DNA of 64,000 nucleotides, from the NCBI GenBank assembly GCA_021234155.1, contig JAJEKV010000002.1, positions 40,971,841 to 41,035,840 on the forward strand, read 5' to 3'. A program made the translations under genes and the position numbers. Shown here in pieces: positions 1 to 64,000 of this stretch. Under the pieces are notes generated by a model. That model searched no databases, had not been told where the DNA came from, and worked only from the letters and a program-made list of their open reading frames with translations. The DNA is from Isoetes taiwanensis (lineage: Eukaryota > Streptophyta > Lycopodiopsida > Isoetales > Isoetaceae). The first letter of the stretch is position 1. Each line of letters opens with the position of its first letter.

Positions 1-69
1 CAATCTAAGATACTCCCTTTTTGTTTCCTGCTTAGCTTGTCCTATAGACATCTTAAATTTATGCTTTTT

Positions 70-321
70 TTATTTGCATTCTGCGTCGAACCAAGCATTA
101 CATGGCAAACCTTTTAATCTTCTCTGCGATACAAAACATTTTTCAGCTGCATTAGTCACCATATTAGATAACACATCACTTAAATCTTTTGCCGTTTCTG
201 GCCATACAATTGCCAAAGCTTGTTCTTCACAAAGTGCCTCGTACATATCAGCCCTTGCCTTATGCATATAAAGCCTCTTACCTGATATAGGAACTGGAAT
301 GTTTTTATGTCTCTCCATCAT
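70..321 (-). pseudogene. LINE inter-domain linker between endonuclease and RT
   Basis: The 83-residue minus-strand frame ends with LPCNAWFDAECK. The motif W(F/L)D(A/T)EC is typical of the linker between endonuclease and reverse transcriptase in plant LINEs. The GC-rich LINE in this window has the same block (NRWFDTECKEH, near 8210). It follows the endonuclease in the right order and orientation, so it is part of the same element. No RT block is visible before the window edge. Confidence 0.65.
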
Positions 322-432
322 ATAAAACTCACTATTATCGATACATGATCTAATTCCGTGCGTAACTCTCCAATATCTAATTTGACCACCTGCTGCTCAA
401 AATCTGCCTTGGCAATGATAAGGTCTACCACA

Positions 433-1130
433 CTAGCATTTTCCTAAACTAGGGTATTTAGATGCCCCATTAAAAATAAGCAAATCTAAACCACTGCACA
501 CATTCAGAACATGTCTCCCCTGAGGATTAGGCCAACGTGCTTCACCATTTGATATCTCATTCCGACCACAACTTCTCAATTCATTATCATCAAGGTGTTC
601 CATCCAAATAGGGTCGCCATTTGGGCTAACAACGACTGCTTCTTTTTCTGCAATAGGCCCATTAAAATCTCCAAGTAAAAGAACATCTCTGTTTTGCATT
701 AAGGTAAGCACATCTTGCTCTATGTAAAAGAAAAGATCATCACGATCTAAATTACATGAATTATATACTAGGGATTTTCTTGGTGGAAAATAACATCCCA
801 CAACAAATATATTACCTTGCTTGCCTGGCATTTCAACCCAAACATACTGTTTTGTTATCTTATCTTTTATCTTTAAGGACGCGGACCAAATGTACACATT
901 CATCTCTTACATAGCATGCAATTCCTCCAAAACCACGAAGTCTCCAACCTCTAATATTCCATTCTGAATGTAACAGCGTGAAGCCCTTGATATTCACCAA
1001 TCCCTCTTCCTCATGCTAACATGTTTCTAAAAAGAAAATTAAATCTACTTCTTCTAATAAATCACCCATTGTATCAATTTTAGATGCTTTCAGTGAGTTA
1101 ATATTCCAGCACATGACCTTGATGGTCTCA
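433..1130 (-). pseudogene. LINE APE-type endonuclease (broken)
   Basis: The exonuclease-endonuclease-phosphatase fold nicks target DNA to start target-primed reverse transcription. The N-terminal part (about 1130-930) shows MCWNINSLKASKID, LIFFLET and GGIACYVR, with a stop inside. The continuous frame 903-433 has VGCYFPPRKS, LDRDDLFF, LLGDFNGP (catalytic Asp and Asn) and RWPNPQGRHVLNVCSGLDLL. The final SDHxP block is not readable in frame. A stop and at least one frameshift make the gene non-functional. Confidence 0.8.
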
Positions 1131-1354
1131 ATTTCCTATGCTACAATATCATCCACTATAACCTTTCCTTTTTTCCAATAAGATTCTGACCGTTTTGTTT
1201 GGCTGCCTTGAACTTTTGCACTTCTGCCTTATGTTGCATGAATTGCTCTTTGGTAAAATCCTCGTTTAACCATACAGATTGACCCTTCAATGAGCTTTTC
1301 TTCTTTAACACATTCATTCTGTATTCCTGCAAATTTCACAATGGTATGCTTAGG

Positions 1355-1735
1355 TTATTCAAATGATTTTCCTACTCGAAATGCTTCAATAATTTTACAA
1401 TCATCAATATCTAGCTTATCTTTCAGAAAATGAACTACCTTTGCTTTCGTATTTTCTGTAGGTTCTTTTGATAGGTCCACTAGACGTAGATCAAGCATTT
1501 TGTTCCTCTTCTCTTGGTCTTCCATAAAATCCGTAAGCTGTTGCTTCAATTCAGTGAAGCAATTATCTTCTTGAGCATCATATCCAATATGAGTAGCATA
1601 TCCATTACTCTATGTTTGTTCCTGGTGTTCAACTTCTGCCCTCAGCCCAGCTCTTATACATTCCATTTCCTGCTTAAGATCAGTCTTCAGGGTATCAATT
1701 TCTCTCTTAAGATTAAGTTTCATAAGCAACAAGAT
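1355..1735 (-). pseudogene. LINE ORF1-like coiled-coil/nucleic-acid-binding fragment
   Basis: On the minus strand a Lys/Glu-rich heptad-like stretch (about 1735-1600) leads into a segment with KVVHFLKDKLDIDD followed by IIEAFRVG. This is the layout of LINE ORF1 proteins, a coiled coil followed by an RRM-like domain that binds the element RNA. An in-frame stop near 1610 separates the two parts, and the 64-residue open frame at 1355-1549 covers only the second. The assignment rests on this layout and on position upstream of the endonuclease; I see no diagnostic single motif. Confidence 0.5.
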
Positions 1736-1740
1736 TTAAA

Positions 1741-2213
1741 ATGAAACACACTTATTTAAGAAGTGCGTTTGAAAGATTCCTTTAAAAAAATTGAAAACTT
1801 AAAAAAACAGACAAAATAGGGAGCAAAATAGATTGTTGAGCACTTAGCGTTCGGAATACCACAGGAAAAGTAATATTTCTGAAGCTATTTCATTTTAAAA
1901 AGAGGGCAGAAAAAAAAATGCTTGTTTTAAGGAGAGAAACACTAGTTTTGGAAACTCAACAAGTTCTTATTGTTGAAAATAGAAGCAAATACAGTTTGTC
2001 TTTTTGCACACTTAATGTAAGTACCATCAAAATCAAACAAATAAAAGACAAAGAGTGTGAAATCATGGAGCAAGAAAGAGTTGTTCTAACTAAACGTTGT
2101 TGAAGACACAAGTCTCTCAGTTTAAAAATTTTCATAAATATGTATTACAATTCTTAGTAAGTTTAAAATATAACAAGAGGCACTCAAACAACCATGAATG
2201 ATATTTAGACATT
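1741..2213. other. AT-rich spacer, nothing recognised
   Basis: About 470 bases between the LINE and the methyltransferase-like gene. The stretch is A/T-rich with several poly-A/T runs. The only open frame (1918-2103, +) is low-complexity and matches nothing I know. The left end of the composite locus may lie here, but I found no terminal inverted repeat. Confidence 0.5.
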
Positions 2214-2826
2214 TCAACTTGTCTGTATAAAATCATACGACAGGTGGCTCTTCCCAGTCGACAGGACTCTCGCCCTTGGATCTGTCTCTTGCGAGGCCAC
2301 AAAGCCAGAGACGCCTGCTTCTGATTCTAAGGCTATGGGAACAGGCGGTTTGGCGGGCTCTAGCTCCACGGGCTCCAGGTCCACGAACTCCACCTCCTCG
2401 TCTTTCCTTCCAGTGATAGGAGGCTGGATTTCTGTGTAAGTGCCTTTGACATCCCCAGCACCATTCTTTGCTCCCAGTTCCTTATTTTCATCAGGAAAGG
2501 ATTCACAGGAGCTTATTCTGGTCCTGATGAAACTTATTTTGTCTGCGTCAATATCAACAAAAACAACATTACGTCCCTGTTTAAGGGCGCAAATTGCTGT
2601 GGTGCCTATTCCAGAGAATGCATCCAAAATCCAGTCGCCCGGGTGAGAAAACCACTGTATCAAATTATTAATAAGCCTTTGTGGCTTCTGGTAATGGGAC
2701 ACCACAACGCCTTGTCTCTGTGGGTTTCTCAACTTTTGCAAGACAGCAGGGAACTGGAAAGCATTGCACGGAGGCGTCTTCTCATTCTGCGTATTAAAAT
2801 GTACCATGGTTTTTTTGGTGTATGCG
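2214..2826 (-). CDS. DNA N4/N6 amino-methyltransferase-like C-terminal exon
   Basis: The exon appears to start after an acceptor (TTATTACAG, at 2827). It encodes NAFQFPAVLQKL, then VVSHYQKPQRLINNLIQWFS and WILDAFSGIGTTAICALKQG, followed by VVFVDIDADK. This order, with a motif X-like QKP..L before the AdoMet-binding DxFxGxGTT loop (motif I) and the acidic motif II, matches the C-terminal half of beta-class bacterial-type N6-adenine/N4-cytosine methyltransferases. The remaining 90 or so residues are acidic and proline-rich and look disordered. The catalytic (D/S/N)PP(Y/W/F) motif IV, which lies upstream in the beta class, is not found in the neighbouring frames. The enzyme is therefore incomplete, truncated, or has an unrecognised upstream exon. 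Related eukaryotic enzymes are known, for example N4-cytosine methyltransferases of Marchantia and of bdelloid rotifers. Specificity cannot be read from this sequence. Confidence 0.65.
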
Positions 2827-2863
2827 CTGTAATAACCTATATGGAAATGCTCAAAGCAACTGA

Positions 2864-3358
2864 CTAAGCGCGCACATGTGCATGTGGATTCCTTCTCATT
2901 CTTTGCTTTAGAATAGCCACATGTGCCGGGTATAACTTTCTCACCTGTAGCACTCTGACCCCATCTTCATTCTTTGGTGGCCTCTTAATCGTGCTCAGTG
3001 TCAAAGAAATAGTTTGCTTTAGTAGCTTCGTCTCATTAACCCTTTTCAAAATAGCACTCGACTTGTCTAAGGGCCGCAAAACAATATCTGCCCCAGGAGC
3101 CTTTTGAAGTGCTTCTGCCGACTCCTCTATAGTCAAGGCCTTTGTGGTTCTTGACTTTTTTTTGGGTTGTGTATCTACTACCAAGGCTTGCCGCTTACCC
3201 TTACCTCTCATTACCACCACTTCCTCCTCTTCCTCTTCTTGTTCCTCTTCCTGTTCACTATCTTTCTCCACGTCCTCCTTAGAACGTGGGTACCACAGAC
3301 CTTTGGTCATAACCTTCTCGTCACAGACTGTGACTGATGAAAGAATGTCCACTATGTC
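2864..3358 (-). CDS. Acidic/basic linker exon upstream of the methyltransferase domain
   Basis: An open frame follows an acceptor-like CACTACAG (just above 3358). It begins DIVDILSSVTVCDEK and contains a run of more than ten Glu, a basic KKKSR patch resembling a nuclear localisation signal, and a C-terminal basic segment (KQRMRRNPHAHVRA). It is followed by a stop 38 bases before the methyltransferase exon. The shared strand and short gap suggest an exon of the same gene, with a frame change or small intron between. The Glu-rich region looks disordered. I recognise no catalytic motif here, in particular no DPPY-like sequence. Confidence 0.4.
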   Translation of the reverse strand, partial: DIVDILSSVTVCDEKVMTKGLWYPRSKEDVEKDSEQEEEQEEEEEEVVVMRGKGKRQALVVDTQPKKKSRTTKALTIEESAEALQKAPGADIVLRPLDKSSAILKRVNETKLLKQTISLTLSTIKRPPKNEDGVRVLQVRKLYPAHVAILKQRMRRNPHAHVRA

Positions 3359-3423
3359 CTGTAGTGCAGTGTAAATTAGGAAGTTGACGGTATAAATTTA
3401 TACGGTAAAGCCACAGAGATCAA

Positions 3424-3845
3424 CTTGCATAGCCAAGCTTGTAGTTATCTGCAATGTAATCATGAACGTCCTTTGGCTTGCACATGCTAATACGAAGCAT
3501 TCAGTATGTACACGACATCCCCGTCGTCGTTTATGCAGTTCATGAGAAGCTCATCTTCGTTTTCTGTGGAAGTTAAGCTTGTCATCTCCCCGGCGGGGTA
3601 GTAATCCTCCATCTTAAACCCCCCTGGCCCCGACCACACAAGTACAGGTATGCATCCGTTGGGTAGCGCTTTCTGGCTCCCCTGTGGACATACCATGTCA
3701 CATCTTTCAGTTCGTAGGTCTGTATCTTCGACGTTTGTGTCTTTGATGGTTGTCCCTTGCTTTTGATAGCAATCTTGGGGCTGAAAAGGCGCAAAAAAAC
3801 CCTTTTTACATCAGAAAAATAGTTTTTTAACACAACTTTAAACAA
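3424..3845 (-). pseudogene. First coding segment of the minus-strand gene, frameshifted
   Basis: Three overlapping frames carry what looks like one protein segment. The first (3845-about 3690) ends with TYELKDVTWYVHRG; the next continues with ALPNGCIPVLVWSGPGGFKM; a third has RISMCKPKDVHDYIADNYKL and ends at 3424. The changes of frame near 3690 and 3500 suggest indels, or tiny introns I cannot place. The segment lies directly downstream of the palindrome region, as expected for the 5' end of this gene. No family recognised. Confidence 0.35.
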
Positions 3846-4066
3846 TTTAGCTCTAAGAAAAGTGGCTTAAAGAACCCTAAATTTGTGCTATTTTACCCCT
3901 TTTTCTCTGGAAACAGACCTTAAAATACAACACCATTGTTCAAATACTATGGTTCCGGACCTCTCTTTAGACATTCCACACACATTTTAAATTTAGACCA
4001 CGAAAGTGGTACGCCATATAAATTTATACCTACAGAGAAGACAGATGTTTGATTTTATGCCCTTAC

Positions 4067-4845
4067 GGTATAAATTTATACCGCAAGTGTTTACGAACTG
4101 TTTCTTTTAGCGACTGTGGTCTCCCACAGTATAAATTTATACCGAGAGGGCTCTGGAATGGTATAAATTTATACCGCTAGTGCTCAGACGGTATAAATTT
4201 ATACCGTTGCAGAACACTCGCGGTATAAATTTATATCGAAAAAGTTCTGGAACGGTATAAATTTATACGCTCCGAGCACGAGCGGTATAAATTTATACCG
4301 AGAGAGTTCTGCAACGGTATAAATTTATACCGTCTGAGCACGATCGGTTTAAATTTATACCATTGCAGAGCCCTCTCGGTATAAATTTATACCGTGGGAC
4401 CTTAGACTCGGTATAAATTTATACCATAGACCCAAGACAAAACAAAAACAAGAAGATTAAAAGAGATGTGTAACGAGAATGGTACGGATTAGAGACTTAC
4501 GTGGCCATGACCGTATGGATTCGCTTATAGCTGTTAGTGAGAGCAAATTAGGGTGAGTATATAAGGCGCAGCGAGAGCGGCTTCGATTCCGAACAGCGTA
4601 TATAGAAAGTAGACCGGCGCCCGCCGGGCTTAAGTACCTCTGTTCTGTGCCTTTCTGTATAGCGGTTCTCCATAACGTCTCCTATATGAATATCTGTAAG
4701 TTTTCGTATAAATTTATACCATTTCTGTTTTACCTTACACTTCTCTGTATAAATTTATACCATCTCCGTATAAATTTATACCATCTCCGTATAAATTTAT
4801 ACCGTTCGCTTACGTTCCTGCTTTTGTGTGGTATAAATTTATACC
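4067..4845. repeat. Helically phased array of 16-bp palindromes GGTATAAATTTATACC
   Basis: Sixteen copies, perfect or with 1-3 changes, start at 4067, 4128, 4160, 4190, 4222, 4254, 4284, 4316, 4346, 4378, 4410, then 4705, 4746, 4767, 4788 and 4830. Diverged copies also lie at 3389 and 4015. From 4128 to 4410 the start-to-start spacing alternates 30 and 32 bp, about three helical turns. In the second group it is 41, 21, 21 and 42 bp, about four, two, two and four turns. The spacers are not conserved. Each unit reads TATAAA on both strands. The position between two divergent genes and the phasing point to binding by a symmetric protein on one face of the helix, as promoter/operator, iteron-like origin or transposase-binding region. 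Confidence 0.9.
4558..4566 (+). promoter_or_regulatory. TATA box candidate for the plus-strand gene
   Basis: TATATAAGG lies between the two palindrome clusters, about 300 bases before the ATG at 4866. It sits in a sequence less AT-rich than the array, followed by GC-rich DNA (4565-4635) suited to a start site. If used, the transcript leader would contain the five palindromes at 4705-4845, each able to fold as RNA. Functional use is inferred from sequence and position only. Confidence 0.4.
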
Positions 4846-4865
4846 GTCTGACGCTATTGCAGACT

Positions 4866-5112
4866 ATGGCTGGAGATAAAAGGGTTTCAGAGACTCCCTG
4901 TCCTCCCTGTCGCAGGCTCCCTCCTCTGATGGTTTTCACACCTGCTCCAATGTCACCAGGTAGTAGCCACGAAACTTCTGCCTCCGATAGTCAAAGCCCC
5001 AGCCCTGATGTTTGTACACGTCGTCTTCCACCACCAGTTCAGTTTACTCCACCACAGCCTGCTCCTGAATGTCGTTTGCCCCCACCAATGCGTTTTACTC
5101 CACCAGTCTCGC
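4866..5112 (+). CDS. Proline-rich repeat protein, N-terminal part, interrupted by LINE
   Basis: From the ATG at 4866 the frame shows three copies of a repeat: RRLPPLMVFTPAP, RRLPPPVQFTPPQ and CRLPPPMRFTPPV, separated by Ser/Pro-rich linkers. At about 5105 the sequence changes to CT-rich DNA that I assign to the inserted LINE. The same repeat resumes at 10.66 kb. The consensus (R)LPPPxxFTP resembles a short linear binding motif in disordered sequence rather than a folded domain. The gene faces away from the methyltransferase gene across the palindrome array. Confidence 0.6.
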
Positions 5113-5231
5113 CATTCTCCTCACTCTCTCTCTAGCGCCCTCACTCTCTCTCTAACGCCCTCACTGCCCTTGCATAGAGCCCCCTTGCTTTGCCCCTTTC
5201 TGGCTTTCTCTCTCTAGGGTTTACAATCTCT

Positions 5232-5560
5232 CTCTAGCCCCCAAACCCCCAAACCCCCAAAAGGTGCTCTGACCACGATTTTGAGTCCCCAAATTGGATT
5301 CTAAGCATCCTTTTTGCAGCCAGAGACCCCTCAAACTTTGGAACTCCCAAAGAACCCCCAAACCCCAAAAGGTGCTCGACCACGATTTTGAGTCCCCAAA
5401 TTGGATTCTAAGCACCCTTTTTAAGCAGCCGAGAGACCCCTCAAACTTTGGAGCCCCAAAACCCCCAAACCCCCAAAAGGTGCTCTGACCGCGATTTTGA
5501 GTCCCCAAATTGGATTCTAAGCACCATTTTCGCAACCAGAGATCCCTCAAACTTTGGACG
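5232..5560 (+). repeat. LINE 5' tandem repeats, about 117-bp period
   Basis: Three consecutive units each contain AAAAGGTGCTC, GATTTTGAGTCCCCAAATTG and CCCTCAAACTTTGGA, separated by CCCCAAAC-rich sequence. They lie directly before the ORF1 ATG at 5563. Tandem 5' monomers act as promoters in some LINE families; that role here is inferred. Confidence 0.85.
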
Positions 5561-5562
5561 TC

Positions 5563-6960
5563 ATGGCCACAGAAGATGGGCCAGCCTGGGAAACCCAAGG
5601 CGAGGGGCCGCTACGCAAACGGTCCCGATTAGCCATCATGGACAGGCGAGAGTCATCCTCCATGAAGAAGGAGGCTCGGGCTAAGGCTAAGGCCCCTTCA
5701 GCGCGGCCAGCCCGGCCGGAAGGGATTGATTGCTCAGACCACGCAGGAACTCCTGCCTCGGCAGAGAATTGGAGCCACGTCAAAGTGGGCATGGAGGCTA
5801 ACAGTGCCCGTATTGAGGCTAACAGTGCCCGCCTGGCTGGCATGGCAGTGGAGATGGAGTCCTCAGCACCCCATGTGCTCAGAAGGCAACTGGTGTCGAG
5901 AAGAACCGCATCACAGGTCTGGAGACCCGTACACAACACGTAGAAGATGGCCATGGCCTCGCACACTTCGAACAGCAACAGGCCATGCAGGAGCTCGCTG
6001 ATATACGGGCCCGCCTGGACTCTGTGTTCATCACTCTGGACACCATGACACAGGAGAGGGAGCGGGCAATGCATGAGACGATGGTCACGGTGTCTCGGCT
6101 TCAGTCAGAGGTTGAGGAAGCCACCACCATGGCACGGGGAGCGCAGGCTGCTCTTGCAGACAGCCAGACACAGCTTCGGGCTCTTCAGAGTACGATCGGG
6201 GCAGCAAGCCCGGCTCTGGATGCCCGTGTGCTGGGGCTCGAGCACGCCCTTGCTATTCAGAGCCTGGAGCTCCAGGGGTTGCGGGCAGCCATCCATAGAC
6301 AGGGCCAGGGTCTCCCTACCGAGGTTCATAGTCAGTCGCAAAGCGGTGCGGTGCGGGAGATGGCCAAGCAAGCTTGAGCCCACAAGAGCCGTGCTCCCCG
6401 ACTTCCTCACAGGCCGAGGGCGCAGCTCGCACCGCTACCCTTAATAGCCTCCACGCCGGCAGCCGGACCACGCCGCTGCTGCCCGCGACTCAAGCCACCC
6501 CACGCCATCCCAGCCACCACCACCACCCCCCAAAGACGGGCCCGGCCCTCGCCCACCTTTGACCCCCAGCCGCAGAGAACTCCAAGCCTTGACATGAGAG
6601 GCCACAATTTGGTAGTCCGAGGCATGCCAGAAGAGGAGGGGGAGAGTCTCGTCCACAACATCCGAACACACATTCTCGATTGGATGACATTCCCGGCGCC
6701 AGTTCACATTTCCCGAGCAGCCCGTCATGGGGCTCAGCGCCCGGGTCATGACCGCATTGTCATATTCGCGGTTGTGGATGTGCAGGTGCGTGATGGCCAT
6801 ATTGCGCCAGGGCAAGATGTTGAAGGGGACATCCCTGTACGTGGACCGGGACCTCACACCCGCACAGCAGGAGGCACGCAGACAGGAGCTTGTCAGGGTC
6901 AAAGGCATTTGCCACCAAGGAGGTGCCGCAGGATTGTTTCGGGGCAGAATGCAAATTTTC
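5563..6960 (+). pseudogene. LINE ORF1 (coiled coil plus RRM-like part), frameshifted
   Basis: The frame opens with MATEDGPAWETQGEG and a basic patch (RKRSR). After a frame change it continues at about 5985-6377 with a long heptad-repeat region beginning MQELADIRARLDSV, a coiled coil expected to trimerise or bundle ORF1 protein. A third frame (6594-about 6850) has NLVVRGMPEEEGESL and DWMTFPAPVHISRA, which fits the RRM-like domain of LINE ORF1 proteins. The product would bind the element RNA. At least three frameshifts make it non-functional. Confidence 0.65.
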
Positions 6961-7199
6961 CGCCAACCTGCTACTGCTGCAGACCCCGCAGCCCCAACCG
7001 CAGCTGAACGTGGCCCTGCTTCTTCTTCTCCTACCACGGCCCCCCCTCTCCTGCTCCTACTCCTGCTCCCTCACAACCCACGCCCTCTCAGCCACATGCT
7101 GCCTCCGCTCCATCTACTTCTCACTCAGCCTCTCGCTTCCGCCCCCTCCCCTCAATCAGTGCGCATACCACCACTACCTGCCGACAAATAGGAATTGTG

Positions 7200-7815
7200 C
7201 CTCCGGGTGGTCTCATGGAATTGTTGAGGCTTCCCTTGGCAGAAGGGGGACAGACTCAACTCCGTGGCAGCCGATATGGATCTCATCTTTCTCATGGAGA
7301 CATGGGAGCATCTTTGAGCCGCGATGCACGACCTGCCCGGTTACCAACATTTCTCGGTCTTCAATACACATGCAGACCGGAGGGTCATGGTGGGGTTGCT
7401 TGCTACTACCGGACAACCTTGGCACATTCGGTTACCCTCCAGAAGACAGACAGACACAACCGGTACTTGTGGGTTCGTGTGCATAATACCAGTGGCAACC
7501 CTCTTTTTCTGGCCGCCTGTTATTTCCCTCACGCAGAGAGCACCTTCTATCGCAGCCACTCTGATGCGGATAGGATGGACCCTTATGTCGATCTATATGA
7601 TGACATACGAAGCCTGCGCTTGGGTAGGGTCGTCCTTCTTGGAGATTTCAATGCACCGGACAGAGTAGAGCAGCCCATGAGACTTGACCCCCTCGGCGAC
7701 GACGATGTCCCCGCAGCCTACGTCCGCCAGAGGCAACCCGCCCACGAGGATCGGATGACGGCCAGTCACTTTCGCTTTGGCGACAGTTGCTCCCGCTATG
7801 TGGTATTTTTGACTT
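7200..7815 (+). pseudogene. LINE APE-type endonuclease
   Basis: The frame shows GHGGVACYYRTTLAHSVTL, YLWVRVHNTSGNPLFLAACY, FPHAES and VVLLGDFNAPD, the conserved core of LINE endonucleases including the catalytic GDFN block. The first part (WN and E-containing motifs) lies near 7200-7300 in a different frame. A later block near 7890, VDYVLVSCAK, is the usual DYxL motif before the final SDH. Frameshifts separate these blocks. Confidence 0.8.
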
Positions 7816-8593
7816 GATAATTTGCAATGGCTCATCCGCGATGGCCCGCTTCTGCAAACAAGTGCACATGCGCATGTGACAATCGGGGGAGGGTCTAGTG
7901 CGGTGGACTATGTGCTCGTAAGTTGCGCCAAGATATGCATCTCATCAGTCGTTTCCGGGTGGGCACCGACAGTCGGGATGAGGAGGTCGACTCAGATCAT
8001 CGCCATCCTCAGTTGCGACTAGATTATGAGCAGGCAGAGGACTATGCCGAGATGCTCATGGACGCCGCCAAAGAATTCTGCGGACCCCACACTAGAGCAA
8101 ATGGACCAGCACCGATTGACTTCGCTATTATGGGATGCAGCAGACAGGTGCTTTGGCAGATCCCCCCCGCGTCGCCGCTCAGGGACAACAACATTTCCGC
8201 GTAACCGATGGTTTGATACGGAGTGTAAAGAACACAAGCGCCAGCCACTCACATTCGATCCGGATCCCGGGGCAGCTTGCGGGCCACCACGACGATCGCA
8301 GCGCCCATCCGAAGGAGACAAAGGCGGTACCTTTTGCCGCATCGGGGAGATGTTCGGCCTGCTGGACACTCATCCTCGAACCTTTTGGCATAGAGTGCTT
8401 TGAAGGCCAGCCCAGCCTACAGGGGACATCACACCCGGGCAAGGGGGAACAAGATTTGCAAAGCAGCTCTATGACCCACCGTGGACGCTGCGCCCATACC
8501 CCCACAGGATGGCCCCCCATTGGTTCTCGCGTAGGAGGATGTTGTGGAGGGCCTGCAACGACTGGCTAATGGGAAGGCAAACATCTCGATGGT

Positions 8594-9312
8594 ATGCGTG
8601 CCGAAGTTACTCAAATGAGCGGGGCGTACCGGTGCCGATCCTCACTACCCTGCTCAACAGAGCATTGCAGGAAGGTTTCCCCCGACAATGGACTACAAGC
8701 AGGGTTGTCCCCATTCACAAGGCGGGTGACCCACACTGTCCGGCCAATTACCGACGATCATGGCCAGTTCAATATTTGCTAAACCGCTATCGGCATTCTC
8801 GAAAGCAGCAGCTTGACCCGGGGCAGAGGGCGCCAGATGTCGCGAGCCCTCACACAAGCAGGCTTTAGACCCCGCCACTCAACGATTGACCATATCTTTA
8901 CACTGCGGGCACTAATTGAAGACAGCCGGAACCATCGGCAGCACTTGTATTGCTGCTTTGTGGACATCGCGAAGGCTTTTGATACTGGTCCCCCGAAAAG
9001 CCATGGGCTAGATCTGGCCAATCAAGCTGCCGCTGCCGTTGCTGTAATGCCATATACAAAGCTGTATGAGAGTTGTTTTGGCGAGGATGCACCCGACGGG
9101 CCAAGCATTCACCAAGAGTATCGGGTCCGGCAGGGCTGCCCCTCTCACCAACACTTTTTGGCCTCTACATTGATCGCTTAGAGACCGGCTTCTCGAGCAT
9201 GGGGGATGGCATACGCCTTTTGCACCAGGTCATCCACCAGCTCATCTATGTGGACGATGTTGACCTTCTCGCCCACACTCCAAAAAGCTATGCAACTCAT
9301 CCGATGCCCTAG
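8594..9312 (+). pseudogene. LINE reverse transcriptase
   Basis: RT blocks appear in order across three frames: ALQEGFPRQWTTSRVVPIHK (8660-8720), TQAGFRPRHSTIDHIFTLRA (8850-8915), YCCFVDIAKAFDT (8950-8985), EYRVRQGCP (9115-9140), LSPTLFGLYIDRLE (9142-9185) and the catalytic YVDDVDLLAHTP (9247-9282). The order and the YVDD motif identify a non-LTR retrotransposon RT. Frameshifts interrupt it between nearly every block. Confidence 0.9.
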
Positions 9313-10149
9313 ACACATTCTCGTCGCTACGAGACATGCGCTGAATCTGCCAAGACCGTAGTGGTTCTCATATCCTCTTCACGCCACCCCACGCCTCCCC
9401 GCACTCACATATCGGGGGCGGCTGGGAGGTCACGCCCACCTACAAGTACCTAGGGGTGGAGTTCCCCTCCTCGCCTCTGTTGGGAGGCGCCCATCCGCTA
9501 AGGGTGACAAAGAAGCCGGAAAGCACTTTATCCCATGCGTAACAACAAATCACCGTGCGAGCTCTATGATTGGGGCCATCATTCACATCTGCTTTTGGGG
9601 CACTAGTTGAGCTGTCCCTTCAGACGGGTCGAGGTTTGGGGCCCGGGTCGCCTCTTTGGCGACACGGAATGACTTAGAGCAGGTGCGAAGGCATTTTTGG
9701 CACGCACTTGGGGTGAAACCTTCAGTCCCCTATCATCGATTCTCGCTGCGAAACCGGATTCTTGCCGCCTGGGGGCAGCCCTTGATAGACACATCGCCTA
9801 TTTTCGTAAAGTGGCTAATATGGGTGATGCTTTCGGCTCCGCGACTGGCTTACGCCGTGGGCAATGGGCCCGCAGCCTTCCGGGGCCTGTTGGAGGGGTA
9901 AGAGAGATCGCTGGTTTGCCGATGGAACGTCGCGAGAGCACAAAATGCGCGCAGTGTAGACACAGAGGCCGATCGTGACAGCCTGCGGGAGTACCTGGAC
10001 GCTTGCTTCCTTGGCAAGCTCTGGGACCCCGGCGCTCGAGAGCAGGTCAAAATGGCCCATTACGAGGAGCACATCAACCCCGTGTTAGCCCGGGGCCCGC
10101 AGCTCTACCTGCGTTCCCAGCTGCCCCTGAAAAAGCGAAGACTCATTGC

Positions 10150-10310
10150 CTCCATTCGCACAGGTGCCCACCATCTTCGTATCGAGACGAGCAGGTGGAT
10201 TGGGGAGCCCCGCCAGGACAGGCTCTGTTAGTGTTGTCAAACGGGTGCCATTGAGGATGAGTCTCACACTTTCCAGAGTTGCCCAGCATTCAGTCAGATC
10301 TGGGCCAGAT
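10150..10310 (+). pseudogene. LINE C-terminal zinc-knuckle region
   Basis: Across two frames the sequence gives HHLRIETSRW, a Cys pair, then EDESHTFQSCPAF. The pattern C-x2-C...H-x4-C with (I)EDExH and CPAF recurs at the C-terminus of every LINE in this window (17.2, 17.8, 25.65, 34.65 and 43.0 kb). It probably binds template RNA or target DNA. Confidence 0.7.
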
Positions 10311-10544
10311 ATGCTCCCTTAGTACGGCAGGACTTGCCCCTACATTTGCTGATGAACACACCGCCAAGATGCGTTTCGGGGTCGTACATCCGAGAGGTAA
10401 TGGATCTCAAGGAGCTCACCTTTGCCCCCACCTGGCTGCCCGCTGATCAGGCACTACGGGTGCGGTGCATGAGTGTATATATTTGTGTGTTTTTGCATTT
10501 TGTATATTGGAACAGTTTGTCAGCAGGCTGATTGCTGCCACATT

Positions 10545-10680
10545 TTTTCCCTCGAAAACCCTTCGGGGCGGGGGTTTTTTAATCCGGGTAGTAATCCGCT
10601 TGCTGCGCTTTTGTATTGGGTCCCATAGACCGATTGATCTCCGTGGACGATAAAAATACCTTCCTTCCTTCCTTCCTTCC
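10545..10680 (+). repeat. LINE 3' hairpins and (CTTC)n tail
   Basis: Two structured elements follow the coding region. At 10548-10580, CTCGAAAACCCTTCGGGG pairs with a following GGGGGTTTTTT. At 10627-10643, AGACCGATTGATCT forms a weaker stem, followed by GTGGACGATAAAAA and (CTTC)n. A close relative of the first lies at 42898, and a close relative of the second is on the minus strand at 14617-14660. The pair may mean that a very short, 5'-truncated LINE (about 10600-10680) is appended to the tail of the longer one. Confidence 0.6.
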
Positions 10681-11080
10681 ACCACAGCCCACAGAACAGC
10701 GAAACTTTCCTCCACCCATTCATTTCACTCCAGCAAGGGAGGACGAGCTCACACTCCCTCCTCCAGTTCGTTTTAGTCCTTGTCTCATAGTCCAGCGTAG
10801 ACAGCCTCCCCGGAGGCAAATCACACCAACTCCATCCATCTCGCTAATTGATACTACACTAAGCGGGAGCAGTCATCGCCATGCAACTCCAGTATTCTAT
10901 GACACTTCAGGAGCTGCTCAACTACGTCACCAACCTCGAGTACGTTTTCCCAGAGAGAGGGAAAGCAGCTCCCTCCAAGACCTGCCCACACCAAACCTCT
11001 CAGCATCTACTAGTACACCATCTGTTGCTTCCTGTCAGATGAAGAAACACCTAATGTTGATCTCTCAGAAGAGGACATAG
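10661..11080 (+). CDS. Proline-rich repeat protein, continuation after the LINE
   Basis: After the LINE tail the frame resumes with RNFPPPIHFTPAR, LTLPPPVRFSPCL and RRQPPRRQITPTP, the same repeat as at 4866-5110. A Ser/Thr-rich tail follows, ending at 11080. The in-frame start in this piece belongs to the LINE tail and is not real. At about 11030 another frame opens with LSDEETPNVDLSEEDIAKPQ and leads into the transposase-like protein, so the proline-rich region is probably its N-terminus with one frameshift between. Confidence 0.55.
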   Translation, partial: FLPSFLPPQPTEQRNFPPPIHFTPAREDELTLPPPVRFSPCLIVQRRQPPRRQITPTPSISLIDTTLSGSSHRHATPVFYDTSGAAQLRHQPRVRFPRERESSSLQDLPTPNLSASTSTPSVASCQMKKHLMLISQKRT

Positions 11081-12400
11081 CAAAGCCACAAGACTCTCTG
11101 TTCGAATTCAAAGGTCTTGCGAGTGAAAACCTTAAGCGAAACTTACACAAGAAAGCATGTACATCCCAAAGAAGAAAGAAACTTATGGATGAGGCTCACT
11201 TGAGGGCCACACATACAAAGCACTGTTGTTTTCAACGTTGTTTGCTTAAGATTGGACTAAAGGAATTGAGGTTGATTCGTGATAGTTACAGTTCAATGAC
11301 TCTGCTAGACTAAATGGGTTACTTAGCCTTCAATATTAGGCCAGATTATGGTGAAAAGTTTACTTACACAGCTGGTGGCCACACCATCTGTCAAACAGCC
11401 TTTAAATTGATTCATGCTTTAGGCAGCAGACGACTTGACCGCCTGAAGAAAAGGCTTGACAAGAATCTAGGCATTAATGACTACTGCCATTCAGGAAGTA
11501 TATCCAGAATTCATGCCCTTCAATGTGTTTCCTGGATGGAAGGTTTCTTTAAGGAGTCATGCGAGAAACTCCCTAACAGCCCTATGTACCACTTGAGTGA
11601 CAACTTCACAAAACGTGAAGTCTACAATAATTATAAGGACATGTGTGTTGAGGCTGGAGAACGCCATGTATGCTACTCTTACTTCACTGTGCTCTGGAAA
11701 AAAAGAGTTTTCCCACGTGTCTATTCCTAGAAAGCACCGGATGTCTGTTTGTGCTACATGCTCTGAATTAAAAGCTCAGAGACAAAATGCAAGGACACTT
11801 CACACTAAAAGTAAGCTTTCACAACGTGCTCTTGCCTAGTTCTACTCAATGGTAAGTTTTTGTCCTGAACATATTTTCATTTCAGATGCATTGAAAGAGA
11901 AATTGAACAAGCACAGAGAACAACAATCTTTGGAAAGGAGAAAATTGACAAAACACAGGAAGAAAGCACTGGAACAACCACTAAACTACATATTGGTTGT
12001 TATTGATGGAATGGACCAGAAGAAGACCACCCTACCACATTTTGTCAATGTGCCTAAGGATGCTCCTGAAGAAGGTTGTTGGTGCTATGGTATTATTTAG
12101 ACAACCCATGTCATTAATGATTTATACCTGGATTTTGACCATTGTACTCCAGTCTAACTAGTGTACCTCTCGCATTAGATCCCCTGCTTGCCCCGTTTCC
12201 GTACAAAAAAAAAAAAAAAAAAAAAAAAATCATGTTAAAACTTTGTGCAATGAAATCCTGTGCTGCTGAACTGAGTTCTGGCCCAATTCCAGTGCTTGAT
12301 TTCATGGGTATGCTCTTCAATCATGGAGGAACATTTTGTTGGGCTCTTGGTCATCGACCCCAGCATAAGAGAGGTATGTGTTGCTTAGATTTATTAATTT
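11027..12400 (+). pseudogene. Transposase-like protein of the IDGMDQ type (decayed)
   Basis: The pieces, in order and each in a shifted frame, are: 11027-11313, a basic region with a CC...HCC-type cluster (KHCCFQRCLLKIG); 11314-11730, with HSGSISRIHALQCVSWMEGF; 11720-11839, with RMSVCATCSELKAQRQNA (CxxC); and 11849-12100, with LNYILVVIDGMDQKKTTLPH. The last block, an Asp-containing IDGMDQxKTxxPH following a CxxC and a Lys/Arg-rich helix, is a signature I recall from transposase-like proteins found in invertebrates, dinoflagellates and other eukaryotes. It probably holds the first acidic catalytic residue. A further fragment (12250-12400) has FMGMLFNHGGTFCWALGHRP, which would fit the following HG...F block. 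At least four disabling changes are present. No superfamily name is assigned. Confidence 0.55.
12205..12230 (+). repeat. Poly(A) tract, possible retroposed insert
   Basis: A run of about 25 A follows a short segment (about 12100-12204) that separates two transposase fragments. A poly(A) end inside a coding region suggests a small retroposed insertion such as a SINE or processed transcript piece. I could not define its 5' end or a target duplication. Confidence 0.35.
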
Positions 12401-14570
12401 GAAGCCCTGTATTGTTAGAGAAAATTAGTGGTTTTTTCGAGCTAGATCAGAAGTTTATGCTTCAGGGGTTTAAACTGTTGAACATCCAGCTGGTCCCTTC
12501 ACCAAGACTGACTTGGATTAGGAAATTGAAGAACTTCTAAAGCCTATTTGTAATGTGAATGTGGCTCCTGCCGATGATGAAATGAAGGGTAGTGGGTAGC
12601 AGACCCAATTTGCCTACACTTGCTACATTCCTGGCCATTTGAATTGATCAAGGTGCACCTAATCAGCTTTAGAGATGGCGATTCAACATGCCATGCTGCA
12701 GTCAATCCCAACTAAACCCTAAGCGTCTAGAATTCCTCCCCTTTTGGAATGGCTATATTATTGATTTTCCTAAAAAAAATCACCTTATTAACTTTAGCCA
12801 CAAAATTTGACTAAAGGTCTAAAAAATTGCCATTTGGCAAATTTTAGCCACTCACTAATACCTTGGGTGATTCCATGAGATTATGTCCCCGGCAGATTAC
12901 AATCACCATAGAGCCTGATTTAGCCTATCTGCAAATTATGCACAAGAGGGACGGATGGAGTGGTCAATTCTAGCCATTGTTTATTGCTAGCTGAAGTCAT
13001 TGCCATAACTCGGTCTGATCTATCTGGAGAACCTCCAGCCATCAATCGGCTTCTTCTTGAGTCTAAGTCAGGTACGAGACTTCATTTGATGGATTTGATG
13101 TATTGATGTGTTTGATGTATTATGTTGGGATGGTTTATCACTTCCCTCCAAGGTAGGCTTGTTGTTATATTGCTTCTAGTGCTACGTTATTATGTTTGCT
13201 TCCGCTGTTGTAGGAGCCTATAGAGAACGAGTCAGAATGACATCTTCGTGTCACTACTCATTTGTCTGGCCAACCCAGACACGGGATAGACGGAGGGCCC
13301 GTGCGACAGATTGAAGTTGGATGAGGAACGTCTTTCAATATATACGGTGAGCTGTCGTATACAGCACAAAGAGCTTCATAGAAAGCCAAAAACCCTAGTC
13401 CACGATCGCTTGAAAAAATACTAAAAAGTCTTTTACCACCGAAAAAAGAACTAGAAGCGATAACTTTTAGATTTTTAGATATACCGAAATGTGCCCCAAG
13501 GTCCTAAAACCCAATCTCTCATTAACTGCCCCTCAACAGAGACAATCCAAAACAGACTTCTATGAATATTGGCGACACACGAATCGTCAAGAGGATTGAG
13601 ATAAAGTTTAAAGCACAGATATTAATAAGGATGGCAAAATTCAAACATTCTTTACGTCTTTCACCAAAAATGAAATAAATGAGAAAAACATGCATTACAA
13701 CATCATAAGAAAGTTGACTTTTTTTTGCAATTGTGAATAAGTACCCTTCTTTAAATGATGCTTTAGATGGTACATAGAGATGTCTGGGAAGGTCAGCTTC
13801 GGGCCCACAAGCCCATTTGATCATACAGTTGAGCCTTATCCCTTTGTCTCTCGTTGGGAGGCTACTCGTGACACTTTAGTAGAGACAAGATAGATGTCGT
13901 ATTATTTCTAAAGCAAAAGGCTTAATCTAAAGCATTTTATTGATTACTATATATCATAACATATTTGAAGGTCATAGTCAACTCATTTAAGTCCCATATT
14001 AAATCAAACACTCCGCGTGATAACTTTACTAAAATAGTGGTCAAAATGCATGTTCCATTTGATGCTATCCACGTCAAGCACTACTATAGTGAGGACGAAC
14101 ATAGCATATCAACCATTCTTATGTCTTATGATCAAGGAGTTAATGGAATAAATAATATAAAGCATTACCCGAGTATTCCAAAGAAGAAGAGTCCTCCTTC
14201 TTCTTTTTTCTTTTTTTCTTTTTAAATATATGGAGGAGGGGAATGGTTGAAAGAGGTCATGCATGCACCATGCATGAGCTTGCAAGCGCGTGCATGCAAA
14301 AAATGGTTCTATGTACAAAATCAGTCGAATACTTGACTAAGGAGTTATAGAGGAATCTACATCGCTAAATCAAATAGTTGACCAAGGAGACATAGAGGAA
14401 AGAACATGGTTTTACATGACTACTATTTTTTGGGTCTTGCCCCATTCCCACTGATAAATTGATGGCATAAAGTAGAAAGATTGATCGATTAAAAAGGAGT
14501 TTGACAAGCTTATATGGGTTACTTTATTGATTTTCCTTTATTTTAATTTTTTGAAGGACGATAATCTATT
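12401..14570. other. No gene recognised
   Basis: About 2.2 kb with frequent stops in all frames. A minus-strand frame at 13522-13824 begins MIKWACGPEADL and includes SKASFKEGY; this faintly recalls the MFKWA...ALKEGF region before LINE RT, but it is too weak to call. A CT-rich stretch near 14200 and the palindromic CATGCATGCACCATGCATG (14261-14279) are the only other features noted. Confidence 0.5.
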
Positions 14571-14598
14571 ATCAAGAAAAAATCAAAATACATATAAT

Positions 14599-15000
14599 GA
14601 TAAAGATAAAGATAAACTTTTTATCGTCCACGAGAACCCAGTCGGGTTATGGGACCCAAAAAAAGGGGGGGCATAAGCCCAACACAAAACTGGGGGACAA
14701 ACGGGGGGGACACTAATCCCCATCACAAAATAAATAGACATTTAAGTTTCAATTTTTTACAATGAGAATCAACTAGGGAAGACTAGATACCAAAATGCTC
14801 AGGGATCAAAAGGCCACTCATCCCATATAAGAGCTTGTCCTCCTCGATACACTGCCCATCTTTTTTGCAAATGAGCATCGCAGACTCGGCAAAGTTCCAC
14901 CCTCCTTTGGCAGAGCTGGACCGGAATAAGATCCTCCTGGACTGAGAAGGTGGTCCCCTTAAGGTGGTTATCATGCTTCAGGATGTGGAGCCGAGAGATC
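14599..15000 (-). mobile_element. LINE 3' end, minus strand, (TTTATC)n tail
   Basis: On the minus strand the order is GGGTCCCATAACCCGACTGG (a stem AACCC/GGGTT), then CGTGGACGATAAAAAG, then about three TTTATC units (14599-14616). This closely matches the 3' end at 10618-10655 in the GC-rich LINE, so both belong to one family with different simple-repeat tails. The upstream part (up to about 15000) has a 63-residue minus-strand frame at 14783-14974 but no recognisable domain. Confidence 0.7.
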
Positions 15001-15584
15001 GCATCTCTAAACTGAAAGAGATTGCATCTCTAAACTGAACGAGGAGATGATGAGGCGGTCATGTCATGATGCTCCTACCAGACTGGATGAGAGGATGCCA
15101 TCTAGGTGTATGTGCATGGTCTAGACGAAAAAATGCCCCACCTCGTCCCAAGCCAAAATGTCATCCCCGGGAACTTCCAGGCATGAATAGTGCACATACC
15201 TAGAGGAGGAAATGGTCTACTAAGCAAGACCACACATACATAGTGTATAATCAAACTCCTTGTGCCACCTTGAGACATTTAAATTCCCTTTATAAACTTC
15301 CCTTTCCTTTATTTCCTTTATAACATGAGCAACCACGGGATTGTCTTAAGATGATCATCACAATAGTAGTGCATTGGCTTCAACCAATCCACTACTAAAT
15401 ACTAATATAGCCTTGCTCAAGAATATCGTTCATTCTCCTATTGAACTAGCTCATAACCTCCTTGAAGGTTTCAACCTTATCATCCTCACAATCGAGGGAC
15501 ATGAGAATACGGGGAGCATGAACTGCCAAACCTACCAGTTTTTGATGTATTACACTCAGAATGGAATATAACGGAGTGGAGAAA
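15001..15584. other. No gene recognised
   Basis: About 580 bases between two LINE remnants. There is one short plus-strand frame (15374-15571) with no family resemblance. A 15-base repeat containing GATTGCATCTCTAAACTGA (near 15000-15040) is the only local structure. Confidence 0.5.
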
Positions 15585-16995
15585 GTGTTGGTATGGGGGG
15601 ATTGCATGTTACATTAGGTAAAAGCTTGCTCACTTAGAGGGTGGCTAAAGGATCAAAATAGTCTATTTGGGTATAAATTCCAGAAGCGGGACAGAGTATA
15701 TTCATACCAGATTGTTTTTTCCACCACTAAGAAACAAACATGCAAGACTTCTGATTTGAATATGGATGATCCAGTCCAAGTATTTGAACATGATATTTTG
15801 ACTTTTATTTATTCTGACCAAGTGGCATTGATGGGGGATTTCAATGGTAGGACAACGGGAAAGTAAGCAGAAATAACAGGTACAGGAAGGATCCTAGATG
15901 GATGGAGCAGATGGATAAGGTTAAAATGGGAGAATACGGATGCCGTAGGATTTCTCAGGACCGAGATAAATGACCCACATCTATGGGGAACGCCTTGCGA
16001 AATATGTATAGTAGCTTAGAACTTCTAATATACAATGGCACTAAAAGATTTCTGAATACAGAAAAATGCACCTGTCGAGATAAGGGTGTAACAGATTTGT
16101 TATTGTAGCAGCATATTTTGCAAGTCATGTCAAGGATATGCAAATTCTGGATCACATAAGTGAATCAGACCATGTCCCAGACTACTCATATTACAATATC
16201 TGGAAAAGTAGGTCACCAAAGTAGACACACCAAACTAGGTACATTGATGACAGGAAGGATAACAAGTACTCAGGTGTTTTTGAAAGTTATGCAGAGGAGG
16301 TATGGCATTTTGTTTGGGGGAGGGGGGGTATGAGCTCTACCCTAACATCTCTCATCTTGAAAACGGCTAAAAAATGTTTGGTCTCAGGTGATTTTTGGGA
16401 CAAAGTTGGATAAGGACTATGAGTTGTATTACAAGGGAGATACAATTGAGATGACAACATCTTACAAATATTTGGGACTAGTTGCGGACAAACATTTTAA
16501 GTGGAACCCCGCAGTGGAACAAAGAGTAAATGGAGGGACTTAAGGCCTTCTTTGCAAGCGTAAATGTGCGAAGGCAAACACATGGAAATTTATTTTGAAA
16601 AAGATGCTCCATAAAATATTAGTGCAGGCAATGGTCATCTATGGATGTGAAGTCTGCCAGCCAGGGTTAGCCCTAGACCAATGGCAAAAAATCAAGAAGT
16701 TATAAAAGAAGTTCTTGCGCACGAAGCTAGGTGTGAAGATGCAGACACCATATGAAGTAATGCCGGTGGAATGTAGTATGATACCTCTAGAATACGAGGC
16801 CCTGAGTTAGTTTCTCACCTACCTAGTTAAGTTGGACAACTAGAATGAAATAATTACCCATAGATGACCCAGAGGTAGACATTTGAGAAAGGAATGTATA
16901 CAGATGGTTTGATTTGGATATGAAAATGGAGATTAAATATTGAGGACTTAGGCAGGAACAAGGACTGGGTGAGAGACTGAGTTGAGGAAACTATT

Positions 16996-17244
16996 TTGAA
17001 TAACGTATGGTGTATCGGGTACAAAGATATTGCAAATAGGGAGTTCATGAATCCCATGCTCCGTATATCCACGAAGAAAAGGCATATCATTGGTAGGCTG
17101 CAAATGAGTGCACACCATCTCAACGTGGCAGTTGAAAGATGGCATGGGGTTGCACGAGGGCATAGAGCATATAGGTTCGGTGGGTCAAATAAGATCGAGG
17201 ACAAAAATCATATAATTCTACAATGCCCTGCCTACCAAGCTTGA
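16996..17244 (+). pseudogene. LINE C-terminal domain fragment
   Basis: An 82-residue frame contains QMSAHHLNVAVERWHG and NKIEDKNHIILQCPAYQA. This matches the shared LINE C-terminal pattern xSxHHLxxxxxRW...(I/V)EDxxHxxxxCxAY, but the Cys pair has decayed (YRFGG). Confidence 0.65.
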
Positions 17245-17510
17245 GGGAAAGGTTTGATATTCATGTGCACAAACTTCTCTTTTTCTTTGAGTTACCAGCA
17301 ACCAGAGTTGATATTTTTCTGTTGGATATGATACAAATGAGAGACAACCTTTAAAGTTAACAAGGATATGAATGGCAAGGAAGAAGATATATAGCCAAAT
17401 GATGAGCAACTCAATGTGAGTGCTTGTCACATGCAGTTATTTTTAACTATGAAACTGTAATATCTTGAAAACGTCTAATAGACCTAGCGGTCTCAATAAA
17501 CGCAATAATA

Positions 17511-17600
17511 CACCACTTCACCCCTCCTCCCTCCCCCCCCCCCCTCCCCTTCCCTCTCCCTCTCCCTCTCCCTCTCCCTCTCCCTCTCCCTCTCTGTGTG
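17511..17600 (+). repeat. Pyrimidine microsatellite, LINE tail
   Basis: CCTCCC runs followed by (CCCTCT)n and a short (GT)n. It directly follows a LINE 3' hairpin, and another 5'-truncated LINE begins right after it. It therefore serves as the 3' tail of one element and as the insertion site of the next. Confidence 0.8.
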
Positions 17601-17607
17601 TGTGTAA

Positions 17608-17861
17608 GCATAATATTAACCCCACGTTAGTATTTGGCAGGACACCTGAGGGAAAATATTTCTATCCAAAAAAGACATGCTATTTGTAGGATTCAGCTTA
17701 GTTCACATCATTTAGATGTGGAAGTGGATAGATGGGGACATATTATTCCTAGAGATCAAAGATACTGTAAAATATGCGGGGAAGATAAAGTAGAGGATGA
17801 GGACCATGCATTGCTTTGATGTACGGCATACAATGTATTATATGATAAGTTTGGAATATAC
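17608..17861 (+). pseudogene. LINE C-terminal domain, left half, split by LTR retrotransposon
   Basis: The frame shows IQLSSHHLDVEVDRWGHI, IPRDQRYCKICGEDKVEDED and HALL, the CxxC...EDxxH part of the LINE zinc knuckle. A TGA follows at the next codon (TGT expected), then TAYNVLYDKFGIY runs to 17861, where the LTR retrotransposon starts. Coding sense continues after the far LTR at 25166, so this LINE copy was the target. Confidence 0.75.
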
Positions 17862-18425
17862 TGTTAGTCCTGTACGTCCTGGTACAGGACTATTCATGCA
17901 CACCATGGACCAGGTCAAGAACAAGGATCCAAAGGCAGGTACAGGTCAGTCGGCAAAAGCCCAGCAGAAGGCCACGCCCACGCCAAAGAAGAGGCAGAGA
18001 ACAGACAAGTGACGGGCCGTCAGCGTCAGCGTGATTTCAGGCACCTCAAGAGGTACCGTCAACATTCCTGCAAATCAGGCCTCCTTCCAGGAGTCGGCAC
18101 CGAGATCTGACAGAGTATCTATATTGGGCCAAAGGCCATTGTACTATATATATGAGTAGAGCTAGCATTCACGGGCTTGATGAGTTTTTGGTCTTGTCTC
18201 CATTCTGTTTCTCTCTATTGCGAGAGCTCATGTATCATCATTGATATCAAAGAGTTTTGTTCTCATCATTGTGTTCTCATTGTCATCTTTTGTTCTCTCT
18301 CTTTTTCCTTTTCCTTTGTTTCTTTTGCAAATCCCGCGTGACACAGCTACCGGATTCTCCTGTTTGATCCAAGGGTCCTCACAGAGGGCTGTCTTGCAGG
18401 AGTTCCCGAACCCAGACCCTAAACA
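17862..18425 (+). repeat. 5' LTR
   Basis: 564 bp with TGTT...AACA ends. It contains the short inverted pair GTCCTGTAC/GTACAGGAC near its start and a TATATATA box near 18145 for element transcription. It lacks an 11-bp internal duplication (CAGAAGGCCAC) that both other LTRs carry, consistent with the third LTR being a duplicate of the second. Confidence 0.9.
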
Positions 18426-18473
18426 CTGTCGCCGATGCCGGGTCTGATTTCCTTTTCCTTATTTCTTTTACAA

Positions 18474-19275
18474 TGTCTGCTCGTGCTTTCACTCCAGAGG
18501 AACTCCTTTGCCAGACGGCGTCTCATTTGGAGCGCCATCAACGCCGCGAAGTTGCTTGAGATATGTATGATACTGGTTATGATATTGAGGGAGGCCATAT
18601 TCGCTCACGAGCTCAGTCGGCGCCACCTACTCCTCGTGTTCACTCTCGTCCTGGTTCTCCTCCAGCGTGTAAACATTGTTCACAACCTCAGTCACCTCAT
18701 CATACACCTGTTCAGCCCCCTTATTTCCACACTCCCGAGAGCGCCTACATTCATATCTCCTCTGGCCAGACTCCTCTGCCTTCACATCTTCCCCTGGAGG
18801 AATGGGTTATCCCCATGTCTCTTTCGGCCCTCCCCAGGTTCAGACATATCCCCAATCCCCGTCTTTACGACATACTCTTCCAGTTTACACTCTCACTGAT
18901 CTCAAACCTCACGAACAAGGCTCTCAAGGTCCTTCCCCACAGGATGCTCCTTTTCCAGACTCTCGAGGTTTTTCTGCACCTCTGCCACACCATATAGAGA
19001 CTATGGAAGTTCCGCCCAATTATGTCCCTCCTTATACACAGCCTCTCTATGCACAAGGCCATTCACAATCTGCTTTTCAGACTCTCAAGTTGACCTATCC
19101 AACCTTTGGCAGCACTAAAGGCAAACCATTAGACCAAAGTGCTCAAGCTCATATGGAACAACATCAATATCACATAACCATCTCGAAGGATGGCACATCT
19201 CATATCTGCATAGACAAAGATCAGCACATCACATGGGAAATCCTACCCAAGGCTCAGACTCAAGGGAATGACTGA
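18474..19275 (+). pseudogene. LTR element ORF1, proline/histidine-rich (gag position)
   Basis: The frame starts MSARAFTPEELLCQTASHLE at 18474 and has a stop at about 18558. It continues with PPTPRVHSRPGSPPACKHC, shifts frame near 18790, and ends HITWEILPKAQTQGND at 19275. It is rich in Pro, His, Ser and Gln, with a single Cys pair (CKHC). The position after the 5' LTR suits gag, but I see no capsid or zinc-knuckle motif. The duplication boundary (19040) falls inside it, so copy 2 keeps only the end. Confidence 0.5.
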
Positions 19276-20875
19276 CGGCTTGGGCCTCCAGAGGTCATTG
19301 CAGACGGAATTCATGGCAATGGATTGGGCTGGCATAAGAGCATGGTCATGGGTAGTCCACTCCATCCGCCCCTCCTGTGCGCACTTTGCAGAGTAGGTTG
19401 AAAAGTGTTGGGACTGATCAGAGTCTCACGGATGCATAGCCAAGGGGCTATTCCCGGGTTGCATCTTCCCGCCCCCGGATGGGGCGGTAGGGATCACTCC
19501 CTCCGAGATCTACATGCCGACTCAAGGTGACTAGAGGGCCATCGCCCTTATTCGCCTTGAACCCAATGGAGAGTGACGCATCACTCCACGGGTGTCAAGC
19601 CCATGCCTTGCCCACACGCAGTGGCAAGCCATTAGACCTAGTCCACAGGGATCTCCGATAGACTTTACACACCAGAGGGACCGTTCTCCTGAGTCAGGAC
19701 ATGAACCTCCTTATGAGCCAGTCTAGCCCCTTCACCCACAACCAGGTGTGGTTCTTGTACACAGGCCGAATTTACAGTGTGCTAAAGAGGCTAGCTAGGA
19801 GCATCAACTACTATTCCTTAGGGTCTCTACCCCCCTTCCCAATACAATGAGTCCACAGAGATACATCATCATACATATCACAGAAGAACTAAAGAACAAG
19901 ATCTAATCTAATCACAGAGTTAGGTTCTTTAGTTAGGCTCGATATCTAGAGATCTAGATAGCTGTTATGGGCAATTTAATAGGCTAAACCTACTTATTCA
20001 ATGACTGGGAGGCGGTTTAGGCTATTAAATTGACAAAATACTTGATCATTGGCTCGCTCCTCCTGTCCTGAACTCGACCATCCTGCTGAACTGCTAGAAG
20101 ATGAAGCTAGGAAGGGAAACTAATGAGCTAGATCGCTCAGACAGAGTTTGGGAGGTGGGTTAGGCTCCTGGAGCAAGCAAAACAGAGACCTAGAATGCTA
20201 TGGACGAAAATAGCAAGTTAGGGTTTCCTTTACCTAAATAGACAAGGGTTAGGGCTAGGGTTTCCCATTATCCCTTTAAGCATGTGGGATAATTGGGTAT
20301 GGCCCACTTGCCTTTATTAACTAGGTGGCATAAAGTGTCCACATGGGAAAATGTGTACATAGATAAATGTGCACATGGGTAAATGTGCACATTAATAAAA
20401 TGTACACACCTTGCAAGTTGCCCCCTAGGGTGCTACCTGCTTGGCTACACGTCGGCATACACGTCAATCGGGATGGCGTGTACGCGTGACGAGGCAGTAC
20501 AGTATACGTCTTAGGACCGTATACTGTGCTGGAACGTCACATCGATGGGATTAGTCTTGGGGTCAGGATGCTCAGCCATCCCGCCACACCAGCCGTCCAT
20601 ACGGATGCCGTGGTTGCGACATTTCTAGAGGTCCATGACCATCGCGTTCATTTTGCAAGTAATCCATTCCTGGCAATTAGTCATCATCCATGCTCACGAA
20701 CTGGTGTCTCCGCTTCGCACACTGCTCGTCTTATATAGCCCAACCGTTTGGAACTCTGTCGACGTGGACCAATCGAAACAGTGCTAACGTGGTTGCAATG
20801 CAAGGCCATTTCTAAATCCAGAATCTTTTCTCCCGCCGCATATCTAGCCATGGTACCTTCTGACACTTCTTTTTT
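19276..20875. other. Long non-coding internal region of the LTR element
   Basis: 1.6 kb with no convincing coding sequence, present again at 28595-30188. It holds a stem of two 19-bp arms with one mismatch (CAATTTAATAGGCTAAACC, 19972-19990, with its complement at 20014-20032), preceded by the palindrome CTAGAGATCTAG. Structured leader-like RNA is typical of packaging or dimerisation signals; that role is speculative here. Confidence 0.6.
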
Positions 20876-21222
20876 ATGATATCCCACTTCGAGTTGCCAG
20901 CATTAAATGACATTCCTTCCTTTCACGCCCGTCGGGTCATTAATATTTGTACCTTCGACCCACACATCCCATCGTTCATTCACGTTTCATCTCCACCGCC
21001 TCCCTTAACTACTTTCGGGGACTTAGCCAAATTTTTTACCTCTCAATCGACTCGCCGATCATTGCCACGGCACAACCAGCGGTTCTGTTTCATTCTCATC
21101 ATGCCCCTTCGCCACAACTTGTGCGCCCTAAAACCTTTTTTCGTCCCACTTCATTTCGTCTTACGCTCTCCGCCCTCGGCTTCATCACATCCGACCTTCG
21201 GTTCCTTTCCGGCGCTCCTCGC

Positions 21223-21628
21223 CATGGCGCTTCAACAAAATTCCCTACTCTTCAAGTTCTTTGCTCCACGGGATCCGGCTCTTTTTGAGTCATTATCTTC
21301 TCCACTCCAACCTTTAAGTGATTCCACGGGCGGTCCAAGTAGGGAAGTTGCAGAACGCCACGGTCTTTACGAATTCTCCAAACAGGACCTCCCTACACCA
21401 AATCCGGACCAACTCCGGCAGTTTGTCGCTCACATGATCAACACCACCAATGGATACGCCACCCGGGTCGATCAGACAGCCATTTTGCTTACCCCGGTTC
21501 TGCTTTCTCAGGTATTCCAGTTCCCTCTTCATAGGCCTTCTTTATCTTGGGCTGCCTTACAGGAACAGGATGTCTCTAAGTATGGCCAACTTCCTTATCT
21601 ATCTATCTTATCAGGCCAACACTCATAA
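21223..21628 (+). pseudogene. LTR element ORF2, first part (unknown)
   Basis: Read from an internal ATG near 21223, the frame has SREVAERHGLYEFSKQDLP, NPDQLRQFVAHMINTTNGYA and RVDQTAILLTPVLLSQVF, ending at 21628. The protein sense then continues in another frame (QANTHKLTNIAKSHDTFVKF). The same shift is present in the duplicated copy, so it predates the duplication or reflects the normal structure. No known domain recognised. Confidence 0.4.
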
Positions 21629-21974
21629 ACTCACGAACATTGCCAAATCACATGATACTTTTGTTAAATTTCTATGGCGAAAGTTCTATGGGTATTCCAT
21701 CAAGAATACCCACATAAATAAACAGTTTTTCAACATTGTTATTGTGGCCATCCACTCCACTCATCCTATTGATTGGCCACAAATTTTGTTTCTCTGACTT
21801 CTTCATGAAATTGATCGCATCCAAGCAGCCCCTTCTACAGGCCTTGAAACCGCCGTGGGTGCTCACCTACAAGCCATCATCCGTCATTGTGTCCCTATAC
21901 CCAGTCCAGGTTCCCCCACCACTCAGCATACTACTTCTCAAACATCCACCCACCAACCCTCCAATCCCATTCCT

Positions 21975-22296
21975 GGGTGAAAGCATGCTAGGGTGTACCA
22001 TCTAAAGTTCTTTTTAGGGAGTGCGAAACTACCCAGAAAAGTACCCAATACTGGGTACTGGGAACTTGCATTAATATCTCAATAAACAATAAGTGTGAGA
22101 GTTTATTCATACATTTTAGTCTTTAATAGTATTATCATCCTCTAATACTATAGATTGACATGTCAATGACCTTCAACTCAAAAATTTTGGATTGATTTTA
22201 ATGGAAAGAAAAAATAGAAAGTACCAGTTTTAAAAGTACCCAGTGTAGGTACTTCTGAGGGTTCCAAAAGTGGTACACCGTAGCATGCTTTCACCC
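21975..22296. mobile_element. MITE, 322 bp, TIR GGGTGAAAGCATGCTA, TSD TCCT
   Basis: The 16-bp terminal inverted repeats are perfect and are followed by imperfect extension (GGTGTACCA/TGGTACACC). The element is flanked by TCCT at 21971-21974 and 22297-22300. The duplicated copy has the empty site with a single TCCT (at about 31290), which proves the boundaries and the 4-bp target duplication. No coding capacity. Superfamily not assigned; a 4-bp duplication does not fit hAT, Mutator or Tc1/mariner. Confidence 0.95.
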
Positions 22297-23147
22297 TCCT
22301 ATTAACCACCAGGCTGAGACTTCACGGCCTCATCCTTCTCCTGGTCACACTCAAAATCAAGAAAAACCTATTTCTGTCTCCTCTTCCTCAACGGAAACCA
22401 CACACTCCAATTCTCACCATGTTTCTCAGGCGTCACAGTCTAATCGACAACAGGGCCCCGCACCTCCACCTTCTCGACAGGCCCTGTATCAATATCAACA
22501 GGATGTGCAAGCAGCCGTCCTTAAGCTTCAAGACTCTCAAGAAACCTTCATGAATGGCATTCAAGCTTACATAGAGGCCACAGAAGCGGTTCACAGGGAT
22601 CTCCAGGCTACCAACACAAAAGCTCAATCCCTGGAAGACAGTCTTCGAACGAAGCACGAGGCTCTTTTACAGGCCCGTGAATCTCTCAAGGCTGAACAAG
22701 AACAGACAAGCCTGCTCGCTGATCAACAGGCTCAGTTACAGTCAACTATTCAAGAATTGTTGGCTACCAACAAGGATAAGGATAAACTCCTTGCAGATCT
22801 CCAAACCATGTACACGGAGCTCTCTCAGAATTACAACAACCAGGTCCAAGAACTTCGTGAGCGCAATGTGCGCATCACTTCTCTCGAAGACCAACTTTCC
22901 ATGCTCGAAAATCAGGTCACGCCTCTCCAGGCTCAACTCACAGAAGCTCAAAAATAGAAGATCATTGATGATACAGAGATTGCCTCCCTTCGGCTTCAAC
23001 TCCCCACTCATGGGCAATCCTCTTCACAGGGCACGCTATCTCACAGAAGGTTCCGTGATCAATCCCGTCTTCTGCTAGAGAAAGATAATCAGATCCTGAC
23101 TTGGAGCATCAACTCAAACAAGCTGTTCAGTCGGTAGAAGAAGCTTA
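22297..23147 (+). pseudogene. LTR element coiled-coil protein, copy 1 (disrupted)
   Basis: Same protein as the intact 31063-32163 frame of copy 2. Here it is broken by the MITE, by a stop at about 22957 (CAAAAATAG where copy 2 has CAAAAACAG), and by a 2-base loss near 23096. It also lacks one of two KDKLLAD repeats found in copy 2. Long heptad-repeat segments (LQDSQETF..., KLLADLQTMYTELSQNYNNQ) indicate an extended coiled coil. Confidence 0.75.
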
Positions 23148-23160
23148 AAGTCAACATGAG

Positions 23161-24585
23161 ATATATATTGAACTTGCTCTCCGCATTCCTCAGGATTTCT
23201 TTACGCCTTCCAGCTATCTGGATTATGTGGTTGCCCGACGCCACCTTTTTCTTCTGAAGTGGTATTCGGCACACGGCAAGCTTAATGAGCCATTGGGTCA
23301 AACGGATCTTCTCAGGATTTGGCCGGACCTTTCCATAGAATACACAGGCTTACTCTGTGCCCTCTTTGTCTTTGATCAACTCCACTGTGCGGATCCTGAT
23401 TTTTTCATTTTCTGGGTTGTTCAGCCTATGGCTTACATTTTTCATGATTTTTATCTGGCTGATACAAAGGATAAATTCCTAGGTGAGGCCCACCGGATTT
23501 TTCACGGCAACCCTCATGCTCATTGGCTGCTGTTACAGAACAATCCGTATCTACAAGATCCAGCTCACGCCAACACTCTCATCACGGAGTACATGCCGGA
23601 ACTTGCTCAGCACCTACCTCTGTAGCAAGCCGAGACGCTGGAACAGGTGCGCAAAAATTTAGCTCATCCTGAGGATCTTCCCTTCGCACAGATATACTTG
23701 CAGCACCTGGGTGGCTACAACACCCTGCGTGCCTTCCTGGACAGTAAGACTATACCCACGGATGGGTTAATCCTCCAGTTTATACCATGCTCTCAGGCTC
23801 TGATTGGGATCAGTGGTGCCGTGCTCTTGATGCAGACCTTGTTCGAGAATTTCGGGAACAGGCGCAGCAACCCACCCCCACAGGCATTGCTCAATCTCCA
23901 TATGCTTCCTTGGGTGCACCCCCAAGGCCCAGATATCTCACCGCGGATTGGAGTCTTCCCTTTTGGACGAAAGTCATGGATGGCCACGCGGACTGGACTC
24001 CTGCCCAGATCTCCACAGATCTTAGATGGGATCCCCGTTTTGTTCGACGCTCTGATTGGGAGAATGGTGCTACCTTGGACCACATTGAGAATTGGATCTA
24101 CATCCCCAATGAGCGCGGTTGGCAAACGCCCACTGAGGCTATCTCAGACCTTGATCTCTTCTTGGAGCGTGCTGCCACCTCCCCCGATCCATCCGTTCAC
24201 AGACAAGCAGGCTTTTGTGCTGCTTTAAAGTGCATTCTTTTGAGTTCTCTGGCTCGCCAGCGTCCTATTTATTATTGCAACCCGAATGCCAGCGTCAGTG
24301 CCTTTGGCCTTCAGACTTGCCTTCTTATGGAATGCCAGTTTGTTCCTGCTGAAGCACACCGTGCACTGGAAGAGATGGTACACTCAGGATTTCTCATTGA
24401 CGCTCTTCCCGCCATTGGTCTCAACACTCCAGAAGCCCTCCAGGCACGGCACGACCTCATTACCAATTATCATTCTGGCGCCCGTCCTCATACACACGCC
24501 AGGATGAGTTTCATGTTGCTGGGTTTCCACCATCTGAGAAGCTTCCCCCTTTCCTTCCTCCTAGGTGTCGTTTGGCGGGGGGGAG
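23161..24585 (+). pseudogene. LTR element ORF3, unknown alpha/beta-like protein, copy 1 (disrupted)
   Basis: The sequence starts near IELALRIPQDFFTPSSYLDY, is stopped at 23623 (TAG where copy 2 has TGG) and shifted near 23760. It then continues openly at 23787-24585 with SGSDWDQWCRALDADLVREF, LPFWTKVMDGHADWTPAQIS, RWDPRFVRRSDWENG and PIYYCNPNASVSAF. It is Trp- and His-rich and reads like a globular protein of 450 or more residues. It ends at the purine tract before the 3' LTR. I see no RT, integrase or protease motif. Confidence 0.5.
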
Positions 24586-25160
24586 TGTTAGTCCTGTATG
24601 TCCTGGTACAGGACTATGCATGCACACCATGGACCATGTCAAGAACAAGGATCCAAAGGCAGGTACAGGTCAGTCGGCAAAAGCCCAGCAGAAGGCCACA
24701 CAGAAGGCCACACCCACGCCAAAGAAGAGGCAGAGAACAGACAAGTGACGGGCCGTCAGCGTCAACGTGATTTCAGGCACCTCAAGAGGCAACGTCAACA
24801 TTCCTGCAAATCAGGCCTTCTTCCAGGAGTCGGCACCGAGATCTGACAGAGTATCTATTTGGGCCAAAGGCCATTGTACTATATATATGATCAGTAGAGC
24901 TAGCATTCACGGGCTAGATGAGTTTTTGGTCTTGTCTCCATTATGTTTCTCTCTATTGCGAGAGCTCATGTATCATCATTGATATCAAAGAGTTTTGTTC
25001 TCATCATTATGTTCTCATTGTCATCTTTTGTTCTCTCTCTTTTTTCCTTTCCTTTGTTTCTTTTGCAAATCCTGCATGACACAGCTACCAGATTCTCCTG
25101 TTTGATCCAAGGGTCCTCACAGAGAGCTGTCTTGTAGTTCCCGAACCCAGACTCTAAACA
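24586..25160 (+). repeat. 3' LTR of copy 1
   Basis: 575 bp, TGTTAG to CTAAACA, preceded by GGGGGGGAG and followed by target duplication TATAC. It carries the 11-bp duplication CAGAAGGCCAC shared with the LTR at 33584. Confidence 0.92.
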
Positions 25161-25165
25161 TATAC

Positions 25166-25380
25166 TACGAAGATCTGCCAACCTTTTTCACCCTAAATCG
25201 AGATATATTAGGGTTTTTATAGTATAGAGAAGTTTGTATGCATAATCATAATGTTGATGATAATGACAGTTTGAGTGAGAATGATGAGCTAGATGAGGAC
25301 TCAGAAACTCATCTATTGTTTTACAATGATATTTAAAATTATCGTCCAATAGGTCTTCGAGGCCTCCCATAGACGTAATA
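25166..25380 (+). pseudogene. LINE C-terminal domain, right half, and 3' hairpin
   Basis: It continues the frame broken at 17861: YEDLPTFFTLNRDILGF, a stop, then NDSLSENDELDEDSETHLLF and a stop near 25337. The 3' end has the stem AGGTC-TTCGA-GGCCT (25351-25365) and CATAGACGTAATA, followed by a CA/CT-rich tail to 25463. The second copy is at 34171-34385. Confidence 0.7.
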
Positions 25381-25463
25381 CACACACTCACACACTCTCT
25401 CTCTCCATCTCTCCCTCCCCTCCCTCCCTCCCCTTCCCTCCCTCCCTCCCTCCCTCTCTCTCA
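25381..25463 (+). repeat. Pyrimidine tail of the split LINE
   Basis: CACACTCACACACTCTCTC followed by CCCTCC and CCTCCC runs. The next LINE piece begins immediately after. The duplicate (34386-34464) differs in repeat number, as expected for a slippage-prone tract. Confidence 0.8.
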
Positions 25464-25933
25464 GAGTATCTTTGATCTCTAGGAATAATATGTCTCCATC
25501 TACCCACTTCCACATATCCATCTTAAAACGTAAGGAAATCTCGCGCATGCGTCTGAGCTCTCATCATTTGAGTATAAAAGAAGGAAGATGGAGGAACATA
25601 CCGAGGGAAAGGCGAGTCTGCAAGGCCTGTGGCCAGGATGAGGTCGAGGATGAGCTGCATGCCCTTCTTTTATGTTCAGCATATGAGGTATTGAGACGAA
25701 GATATGGAGTCCAAGGCACACTGGCAGATCTGTTTAGCCTACCACCTTCCACTATTGGTAATTTTATCATAGATGTATTGAGAATTAGACGAACTTGTCT
25801 TGCTAGTATTGATGCACTTTTACAAATTGATATAAATGAGATAGAGATGATTAAGAAGACAGATGATGCTTCTGACTGTGGAAGCTCATTACATGATTGG
25901 TTTGATGTAGAGGACAATCAACGCGTCTGGTAG
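25464..25933 (+). pseudogene. LINE C-terminal fragment with inverted 5' end
   Basis: The direct part (about 25520-25933) encodes MRLSSHHLSIKEGRWRNI, RVCKACGQDEVEDELHALLL and CSAYEVLRRRYG, a complete CxxC...H...C knuckle, then an acidic tail ending at 25933. The first 52 bases (25464-25515) are instead the reverse complement of 17714-17765, which lies in the neighbouring LINE (2 mismatches in about 51). The 3' stem AGACT-TGAT-GGTCT (25932-25945) and a CT tail follow. The 153-residue open frame is therefore chimeric at its N-terminus. Duplicate at 34466-34935. Confidence 0.8.
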
Positions 25934-25969
25934 ACTTGATGGTCTTAGTAGGCATAATAACAAACATTT

Positions 25970-26020
25970 CATTTCTCTCTCTCTCTCTCTCTCCCCCCTC
26001 CCTCCTCTCTCTCTTAAATG
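25970..26020 (+). repeat. (CT)n tail between two LINEs
   Basis: TTTCTCTCTCT followed by CCCCCCTCCCTCC and CTCTCTCT. It separates the 3' end of one LINE from the 5'-truncated start of the next. Confidence 0.8.
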
Positions 26021-27836
26021 TTTTGGTGGAATTGCTTGCTATGTTAGACATGAATTTACACATTTAGTGACAGTCCTGGATAAAATGGCATCACTTCAGT
26101 ATATTTGGATTGAGATACCTGGACAATAGAAAACTTTATGTTCCTGGTTGTTACTTTCCACCAAGAGAATCTCGTGTGTACAGTTCTGATAATTTAGACA
26201 GGGATGATCCCTTTTCTCATTTGGAACAAGATATTCTAGCATTTGGTTCCACAGGCGATGTGCTTTTGCTAAGTGATTTTAATGGATGGACAGCATAAAA
26301 ACAAGCAGCTATAGTTAGTCCAGATGGAAATTCAGAATGAATGGAGATGCTTGATGAAGATGAGCTATCAATTTCTGGATGGCATAGACACTCTAATGAT
26401 AGGATTAGATGGCCTAATCCACAAGGACATTATGTTTTGGCATTATGTAGTGGTCTTGATATGATTATATATAATGGCATAGCAAAATTTCCCATTTCTG
26501 GAAAATGTACTTGCAGGAATGCAAGTGTAGTGGACTATATTTTAGCTAAGCCAGCATTTATTAATCAGATGGTCAATCTTTCTATTGGCAGTGAAAGGAT
26601 TGAGTCAGATCATGTGCCAATTTTTGTTGCTATAGGCACATTGGCGCATGCTCCTCTATCTATCCGAGCTCCAAAAGTCAAGGTGAGATATGATAAGAAC
26701 ATTTTGTTTAAAGAATCATGTGAGGAAAAAATTTCCTTGATATTGTGGCCACAAGCAGCTTCTGAAATCAGTGACACTTTGACACGCTTGGTAATTTTGA
26801 TACAGCAGCCATGTGCTTTAGCTCGCATAGGCAAAGGAAGGGATTACCATGCAATGGGTGGCTTGATCAAGAATGCAAAAATCAAAGAAAGGAAAGAACA
26901 TGGGCAGAGTTCTAAAAAGCGAAAGGGGCAGAAAGGGAAAAACTAAAGAAGGAATACATAAAGCTGACTAAGTCTAAAAAGAAAAAGTATATATATCGGA
27001 AGCAGCAAAAAATGATGGAGGAGCTATTACTGAATCCAAAGCAATTTTGGAACAGATTGAAACCCAGTGTAAAACACGAAGCGATTTTAGAAACTAACGC
27101 CTTATTAGGCTAAGTGCGCAAGCTTTATCATGTATCTGGTATTTCTGATATGGAAGAGATCACATATCTCTTTGCTGGTGAATATGAGTTCACTCCTGAT
27201 GATTTGGAACAGGGCTTGAGTAAGCTTGCAAATGGTACGACAGCTGATGCACAGCGGTTGGTTGTAGAGATGTTCGAATGGGCTTGAGGTTTAACCCATG
27301 CAATGTTGTTGAAGCTAGTAAATGCAGCTTTAAAAGAGGGCTTTCCCCGCTCGTGGCAAGTTAACAGAGTTATCCCATTATACAAAGCAGGAGACGATAA
27401 GGATCCATGTAATTATAAAATGATTATGATTTGTAGTTTTTTTGCAAAACTAGTAGCTACAGTGTTAAACACTAAGATTAGTATGTGGGCGGAAGGGAAC
27501 GGAGTTAGGGCCATGGGGCAAGCAGGATTTAGACCTGAGCGGTCTACCATAGACCATTTGATAACTCTGCGTGCCATGATAGATTCAGTTATTGGCAAAA
27601 AAAGGCCTTTATATGCTCTTTTTGTGGATTATGCTAAAGCCTTTGACACAGTAAATAGACATACTCTCTGGCAAAAAATGGAACTAATTGGGGTCCCAAT
27701 GGAGTTAAGACAAGCGGTCAAGATATTATATGAGAAAGTCTTAGTGCAACTTTCTCTCCCTTATGTCAATGAATGTGAAGATGTTGTGGTGAGTAATACT
27801 GGAGTCAAACAGGGCTGCCCCTTATCTCCTACAGGG
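26021..27836 (+). mobile_element. LINE with endonuclease and partial RT, copy 1
   Basis: 5'-truncated, starting inside the endonuclease (FGGIACYVRHEFTHLV). Endonuclease motifs: VPGCYFPPRES, LDRDDPFSHLEQDI, SDFNGW (GDFNG in copy 2), DYILAKPAF, SDHVPIFVA. RT motifs: ALKEGFPRSWQVNRVIPLYK, AGFRPERSTIDHLITLRAM, LFVDYAKAFDTV and NTGVKQGCPLSP. It stops at about 27836, just before the expected catalytic YxDD. Loss of the 3' half is unlike normal 5' truncation and indicates a later deletion or insertion. Stops at 26131, 26296 and 26336 and a frameshift near 26945 disable it. Copy 2: 35028-36826. Confidence 0.88.
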
Positions 27837-28107
27837 TAGAAGCGTGAAAGGGTGGGCAAAAGAAGTGCCAGTATTTTACATTTACAAATTCAAAATGTTA
27901 GGAAATCCCCTCCCCCCCAGAAATTATTATTCTTGGAATGAATCATTAATAGGGCAAATAATTTTGAACTCTCCTCCCGCTCTCTGTTCAACCTCCCTCC
28001 CGCTCGAACCTCCATAGACGAAAGCTTGACATCCATATTCGAACCTCCATAGCCAAGATCAGGACCTCCATAGCCAAAAGCTTGCATTTTCAGAGAGCTG
28101 AAGCACC
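27837..28107. other. Spacer with short direct repeats
   Basis: Between the broken RT and the unknown gene. It contains three related units around AACCTCCATAG (28005-28070) and two AAAGCTTG words. No coding sense. Confidence 0.4.
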
Positions 28108-28119
28108 AGGGAACAGATC

Positions 28120-28437
28120 ATGATGAAGCAGTTTGGAACAAAGACATCTCCAAGGAAATCTCCTCGCAACAAACCTGTAAAGCCCATGCCAAGGTCTCCC
28201 ACTAGAACTGCCGCCCGACAACTCAAGAGTGGGTCTTCTTTAGAGGAGGTCTTGCCACCCGAGTTTGACAAGGTAAGCATCAGGCAGCTTAGGAGCAACA
28301 ATTTTGATAGCATGTTTCCAGGGCTAGTGCAAATAGTGCAGGATGTTTGGGGTTTTGAAGCCTCTCTATGCACAAGGCCATTCACAATCTGCTTTTCAGA
28401 CTCTCAAGTTGACCTATCCAACCTTTGGCAGCACTAA
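28120..28437 (+). CDS. Chimeric ORF at the duplication junction
   Basis: 105 codons. The first 81 are the N-terminus of the unknown gene (MMKQFGTKTSPRKSPRN..., FPGLVQIVQDVWGFEA). After the junction at 28359-28362 the frame reads antisense-unrelated LTR-element sequence (SLCTRPFTICFSD...) to a stop at 28437. The open frame is thus a by-product of the duplication. It keeps the uninterrupted reading (VSIRQLRSNNFDSM) that is frameshifted in the full-length copy at 37.1 kb. Confidence 0.6.
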   Translation: MMKQFGTKTSPRKSPRNKPVKPMPRSPTRTAARQLKSGSSLEEVLPPEFDKVSIRQLRSNNFDSMFPGLVQIVQDVWGFEASLCTRPFTICFSDSQVDLSNLWQH

Positions 28438-30542
28438 AGGCAAACCATTAGACCAAAGTGCTCAAGCTCATATGGAACAACATCAATATCACATAACCAT
28501 CTCGAAGGATGGCACATCTCATATCTGCATAGACAAAGATCAGCACATCACATGGGAAATCATACCCAAGGCTCAGACTCAAGGGAATGACTGACGGCTT
28601 GGGCCTCCAGAGGTCATTGCAGATGGAATTCATGGCAATGGATTGGGCTGGCATAAGAGCATGGTCATGGGTAGTCCACTCCATCCGCCCCTCCTGTGCG
28701 CACTTTGCAGAGTAGGTTGAAAAGTGTTGGGACCTGACTGTAGCCCGGCCCCGCCGGATGCATAGCCAAGGGGGCTATTCCTGGGTTGCATCTTCCCAGT
28801 TCCGATGGGGCAGGTAGGGATCACTCCCTCCAGAGATCTACATGCTGACTCAAGGTGACTAGAGGGCCACTGCCCTTATTCGTCTTGAACCCAATGGAGA
28901 GTGACGCATCACTCCACGGGTGTCAAGCCCATGCCTTGCCCACACGCAGTGGCAAGCCATTAGACCTAGTCCACAGGGATCTCCGATAGACTTTACACAC
29001 CAGAGGGACCGTTCTTCTGAGTCAGGACATGAACCTCCTTATGAGCCAGTCTAGCCCCTTCACCCACAACCAGGTGTGGTTCTTGTACACAGGCCGAATT
29101 TACAGTGTGCTAAAGAGGCTAGCTAGGAGCATCAACTACTAGTCCTTAGGGTCTCTACCCCCCTTCCCAATACAATGAGTCCACAGAGATACATCATCAT
29201 ACATATCACAGAAGAACTAAAGAACAAGATCTAATCTAATCACAGAGTTAGGTTCTTTAGTTAGGCTCGATATCTAGAGATCTAGATAGCTGTTATGGGC
29301 AATTTAATAGGCTAAACCTACTTATTCAATGACTGGGAGGCGGTTTAGGCTATTAAATTGACAAAATACTTGATCATTGGCTCGCTCCTCCTGTCCTGAA
29401 CTCGACCATCCTGCTGAACTGCTAGAAGATGAAGCTAGGAAGGGAAACTAATGAGCTAGATCGCTCAGACAGAGTTTGGGAGGTGGGTTAGGCTCCTGAG
29501 CAAGCAAAACAGACCCTAGAATGCTATGGACGAAAATAGCAAGTTAGGGTTTCCTTTACCTAAATAGACAAGGGTTAGGGCTAGGGTTTCCCATTATCCC
29601 TTTAAGCATGTGGGATAATTGGGTATGGCCCACTTGCCTTTATTAACTAGGTGGCATAAAGTGTCCACATGGGAAAATGTGTACATAGATAAATGTGCAC
29701 ATTAATAGAATATACACACCTTGCAAGTTGCCCCCTAGGGTGCTACCTGCTTGGCTACACGTCGGCGCATACCGCCAATCGGGATGGCGGTAATGCGATG
29801 ACGAGGCGCAAAGATAAAGATACGTCTTAGGACCGTGATATCGCGGCCTTTGAACGCCATCGACTAGTCTTGGGGTCAGGATGCTCAGCCATCCCGCCAC
29901 ACCAGCCGTCCATACGGATGCCGCGGTTGCGACATTTCTAGAGGTCCATGACCATCGCGTTCATTTTGCAAGTAATCCATTCCTGGCAATTAGTCATCAT
30001 CCATGCTCACGAACTGGTGTCTCCGCTTCGCACACTGCTCGTCTTATATAGCCCAACCGTTTGGAACTCTGTCGAGGTGGACCAATTGAAACAGTGCTAA
30101 CGTGGTTGCAATGCAAGGCCATTTCTAAATCCAGAATCTTTTCTCCCGCCGCATATCTAGCCATGGTACCTTCTGACACTTCTTTTTTATGATATCCCAC
30201 TTCGAGTTGCCAGCATTAAATGACATTCCTTCCTTTCACGCCCGTCGGTCATTAATATTTGTACCTTCGACCCGCTGTCACATCCCATCGTTCATTCACG
30301 TTTCATCTCCACCGCCTCCCTTAACTACTCGGGGACTTAGCCAAATTTTTACCTCTCAATTGACTCCTTCTGATCTGTTGCCACCTGGCACAACCAACGG
30401 TTCCTGTTTCATTCTCATCATGCCCCTTCGCCACAACTTGTGCGCCCTAAAACCTTTTCATCCCACTTCGTTTCGTCTTCTGCTCTCCGCCCTCCGGCTT
30501 CATCACATCCGACCTTCCGGTTCCTTTCCGACGCTCCTCGCC

Positions 30543-30947
30543 ATGGCCGCTTCAACAAAATTCCCTACTCTTCAAGTTACTGCTCTACGGGATCCGGCTC
30601 TTTTTGAGTCTGTTATCTTCTCCACTCCAACCTTTCGTGATTCCCTGGCCGGTCCAAGTAGGGAAGTTGCAGAACGCCACGGTCTTTACGAATTCTCCAA
30701 ACAGGACCTCCCTACACCAAATCCGGACCAACTCCGGCAGTTTGTCGCTCACATGATCAACACCACCAATGGATACGCCACCCGGGTCGATCAGACAGCC
30801 ATTTTGCTTACCCCGGTTCTGCTTTCTCAGGTATTCCAGTTCCCTCTTCATAGGCCTTCTTTATCTTGGGCTGCCTTACAGGAACAGGATGTCTCTAAGT
30901 ATGGCCAACTTCCTTATCTATCTATCTTATCAGGCCAACACTCATAA
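30543..30947 (+). CDS. LTR element ORF2, first part, copy 2
   Basis: From MAASTKFPTLQV (ATG 30543) to a stop at 30947, with REVAERHGLYEFSKQDLPTP and NTTNGYATRVDQTAILLTPV. It lies upstream of the coiled-coil frame, with which it may once have been continuous (frame change near 30900). A longer frame is open from 30189, but its first part shows indels relative to copy 1 and looks non-coding. Confidence 0.4.
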   Translation: MAASTKFPTLQVTALRDPALFESVIFSTPTFRDSLAGPSREVAERHGLYEFSKQDLPTPNPDQLRQFVAHMINTTNGYATRVDQTAILLTPVLLSQVFQFPLHRPSLSWAALQEQDVSKYGQLPYLSILSGQHS

Positions 30948-31062
30948 ACTCACGAACATTGCCAAATCACATGATACTTTTGTTAAATTTCTATGGTGAA
31001 AGTTCTATGGGTATTCCATCAAGAATACCCACATAAATAAACAGTTTTTCAACATTGTTATT

Positions 31063-32163
31063 GTGGCCATCCACTCCACTCATCCTATTGATTGGCCACA
31101 AATTTTGTTTCTCCGACTTCTTCATGAAATTGATTGCATCCGAGCAGCCCCTTCTACAGGCCTTGAAACCACCGTGGGTGCTCACCTACAAGCCATCATC
31201 CGTCATTGTGTCCCTATACCCAGTCCAGGTTCCCCCACCACTCAGCATACTACTTCTCAAACATCCACCCACCAACCCTCCAATCCCATTCCTATTAACC
31301 ACCAGGCTGAGACTTCACGCCCTCATCCTTCTCCTGGTCACACTCAAAATCAAGAAAAACCTATTTCTGTCTCCTCTTCCTCAACGGAAACCACACACTC
31401 CAATTCTCACCATGTTTCTCAGGCGTCACAGTCTAATCGACAACAGGGCCCCGCACCTCCACCTTCTCGACAGGCCCTGTATCAATATCAACAGGATGTG
31501 CAAGCAGCCGTCCTTAAGCTTCAGGACTCTCAAGAAACCTTCATGAATGGCATTCAAGCTTACATAGAGGCCACAGAAGCGGTTCACATGGATCTCCAGG
31601 CTACCAACACAAAAGCTCAATCCCTGGAAGACAGTCTTCGAACGAAGCACGAGGCTCTTTTACAGGCCCGTGAATCTCTCAAGGCTGAACAAGAACAGAC
31701 AAGCCTGCTCGCTGATCAACAGGCTCAGTTACAGTCAACTATTCAAGAATTGTTGGCTACCAACAAGGATAAGGATAAACTCCTTGCAGACAAGGATAAA
31801 CTCCTTGCAGATCTCCAAACCATGTACACGGAGCTCTCTCAGAATTACAACAACCAGGTCCAAGAACTTCGTGAGCGCAATGTGCGCATCACTTCTCTCG
31901 AAGACCAACTTTCCATGCTCGAAAATCAGGTCACGCCTCTCCAGGCTCAACTCACAGAAGCTCAAAAACAGAAGATCATTGATGATACAGAGATTGCCTC
32001 CCTTCGGCTTCAACTCCCCACTCATGGGCAATCCTCTTCACAGGGCACGCTATCTCACAGAAGGTTCCGTGATCAATCCCGTCTTCTGCTAGAGAAAGAT
32101 AATCAGATCCGTGACTTGGAGCATCAACTCAAACAAGCTGTTCAGTCGGTAGAAGAAGCTTAA
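31063..32163 (+). CDS. LTR element coiled-coil protein (intact frame)
   Basis: 366 codons. The first part (about residues 1-40: HPIDWPQILFLRLLHEIDCI) looks globular and is preceded by more coding-like sequence before the ATG-equivalent. Residues about 45-135 are Pro/Ser/Thr/Gln-rich and disordered. Residues about 140-360 form a long coiled coil with heptads such as KLLADLQTMYTELSQNYNNQ and LEDQLSMLENQVTPLQAQLT, including two tandem KDKLLAD units. It could be a structural gag-like or capture-derived protein; no enzyme motif. Its preservation in a non-autonomous element suggests a function for the element or recent activity. Confidence 0.6.
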   Translation: MAIHSTHPIDWPQILFLRLLHEIDCIRAAPSTGLETTVGAHLQAIIRHCVPIPSPGSPTTQHTTSQTSTHQPSNPIPINHQAETSRPHPSPGHTQNQEKPISVSSSSTETTHSNSHHVSQASQSNRQQGPAPPPSRQALYQYQQDVQAAVLKLQDSQETFMNGIQAYIEATEAVHMDLQATNTKAQSLEDSLRTKHEALLQARESLKAEQEQTSLLADQQAQLQSTIQELLATNKDKDKLLADKDKLLADLQTMYTELSQNYNNQVQELRERNVRITSLEDQLSMLENQVTPLQAQLTEAQKQKIIDDTEIASLRLQLPTHGQSSSQGTLSHRRFRDQSRLLLEKDNQIRDLEHQLKQAVQSVEEA

Positions 32164-32170
32164 AGTCAAC

Positions 32171-33226
32171 ATGAGATATATTGAACTTGCTCTCCGCATT
32201 CCTCAGGATTTCTTTACGCCTTCCAGCTATCTGGATTATGTGGTTGCCCGACGCCACCTTTTTCTTTTGAAGTGGTATTCGGCACACGGCAAGCTTAATG
32301 AGCCCTTGGGTCAAACGGATCTTCTCAGGATTTGGCCGGACCTTTCCATAGAAGACAAAGGCTTACTCTGTGCCCTCTTTATCTTTGATCAACTCCACTG
32401 TGCGGATCCTGATTTTTTCATTTTCTGGGTTGTTCAGCCTATGGCTTACATTTTTCATGATTTTTATCTGGCTGATACAAAGGATAAATTCCTAGGTGAG
32501 GCCCACCGGATTTTTCATGGCAACCCTCATGCTCATTGGCTGCTGTTACAGAACAATCCGTATCTACAAGATCCAGCTCACGCCAACACTCTCATCACGG
32601 AGTACATGCCGGAACTTGCTCAGCACCTACCTCTGTGGCAAGCCGAGACGCTGGAACAGGTGCGCAAAAATTTAGCTCATCCTGAGGATCTTCCCTTCGC
32701 ACAGATATACTTGCAGCACCTGGGTGGCTACAACACCCTGCGTGCCTTCCTGGACAGTAAGACTATACCCACAGGTTGGGTTAATCCTCTAGTTTATACC
32801 ATGCTCTCAGGCTCTAATTGGGATCAGTGGTGCCGTGCTCTTGATGCAGACCTTGTTCGAGAATTTCGGGAACAGGCGCAGCAGCCCACCCCCACAGGCA
32901 TTGCTCAATCTCCATATGCTTCCTTGGGTGCACCCCCAAGGCCCAGATATCTCACCGCGGATTGGCGTCTTCCCTTTTGGACGAAAGTTATGGATGGCCA
33001 TGCGGACTGGACTCCTGCCCAGATCTCCACAGATCTTAGATGGGATCCCCGTTTTGGGAGAATGGTGCTACCTTGGACCACATTGAGAATTGGATCTACA
33101 TCCCCAATTAGCGCGGTTGGAAAACGCCCACTAAGGCTATCTCAGACCTTGATCTCTTCTTGGAGCGTGCTGCCACCTCCCCCGATCCATCCATTCACAG
33201 ACAAGCAGGCTTTTGTGCTGCTTTAA
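32171..33226 (+). CDS. LTR element ORF3, unknown protein, copy 2
   Basis: Starts MRYIELALRIPQDFFTP, directly after the coiled-coil stop. It reads through RRHLFLLKWYSAHGKLNEPL, NPHAHWLLLQNNPYLQDP, YLQHLGGYNTLRAFLDSK and LPFWTKVMDGHADWTPAQIS. Relative to copy 1 it has a 14-base deletion near 33055, after which the frame leaves the homologous one; the true C-terminal part is found at 33160-33583 in another frame. Trp/His-rich globular composition. Family not recognised; no RT, protease or integrase signature. Confidence 0.5.
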   Translation: MRYIELALRIPQDFFTPSSYLDYVVARRHLFLLKWYSAHGKLNEPLGQTDLLRIWPDLSIEDKGLLCALFIFDQLHCADPDFFIFWVVQPMAYIFHDFYLADTKDKFLGEAHRIFHGNPHAHWLLLQNNPYLQDPAHANTLITEYMPELAQHLPLWQAETLEQVRKNLAHPEDLPFAQIYLQHLGGYNTLRAFLDSKTIPTGWVNPLVYTMLSGSNWDQWCRALDADLVREFREQAQQPTPTGIAQSPYASLGAPPRPRYLTADWRLPFWTKVMDGHADWTPAQISTDLRWDPRFGRMVLPWTTLRIGSTSPISAVGKRPLRLSQTLISSWSVLPPPPIHPFTDKQAFVLL

Positions 33227-33583
33227 AGTGCATTCTTTTGAGTTCTCTCGCTCGCCAGCATCCTATTTATTATTGCAACCCGAATGCCAGCGTCAGTGCC
33301 TTTGGCCTTCAGACTTGCCTTCTTATAGAATGCCAGTTTGTTCCTGCTGAAGCACACCGTGCACTGGAAGAGATGGTACACTCAGGGTTTCTCATTGACG
33401 CTCTTCCCGCTATTGGTCTCAACACTCAAGAAGCCCTCCAGGCACGACACGACCTCATTACCAATTATCATTCTGGCGCCCGTCCTCATACACACGCCAG
33501 GATGAGTTTCATGTTGCTGGGTTTCCACCATCTGAGAAGCTTCCCCCTTTTCTTCCTCCTGAGTGTCTTTTGGCGGGGGGGAG

Positions 33584-34165
33584 TGTTAGTCCTGTACGTC
33601 CTGGTACAGGACTATGCATGCACACCACGGACCATGTCAAGAACAAGGATCCAAAGGCAGGTACAGGTCAGTCGGCAAAAGCCCAGCAGAAGGCCATGCA
33701 GAAGGCCACGCCTACGCCAAAGAAGAGGCAGAGAACAGACAAGTGACGGGCCGTCAGCGTCAGCGTGATTTCAGGCACCTCAAGAGGCAACGTCAACATT
33801 CCTGCAAATCAGGCCTTCTTCCAGGAGTCGGCACCGAGATCTGACAGAGTATCTATATTGGGCCAAAGGCCATTGTACTATATATATGATCAGTAGAGCT
33901 AGCATTCACGGGCTAGATGAGTTTTTGGTCTTGTCTCCATTATGTTTCTCTCTATTGCGATCAGAGCTCATGTATCATCATTGATATCAAAGAGTTTTGT
34001 TCTCATCATTATGTTCTCATTGTCATCTTTTGTTCTCTCTCTTTTTCCTTTTCCTTTGTTTCTTTTGCAAATCCCGCGTGACACAGCTACCGGATTCTCC
34101 TGTTTGATCCAAGGGTCCTCACAGAGGGCTGTCTTGTAGGAGTTCCCGAACCCAGACCCTAAACA
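33584..34165 (+). repeat. 3' LTR of copy 2
   Basis: 582 bp, TGTTAG to CTAAACA, preceded by a GGGGGGGAG purine tract. It shares the 11-bp internal duplication with the LTR at 24586 and is followed by the same TATAC flank, as expected for a duplicated 3' LTR. Confidence 0.92.
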
Positions 34166-34170
34166 TATAC

Positions 34171-34464
34171 TACGAAGATCTGCCAACCTTTTTCACCCTA
34201 AATCGAGATATATTAGGGTTTTTACAGTATAGAGAAGTTTGTATGCATAATCATAATGTTGATGATACTGACAGTTTGAGTGAGAATGATGAGCTAGATG
34301 AGGACTCAGAAACTCATCTATTGTTTTACAATGATATTTAAAATTGTCGTCTAATAGGTCTTCGAGGCCTCCCATAGACGTAATACACACACTCACACAC
34401 TCTCTCTCTCTCCATCTCTCCCTCCCCTCCCCCTCCCCTCCCCCTCCCTCCCTCCCTCTCTCTC
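34171..34464 (+). pseudogene. LINE C-terminal right half and tail, duplicate
   Basis: Duplicate of 25166-25463, with the same stop pattern, 3' stem (AGGTC...GGCCT) and CT-rich tail. Confidence 0.7.
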
Positions 34465-34465
34465 A

Positions 34466-34935
34466 GAGTATCTTTGATCTCTAGGAATAATATGTCTCCA
34501 TCTACCCACTTCCACATATCCATCTTAAAACGTAAGGAAATCTCGCGCATGCGTCTGAGCTCTCATCATTTGAGTATAAAAGAAGGAAGATGGAGGAACA
34601 TACCGAGGGAAAGGCGAGTCTGCAAGGCCTGTGGCCAGGATGAGGTCGAGGATGAGCTGCATGCCCTTCTTTTATGTTCAGCATATGAGGTATTGAGACG
34701 AAGATATGGAGTCCAAGGCACACTGGCAGATCTGTTTAGCCTACCACCTTCCACTATTGGTAATTTTATCATAGATGTATTGAGAATTAGACGAACTTGT
34801 CTTGCTAGTATTGATGCACTTTTACAAAATGATATAAATGAGATAGAGATGATTAAGAAGACAGATGATGCTTCTGACTGTGGAAGCTCATTACATGATT
34901 GGTTTGATGTAGAGGACAATCTGAACGTCTGGTAG
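34466..34935 (+). pseudogene. LINE C-terminal fragment with inverted 5' end, duplicate
   Basis: Duplicate of 25464-25933, including the inverted 52 bases and the CKACGQDEVEDELH knuckle. It differs by a few substitutions (LLQND for LLQID) and a changed C-terminus (NLNVW). Confidence 0.8.
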
Positions 34936-35027
34936 ACTTGATGGTCTTAGTAGGCATAATAACAAACATTTCATTTCTCTCTCTCTCTCTCTCTCTCCCC
35001 CCCCTCCCTCCTCTCTCTCTTAAATGT

Positions 35028-36826
35028 TTTGGTGGAATTGCTTGCTATGTTAGACATGAATTTACACATTTAGTGACAGTCCTGGATAAAGTGGCATCAC
35101 TTCAGTATATTTGGATTGAGATACCTGGACAATTTAGAAAACTTTATGTTCCTGGTTGTTACTTTCCACCAAGAGAATCTCGTGTGTACAGTTCTGATAA
35201 TTTAGACAGGGATGATCCCTTTTCTCATTTGGAACAAGATATTCTAGCATTTGGTTCCACAGGCAATGTGCTTTTGCTAGGTGATTTTAATGGATGGACA
35301 GCATAAAAACAAGCAGCTATAGTTAGTCCAGATGGAAATTCAGAATGAATGGAGATGCTTGATGAAGATGAGCTATCAATTTCTGGATGGCATAGACACT
35401 CTGATGATAGGATTAGATGGCCTAATCCACAAGGACATTATGTTTTGGCATTATGTAGTGGTCTTGATATGATTATATATAATGGCATAGCAAAATTTCC
35501 CATTTCTGGAAAATGTACTTGCAGGACTATATTTTAGCTAAGCCAGCATTTATTAATCAGATGGTCAATCTTTCTATTGGCAGTGAAAGGATTGAGTCAG
35601 ATCATGTGCCAATTTTTGTTGCTGTAGGCACATTGGCGCATGCTCCTCTATCTATCCGAGCTCCAAAAGTCAAGGTAAGATATGATAAGAACATTCTATT
35701 TAAAGAATCATGTGAGGAAAAAATTTCCTTGATATTGTGGCCACAAGCAGCTTCTGAAATCAGTGACACTTTGACACGCTTGGTAATTTTGATACAGCAG
35801 CCATGTGCTTTAGCTCGCATAGGCAAAGGAAGGGATTACCATGCAATGGGTGGCTTGATCAAGAATGCAAAAATCAAAGAAAGGAAAGAACATGCCGAGT
35901 TCTAAAAAGCGAAAGGGGCAGAAAGGGAAAAACTAAAGAAGGAATACATAAAGCTGACTAAGTCTAAAAAGAAAAAGTATATATATCGGAAGCAGCAAAA
36001 AATGGTGGAGGAGCTATTACTGAATCCAAAGCAATTTTGGAACAGATTGAAACCCAGTGTAAAACACGAAGCGATTTTAGAAACTAACGCCTTATTAGGC
36101 CAAGTGCGCAAGCTTTATCATGTATCTGGTATTTCTGATATGGAAGAGATCACATATCTCTTTGCTGGTGAATATGAGTTCACTCCTGATGATTTGGAAC
36201 AGGGCTTGAGTAAGCTTGCAAATGGTAAGGCAGCTGATGCACAGGGGTTGGTTGCAGAGATGTTCAAATGGGCTTGAGGTTTAACCCATGCAATGTTGTT
36301 GAAGCTAGTAAATGCAGCTTTAAAAGAGGGCTTTCCCCGCTCGTGGCAAGTTAACAGAGTTATCCCATTATACAAAGCAGGAGACGATAAGGATCCAGGT
36401 AATTATAAAATGATTATGATTTGTAGTTTTTTTGCAAAACTAGTAGCTACAGTGTTAAACACTAAGATTAGTATGTGGGCAGAAGGGAACGGAGTTAGGG
36501 CCATGGGGCAAGCAGGATTTAGACCTGAGCGGTCTACCATAGACCATTTGATAACTCTGCGTGCCATGATAGATTCAGTTATTGGCAAAAAAAGGCCTTT
36601 ATATGCTCTTTTTGTGGATTATGCTAAAGCCTTTGACAGTAAATAGACATACTCTCTGGCAAAAAATGGAACTAATTGGGGTCCAATGGAGTTAAGACAA
36701 GCGGTCAAGATATTATATGAGAAAGTCTTAGTGCAACTTTCTCTCCCTTATGTCAATGAATGTGAAGATGTTGTGGTGAGTAATACTGGAGTCAAACAGG
36801 GCTGCCCCTTATCTCCTACAGGGTAG
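35028..36826 (+). mobile_element. LINE with endonuclease and partial RT, copy 2
   Basis: Duplicate of 26021-27836. Here the N-terminal endonuclease frame is longer (34938-35306, no stop at PGQF) and has LLGDFNGW. A 16-bp deletion near 35525 removes the NASVV codons, and single-base losses near 36640 and 36684 break the RT after YAKAFD. It ends at the same GVKQGCPLSP point. Confidence 0.85.
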
Positions 36827-37107
36827 AAGCGTGAAAGGGTGGGCAAAAGAAGTGCCAGTATTTTACATTTACAAATTCAAAATGTAAGGAAATCCCTCCC
36901 CCCCAGAAATTATTATTCTTGGAATGAATCATTAATAGGGCAAATAATTTTGAACTCTCCTCCCGCTCTCTGTTCAACCTCCCTCCCGCTCGAACCTCCA
37001 TAGACGAAAGCTTGACATCCATATTCGAACCTCCATAGCCAAGATCAGGACCTCCATAGCCAAAAGCTTGCATTTTCAGAGAGCTGAAACACCAGGGAAC
37101 AGATCAT

Positions 37108-38038
37108 GATGAAGCAGTTTGGAACAAAGACATCTCCAAGGAAATCTCCTCGCAACAAACCTGTAAAGCCCATGCCAAGGTCTCCCACTAGAACTGCCAC
37201 CCGACAACTCAAGAGTGGGTCTTCTTTAGAGGAGGTCTTACCACCCGAGTTTGACAAGGTAAGCATCAGGCAGGTTTAGGAGCAACAATTTTGATAGCAT
37301 GTTTCCAGGGCTAGTGCAAATAGTGCAGGATGTTTGGGGTTCTGAAGCCCCTGCTATTAGGGGTTATCAAAAGTGCAGGATTAAGCCTATTTGGATGGCA
37401 GATTTTTTTTCTGTGTATGAGCACGTTTTTTGTAGGAAGGACATTGCAAATCATCACATTCCATTGTATTTTGCCCGAGCATATGCACTTCATTACAAAG
37501 GAGTAAGCATTGATTGGGATGAGGTGAAAGCAAGTGCAAGTCTTCATTCAAAAGGATCTCAAAAAGAATTTGACCTGACAGAATTAGCTACAGTAAAGTC
37601 TTCCAATGTTGTATGCCTCAGGTAGAATTGGGACAGCAGTTGGAAATGATGAAAAGGTGGAGGGAAAGAAGAGCATTAGATTCTGCCTCCATGCTTGATG
37701 AAATACAGACTTTAAAAGAGAAAAGGAAAACAATGGAAATTGAACTGTTGAAGCATGAGAGTGATAAGAGCTTCTTGACAAGACTTGTGCAGAATAAAGA
37801 TGCAAAAATATGTGAGCAGTGCAGCATTATGGCAGGTTTAAAAGCAAGTGGGAAGCCAACTGATGTGCAAATGGCTTTGGCATCCCATTTAGAGGAGGAG
37901 AAATCAAGTTATATTGCTGACTTAGATGCTCTAATGATTCCCATTGATTGTTTAAAGGCTGATTTGCAAGAATTAGAAGCTGCCATTGAAAAAATCAGCA
38001 AGGATATGGAAGTTAATTTCAACTGTGAGAATAAATAA
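37108..38038 (+). pseudogene. Unknown gene, frameshifted (right edge of duplication)
   Basis: Three frames join into one protein of about 300 residues. The first (37108-about 37275) is Lys/Pro/Arg-rich (MMKQFGTKTSPRKSPRNKPV). The second (37299-37625) has FPGLVQIVQDVWGSEAPAIR and RIKPIWMADFFSVYEHVFCR. The third (37613-38038) is Lys/Glu-rich coiled coil with a CEQC pair. One extra base near 37276 (relative to copy 1) breaks the first junction; the second lies near 37612. No intron fits. A basic disordered N-terminus, a small globular core and a coiled coil suggest a nucleic-acid-binding or scaffold protein, possibly element-encoded. I do not recognise the family. Confidence 0.5.
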
Positions 38039-38469
38039 AGGAGATGACGAAGCATTTGGAAAGATCAGACCCGATAGGCCTGCAGCCCGCTCCCATACTC
38101 GCAGCAAGACAGAGCGCTTCATCCTCACATATTACCAATACTTGCAGCAGCCGCAATGATTGCCTTGACTCGACCATGGTAATATCTCCACTTTGTGGTC
38201 ATATATATTGTCTATTTTGTCTTGTATTCAGGGTTTCAACGAGGAATACATGTGTACATGATTGTTCATGGTCCGAGGACCTGCGGCACTGCTTAGGAAT
38301 CCCTTCTGAAGGTACATCTATTTCTATTTTCATTACATAAATAGTTTGAGTGTACTTAGATGTAGTTAGTTTCCATCATGTACATAACTGTATTAGCATT
38401 TGATTTGGCGTGGTTTTGTCTTTACTATAAAGAGGAAATGTATTTGCTTCTGTTCTTTACATTTACATG
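38039..38469. other. 3' flank of unknown gene
   Basis: A short frame (38044-38340) opens five bases after the stop and contains CGHIYCLFCLVF, but reads as low-confidence chance sequence. The stretch ends at ATG (38467-38469), directly before a CACTA terminus. Confidence 0.4.
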
Positions 38470-38990
38470 CACTACTACAAAAATGCGCATAAATGGCACG
38501 AAGAAATGGCACAATTTCATGAATTTGCCATTTGTATCATTGTAATTGGCACATAAAAAAACGTGACAAGTATGTGCCATTTAAGTGACAATTATGTTGC
38601 CATTTGTTTGCCCTATAAATGGCACAAAGATTAGTGTCATGCATGTGCCATTTAAGTGTGGTCAATATTTTGCCATTTTGACCTACATAAATGGCATACT
38701 AATAAGTGTCATGTAAGTGCCCCGTAAGTGCCGTATATTTGTGCCATTTGTGTTCCAATAAACGTCACATGTCTAAGTGACTCAAATGTGCCATCTAAAT
38801 GTGGGCAATGTTTTGCCATTTTGAGCGACGTAAATGGCAAACTAATAAGTGACATGTTAGTGCTGCTTGTTGGTGCCATTTGCAGAGGAACAAATGACAC
38901 TTGTATAAGTGACTTCTATTTGCCACTTAAGTGTGGTGGGACTTTTGCCATTTGTTCAATACAAGTGGCATATATACAAGTAGTATGTAA
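38470..38990. repeat. CACTA terminus and subterminal repeats
   Basis: After CACTACTACAAAAA come at least a dozen copies of ATGGCAC/GTGCCAT or close variants (TTTGCCATTT, AAATGGCA, GTGCCATTTAAGTG) in both orientations up to about 38970. Dense subterminal repeats on both strands are the known binding sites of TnpA-type proteins in CACTA elements. Confidence 0.8.
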
Positions 38991-39249
38991 TCATACGGGC
39001 AACGATCTATATCCTTGATTTAAGTGTAACTATAAAACTCCTCATTCATTGTGGTATAATATTGCTATAGTGAAGCATACTAAAAACAATAGAAACTTCA
39101 TTTTTGTTTCTTATTCAATTTTATAAGATCATACGTTCATATTACAATGTCAGAACCGTAAAATTGAATTAAATTGCACTTGGGATGTCTTTTGAACTAC
39201 AAAAATGAAAGAAAGATATATTACAAGATTTATGAAATACACAATGTCA

Positions 39250-39952
39250 TCAAGTTACTTTTTCACTTTCATCGTAAGTACTAGCCCATCTACGAGATGG
39301 GTTTTGGAGCACAATAGACCAACCTACGTTATGCGGATCATCAAAATAGAAAACCTGCATAGATTTAAATGCTTAACTAGATGATTTCACAAAAAAATTT
39401 ATTGCAAGTAAGAAACTATTACCTGTTCGACATGTTCTAGAAAGACAAAGGGTTGAGAACTTGAATTAAGCTGTTGTAGTGTCCACCACTTGAAAGCCAT
39501 ACTTGTCAACTTTTGTAGATGCTCGTTGTCCAATAATATCAGGCCTATACCAATGGCATTGCAAAAGTACCACATGCGATGAACCAAGACAGACCTACAA
39601 ACCATGAAAAAAGAATTAGTGTTATAAATTAAATGTACTAATAGTATTAATAATTACAGTTCTTATAGAACCTGTAAAATCTGTTGAATTTTGCCAAAAT
39701 ATTCTATGTCAGCTTCAATTGGACGCTTGTCTTTAGCACTACTACGGCTCGTAGATTGAAATATTGCAGAAATGCCTGAATCTTGTGTCACTTGCTTTGC
39801 ATCTAAGTCTTGCACTCGTAAATGCCAACCATATGCCCACATGCTTTTATAACTTGTAGCATATTCTTCAACTCCAAAAGCAAGGTCAAGCAATAACGGA
39901 TCTACTTGCTCTTGGTTAAGATGCAGGTATTCTTGGTGTTGTTTTGGCACAG
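39250..39952 (-). pseudogene. CACTA transposase, C-terminal exons (DUF4216-like)
   Basis: Three minus-strand exons. About 39952-39670: HQEYLHLNQEQVDPLLLDLA, YGWHLRVQDLDAKQVTQDSG, IEADIEYFGKIQQIL. About 39600-39420: HVVLLQCHWYRP, TKVDKYGFQVVDTT, then after a frame change QPFVFLEHVEQ. 39354-39250: VFYFDDPHNVGWSIVLQNPS with stop TGA at 39250-39252. These match the NSGV..., VxLFxCxW, VDKYGF and QVFYVDD blocks that follow the catalytic core in plant CACTA transposases. The frame change near 39480 disables the reading. Confidence 0.75.
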
Positions 39953-40189
39953 CAACAGTATATTAGAAGAAGAAAAAGAATCTTAGAAGCTCAAGATGAT
40001 TCCGGCGATGTTAGGGCAGGCATGCAAGGTGCTGGACGGGGGCCGCCATAGCCAGTTTTGTGAAGCAAGTTATTGCCGAGGCTGTGGATATTGAAAGCAA
40101 AGATAGCAGGAAAGTTCTTCGGTGCAGATGATCAAAAAGCATTTCCAGAACTTGTGATTCTGTCATTTCTATCTTTTAAACTATGGATG

Positions 40190-40396
40190 GCATCGTGCAG
40201 AAGGGGGATGTGCATCAGATGCGGCCTCCTTATCCAGGTATGAGATTATTGTTTTCCTCTGTCTTTTCTTCATTATTTTGTAGTGTAGGAGTTGGAACGG
40301 CGCCAGACTTCCTTCTGGGATTATGACGGCAATACTGAAGGAAAACCTCTGCTTATGGCCATCAAAGGGAAGATTTACGATGCTACTATGCCCAGG
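40190..40396 (+). pseudogene. Captured MAPR/cytochrome-b5-like exon
   Basis: In an intron of the CACTA gene and on the opposite strand, 40290-40396 encodes WDYDGNTEGKPLLMAIKGKI followed by YDAT, then a donor-like CAGGTATGT. The pattern YDG(S/T)D...KPLLMAIKGxIYDV is characteristic of the heme/steroid-binding MAPR (membrane-associated progesterone receptor) family. An exon-like piece before it (MDGIVQKGDVHQMRPPYP, ending at GTATGAG) may be another captured part. Only one exon is present, so this is a gene fragment, as often carried by plant CACTA elements. Confidence 0.6.
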
Positions 40397-41890
40397 TATG
40401 TCCTTTTCATTTTCTTTTCGTAGGTTTGCAACACCATTTTCAGCAGTTTTTGCCCCAAAATTGCATCATCTTTGATGGGAACGTGGTGAGTCGGCCTCTG
40501 TATTACTTCGCTTTCTACAAGAATTGTTCTATTAATCTTGCAATGGATCCTCGGAAAAAGATCATGCCTACATGCCGTTACATCTATTATCAGGAATCTG
40601 TACATTTTGAGATTTGTGTTAAACGTTAATTGTTTGTAGCCATATGCACAGAAAGGATGCATTGTGTAGAACTTCACATCATTTAGCACTACAAGGAAGA
40701 ATGTTGTCGTTGCAAATTTATACATTAAGCTCAACTATACATCACAGTGTCCTTATGGCTACTAGTTTCAGATTTAGTTTTTGCAGGCTGAGGCAGCATG
40801 TTTTACTAGCTCTTAGATATTTTATTATATGGCCTATCACTCTCTATTACATTTTATGGCTACGGTTTTCTTTCCTGCATTACATCAACATGTATAAATT
40901 GCCTTCGTGGTTTATCTTAGAAAAATAGGCCTATCTTCTGGGTATTTGTGAAAGATAGTTGAAAATCTAAAGGATTATGGGGCCTCCAGGGCGTTGCTAA
41001 TATAATGATGATAGTAGTGCAACCAATTATGGGGCAGATAGATCTGGGCCTATAAAGCCTGATAGTTAAGTAGATGAATGGTGATAGATAATATTGATAT
41101 TTGCATGAGTTTTCTTTGCTGGGTATTGTGAAAGATAGTTGAAAGTCTAAAGAATTATGTGGCCTGGGACAAACTTTCAGAATTGTAATGCTTTTAAATG
41201 GGCTGATATCGGACAGTGCCGCCTTGTATAGATTACAATGATGGGTATTTTGGAATTAGTAGATGTTGTCATGCATTCATGCATGGTAAAATCAGAAAAA
41301 TCAGAGATTTGTGATCCTTAAATATTAGTTTCCTTTGTAAGGTTGGGGTAAGCAACCTGTAAAACGGCTTTGAACTGTATACATGAGTAGTTTGGGCAGC
41401 AAACATGAGTAGTTTGGGCGGTTCGAATCCCTGAGACAGAAAGAAAGATTCAGGTTTTGAACACAAAAGTCAATGGATTACAGTTTGTGGAACATATGAC
41501 ATATGGAGTTTCAAATGGAGTTTCTTCTGCTAGGATGATCCCAGGCTACAGGCTACTGTAAAGATAAGAAGGCGCTTTTGTAAGATTTGCACACGGATGA
41601 ATGGCTTCCAGATAAGTTTTCTGTTTCATTTTGAATCAAGGCAATGACCAATTTTGTTAGCTTGGGGTAGCATATATTTTGATTTCAAGACATTGCATTT
41701 AGTAAAGACATTTTCTGGCATGTTAGTCACTCTAACTTGCCCTCTATTTCTCTCTGGTTTTGAGATTTCTTTAGCTCTTTATAAAAGAGATCAAATATTT
41801 CCAAAGAGAAAGTATGGAGTAGAGATGTATATATGATATGTATGAACGCAGATGTATAGATGTACGGATACAATCTAATAAACAGTGAAA
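40397..41890. other. Intronic/inserted sequence, nothing recognised
   Basis: Continues the captured or inserted segment within the CACTA gene. Short plus-strand frames (40426-40629 and 40644-40928) show no family signature. Two diverged copies of a TTTGTGAAAGATAGTTGAAA word at about 40950 and 41125 suggest an old local duplication. Confidence 0.4.
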
Positions 41891-41897
41891 AGGAGAA

Positions 41898-42230
41898 GAT
41901 GGTGCAAATAGGGAGAGGCGAAGTGATGGGACAGAGAGACGGACGTCTTCGCCATCCACCAGGACAGAGTGGGGTAATTAGCCCACCGACTGGTGCCTTC
42001 TACTAAGCTGCAGACACCAAGCTATCCGGCCCTGGAGATACAACAGCCACAAAGGATGGACAAAAGGAAACGAATAAACAAGGGAACCAGGAGTAGATGG
42101 TGCAAATAGGGGGAGGCAAAGCTATGGGACAGAGAGACGGACGTCTCCGCCATACACCAGGGTAGTGTGGGAAATAGCCCACCGGCTGGTGCCTACCACT
42201 AAGCAACAGACATCAACTTCTCCGGCCCCA
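41898..42230 (+). repeat. Two tandem units, about 199 bp apart
   Basis: AGATGGTGCAAATAGGG...GGGACAGAGAGACGGACGTC...CCACCG(A/G)CTGGTGCC occurs at 41898 and again at 42097. A frame beginning MANKSGTGTSTINYAAGLQ follows at 42271. This arrangement (5' monomers then an ORF start) recalls the GC-rich LINE at 5.2 kb, but no further LINE block is seen. Confidence 0.6.
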
Positions 42231-42893
42231 TAAAACGCGTATACAAGTGTGACTTTTTGCCAACTGCAGAATGGCCAACAAAAGTGGAACAGGAACTAGC
42301 ACAATCAATTATGCTGCAGGCCTTCAAAAAACTCGAAGAGGAGGACGTTCATCTAATCAGGTTTTTTCATTTGAATTGAATAGCTAGTAACACACAAAAC
42401 AAGGGAAGGGTGATACCACTATCTGCGTAATCTGGATGATTGATCTTTTCATTCTTTTATCATCATTAGGTATAAATATAGATTGGCTGTTGTAGGCTAT
42501 GAAATTGGATGGTTTCTTTGCACAATGCATCAGTTCTATCAACATAGTATATGCATGCTATGTATGAAATTAGGAAGTTTCTTTAGACGCTTTACACTAA
42601 TATAAATCTGGACTATTAGGCAGTGACTACATAAGTTGGGGATTGTGTTAACATAGTGTAGTTAGAATATTTCAAGATGGGGTATAAATACGGACCTTTG
42701 GACACGTGATGTTATGTTGACAGTAATTACTACACATTCATAGCTCCGGATTGGAGCTCTAATCAGTACTAATCAGTTTAGTTTAGAGTTTTGCAGCCTA
42801 ACAATAATGGCGTGGGAAAAGTCCAAAATCCAGAATGACAGAAAACGGATCTGATAATAATACTGTGCATCAGTGAGCCCATTACTATTAAGG

Positions 42894-43475
42894 TTTTTCC
42901 TCGAAAACCCTTCGGGCGAGGTTTTTTATCCCGATAATGTAAATACTAATAATAGATAGAGCAGAGTGAATATGTCGACTATGTGACTCGGGAAAAAATA
43001 GAAGACGAAGCACGTATGGTCAAGGAATGCCCGGTCTACACAGACATAAGGTCCAAATTTAACAAGGTCAGGTGGGATTTCCCACTCCCAGCACTGATGG
43101 ACAAAGAAGAGACACTCACAGATGTAGCGAAAGCTATAAAAGAGATGATAATAAGACATCGGGGGGTGCACAAAGAGAGAGGGCCAATAATCTGAGAAGC
43201 ACTGTTGAGGCGAATCAGAGAGGCCCACAAAGTACAGTTCAAAACTGTTTATAACGATGCATTGTGTATGGCCAAGAAGCCAGCTATAAGCACGATGCGG
43301 GTATTACAAAGAACAAGAGAAGCCCGCTAGATGGCTACATAAACCTATGCGTCTGTTTGTTGGCAGCACCCTATTGGGAGCTCGCAGGATGCTACACAAG
43401 TCCGGGGGCCTCACGGCCTGAGGGACGTTAATGTATATTCTATTCTATTCTATTCTATTCTATTTTGAACCATAC
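42894..43475 (+). mobile_element. Two head-to-tail LINE 3' ends
   Basis: At 42898-42940, CCTCGAAAACCCTTCGGGCG folds on GGTTTTTT and is followed by CCCGATAATG, nearly identical to 10548-10580. Directly after it starts a 5'-truncated LINE C-terminus (42983-43195: KIEDEARMVKECPVYTDIRS, the EDxxH...C pattern with the His changed). That piece ends with the stem CCTCA-CGGCC-TGAGG (43409-43423), GACGTTAATGTAT and an (ATTCT)n tail (43435-43465). Both lie in the CACTA intron. Confidence 0.75.
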
Positions 43476-43649
43476 GCTGGACTTCCATTTTAAGCCACTC
43501 TGGAAAGTTCATAACCTGCTCCCTCGGTCGCTTGCGCCCAGAAAAGACACCATGTTGTGATTGGTCGTATTTTCTGTTATTAACAGATTGAAAGTTAACT
43601 TTGTCATTAAAGCACATCAATCTAAATTATAAAACTGAAATACTTACAA

Positions 43650-44537
43650 CCTCCATGTGTTGATGATGGTTGAATTTGCTAGAATGCATTCATGTGCTTG
43701 TTGTCGCAATGATACATCCAACTTTATCAACGTTCCTTTGCCTTCCAAAACCTCAGACGTGTTACGCTCCAAGACACCATCATATTCACCTAAAAGTTCA
43801 ATAGTTTTGTCCTCCTTCATGGTGGTGAAAGTCATTGCTTCATTAATTATATATCCTTCAGCAATGGATCCCTCTGGATATGCCATGTTGCGAACATATT
43901 TCTTGAGATGTTTTAAGAATCTCTCAAGAAGATACATCCATCGTGCAGTCACAGGCCCACAAATAGCTAGCTCTTCTACTATATGTATGATGAGATGCGT
44001 CATGATCGTGAAAAAAGATGGCGGAAAATGCTTCTCAAGCAAGCATAACACATTCACAGCTTCGTTCTTCAAGTTACTCATGTCACTCAAATGAATCTCT
44101 TTTGCAGTAATTTGCTTAAACAAAGCACTAAGTCTTAATATTGACATTCTTTCTCCTTCTCCTAGACAATCACATATAGCCAAAGGAAGGAACTGCTGAA
44201 GAAGAATATGATAACCATGTGATTTCATCGATTTGAGCTTTCCATTTGCAACACATTTTTTGAAGTTAGAGGACAATCCTGTCGGAGGTTTCACACTTTG
44301 TATAACAGCAAAGAAAGCTTTTTTTTCTTCTTTTGTAAGAACATATGGAGCATGAGGTAAAACAACTTTACCGTTTTGTGATTGAGACCAGAGGGACTCT
44401 CGAATTCCAATCTCTCTCATGTCCTCTCGTACCTTTTCATTGTCCTTGTCAGCATCTCCAAGTATTGTTTTAACTACATTTTCTGCAACATTTTTCTCCA
44501 CGTGCATCACATCCAGTGTGTTTCGGATAAGAAGATG
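43650..44537 (-). pseudogene. CACTA transposase, exon after catalytic core (DUF4218 region)
   Basis: Starts after acceptor TATTACAG at 44538. It contains HLLIRNTLDVMHVEKNVAEN, KSMKSHGYHILLQQFLPLAI, LCLLEKHFPPSFFTIMTHLI, GPVTARWMYLLERFLKHLKK and NMAYPEGSIAEGYIINEAMT, all standard blocks of plant Tnp2 proteins. Splicing from the 47.2 kb exon joins ELPYWE to HLLIRNTLD in phase, as in intact relatives. The donor GTAAGT near 43650 leads to the 39.9 kb exons. This exon itself is open. Confidence 0.9.
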
Positions 44538-45120
44538 CTGTAATATGTAATATGAAATAAGATAAAGTACACGTAGAGACATATCTATCTATCTACTCTA
44601 TATATATATATATTATATATATATTTTTTTTATATCATAACATATATATGTTCTTATGTTTGTAACGCTCAATCCGACCGTTGATCCGAGATCCTACGGC
44701 TCGCGTGGCTTTGGGGCGTATCCTACGGCCCAGATGGCTTGGGAGTTTGTTTGTAGCTTATATGTAAGCGATCCTACGATACAGGTTGATTTGATCTTGA
44801 TCGTCGGTCCGAGATCCTACGGCTCACGTTGCTTTGGGGCACATCCTACGGTGCACATGGCTTTGGGAATTATATGTAATCGATCCTACGCTCTAGGTTG
44901 ATTCGATCCTGGTCGTCGATCCGAGATCTTACGGCTCACGTGGCTTGGCACATATCCTACGGTGCACATGACTTTGGAAATTATATATAATAGATCCTAT
45001 GGCTCATGTTGCTTTAATTATTGTCACGTGGTGAGATCTCGACCCTTGATCGGGTCCAAGATCCTACGGCCCAAGTTGAATGCTCATCCCTTAGGAAAAG
45101 GCTTTTAAAATTTTTATATT

Positions 45121-45189
45121 GTGTGGGGGCTTCGAACTCTGGCCATTGATCCCCCAACCCCCTATTCTAACCACTAGACCAAGCATTAA
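45121..45189 (-). repeat. tRNA-derived segment (SINE-like), unit 1
   Basis: The minus strand has TTGGTCTAGTGGTTAGAAT (box A type) and, 45 bases later, AGAGTTCGAAGCCCCC (box B type). The D- and T-arm sequences resemble a tRNA, but no proper acceptor or anticodon stem can be drawn, so it is a tRNA-related relic rather than a tRNA gene. Confidence 0.6.
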
Positions 45190-45249
45190 TTCCATAAATA
45201 ATTTTTATAAAAGGATAATATTTGCATTAAGATAAAATAGACTATAACA

Positions 45250-45920
45250 TTCTAGCTAGTTCAAGAAAGTTCTAGAATGTTCTGGAAGGCTCTAGAAAGT
45301 TCTAGAATCTTCTAGAAAGTTCTAGAACATAAGAGAATCTAGGGGGGATCTAAGAAAATTCTTCCAGAAAGTTCCAAATTGTTCTAATAAGTTTTAGAAT
45401 GTTCTAGAATGTAGGGAAATAAGGAAATCTAGGGAAATACTTCCAGAAAGTTCTAGAATATATTGAAAGTCTTAGAATGTCTTAGAATGTTCTAAAAAGT
45501 TCTAGAATGTAAAGGAATCCAGAAGAATCTAATAGAATGTAAGAAAATCTTATAAAATGTAAGAGAATCTAGGAAAATATTTATAAGCCTAAGGGAATCT
45601 CTTAAAATCTGGGGGATCTAAAAGAATCTTCATAAAATCTAAGGGAATCTAAGAAAATGTTGATGAAATCTTACAGTATCTAAGGGAATCTTTATAGAAT
45701 CTCTTTGAATCTCATGTAATGTAAGGGAATCTAGGGCAATCTCATAAAATCTAAAGGAATCTAAGGGAATCTAAGGGGATCTTCATAGAATCTTGGAGAA
45801 TCTAGGGAAATCTAATGGAATCTAGAGGGAATCTTATAAAATTTAGAGAAATGCTCACGAAACCTCTAAGAGAACCTTGGTAGAATCTTAGAGAATCTAT
45901 GAATTTAGAGTATTCTCAAG
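45250..45920. repeat. Degenerate GAATCTAAGG-type array, unit 1
   Basis: More than 40 imperfect copies of a roughly 10-base word around GGGAATCTAA, grading from GTTCTAGAA-rich at the start. Another copy of the array lies at 46440-47110. It is internally periodic but eroded, like an old minisatellite. Confidence 0.75.
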
Positions 45921-46300
45921 AGATTCTTTTACAACAACTTGCACGTAGGAACATGCTAAAACTCGAACATGCACCGTAGGACGCATTAAATTTCTTGTTA
46001 TATCTGTTCTTATGTTTGTCGCGCTTATCCGACCGTCCGTTCGAGATCCGACGACTCACGTGGCTTTGGGACATATCCTACGGCCCAGATGGCTTGGGAG
46101 TTTATATATAATCCGTATAGACACGATCCTACGGTCCAGGTTGATCTGATCCTGACCGACGGTGCACATGACTTTGGAAATTATATGTAATAGATCGTAT
46201 GGCTCATGTTGTGTGAGATCTCGACCCTTGATCGGGTCCAAGATCCTACGGCCCAAGTTGAATGCTCATCCCTTAGGAAAAGGCTTTTAAAATTTTTATG

Positions 46301-46372
46301 TTGTGTGGGGGGATTCGAACCCTGGCCATTGATCCCCCAACCCCCCATTCTAACCACTAGACCAAGCATTAA
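46301..46372 (-). repeat. tRNA-derived segment (SINE-like), unit 2
   Basis: As in unit 1, but with a perfect box B (GGTTCGAATCC, minus strand, 46311-46321) and box A TGGTCTAGTGG (46354-46364). The T-stem GGGTTCGAATCCC can form. The rest of the cloverleaf cannot, and the insert between the boxes is G-rich. It could still bind the Pol III machinery. Confidence 0.6.
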
Positions 46373-46439
46373 TTTTATAATTAATTTATGTTTCACATAT
46401 ACTTAAGGGTAATGTTCCCATTAAGATAAAATAGACTAT

Positions 46440-47110
46440 AACATTCTAGCTAGTTCAAAAAGGTTCTAGAATGTTCTGGAAGGCTCTAGAAAGTTCTAGA
46501 ATCTTCTAGAAAGTTCTAGAGCATAAGAGAATCTAGGGGGACCTAAGAAAATTCTTCCACAAAGTTCCAAATTGTTCTAATAAGTTTTAGAATGTTCTAG
46601 AATGTAGGGGAATCTATGGGAATGTAAGGAAATCTAGGGAAATACTTCCAGAAAGTTCTAGAATATATTGAAAGTCTTAGAATGTTCCAGGATGTCTTAG
46701 AATGTTCTAAAAATTTCTAGAATGTAAAGGAATCCAGAAGAATTTAATAAAGTGTAAGAAAATCTTATAAAATGTAAGAGAATCTAGGAAAATATTTACA
46801 AGCCTAAGGGAATCTCTTAAAATCTGGGGGATCTAAAGGAATCTTCATAAAATCTAAGGGAATCTAAGCAAATGTTGATGAAATCTTAGAGTATCTAAGG
46901 GAATCTTTATAGAATCTCTTTGAATCTAAGGGCAATCTAATAAAATCTAAATGAATCTAAGAGAATCTAAGGGGATCTTTATAGAATCTTGGAGAATCTA
47001 GGGAAATTTAATGGAATCTAGATAAAATTTAGAGAAATGCTCACGAACCCTCTAAGAGAGCCTTTGTAGAATCTTAGAGAATCTATGAATTTAGAGCATT
47101 CTCAAGAGAT
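46440..47110. repeat. Degenerate GAATCTAAGG-type array, unit 2
   Basis: Second copy of the 45250-45920 array, colinear with it apart from small indels. The words TTCTAGAA, GAATCTA and AAGGGAATC dominate throughout. Confidence 0.75.
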
Positions 47111-47207
47111 TCTTTTACAAGAACTTGCACGTAGGAACATGCTAAAACTCGAACATGCACCATAGGACGGATTAAAGTTCTTGTATATATATGCAAGCAT
47201 GACATAC

Positions 47208-47708
47208 CTCCCAATATGGAAGCTCATAAAATATAGAAAGGCGTTTCCACCCCGTCCTTTTCACTGGATCATCATCTGCATCATCAAGTTTCTTTTTTTG
47301 TTGCAATTCTTTTCGAGACAACTCCTTTCTCTCCCATTCTTCCTTTTCCATTATCCAATTTTGTATATCAGTTGGTTTCACAAGATTTGGGACCGTTCCA
47401 AATTCAATTTTCCCATCAAATACTTTCATTCTCCGAAAATTATGATCAATGGGGAGACATCGACGATGGCCTGCATAGATAAATTTTCTAAGGCTGCTAG
47501 ACTTGCGAACATGAATATCAGGTCCACAATGGGGGCATGCTCGATATCCATGGGTTACACATCCTGCCAACAAACCATATGCAGGAAAGTCATGTATAGT
47601 CCACATGATCATTGAACGCAAGGTGAATTCTCTCTCCAAAGTAGGCTTGCTGAAGTCAAATGCTTTTACTCCTTCCCAAAGCTTATGGAACTCTTCCACA
47701 ATAAGACT
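47208..47708 (-). pseudogene. CACTA transposase, core exon (Tnp2), 3' part
   Basis: Contains LIVEEFHKLWEGVKAFDFSK, REFTLRSMIMWTIHDFPAYG, GCVTHGYRACPHCGPDI and AGHRRCLPIDHNFRRMKVFD, the diagnostic Tnp2 core with a CPxC pair and GHRR(F/C)LPxxH. It ends at donor GTATGT after ELPYWE. Its upstream part is at 51651-52574; the two were one exon before the TIR element inserted at the codon junction YM/SLIVEE. Confidence 0.92.
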
Positions 47709-48505
47709 CATTAGGGCGGATTTGGGGTCTCAAAATGGCCCATATCTTGGATGCCAGAATTCCACGTCATGTTTCTCGCGACCAATGATGTTTGCGCATT
47801 TTTTTCCAAAGTCAGTATTAGTTGGCAAGTAGAACGAGGAACAGGCTTACTTGGCATCCACATGGCGAAATTTCATAGGACATGTTTGTGCATTCGCATT
47901 TTTCAAAAATCGTATCGCGGACCAAAATAATGGCTACTTTTCCCGCCTACTGTGCACATGCCCACATGCACCAACCACCTTATCAAATTTTGGCACCAAG
48001 ATTTCCATTGTTCACATTAGCGCCGCTACTTGCATCCTCTCTGCCTTCGCTCTTCATTTGGAATCCAAGTCTCCAATAGTGTCTGTGTTTTTTTGCGGGC
48101 GAAAGCATAGAGTTAAGCAACAACGGCGAAGGCGATGTCTTGGACAAGCAAACGCGTCGTTACATGCCATGTTTTTACTACCCAAATTTTCATTCCGAGT
48201 TTTCCTACTTTTCAATTCTTCCCATTCATCGTATTGCTCCCTGCCATTCATTCTTACAATTCAACGATCGATCGATCTGACGGTGGAAGGATATCTATCC
48301 ATAGGCTCGTGGGTGAGAATCCTATCCTTAACGAAGGGTGACTATAGAGTTACATCGCCGGAGTGACATTCATACGCAATGAATAGGTAGAACTATAGGG
48401 TTCAAAATAAATGCTATGGATAGTATATTGCAAAAAAAAAAAAAAGGGAGGGGGGGGGGGATTGAAGAGGAGGATATTTGCAAATTTGCATCCTCAATAA
48501 TACAT

Positions 48506-50903
48506 GGATCACACCATGCGAAAATGCATATGCACTTTGTAAATGTGTAGTGAGATTTCGCGTCATGTGATCCTTGCTTCTTTTTTCTTCCCTCTTCTTG
48601 ATTTATATTCACTCACTGAATCAAATATTTTTCTTTGGGCTATATTTATCAGATGTCGGGGATTTGAGACTAGGGAAAAGCATTACTAGCATCGTTGTTG
48701 TCTAACATATGGACATAAGAGACATGCTTTTCCAAGATATACATTCAGGGCAATGGGCATCTAGTTTTACGTTGTAAAGTTGTGGGAGCCGAGCTTGAAA
48801 GTCGTCCCATGACCTCTTTTAAGCGAATTGTGCAAGCCTTATAAGAATGGTGTCCTTGCAATGAAGAAATGTTTGATAAGACGTGCATCCAGGGTTGTTG
48901 AAAAAATGAGTTACAAAATATTTGCTCCATTAGAGGTGTTTACTAATGCCACGACACAAAAGCTCCAAAGATATATTGTATAAAATGTCGCTTTCATGAG
49001 CCTTTGGATCAGTTAACTCAAAGTGTCACATATGGAAACATTGTTAGGTTTGATAAAATAACATAAAAATCTTATTTAATAAAGCTTTGGTTGTTGGTAA
49101 AGTGTTGGCTTATTGATTAAATGTTTGTATTTTGCTTTGGGACCCTCTTTGAAAAAGTTTAGTTCATAAAACATAATATAACTTGGAATGATACATATTT
49201 TATATGCAAATGGGAGACTATTGATGAGGGACTTGGTGTTATTATCTATTGACAACAAACAAGAAAGTGGATCACACCATGCGAATTTAGTATATTCCAA
49301 CCTTTTAGCTTATACAAAATTCGCTTGGTGTGATCTTTTTGGAAAAAGATGACTTTCTATAGTAAAATTACTTTGATTATCTTTTAATAAAAGAAATATA
49401 TATGTGTCTTATTTAAAGTTAAGTCTGGATATGTGACGTGCTCATTTATTGATAAAGTGCTTTTTGAAAAAGGCTAATAACTTTATGCACTACTAGAGTT
49501 GGTAAAGTATTTTAGATGCAAATAGGATGCTTGATGTGATCCTTCTTAAAAAAAGATATGCTCTTTGAAAAGGACTAATAACTTTATGCACTTAGGGTGG
49601 TAAAGCATTAAATGAGAAGGGGTACTTGTGTTTAATTTTAATTTGACAACAAATAAGAAAGTGGATCACACGATGCGAATTTAGTGTGTTCCATTTTTGT
49701 TGCATATGTACTATTCGCTTGGTGTGATCCTTCTTGAAAAATAATATGCTCTTTGAAAAGGGATAATGACTTATGTACTTAAGAGTGGTAAAGCATTTTA
49801 GATACAAATAGGAATGAGTACTTGTGTTTAATTTTAATTTGACAACAAATAAGAAAGTGGATCACACCATGCGAATTTAGTGTGTCCCTTTTTTTTTGCA
49901 TATGTATTATTCACTTGGTGTGATCCATCTTGAAAAAAAAAATAGCTTTCAAGTAAAAGGAAAGAAAGAAATATCATATTTAAAGTGTAAAGTGTTAGTA
50001 TGTAAAGTGTTGGTTTATTAAAATACTATTTGTTTACGCCAAGTTGTAAGTTCAATATTTGTGTTTCTATTTACTTTTTTACGCAAGGATCACACCAGGC
50101 GAATTTCTTATATGCAATTACTTCTGCGCATGAAGATTTCGCATCATATGATCCTCTTTAAACAAGGATGGCTGTGACCTTCAATGTTCATAAATTTTAT
50201 GAATGTTTGCATATAAGAATGTCACATATCATATTTTCTTAAAAAATGGTCATCAAATGGATAACTAGTCAAAGAGTTCTTCTACTACTTAAAGAGTTTC
50301 AAGTCTCATTTTTGCTATAATTTAAATAGCAATAGATTTTTAAAGGAATCTATTGTGAAAAGTAGTCAAAGACTTCTTGTATTAGAGGTATCTAAACACA
50401 AACACCATAACCTTTGTACTTCAAGGATTATATAAACCCTTTGCATTGCAAAGTATAATGTCATTTATTAGCATCTTTACAGACATTTCCCCTTCCTTAT
50501 CGGAAGTAGCTCATCTCAAGGAACTGTATTCGATTCCGAATGCCTTCATTCTCTCTCAATCTCTCACAATATCCCAGGAGGCCAGAGTTACCTTCACCAC
50601 AAAATTGGACTAAACTTGAAACGTCCCGAAATGACGGTTTCTTGCCACTCAACGGATCCAATGGATATAAACTGCCATCTGCCCAAATATCGACACTTTT
50701 TGAGCCTGCAAGATGCAACACGTCGAGGTCTAAGTTCTTATTTTTTAGACCTCCTTTTTTGCGATTGAAGACTGGAGCATATTCGTGAGTCAGTTGGATC
50801 CTTATCCACACATCATTTGGAGCTTCCATACTGCGTGGATCGCACGACGCGAAATGAAGGTGTACAATTTGTATGCCCCAGCATAATTCGCTTCGTGTGA
50901 GCC
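48506..50903. repeat. Six near-constant-length hairpin modules, GGATCACACCATGCGAA...
   Basis: Modules at 48506-48573, 49269-49336, 49663-49730, 49859-49926, 50087-50154 (all 68 bp) and 50837-50903 (67 bp). Each begins GGATC(A/G)CAC.A.GCGAA and ends with the near-complement TTCGC.T.GTGTGATCC, arms of about 17-20 bp around a variable, often TGCATATG-containing loop of about 30 bp. Modules 2-4 share flanks (ACAA(A/C)AAGAAAGTGGATC), so part of the set arose by tandem duplication. Modules 1, 5 and 6 have unrelated flanks. Conserved arms and length with a drifting loop indicate selection for, or mobility of, the hairpin itself. Confidence 0.85.
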
Positions 50904-50994
50904 GAACGTCCGTACTAACCTCGTTTTTTGAAATTTGCAACGTGCATATGGAAATCGAAAAGTCCATTCTCCTACAATCCATGCTTTTATACAT
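50497..50994 (-). CDS. Unknown ORF in the TIR element
   Basis: 165 codons from MYKSMDCRRMDFSISI to EMSYFR. Parts such as SKSVDIWADGSLYPLDPLSG and VWIRIQLTHEYAPVFNRKKG read like a globular protein. Hairpin module 6 lies inside it and encodes LTRSELCWGIQIVHLHF. No family recognised; the length is modest and it may be a fragment of a larger gene. Confidence 0.35.
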   Translation of the reverse strand: MYKSMDCRRMDFSISICTLQISKNEVSTDVRLTRSELCWGIQIVHLHFASCDPRSMEAPNDVWIRIQLTHEYAPVFNRKKGGLKNKNLDLDVLHLAGSKSVDIWADGSLYPLDPLSGKKPSFRDVSSLVQFCGEGNSGLLGYCERLRENEGIRNRIQFLEMSYFR

Positions 50995-51650
50995 TAAGCA
51001 AATTCAAATTTTGAATTGTAGGGGGTGGGAAGCCTGTATTGGGATGAAGTAAAGATCCCGGTTAATGTTGGGTTCACATGGACGAACTGCGAAGCGCTGG
51101 CTTAAAACCTGTTGAACTTGGGTTGAGGCAAAAAAATTCAGCCCCATTTTGGAAAATCAGCCCTCGCAAGATCCAACTTGCATAGCTGATGCAGTGCTAA
51201 ATTTTTTAATCAGTGCTGACTCCGCAAGAACTCAGCGGAGGGCCTAAACTTCTCCATGTGAACCACCCATAAGGCGCAGCCGCAGCGCCTCGAAATGAAA
51301 GTCGGATACAAAGCTTCAACCTACACATTCAAATTTTGAAATGTGGAAGGCGGGAAGCTTGTATGGCCATGGCCTCTAAATGAAATAGCGCAAGAATCGG
51401 TGACGCGCACGCTTGGTATCTGACAAACCAAAAGACACGTGTTGCATCAGTCTGTCTGACAACCAACAGAATTAAATACATATGGCGCCATGAATGCGCG
51501 ATCCCCCTTATTCCGGGAGAATATTCCAAAAGTAAATCTGTAATGATGAGATTTTGGTATCCTAGGTGGCATGAGAAAAAAGGAGCGGAAATATGACGTG
51601 GAATGGCTGATAGGAGGCCATTTTGAGACCTTAAATCCGCCCTAATGCAT

Positions 51651-52574
51651 GTAAACATCAATTTTTGAAGAAGGTACTTGCTGTGGTCCAGGAATCAACA
51701 ATATCAACATAATAAAATGCGGCTTTGTAGCTAACCATGGTTCAATATTGTAATTTACCAACATAACAGGCCAAGTACTCCAGTTATATCTCATCTCACT
51801 AAACGGGCTTACGCCATCAAATGCCAAACCAAACCTAATGTTGCAAGGGTCTTCAGCAAAGTCAGACCACATGTTATTGATGTGCTGCCACGCTGGTGAA
51901 TCAGAGACATACCTGCAAATGCCATCTTTACTTACATTGTTAGCATGCCATGTCATGTGTCTTGCCATTGATGGACATTCATATAGTTTCAGTAGTCGAG
52001 GTATGACAGGGAAGTAACGCACAACTTTACGTGCACTAGGTTTGCCTTTTTTGCTCCATTGGCTTTCTTGGCATTTTTCATTATGGCAAGACTCAAGATT
52101 AGCATATTCCCCTCAATATAGAATACAATCATTTGGGCAAGCATGGATAGATTCATACTCCAGACCAAGATCCTTCATCAATTTTTGTGCATAATAAGAT
52201 GATCGTGGCAATAAGTTTCCTTTGGGTAACAACTGTCCTCCCAAAACTTTTAGAAGATCATCAAGGCTAGAATTTGACCATCCATGCATAGTTTTCAGAT
52301 CAAGAATCAGAAGTACGGCAGATAACATGTTCAATGAACTTCCATCATATAATGGCTTTAATGGATCGCTAGTGTTATCACATAATGGATCTCCATCTGT
52401 TATCTGATCTCCATCTGTTATCTGATCTCCATCAGCAAGTGGACTTTCACTTCTATTTCTACTTGGAAAATCATCCCTAGCATCTTCCAAAGGTACGTGA
52501 CTTTCATAATCGTTATCAATTACCATGAAGGTGTCCTGAATTGTTTGAGACACTGTATCTTTACATCTAGTGTC
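51651..52574 (-). pseudogene. CACTA transposase, core exon (Tnp2), 5' part
   Basis: After acceptor ATTGCAG (52575): an acidic Ser-rich stretch with a duplicated GDQITD unit, then LLKVLGGQLLPKGNLLPRSS, KDLGLEYESIHACPNDCILY, a TGA at 52114-52116 where Trp is expected, then GEYANLESC and VRYFPVIPRLLKLYECPSMA, RHMTWHANNVSKDG, DPCNIRFGLAFDGVSPFSEM, STWPVMLVNYNIEPWLATKP and LLIPGPQQVPSSKIDVYM. Order and content match plant Tnp2. Only the TGA and the TIR-element insertion break it. Confidence 0.92.
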
Positions 52575-52645
52575 CTGCAATGGTTGTAATTTTAAACTAG
52601 ATATGTGGTGAAAGATAAATATGGAAATTTTGAAGGTTCTCTCAC

Positions 52646-52818
52646 CTCTTTTAATTGTTGACTCCAACCATTACATTTGAGATGACGATGAATGTCATCA
52701 AGTGACTTCAATTTGTTTCCGTTGCATTTTGTACATGGGCACTCCACAGCTGAAACTCCATCTTTTATGGCTTGGCGCTTCAATTCTTCAAACGTTTGAG
52801 GATCATCAACATGATCCA
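52646..52818 (-). CDS. CACTA transposase, N-terminal exon (transposase-associated zinc domain)
   Basis: Starts MDHVDDPQTFEELKRQAIKD and contains VECPCTKCNGNKLKSLDDIH, RHLKCNGWSQQLKE. The CPCxKCxN...L...HLxxxGF pattern is the transposase-associated domain (PF13963 type) at the N-terminus of plant CACTA transposases. Donor GAG|GTGAGA at 52645. A leader exon ending TATCAA|GTAAGT near 53085 lies upstream. Confidence 0.85.
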
Positions 52819-53200
52819 TAGAGCTGAATTTCCTATCATAAAAGTAATAGGTAATTAGATTACATGCATTATATGGTGAAACTAATTTGGCTCTCTGAGG
52901 TGACAGAAGACATGACATGGAAATTTAAGCAAGTGCATCTTTTCTAACATATATAATTATCCTACAAATATGTTTTTCGAATATTCTTGATTGACACTTT
53001 CCCCTAAAACTGACACCTACCTTTCTGAGGAATTGGGCTTTAAAAAAAATAAGCAAAAGAGAAAAAAAAGACTTACTTGATAAGCAAGCGGGCGTCCTGT
53101 TATTGCTATGCCGCCGAAGTAGCTTGCTAGCTATAGCACATTGCACCGCCGTCGCTAGAGCACAGAAGCAGCACAAGCTTCATCTGTTGCAGAGAACTCT

Positions 53201-53829
53201 GACAGATATTAGGGATTTGTGATGTGCTCTTGGCAATGGTAATAAATACCCACTAATAATTCCATATCTCACACCACAGTACCATAGGTTTTAGCCTTAT
53301 CACCATAAATTAATGGCAATATTACAAAGTTTTTCAAAGGATAGTAATAAACCATTAAATATTCAAACTATGTACCTTAAAAGCCTTAAAAAAATCAATT
53401 ATCATATTACCACCAAATATAAGCTTGAAAATCCAAAATGCTTATCATTTAAATTTCATGAACCCCACTTAAATTAATCATTGGATTTGAAAATAACCCA
53501 TAGAGACCTTGCTTTCTTCTTTATGCTCAAAGCCATATTGTTCCATAGTTCTTGATTATTGAAATATTCCTAGAGAAATGTTTGCAATTATTTATGGACC
53601 ATTACTAGTAACAAATATGATAACAATAAAATCAAGAATGAAATACTAATCCTTTATTGTAACTAAAACTTATTCATTATAGGAGAAAAAACAAAAAAGG
53701 AAACGAAAATAATGAAAAAAAGAGGGAAAAATCGTACCCGCGAACCCAATGCTTCTCGATTCTTGATTGATCCTTTGATCCTAAGCTCTCTCTACCTGAG
53801 AAGGTGCCGAGAAGGTGAGGCTATTGAAG
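53201..53829. other. AT-rich spacer, right CACTA end not found
   Basis: It has scattered ATGGTAATAA/TTATTACC-like words in both orientations (53237-53420), which may be right-hand subterminal repeats, but no TAGTG terminus was found. No gene. Confidence 0.35.
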
Positions 53830-54165
53830 ATGCACGAAATGGATTCAGAAGATGGAATGGGTATGGATTCTTCAGGCTCGGAACAAGACACTGAAGATGA
53901 AGATTTTCAAATGAGGGAAGGTGCAGACAGTGAAGATGGAGATGAGGAGAGTCTTGAGGATGAAGTATCATCTCCCGCTCTAAAACAGCATATCTTGCAG
54001 AAAAAGAAGCTAATTAAGAAGAAGAAGATTATGACTAGGAAGAGAATAGAAGCATACCATCATCCATCAGCTCAGGAAATCTTGGATGGAAGTATTACAA
54101 GGAGCATTCCCATATCAGATCCTAGTTTTAGGCAGAATGGGAAAAATGCAGGCGGTCATACTGCT
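53830..54165 (+). CDS. Possible first exon, acidic then basic protein
   Basis: From ATG 53830: MHEMDSEDGMGMDSSGSEQD, an acidic region, then LQKKKLIKKKKIMTRKRIEA, YHHPSAQEILDGSITRSIPI, up to a donor-like CTC|GTAAGT at 54165. Codon use looks coding and the charge layout suggests a nuclear protein. I could not join it to a later exon in frame, and the family is not recognised. It may be a host-gene exon or a captured fragment. Confidence 0.4.
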
Positions 54166-54800
54166 CGTAAGTTGTTTGCCTTTCCATTTTTGGCAAGTTT
54201 TTAATTCGATAGATAGCTAGTTTAGTCTCATTGATTTTTTTCTCTGCTACGTCTAATCAATAAAACAGTCAAATGAAGCTATCAGTGATCGATTTTGCAA
54301 ATTATTTTTTTTTTCAAATGGGACATGGTTCTTGCAGACTGATTATGCTCATCCTTTATCATACAGACAGATTTTATTGGACGTCAGGGTTAGGATCTTG
54401 CATCTAATTCATTTTCTTGGTTGGTTGCATTTGATGGCATCAGACATGCACGTCAAACAAATTGAGGAAACTTGTATTCTTTAAATGCTGGTTTTGTGTT
54501 ATTGTCAGCAAGAATGAGTCATGAAACAGTCCAGAGTGTCTATTGGGTCAGATAATTCTAATTGGCGCCATGGGTCAAATGATTCTAAATGATGCCAAAT
54601 GATCGGTTATATATTACTCTCATCTTCGGATAATGTTTTCATGTCAACAAGTCTGGCCTTGTCAAAATTGTGAATAAAGGTTCTACTACCTTTGCTGCAA
54701 CTTTACGTTTTGCTATACTGCTATGTTGGTTAAGATCCGAAGGACTTCAGCCCCCAAAGCATACAATATTCTCTCATTATTCCACAAGTGGCTGGATGCA
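54166..54800. other. Intron-like or intergenic, nothing recognised
   Basis: AT-rich sequence with a poly-T run at 54303. It contains a short imperfect repeat around TCAAATGATTCTAA (54540-54600). No coding sense. Confidence 0.4.
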
Positions 54801-54957
54801 GGTTGTGGCAGCCGCTTTTGATCGTATCCTGGCATTTGCAAATAGCACTCTGCGGTCTGCAATAGACTCTTTCAATTCCAGTGAAGACTCCGATGACATT
54901 ATCCTGCTTAAGACAACTAAAGGATTAGTTTCATTGTCAGCTAACGCCAGAGCCTTG
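54801..54957 (+). CDS. Possible internal exon (unknown protein)
   Basis: Bounded by GGATGCAG| and a GGTG donor-like end. It encodes VVAAAFDRILAFANSTLRSA, IDSFNSSEDSDDIILLKTTK and GLVSLSANARALG, a helical, coding-like segment. The open frame extends on both sides without clear sense. Identity not recognised, and no neighbouring exon could be linked. Confidence 0.35.
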
Positions 54958-56830
54958 GGTGGGTTGTCCATAGTTATCTTAAACAATGCACCAACAGCAG
55001 CATATTGCTCTTTTTTCAGTTCCTGAATTTAACATTTCTGCCAAAGGCTGGATAGATTTTTTGCAATTACAGATAGCAGCCATAATGCAACTGTGCCTCC
55101 TAAAGCTGTTGCAGACTCATTTTCACCCTCCCCAAATTGATATCCAGCTCCTTTTCCAAGAGTTTCGGTTTACAATATACTGGCTGTTGCAAATAGGATT
55201 ATCATTTTAGCTGGTCCATAAGATAGCGAAAATTTTGAAAGCTTCATTTGCAGTCCCATGTTTTTGCTTACGCCGAACGATATAGAGGCCAAAAGCATCC
55301 AAGTTGTTTAAAGTTGCAATTTTTCTATTCCAAGAAGGTAAATGTCTTGACCGAGTACATTACTTCTTCAATTTTCTTTCTGAATTTATAGTGTCTACTT
55401 GATACATGTAAGTTCTGAAATCTAAGCATCATTCACTGCCAATATATATGCACATACTAGGAATTTCTTGTTGAACCCATTTTAAGTGATCTGGACCTCC
55501 GTTACGCTGTGTTGTGCGTGTCCATAACAAAGTTGTTCATAACTTCATATACCAATGAACATCTATGGTAGAATAATTGATACTACTTTTCGTGCGGTTC
55601 TCAAACAGCACTAACCTCTAAAGTACATGCATTTGAACTTCCTATTTCTTTTAATTGGGTGTGCATGCTTGGCCTATCTTGGGGAAACACTTGGACTGCA
55701 CAGCAAGCGTAACGGTTTAGCAAAGTTGTATTTGCCGAAGCATTCTGAGTAGGCAAATTATTTTTATATGGGAAACTTAGGCATATCATTGTGAAGTTTG
55801 TAAGCAGAGAATACAGAATGAATGTGTTAAAGAAGAGAAGTGCTTTGAAGGTCAATCAGTTTCATTCAGCATAAGGCAGAAGTGCAAAAGTATAAGACTG
55901 TCAGGCAAAACGGTCAGAAAGCTTAATAATGGATAATTCAGTGGAGACATAGGTATTTGAGATTGCCCAGATAGTGTGCTGAAATATTGATTCCATTAGT
56001 CCATTGTGACTCATCATAAACATACCAATGCAATGGATGTCCCGTGTGTTTGCTTGCTAATAAACAATGGTACGCCCGGCCCATAATGCATACTGATGAT
56101 GGTTCCCTATTGTGAATGAACTCTCCTTCTACACATTACATTCTGCAAAACCCTTTCGTATTGTATAATAAGTTTATCTGGAAGGGTAATTCTGGAAGCC
56201 TTGCTAATAACCATTTTCTCTTATTACAACAGAAACCATCATGTTCCACATTCAATAACATGATTCCACAATAGGTATATGTTTTTGTTTCATGTGCATA
56301 TGACATGTGCATTGCTCCGGTTCATTGCTCAACTTGTTTTTTCCAATAAGAACTAAACATCATTCTTGGTCGACATTGATTTTTACAAATACTAACTGCT
56401 ACCATCTAAATGTTCTTTATAATATCATCACTATATGTTTCAACACATGCTTTTCCCTGGCTAGAGCCCTGAGTCTCTGCTTTTTCTTAGTTTCCTCTCT
56501 ATTAACGCCAGGAACAAATGATTCTAATTGGTTGTGTATCACAAAATCATCGTTGTTTCTGAATTTGACCACATGTCGTCTTCTAGCCAAATCCTTCAAC
56601 CTGTAATTTTTGCTACATTCTCCATACTCCATATTCGTCTTGCCTATATCACTATCGTTCTTGTCACCAAACAGACCACCTCGCTTAATCCCTGATTTAA
56701 TGTATACATAATGTCATGGCCGATTAACTTCAAACTTGCTCTACCTACAAGATCGTTATCTATAATAACAAAGAAACTGTTACTACAATTCATTTGGGAA
56801 CATCTACAAAGGAGAGTTTAGTTTCAATCA
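54958..56830. other. No gene recognised
   Basis: About 1.9 kb with stops in all frames. Small frames at 54986-55210 and 56307-56606 lack family features. One motif, GATTCTAATTGG, occurs near 54555 and 56520. Confidence 0.4.
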
Positions 56831-56933
56831 GATCAATAATCTAATAGCAAATTGGACAAATGTACAGAGGAGAGTATGGCATCAATATACTCTCCTCTGT
56901 ACATTTGTCCAATTTGCTATTAGATTGTTGATC
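56831..56933. repeat. 103-bp near-perfect hairpin, 47-bp arms
   Basis: Left arm 56831-56877 and right arm 56887-56933 pair at 46 of 47 positions (one T/C difference), with a 9-base loop GGCATCAAT. Each arm contains CAAATTGGACAAATGTACAG or its complement. There is no coding sense. Either strand would give a long, almost fully paired RNA, like a young MIRNA or siRNA-producing foldback. Confidence 0.95.
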
Positions 56934-56954
56934 TCGAGACAGAAGATCTATAAA

Positions 56955-57170
56955 CAGTGTTGGGCAAAGTTTTTAAACCCAATCGGAAATTTTCCTACTC
57001 TTTCATCAAATAGCCGGATATTTTCAGTTCCCAATCGGAAATTTGTATTACTCTTATACAAATATGCATAAAAATCTACCGGAATTTTTCCTGCAATGCG
57101 CTAACTCAACCGGAAATTCTTAGTTTCAACCGGAACAACCCTTCTCTACCCCGGAATTTGCCCAACAATG
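56955..57170. mobile_element. hAT-type MITE, 216 bp, TSD TCTATAAA
   Basis: The ends CAGTGTTGGGCAAA and TTTGCCCAACAATG are inverted repeats with one mismatch. They are flanked by identical 8-bp TCTATAAA (56947-56954 and 57171-57178). The CA(G/A)TG end and 8-bp duplication are typical of hAT elements. Inside, CCGGAAATT-like words recur at least six times in both orientations. Confidence 0.93.
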
Positions 57171-57178
57171 TCTATAAA

Positions 57179-58115
57179 GGATCCCTTTATATCAACAAAG
57201 AGAACAATCCCGAGGTCTCAACACTGGTCCAAAACTTTCCAGACGCAGCCAAACATGTGAAAGCGGCTTCTAGAAAGCTCTATAATGTTCGTAGAATTTT
57301 CAAGACTTACACGTGTACATTACTAAAGTAAATCCTAAAAGTAACCTTACACACACAATCTTTTTTTAAGCTGCCCCCTTGCCGTCCTTAATACAATTAT
57401 GTGTTCGGGATGATCAAACCTCTCAACTGAATATAAAGGAAATAAATTCATGATTCCTACAATTCCAGGAACTGAACACACATGACAAATTAACTAGAAC
57501 CAGACGAAGCCATGATTCTTGTTCGGGAACCTAATAACCAGCCAAAAGGACCCAAGAAGTAAAGTCAAGCTTTCACTAACATATGAGCTTCAAGCAGGTT
57601 CTGTGTAAATATTATAGATGCTTTAGATCTATAGTTGGGGAAAAGGGGCAGCAATCACTAGTTTTGAGTTATGTAAAGATCGTGTTTTACTTGCAGATCT
57701 ATGCCAGAGGCAGCCAGACTCAGGAGCCATTGATATACGAAATATCCTGTGAAACACTCAACATGGTAGGAGATGCCGACAGGAGGCATGCCCAGCTATA
57801 TCTAGCTATTGCAACCCAGACTGCAGAATGGAATACGACTGGCTATGTGGCCTCCAAAATCATCAAACACTTGCTATCAAGTTTCTTGAGTGTACTCATG
57901 TTTACATACCTTTAAATAAATGGCAAGATATATTTTCCAAGGGGTTTACAGAAGAAACATGGGCACACATTAAAACTTGCAAATGCATCACCCATGACTT
58001 ACATAATCATTCTTCACCACATTCGTGAACAAAATCATTATGTTGATGCAACCCTCATTGCACTATTTTCTTGAAAGGCATTATGGAGCTGAACACTTAA
58101 CTTGGACCCCCCTAA
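57179..58115 (+). other. Possible exon fragments, unresolved
   Basis: Around 57697-57770 a segment after TTACTTGCAG encodes IYARGSQTQEPLIYEISCET. At 57828-58028 another frame has LCGLQNHQTLAIKFLECTHV. The second recalls the xxAIKFLExxxL motif of HEAT-repeat proteins such as symplekin, but a single motif in a mixed frame is not enough for a call. These could be relics of a host gene downstream of the GTE gene. Confidence 0.25.
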
Positions 58116-61100
58116 TCAAGATAAGTTAATTCTGCTCTTTGAATTCTTCATGATTCTTCCAGACCTTTTCTTGCCTGACATGTCATTTCCTTTATGATTT
58201 AAAACCATCTGTACATAACAATGAAGCTCCCAGAGTGTGGCTGTATCCTGCACATACGGACAATGGGATACTATTAAGGACGAATGCCCCTATGACTCAT
58301 TGAATGAAAACCTAATATGCAGTACAATAAAAGTTACCTGGGCATCAATATCAACTTCAATCTCATCTGCTGTTGCATTAAACGCAGGATTGTTTCTTGC
58401 AATAATTTGAATGACGTGGTTAAGGTTAGCTGCAGGCAGACATCCCAGGTTCTGACCAAGCTGCCTTTTTTCCTCAATTGACATGGTCCTGCAAATTAGC
58501 CAGAATATTTGGTAACAGGATCAGCATTAAAAGGCAAAAAGCCAAAATAAAAGATATTATTGTCATTTTTCTTTGCTGCGGAAATTTACTTTTAACAATT
58601 TTGATAATTATCTGTATACATTCATGCCTGCAATTAGAGGTTGCTAAAACTTTCAAGTCTTCCAGCTGCTCTTCCAACTCATTTAACTGCAAGTCAAGTA
58701 ATATAGTCAAACACAACAAAACAAGCTAATAAAATAACATGGAAGATTCTTTACAGAGCTATCAGAAATTGCTGGAGATCTTTTACAGTGATAACAGGTT
58801 ACTCACTTGTTTACATACTGCATTCGAGAGGCTTTCTAATGCTTCTTCTTCAGCAGCTCTCATTTCTGCAGCTTCCTTAGCCTCATATTCACTTTGTTCC
58901 TGCTTTCTTTTCATTTCCTGTCATACATTAGCTCATCCCTCTTAGAAACATGCCCTACAAAGGATATCTTAGTCTATCATAATAGAGCCGATTCAGAAAG
59001 GTAAGGTCTGCCAGTGGTATATGCATTATTTGTAATGCCAACAGGAAGAGTGAAACAGTTTTAAGTGATGCCCCATCTTTGGAAAATATGATACACCAAG
59101 ATACAAATAACCACGTAATTTGCTAGGTTTCTTATTGATGAACTCTCGGTTTCCAGCAAATCTTACATTCAGAGTCCCCCGGCAAGAAAAAATTTGAAGT
59201 GGGCATTCCTGAACATGGCAAAAATTGCTATATTGATGATAGAAACTAGAACTTAATATTTCTTTCACTATGCAAATCATAAATTTAAGGATGCAACTGA
59301 CAAGACTCTGTTCATTGCTACTGAAGCCATCATGGTTAAATTCCTACAAAAGCCGAGGCATACTCTGAGGGCTCAGCGTGGAAAGGGAAGTACTGGTAAG
59401 TTCCTGTATGGTATGATTTTGCATGAAACAGAGGCAAGTGCTAATCACATAATAAAAGCTCCAAATTTCCTTTCATCATTCCTGGTTAACAGCTTACCAG
59501 TCATCACTTGATCTGAAAAAATATTATGGAGTATAATTGCCAATCTACGATAACATATAAATTGGCTTACCTCTTCCCGTAGTTTTGGTTCAAGTACAGC
59601 CTTCCATTTCTCCTCAAACTTCTCTGACAAAGTTTTTGCCATCACATGAACATCTGTCCCCTCCTTATTATATGTCATTGCATTGCTAAAAACAAGTCTG
59701 ACGTCGTCTGCAATTTCTTGAATATCATTGTAGCTGTTCCCATCCTTGTTATCCATTCGATCTCGAATAGTCCCAAGATCCATAGGCTTCTTTATTATCT
59801 GCATTACAGAAATTATATCATATTAAATGGTGAAATGAAGCAGAGCAAAATCATATGGGACAGAATACCCATGGGGTTGGGGGGGTATATGCAACAAAAA
59901 AAAGTTTCCCGTCAAGAGAGAATGTAAAGTTAACACTCAACACTTAATTCTTCATACAAAAAGATCACTGCCTACCTTTCATATTCTCATTCAAGGAAGC
60001 GTATTTATAGTAGCAAAAAGAAAAAGATAACGAAACAGATACAAGCTGTACTAATACTCAGCCTCCCAGAAGCGCGATTATTAAAATTCCCGACTGACAA
60101 ACCCAATAATACAGATGTCATACCATGGTAATTAGTGTCAACATATACTCACATCAAAATAATCATCCAGACCCAAGGCTTCAACATCTACTGGTTGCAT
60201 GAATGGCCATGCCCACTTGTGCTGGGTAATCTGTTGAAAATTTAACAATGGATGTCAAGAAAAGCAATTTGAAAAAAAATCTGCACCCAAAAAGCAGGGC
60301 AGGAACTTGCTTGACGGAGAATAGTGCCAAACTGACGAATTAGATCTCCCATGCGTTTGCCATGAAGTGCTTCCCGACGTGTGGCATCCATTTGTCGGCG
60401 CTTCGTATTTATAGCTCCCTGATCCTTTAAGTTTAGGCCAGCAGTTTTATTCTTTAATAGTGCCTTTCGCATCCGAATAACCTGGCAGGCCTGCTTTTCC
60501 ATCTGTTATGAATCACTAAAAGTTGAGTGTAAAATTGTCATAACACTACAAATGTAAAACAAAACAATCCACAAGAATGCCTGGAAACTGTAGATGGCAT
60601 GAGACATATTAATTATTGAAACTAGAGAGGTAAGCTATAACATGCTTACATCTTCTACTTTGGATGTCATTTCTGCAACCTTTTCCTTCAATACAGATAT
60701 GCATTTTTCTTCTGCAAATCAACAGAAGTTGTTTTAGACAGGTACATACCTGCAATACTAAATATGTGTCATGAAATTCAGCATTACCATCAGCCCTTTT
60801 ATCTGCATTACTAACTAGAAACCACTCTATTGGCATGCTATGCAGTTTACCATCTTTGGTGATCTTACTTACCTCCAGGTACATCTGCTTCTTGCTGCGC
60901 ATCTTGTGGTTGCACGGTGACCTCCATTTCCTTCTTTGATTCTTGCGGTTCACTTGGTTTAACCTCTTCAATATTTGTTGGCTTCTCTGCAGATGAAGTG
61001 CATTCAAGATTTCCTGTGTCCAAGCTACTTTTTGTGCGGTTGGTAAGCTCAGGTCCCAAGTAGTATGGATCATCCTCATCCACCACTATATCTGGGTCTC

Positions 61101-61404
61101 CAATAGGGTCCAAAACAAAGTTCCTGTGCGCTTCAGGCAGTTTTTGTGTATGTGCTTCCTTTTCTTCGGGAGAAATAACTTTGGATCCACTCCCATCTCG
61201 AGTTAAAACCGGAAATACGATGTTATCTTGAGAAATGGCAGCTGATCCTGAACCTCTACAAACCCTTTTAGATTCTCTTTCACTAGTGGGTGAAGTACTT
61301 TCCTCTACAGTTGAATTTCGGGCATGCGAAGCCCCCCTGGATCCTTTCCTTGTTCTTTTCTCTAAATCTTCATGGGCCCTTCCAGTCTTCCCGGTTCCCG
61401 TCAT
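58116..61404 (-). CDS. GTE-type bromodomain/NET transcription regulator, nine exons
   Basis: Exons: 61404-60873, 60711-60650, 60502-60311, 60230-60153, 59798-59571, 58917-58807, 58686-58628, 58488-58338, 58247-58116; 1545 nt, 514 residues, all phases consistent. Residues 1-198 are disordered with basic and acidic patches. The bromodomain spans about 240-360: WAWPF shelf (268-272), KPMDLGTI (292-299) and conserved acetyl-lysine-contacting Asn332 in MTYN. A coiled-coil linker (365-420) precedes the NET domain (about 423-490: SIEEKRQLGQNLGCLP, DEIEVDIDAQDTATLWELH). One bromodomain plus NET and this linker match plant GTE1/IMB1 and GTE6, nuclear readers of acetylated histones that regulate transcription. 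Introns 3 (CAA|GCAAGT) and 7 (AG|GCATGA) use GC donors. The start is the first ATG of the open first exon. Divergent from the small gene at 61822. Confidence 0.92.
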
Positions 61405-61821
61405 TTCCTAAAAGCCCCACACCTTATACAAACTAAAACAGTTCAACCCAACTCCGATTCATGCATAACCCAGCTCCAGAATGGGTCGATAAAGCAGGAA
61501 CTCTGCCCTAAGCAAAAATAATGTCCTTCCTCCAAAGATCAAACCGATTTCAGCAATTACTACCCAAAACATACAAAAAACTGTTAAGCTGAATGATTTC
61601 TGCAGAGAGCACAAGAAAAATGCGAAGTCACTTAGGAAACAGGGTTTTTCGAGCTGCTCCGCGATTAATTCCCCCCTGACACTGGGCCATGGCGATGCGA
61701 TGTGGCTATCTTGCCAGGTACTTTTACACGTATGCATATGAGGTGTCTATATATTATTAACAGTTACAGTATATGACTTGGGCCAGACCAGAGAAGCAGG
61801 CAAAGGCGTAAGGCGGAAGAT
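61405..61821. promoter_or_regulatory. Bidirectional intergenic promoter region
   Basis: 417 bases between the divergent start codons of the GTE gene and the small plus-strand gene. It includes GGGCCATGG and CCCAGTGTC-type words (near 61680). No clear TATA box was found for either gene, apart from an AT-rich ATATATTATTAA at 61748-61759, about 65 bases before the plus-strand ATG. Confidence 0.5.
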
Positions 61822-62961
61822 ATGGCGTCCATCCTACTCCAGGTCAGACACTTTCTATTCTACGATTCAACACCTGTTTCACGCTGCCCTAATGAAGTCC
61901 TCTCGCCTCTACATTCATCAGCTTTTATATGCTGAAATTGGCGCTTATGCCTGTCACGTAGTTCCAAAGCGCATGTCCTCCATACTTAACCTCGCCTTAG
62001 AGAGATACTAGAAAACGGTAGCAATAGCCCAGTATTGTTAACTCCAAATCCAAGAATGACAAACCAGTACTATTGTTGCATAGAAGCATGCCAGAGTCAG
62101 GTATATTTGAGAGAGAGTATTGGCCAGTCTCTCATTCGAAAAATTCTGGATAGAAATTATGTGAGGAATCCCTACCTGATTATCAAATGTGTCCACATTA
62201 TTGACTATTATAAAACCTAAATTGGATGAGACTTTAGATGTGCATAGTTTTATTGCAATTACTTTATGAATGGCAGGAGAGGATGGTAGGAGCAAGTCTT
62301 GGTCTGGCACTTGGGCTTGGAGCGACCATATATGAAAGAAGACTCTTATGGCATTCTACCCAGGAGCTGGCCTATACCTTGTCTGGTGGTACTCTGCCCC
62401 CAATACCACCAATTCAGGTAAATATTTAGTTTTTTATTTCTCTACAGAGGAGTAGAAAAATACATATTGTCGCATTCATCAGATTACATGACTTATTTGA
62501 CCACCATTTCAAGTTACTGAACAGCGACATTTCAGAACAATGATGGTCATTCATGCGATGGTTGGGTGTTAGCTTCTGCATGTAGCATATTTTTGGTTTT
62601 GCATACCAAGTTATCCATAGATCATGTGAATTGTCCATGTAAATGTATCCATGTTAGATGCCCAGGTTCTTGAAAGTTTTGCTCAATCACCCTGGGGTTG
62701 CCAATAAGCATGCTGTTTAGTACTGTGAAATTATAGCAGGATCCGTGTGAGAAAATACCTTCAAGTCGAGACAAACTGTATTTGCAAATTCACATTAGGA
62801 GTTTCGATGTTTTGATGTCTGACCTTGGAAATAATTCCATGCAGGCACCAAACCTCCTGTTTAGTAGGCATACTCGGGAAGAAATGGCACATTCCTGGAA
62901 TATTGGTGTGGAGAAGTTGTTCCGTTCAATCATTTCTTCAGTTTCATCTAAGGGATGGTGA
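61822..62961 (+). CDS. Small membrane protein, MICOS MIC13/QIL1-like (tentative), three exons
   Basis: Exons 61822-61842, 62277-62417 and 62845-62961 are joined by GT-AG introns (CAG|GTCAGA...GGCAG; CAG|GTAAAT...ATGCAG), all in phase 0, giving 92 residues. MASILLQ is followed by an N-terminal hydrophobic segment (MVGASLGLALGLGATIY), ERRLLWHSTQELAYTLSGG, a proline segment LPPIPPI, and AHSWNIGVEKLFRSIISSVS ending KGW. An N-terminal transmembrane helix, a proline-rich middle and a (D/H)SWNxG motif near the C-terminus recall MIC13/QIL1, a small mitochondrial inner-membrane subunit of the MICOS cristae-junction complex. Similarity is recalled, not computed. The 7-residue first exon is the least certain part. 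Confidence 0.5.
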
Positions 62962-63456
62962 TGACTAAGTATGATGCTGTTGTGTTCCTGCATTTGATCA
63001 ATAAACATAGAACTTGCTGCACTTCATAGTAGCAGCTTATTTGCCTGGACTCAATTTTGAAGTATGCCAGCAACTTTAGACGAACAAGTTGCTTGAGGTG
63101 TAAAGTATTGTGATGGAACGGTTTAGGCAGCCATGTTAAACATTCTTGCAATTTTACCACTTCAGGGTATCTTTTTTTATGAAAGCCCACTTTAGACGAA
63201 ATTGCATGTTTATCATGTTTATGTCCCACCTTGTTTATGCTTTATGCTTCTCTGTCATGCTCATCATATGCGTTCCACAACTTGAGCATCATTATATGCG
63301 TTATGTTGCCTGATAGTCATAAATAAAACATTTGAACAGTCGCTCTGATGCGGTAAGAGAGGAGGAGGTATTGGGATTTACAATATCATTTTCAGAATGC
63401 TTGGTCTTTTTTTCACTTGTCTCCACCTTTTAGACAAGAACACTTTAACATACTAA
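62962..63456. other. 3' flank of the small gene
   Basis: Non-coding sequence with TTCAATCATTTC- and TTATGC-rich words; presumed 3' UTR and spacer. Nothing else recognised. Confidence 0.4.
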
Positions 63457-63860
63457 GGCCCTTTTTCCACACTAGTCGCAAAATATGGCTGTCATATACA
63501 ATATACGACACCATTTATGACTCCAGGGCTAACAATGAGACACGCAAATTTAAACTTACTTTTTCACTGCATGACACCACTAAAATACTAGTGGAAAAGC
63601 ATGAAAAAATAAGACACATCTTTTTTTTAGTTATTTTTAGTTATATATTCAAATAAGACTAGGTGTCTTATTTTACGGCGGGGGAAATCCCTCGGAATAA
63701 AATAAGACTCCATTTGGTATCCAAACCTATTCCGAACCTAAATAAGACATGTCTTATTTTTATAGTGGAAAGGTGATTTATTTTTAAGACAGTAGGTGGC
63801 CAAACATCATTGAGTAAAATATGTGACTTTTAGATATAAGACTATCGTGGAAAAAGGGCC
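63457..63860. mobile_element. MITE, 404 bp, TIR GGCCCTTTTTCCAC
   Basis: GGCCCTTTTTCCAC (63457-63470) and its exact complement GTGGAAAAAGGGCC (63847-63860) bound the element. The flanks are TAA/AAG-like; a clean target duplication is not evident (AA or AAG). The inside is rich in AATAAGAC/GTCTTATT words. No coding. Confidence 0.8.
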
Positions 63861-64000
63861 AAGAAAGAAATGATTTTCTACTTTTAAAAATAAGACAAGT
63901 TTGGGTAGGTTCGATTCCTCCTTTTAAGGGAATGGAGTCTTATTTTATACCGGGGGAAAATAAGACAGTGTCACATATGTTAAAAATATCATTAAAATGT
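63600..64000. repeat. AATAAGAC/GTCTTATT motif cluster reaching window edge
   Basis: At least ten copies of (A)ATAAGAC or its complement, five or so of them beyond the MITE's right end, plus two copies of a CGGGGGAAA(A/T) block (63679 and 63952). The cluster continues to the window edge, so a larger related element may extend to the right. Confidence 0.65.

Follow-up and report, generated by a model that had tools for sequence, protein, structure and literature searches.

A palindrome array between divergent methyltransferase and DUF7869 genes of an abundant DNA transposon in Isoetes taiwanensis

Palindromes and spacers in the window

Why does a symmetric 16-mer recur many times in the gap between two divergent genes of a lycophyte? 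The question is raised by a stretch of 64,000 nt from Isoetes taiwanensis (hereafter, the window), in which the palindrome GGTATAAATTTATACC is found 18 times when up to three mismatches are allowed, compared with a mean of 0.29 and a maximum of 4 occurrences in 100 shuffled sequences. The segment 4067-4845 harbors 16 of these copies, eight exact ones (starting at 4067, 4160, 4190, 4284, 4316, 4378, 4410 and 4830) and eight with one mismatch, and the remaining two start at 4015 (two mismatches) and at 3389 (one mismatch). The original prediction of 16 copies between two divergent genes is confirmed by this mismatch count against the shuffles; the unit at 3389, which lies toward the leftward gene, was missing from the earlier list. 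The spacings reported there are also correct, namely 32, 30, 32, 32, 30, 32, 30, 32 and 32 bp in the main cluster from 4128, 41, 21, 21 and 42 bp in the second cluster from 4705, and 52 bp from the outlier at 4015 to the unit at 4067, to which the omitted step of 61 bp from 4067 to 4128 has to be added. In the window, the second cluster ends 20 bp before the presumed start codon of the rightward gene (Table 1). No paper on the 16-mer was found in the literature searched, and no close exact pairs of it were present in viral contigs.

Table 1. Features of the transposon copy in the window
Feature	Position	Strand	Remark
Left terminal inverted repeat	1728..1757	+	Two mismatches to the family motif; end shared with sibling copies
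N6/N4 DNA methyltransferase catalytic part, leftward gene	2214..2807	-	Pfam, PHROGs
Junction of internal deletion of about 2 kb	2870..2876	no strand	Relative to L013 (L013 3544 to 5511 absent); alignment blocks
Remaining exon piece of leftward gene	2873..3163	-	93% identical to L013
Isolated palindrome unit	3389..3404	no strand	One mismatch
First coding piece of leftward gene	3423..3776	-	
Two outlying palindrome units	4015..4082	no strand	52 bp apart
Array 1, ten palindromes	4128..4425	no strand	Spacers of 14 or 16 nt, 8/9 from two sequence families, both orientations
Presumed bidirectional core promoter	4558..4606		TATATAAG at 4558 (+) and CTATATAC at about 4599 (-); both also conserved in the siblings L006 and L013
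Array 2, five palindromes	4705..4845	no strand	Spacings of 21 and 41-42 bp
Start of proline-rich N-terminal exon, DUF7869 (presumed transposase) gene	4866..5105	+	
LINE within presumed transposase gene	5106..10680	+	L006, which lacks the LINE, aligns to 5105 and resumes at 10678 (L006 9056/9050)
Rest of presumed transposase gene, frame-broken	10673..12077	+	Homology extends to about 12077 and does not reach most of DUF7869

The spacers had been described as not conserved, which is wrong. Eight of the nine spacers in the main cluster fall into two sequence families, one of 16 nt (GAGAGAGTTCTGCAAC type) and one of 14 nt (GCTAGTGCTCAGAC type), both orientations being represented, and the alternation of 32 and 30 bp is due to these two lengths. 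The mean best-partner identity of the main spacers is 0.826, compared with 0.497 in shuffles (sd 0.025, maximum 0.575, n = 1000). In addition, the main cluster is largely one imperfect inverted repeat with arms of 134 nt, 4105-4238 and 4283-4416, that are 88% complementary.

Phasing of the palindromes to the DNA helix, also predicted, holds within array families and is lost across dissimilar spacers. For arrays from 12 sources, the periodicity of the spacings is strongest at 10.5 bp (R = 0.63, n = 106 values that are not independent), and it persists when each spacing is counted once per array for six representatives (R = 0.59, n = 38). Genome-wide, there are 2108 close palindrome pairs; among the first 50 of these, the mode is 32 bp (18 pairs), and 13 pairs are spaced by 28-29 bp. 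For the 26 mutually dissimilar spacers from the same 50 pairs, no phasing was detected (R = 0.249, p = 0.21), and strict helix phasing, upheld inside families, finds no support among them. Therefore, the palindrome spacing is loose, about 28-32 bp, and the phase is retained by descent inside families.

The orientations of the spacers bear on how the arrays grew. Across 12 arrays, related spacers form 19 same-orientation and 16 opposite-orientation pairs, a count that omits the counterpart of the window array in the sibling copy L006 (7 same, 9 opposite) as a near copy. Same-orientation pairs only were found in the siblings L007 and L012 and in the second array of L010. Recombination or template switching between perfect palindromes that inverts the intervening segment would account for the mixed orientations with no recombinase involved. 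Because the units of the window and L006 arrays run in the same order and the same directions, apart from an additional unit in L006, such inversion would have to be old or slow, and rapid, shufflon-like inversion is ruled out.

An abundant transposon and its reduced copies

To place the array in its genomic setting, the host genome (1,658,258,908 bases in 1110 contigs) was searched for the exact 16-mer, which occurs 7218 times, compared with no occurrence of the reversed control. Ten stretches around the first-listed palindrome places were extracted and compared. The copies have precise shared ends and unrelated flanks, each end carrying AACAARGTTTAAAATGAAACRCACTTATTT or a near variant of it, the two in inverted orientation; the left end is common to the window and to L005, L008, L009, L012, L013 and L014. 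The copy L013 is complete, with 8601 bp between target duplications of ACCC and with termini AACAA, and its two ends agree at 29 of their first 30 bp. Four of the five complete copies examined are flanked by 4-bp target duplications (ACCC, AAAT, ATAG and TTGA), and none was seen for the fifth, L014. The 30-base terminal motif has 614 + 607 matches in the genome (1221; reversed control 0), and the first 100 matches listed include 23 two-ended elements, in all of which a left-type end is paired with a right-type end (the two types being G and A). Of these elements, 13 are 8.36-9.43 kb long and four are about 2.2 kb long.

Thus, the palindrome array belongs to a DNA transposon that is abundant in the genome, about 8.6 kb long, bounded by inverted repeats of 30 bp and flanked by target duplications of 4 bp; matching inverted repeats and target duplications of fixed length are both features of a terminal-inverted-repeat (cut-and-paste type) DNA transposon. 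No palindrome copy was found within the 30-bp termini. In the other copies, the cluster is kept in the same setting, and its constant position, within elements that have termini and divergent genes, excludes a free satellite array.

Among known transposons, Sola2 elements likewise combine 4-bp target duplications with short inverted ends, according to the excerpt of PMC3627910 considered here. The same excerpt gives AT-rich Sola2 targets (AWWT, ATAT, AAAT, ATTT), a preference that AAAT fits and that ACCC, ATAG and TTGA do not. Plant CACTA elements such as En/Spm have CACTA termini, a tnp2 transposase and subterminal arrays of motifs for the TNPA protein. Like the present element, En/Spm is a plant DNA transposon with many short repeats in both orientations, protein-binding there and presumably here, that are linked to promoter control and methylation. 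However, the En/Spm motifs are subterminal, whereas array 1 starts about 4.2 kb inside L013 at the divergent promoter. Assignment to CACTA is rejected, given the termini AACAA and a DUF7869 domain rather than PF02992.

The window copy is a relic, with an internal deletion and a LINE that splits the presumed transposase gene (Table 1), and the functional evidence therefore comes from its relatives. In positions 1-14000 of the window, no match was found for piece mt2 of L013 or for residues 111-221 of its piece mt3, the endonuclease domain of the LINE (PF03372) is located at 7197-7814, and no right terminus was found within the window.

Shorter copies retain the array together with both ends; this is the case for L005, L012 and L014 (2.2 kb) and for L009 (3.4 kb). 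A tblastn search with the L013 pieces revealed a trace of the first coding piece of the leftward gene in L005 and a fuller counterpart, 32% identical, in the similar L008; it revealed no coding remnant in L012, L014 or L009. L005, L012 and L014 are about 90% identical to each other, and the 2.2-kb copies look like one lineage. These four short copies were picked via their palindromes, and the reverse test used elements picked by their termini alone. On the contigs covered by the pair listing, exact palindromes in close pairs are found in six of the seven two-ended elements selected in this way, among them both 2.2-kb elements and one of 4.8 kb; the seventh, C24 (9.4 kb), has no such pair. For 19 single ends, a palindrome pair was found inward in 8 and outward in 1, and 11 had none inward.

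The divergent flanking genes

The palindromes occupy the intergenic region, with a DNA methyltransferase gene running leftward on one side and a gene for a proline-rich DUF7869 protein running rightward on the other, in line with the predicted symmetric sites between a methyltransferase gene and a transposase-like gene. The catalytic part of the leftward gene matches PF01555 (N6_N4_Mtase) in Pfam with E 7.5e-14 and a DNA methyltransferase in PHROGs with E 8.6e-13. An exon part of this gene that is present in L013 and absent from the window is weakly ParB-like (phrog_723, E 0.0037), with only an unrelated match below the cut-off in Pfam, and the L013 counterpart of the first coding piece has no Pfam match. 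In the rightward gene, the proline-rich exon is followed by DUF7869 (E 1.9e-52).

Both gene families are numerous. There are 1443 first-look candidates for the methyltransferase family genome-wide, of which 150 were scored, all of them above the Pfam cut-off, and 9902 for DUF7869, of which 150 were scored as well. Between the two scored sets, 24 pairs are located within 20 kb of each other, 22 of them divergent, compared with a mean of 0.57 and a maximum of 4 in shifted controls. A right terminus (at most 6 mismatches in 30) was found in the 1.5 kb downstream of 23 of 30 DUF7869 loci. Bacterial-type N6/N4 DNA methyltransferase genes are thus multicopy in a land plant.

The DUF7869 protein is presumed to be the transposase, possibly of the DDE/D type, on the basis of its context and of conserved acidic residues, Asp 28, 108, 147 and 150 being invariant in 20 sequences. 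Fold predictions of the exon and of the DUF7869 domain reached a pLDDT of 40 each, and no solved-structure relative scored better than E 0.17. The proline-rich exon of L022 has weak winged-helix matches below the Pfam cut-offs (RFX, E 0.012; Cdc6_C, E 0.063); the matching exon piece of L013 has no Pfam match up to E 0.1, and that of the window none up to E 0.01. A scan of viral sequences with two peptide patterns confirmed no relatives of the presumed transposase, and no paper was found in the literature searched for the term DUF7869.

The identity of these genes bears on two readings of the array. One is that the palindromes are the recognition or methylation target of the element's own methyltransferase, forming an epigenetic on/off switch for both genes. 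The methyltransferase gene adjoins the array, is divergent from the DUF7869 gene and has been amplified with it, and palindromes suit symmetric methylation. However, L005-type copies and L009 keep their arrays with no methyltransferase piece detectable by tblastn, and PF01555 comprises enzymes of many specificities; we consider this reading quite doubtful. The other, an iteron-type replication origin, shares with the element nothing beyond repeated symmetric sites and is hardly credible: no match to the scanned pieces in Pfam or PHROGs was recognized as a replication initiator, the Cdc6_C and ParB-like similarities, which are below cut-off, do not go beyond the domain level, and the copies flanked by 4-bp target duplications have integrated as insertions.

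Presumed promoter gap, conservation and possible role of the array

In the window, L006 and L013, two palindrome blocks flank a conserved, TATA-containing gap, in which one strand carries TATATAAG and the opposite strand CTATATAC, and L010 has a similar two-block layout with TATAAAG only. This gap is presumably used as a promoter. A divergent family, L023/L052, has a DUF7869 that is 75% identical and the same divergent genes flanking its palindromes. Here, the palindromes have the form GGTATRAATTYATACC or close variants of it, several with the core GAATTC instead of AAATTT, and neighboring palindromes of L052 are 113, 83, 21 and 67 bp apart. Positions 49-290 of L052, adjoining the leftward gene, contain a repeat of about 113 bp in three units, each with AGTATGAATTCATAC.

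Do these observations require a partner encoded by the element? The palindromes might instead be sites for a host transcription factor, that is, a captured enhancer that drives the transposon genes and has no role in transposition. They surround the presumed core promoter, the motif recurs in the related family, and some spacers contain TTCNNGAA (for example, GTTCCAGAAC), the core of heat-shock elements. However, in several units the core shifts with the element family from AAATTT to GAATTC, as would be expected for an element-encoded partner, and short copies devoid of genes retain the array. On balance, we regard the host factor as an unlikely candidate.

The degree of conservation differs between comparisons. 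Between the window and L013, 16.4% of the palindrome positions are mismatched, compared with 34.8% of the spacer positions (p = 1.6e-8), and the sequences outside the array are 25% different. Between closer copies, this contrast fades or disappears: for the window and L006, p is 0.04 against the spacers and 0.21 against the sequence outside, and L005, L012 and L014 show no significant excess of palindrome conservation over the remainder of the element. Such close copies, with no significant extra conservation, would be compatible with an array that is a functionless by-product of palindrome-driven slippage and inverted duplication, and so would the mixed spacer orientations, the large inverted repeat of the main cluster and the loose spacing in the genome sample. 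Against this stand the palindromes that outlast the spacers between the window and L013, the non-tandem palindromes at the same place in the divergent family and the retention of palindromes by most two-ended elements selected by their termini. A mere by-product appears improbable.

The reading that we favor, with our confidence evenly divided, is that the array is a control region of the transposon, where a dimer encoded by the element would bind the palindromes, which would serve as its operator and, perhaps, as an enhancer of transposition too, much as in phage Mu. The symmetry and conservation of the palindromes, the family-specific change of their core and their retention in short copies all point to dimer binding, repression and, perhaps, an aid to transposition. 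Binding would couple the expression of both genes via self-repression. The likeliest binder would be the DUF7869 protein, considering the faint winged-helix signal in the N-terminal exon of one family. Given that the array is retained in short copies lacking both genes, the bound complex probably also helps the ends to pair or marks the element for transposition; a cis role of the array in transposition is possible. A spacing of 28-32 bp would allow adjacent dimers to touch, with an exact helix phase only in some subfamilies.

How does such a control region compare with known systems? In phage Mu, internal repeated sites lie between divergent genes, and the sites in the present element share this position, likewise away from the ends. 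In the excerpt of PMC3362531 considered here, subdomain I-alpha of MuA is a winged helix-turn-helix that binds the transpositional enhancer, and the title of a reference listed there locates the enhancer site at the Mu operator. The transposase candidate of the present element may also have a winged helix. In contrast to Mu, this element is eukaryotic, with DUF7869 instead of MuA, 4-bp target duplications and perfect palindromes, and it carries a DNA methyltransferase gene and no recognized repressor gene. The nearest working model would be the combined operator and enhancer of Mu with the winged helix of MuA as its reader, and it serves here as an analogy only. A bolder, Mu-like version, which we rate as rather unlikely, is that palindromes read by the transposase silence the divergent promoter and license transposition, and that the bacterial-type methyltransferase of the element also marks these palindromes, providing a self/non-self or on/off signal.

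The transposon, which is very abundant in this plant, couples genes for a presumed transposase and a bacterial-type DNA methyltransferase through one palindrome-dense region. If proteins of the element read the palindromes, thousands of binding sites are dispersed through a lycophyte genome, and, if this holds true, self-methylation and self-regulation by plant transposons become a testable question.

Several minor features were observed in addition. The region of the leftward gene contains further palindrome arrays with a spacing of about 28-29 bp, at 3647-3807 in L013 and at 5175-5273 and 6171-6381 in L006; the window copy lacks the corresponding stretch through its deletion. Elsewhere in the window, two related blocks at 45250-45510 and 46440-46725 are dense in TTCTAGAA, a heat-shock-element-like motif, with seven copies at 45270-45500 and six at 46464-46715. 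Pieces of a tnp2/CACTA-type transposase are located beside these blocks, at 43647-44588, 47175-47729 and 52595-52924. A segment of about 9 kb with LINE-like pieces is present twice in tandem, at about 20860-29000 and 30170-38000, as indicated by matching ORFs and by a TRF unit that recurs at 28004 and 36990. Finally, a coding piece for a bromodomain (E 3e-14) at 59448-59822 likely belongs to a host gene.
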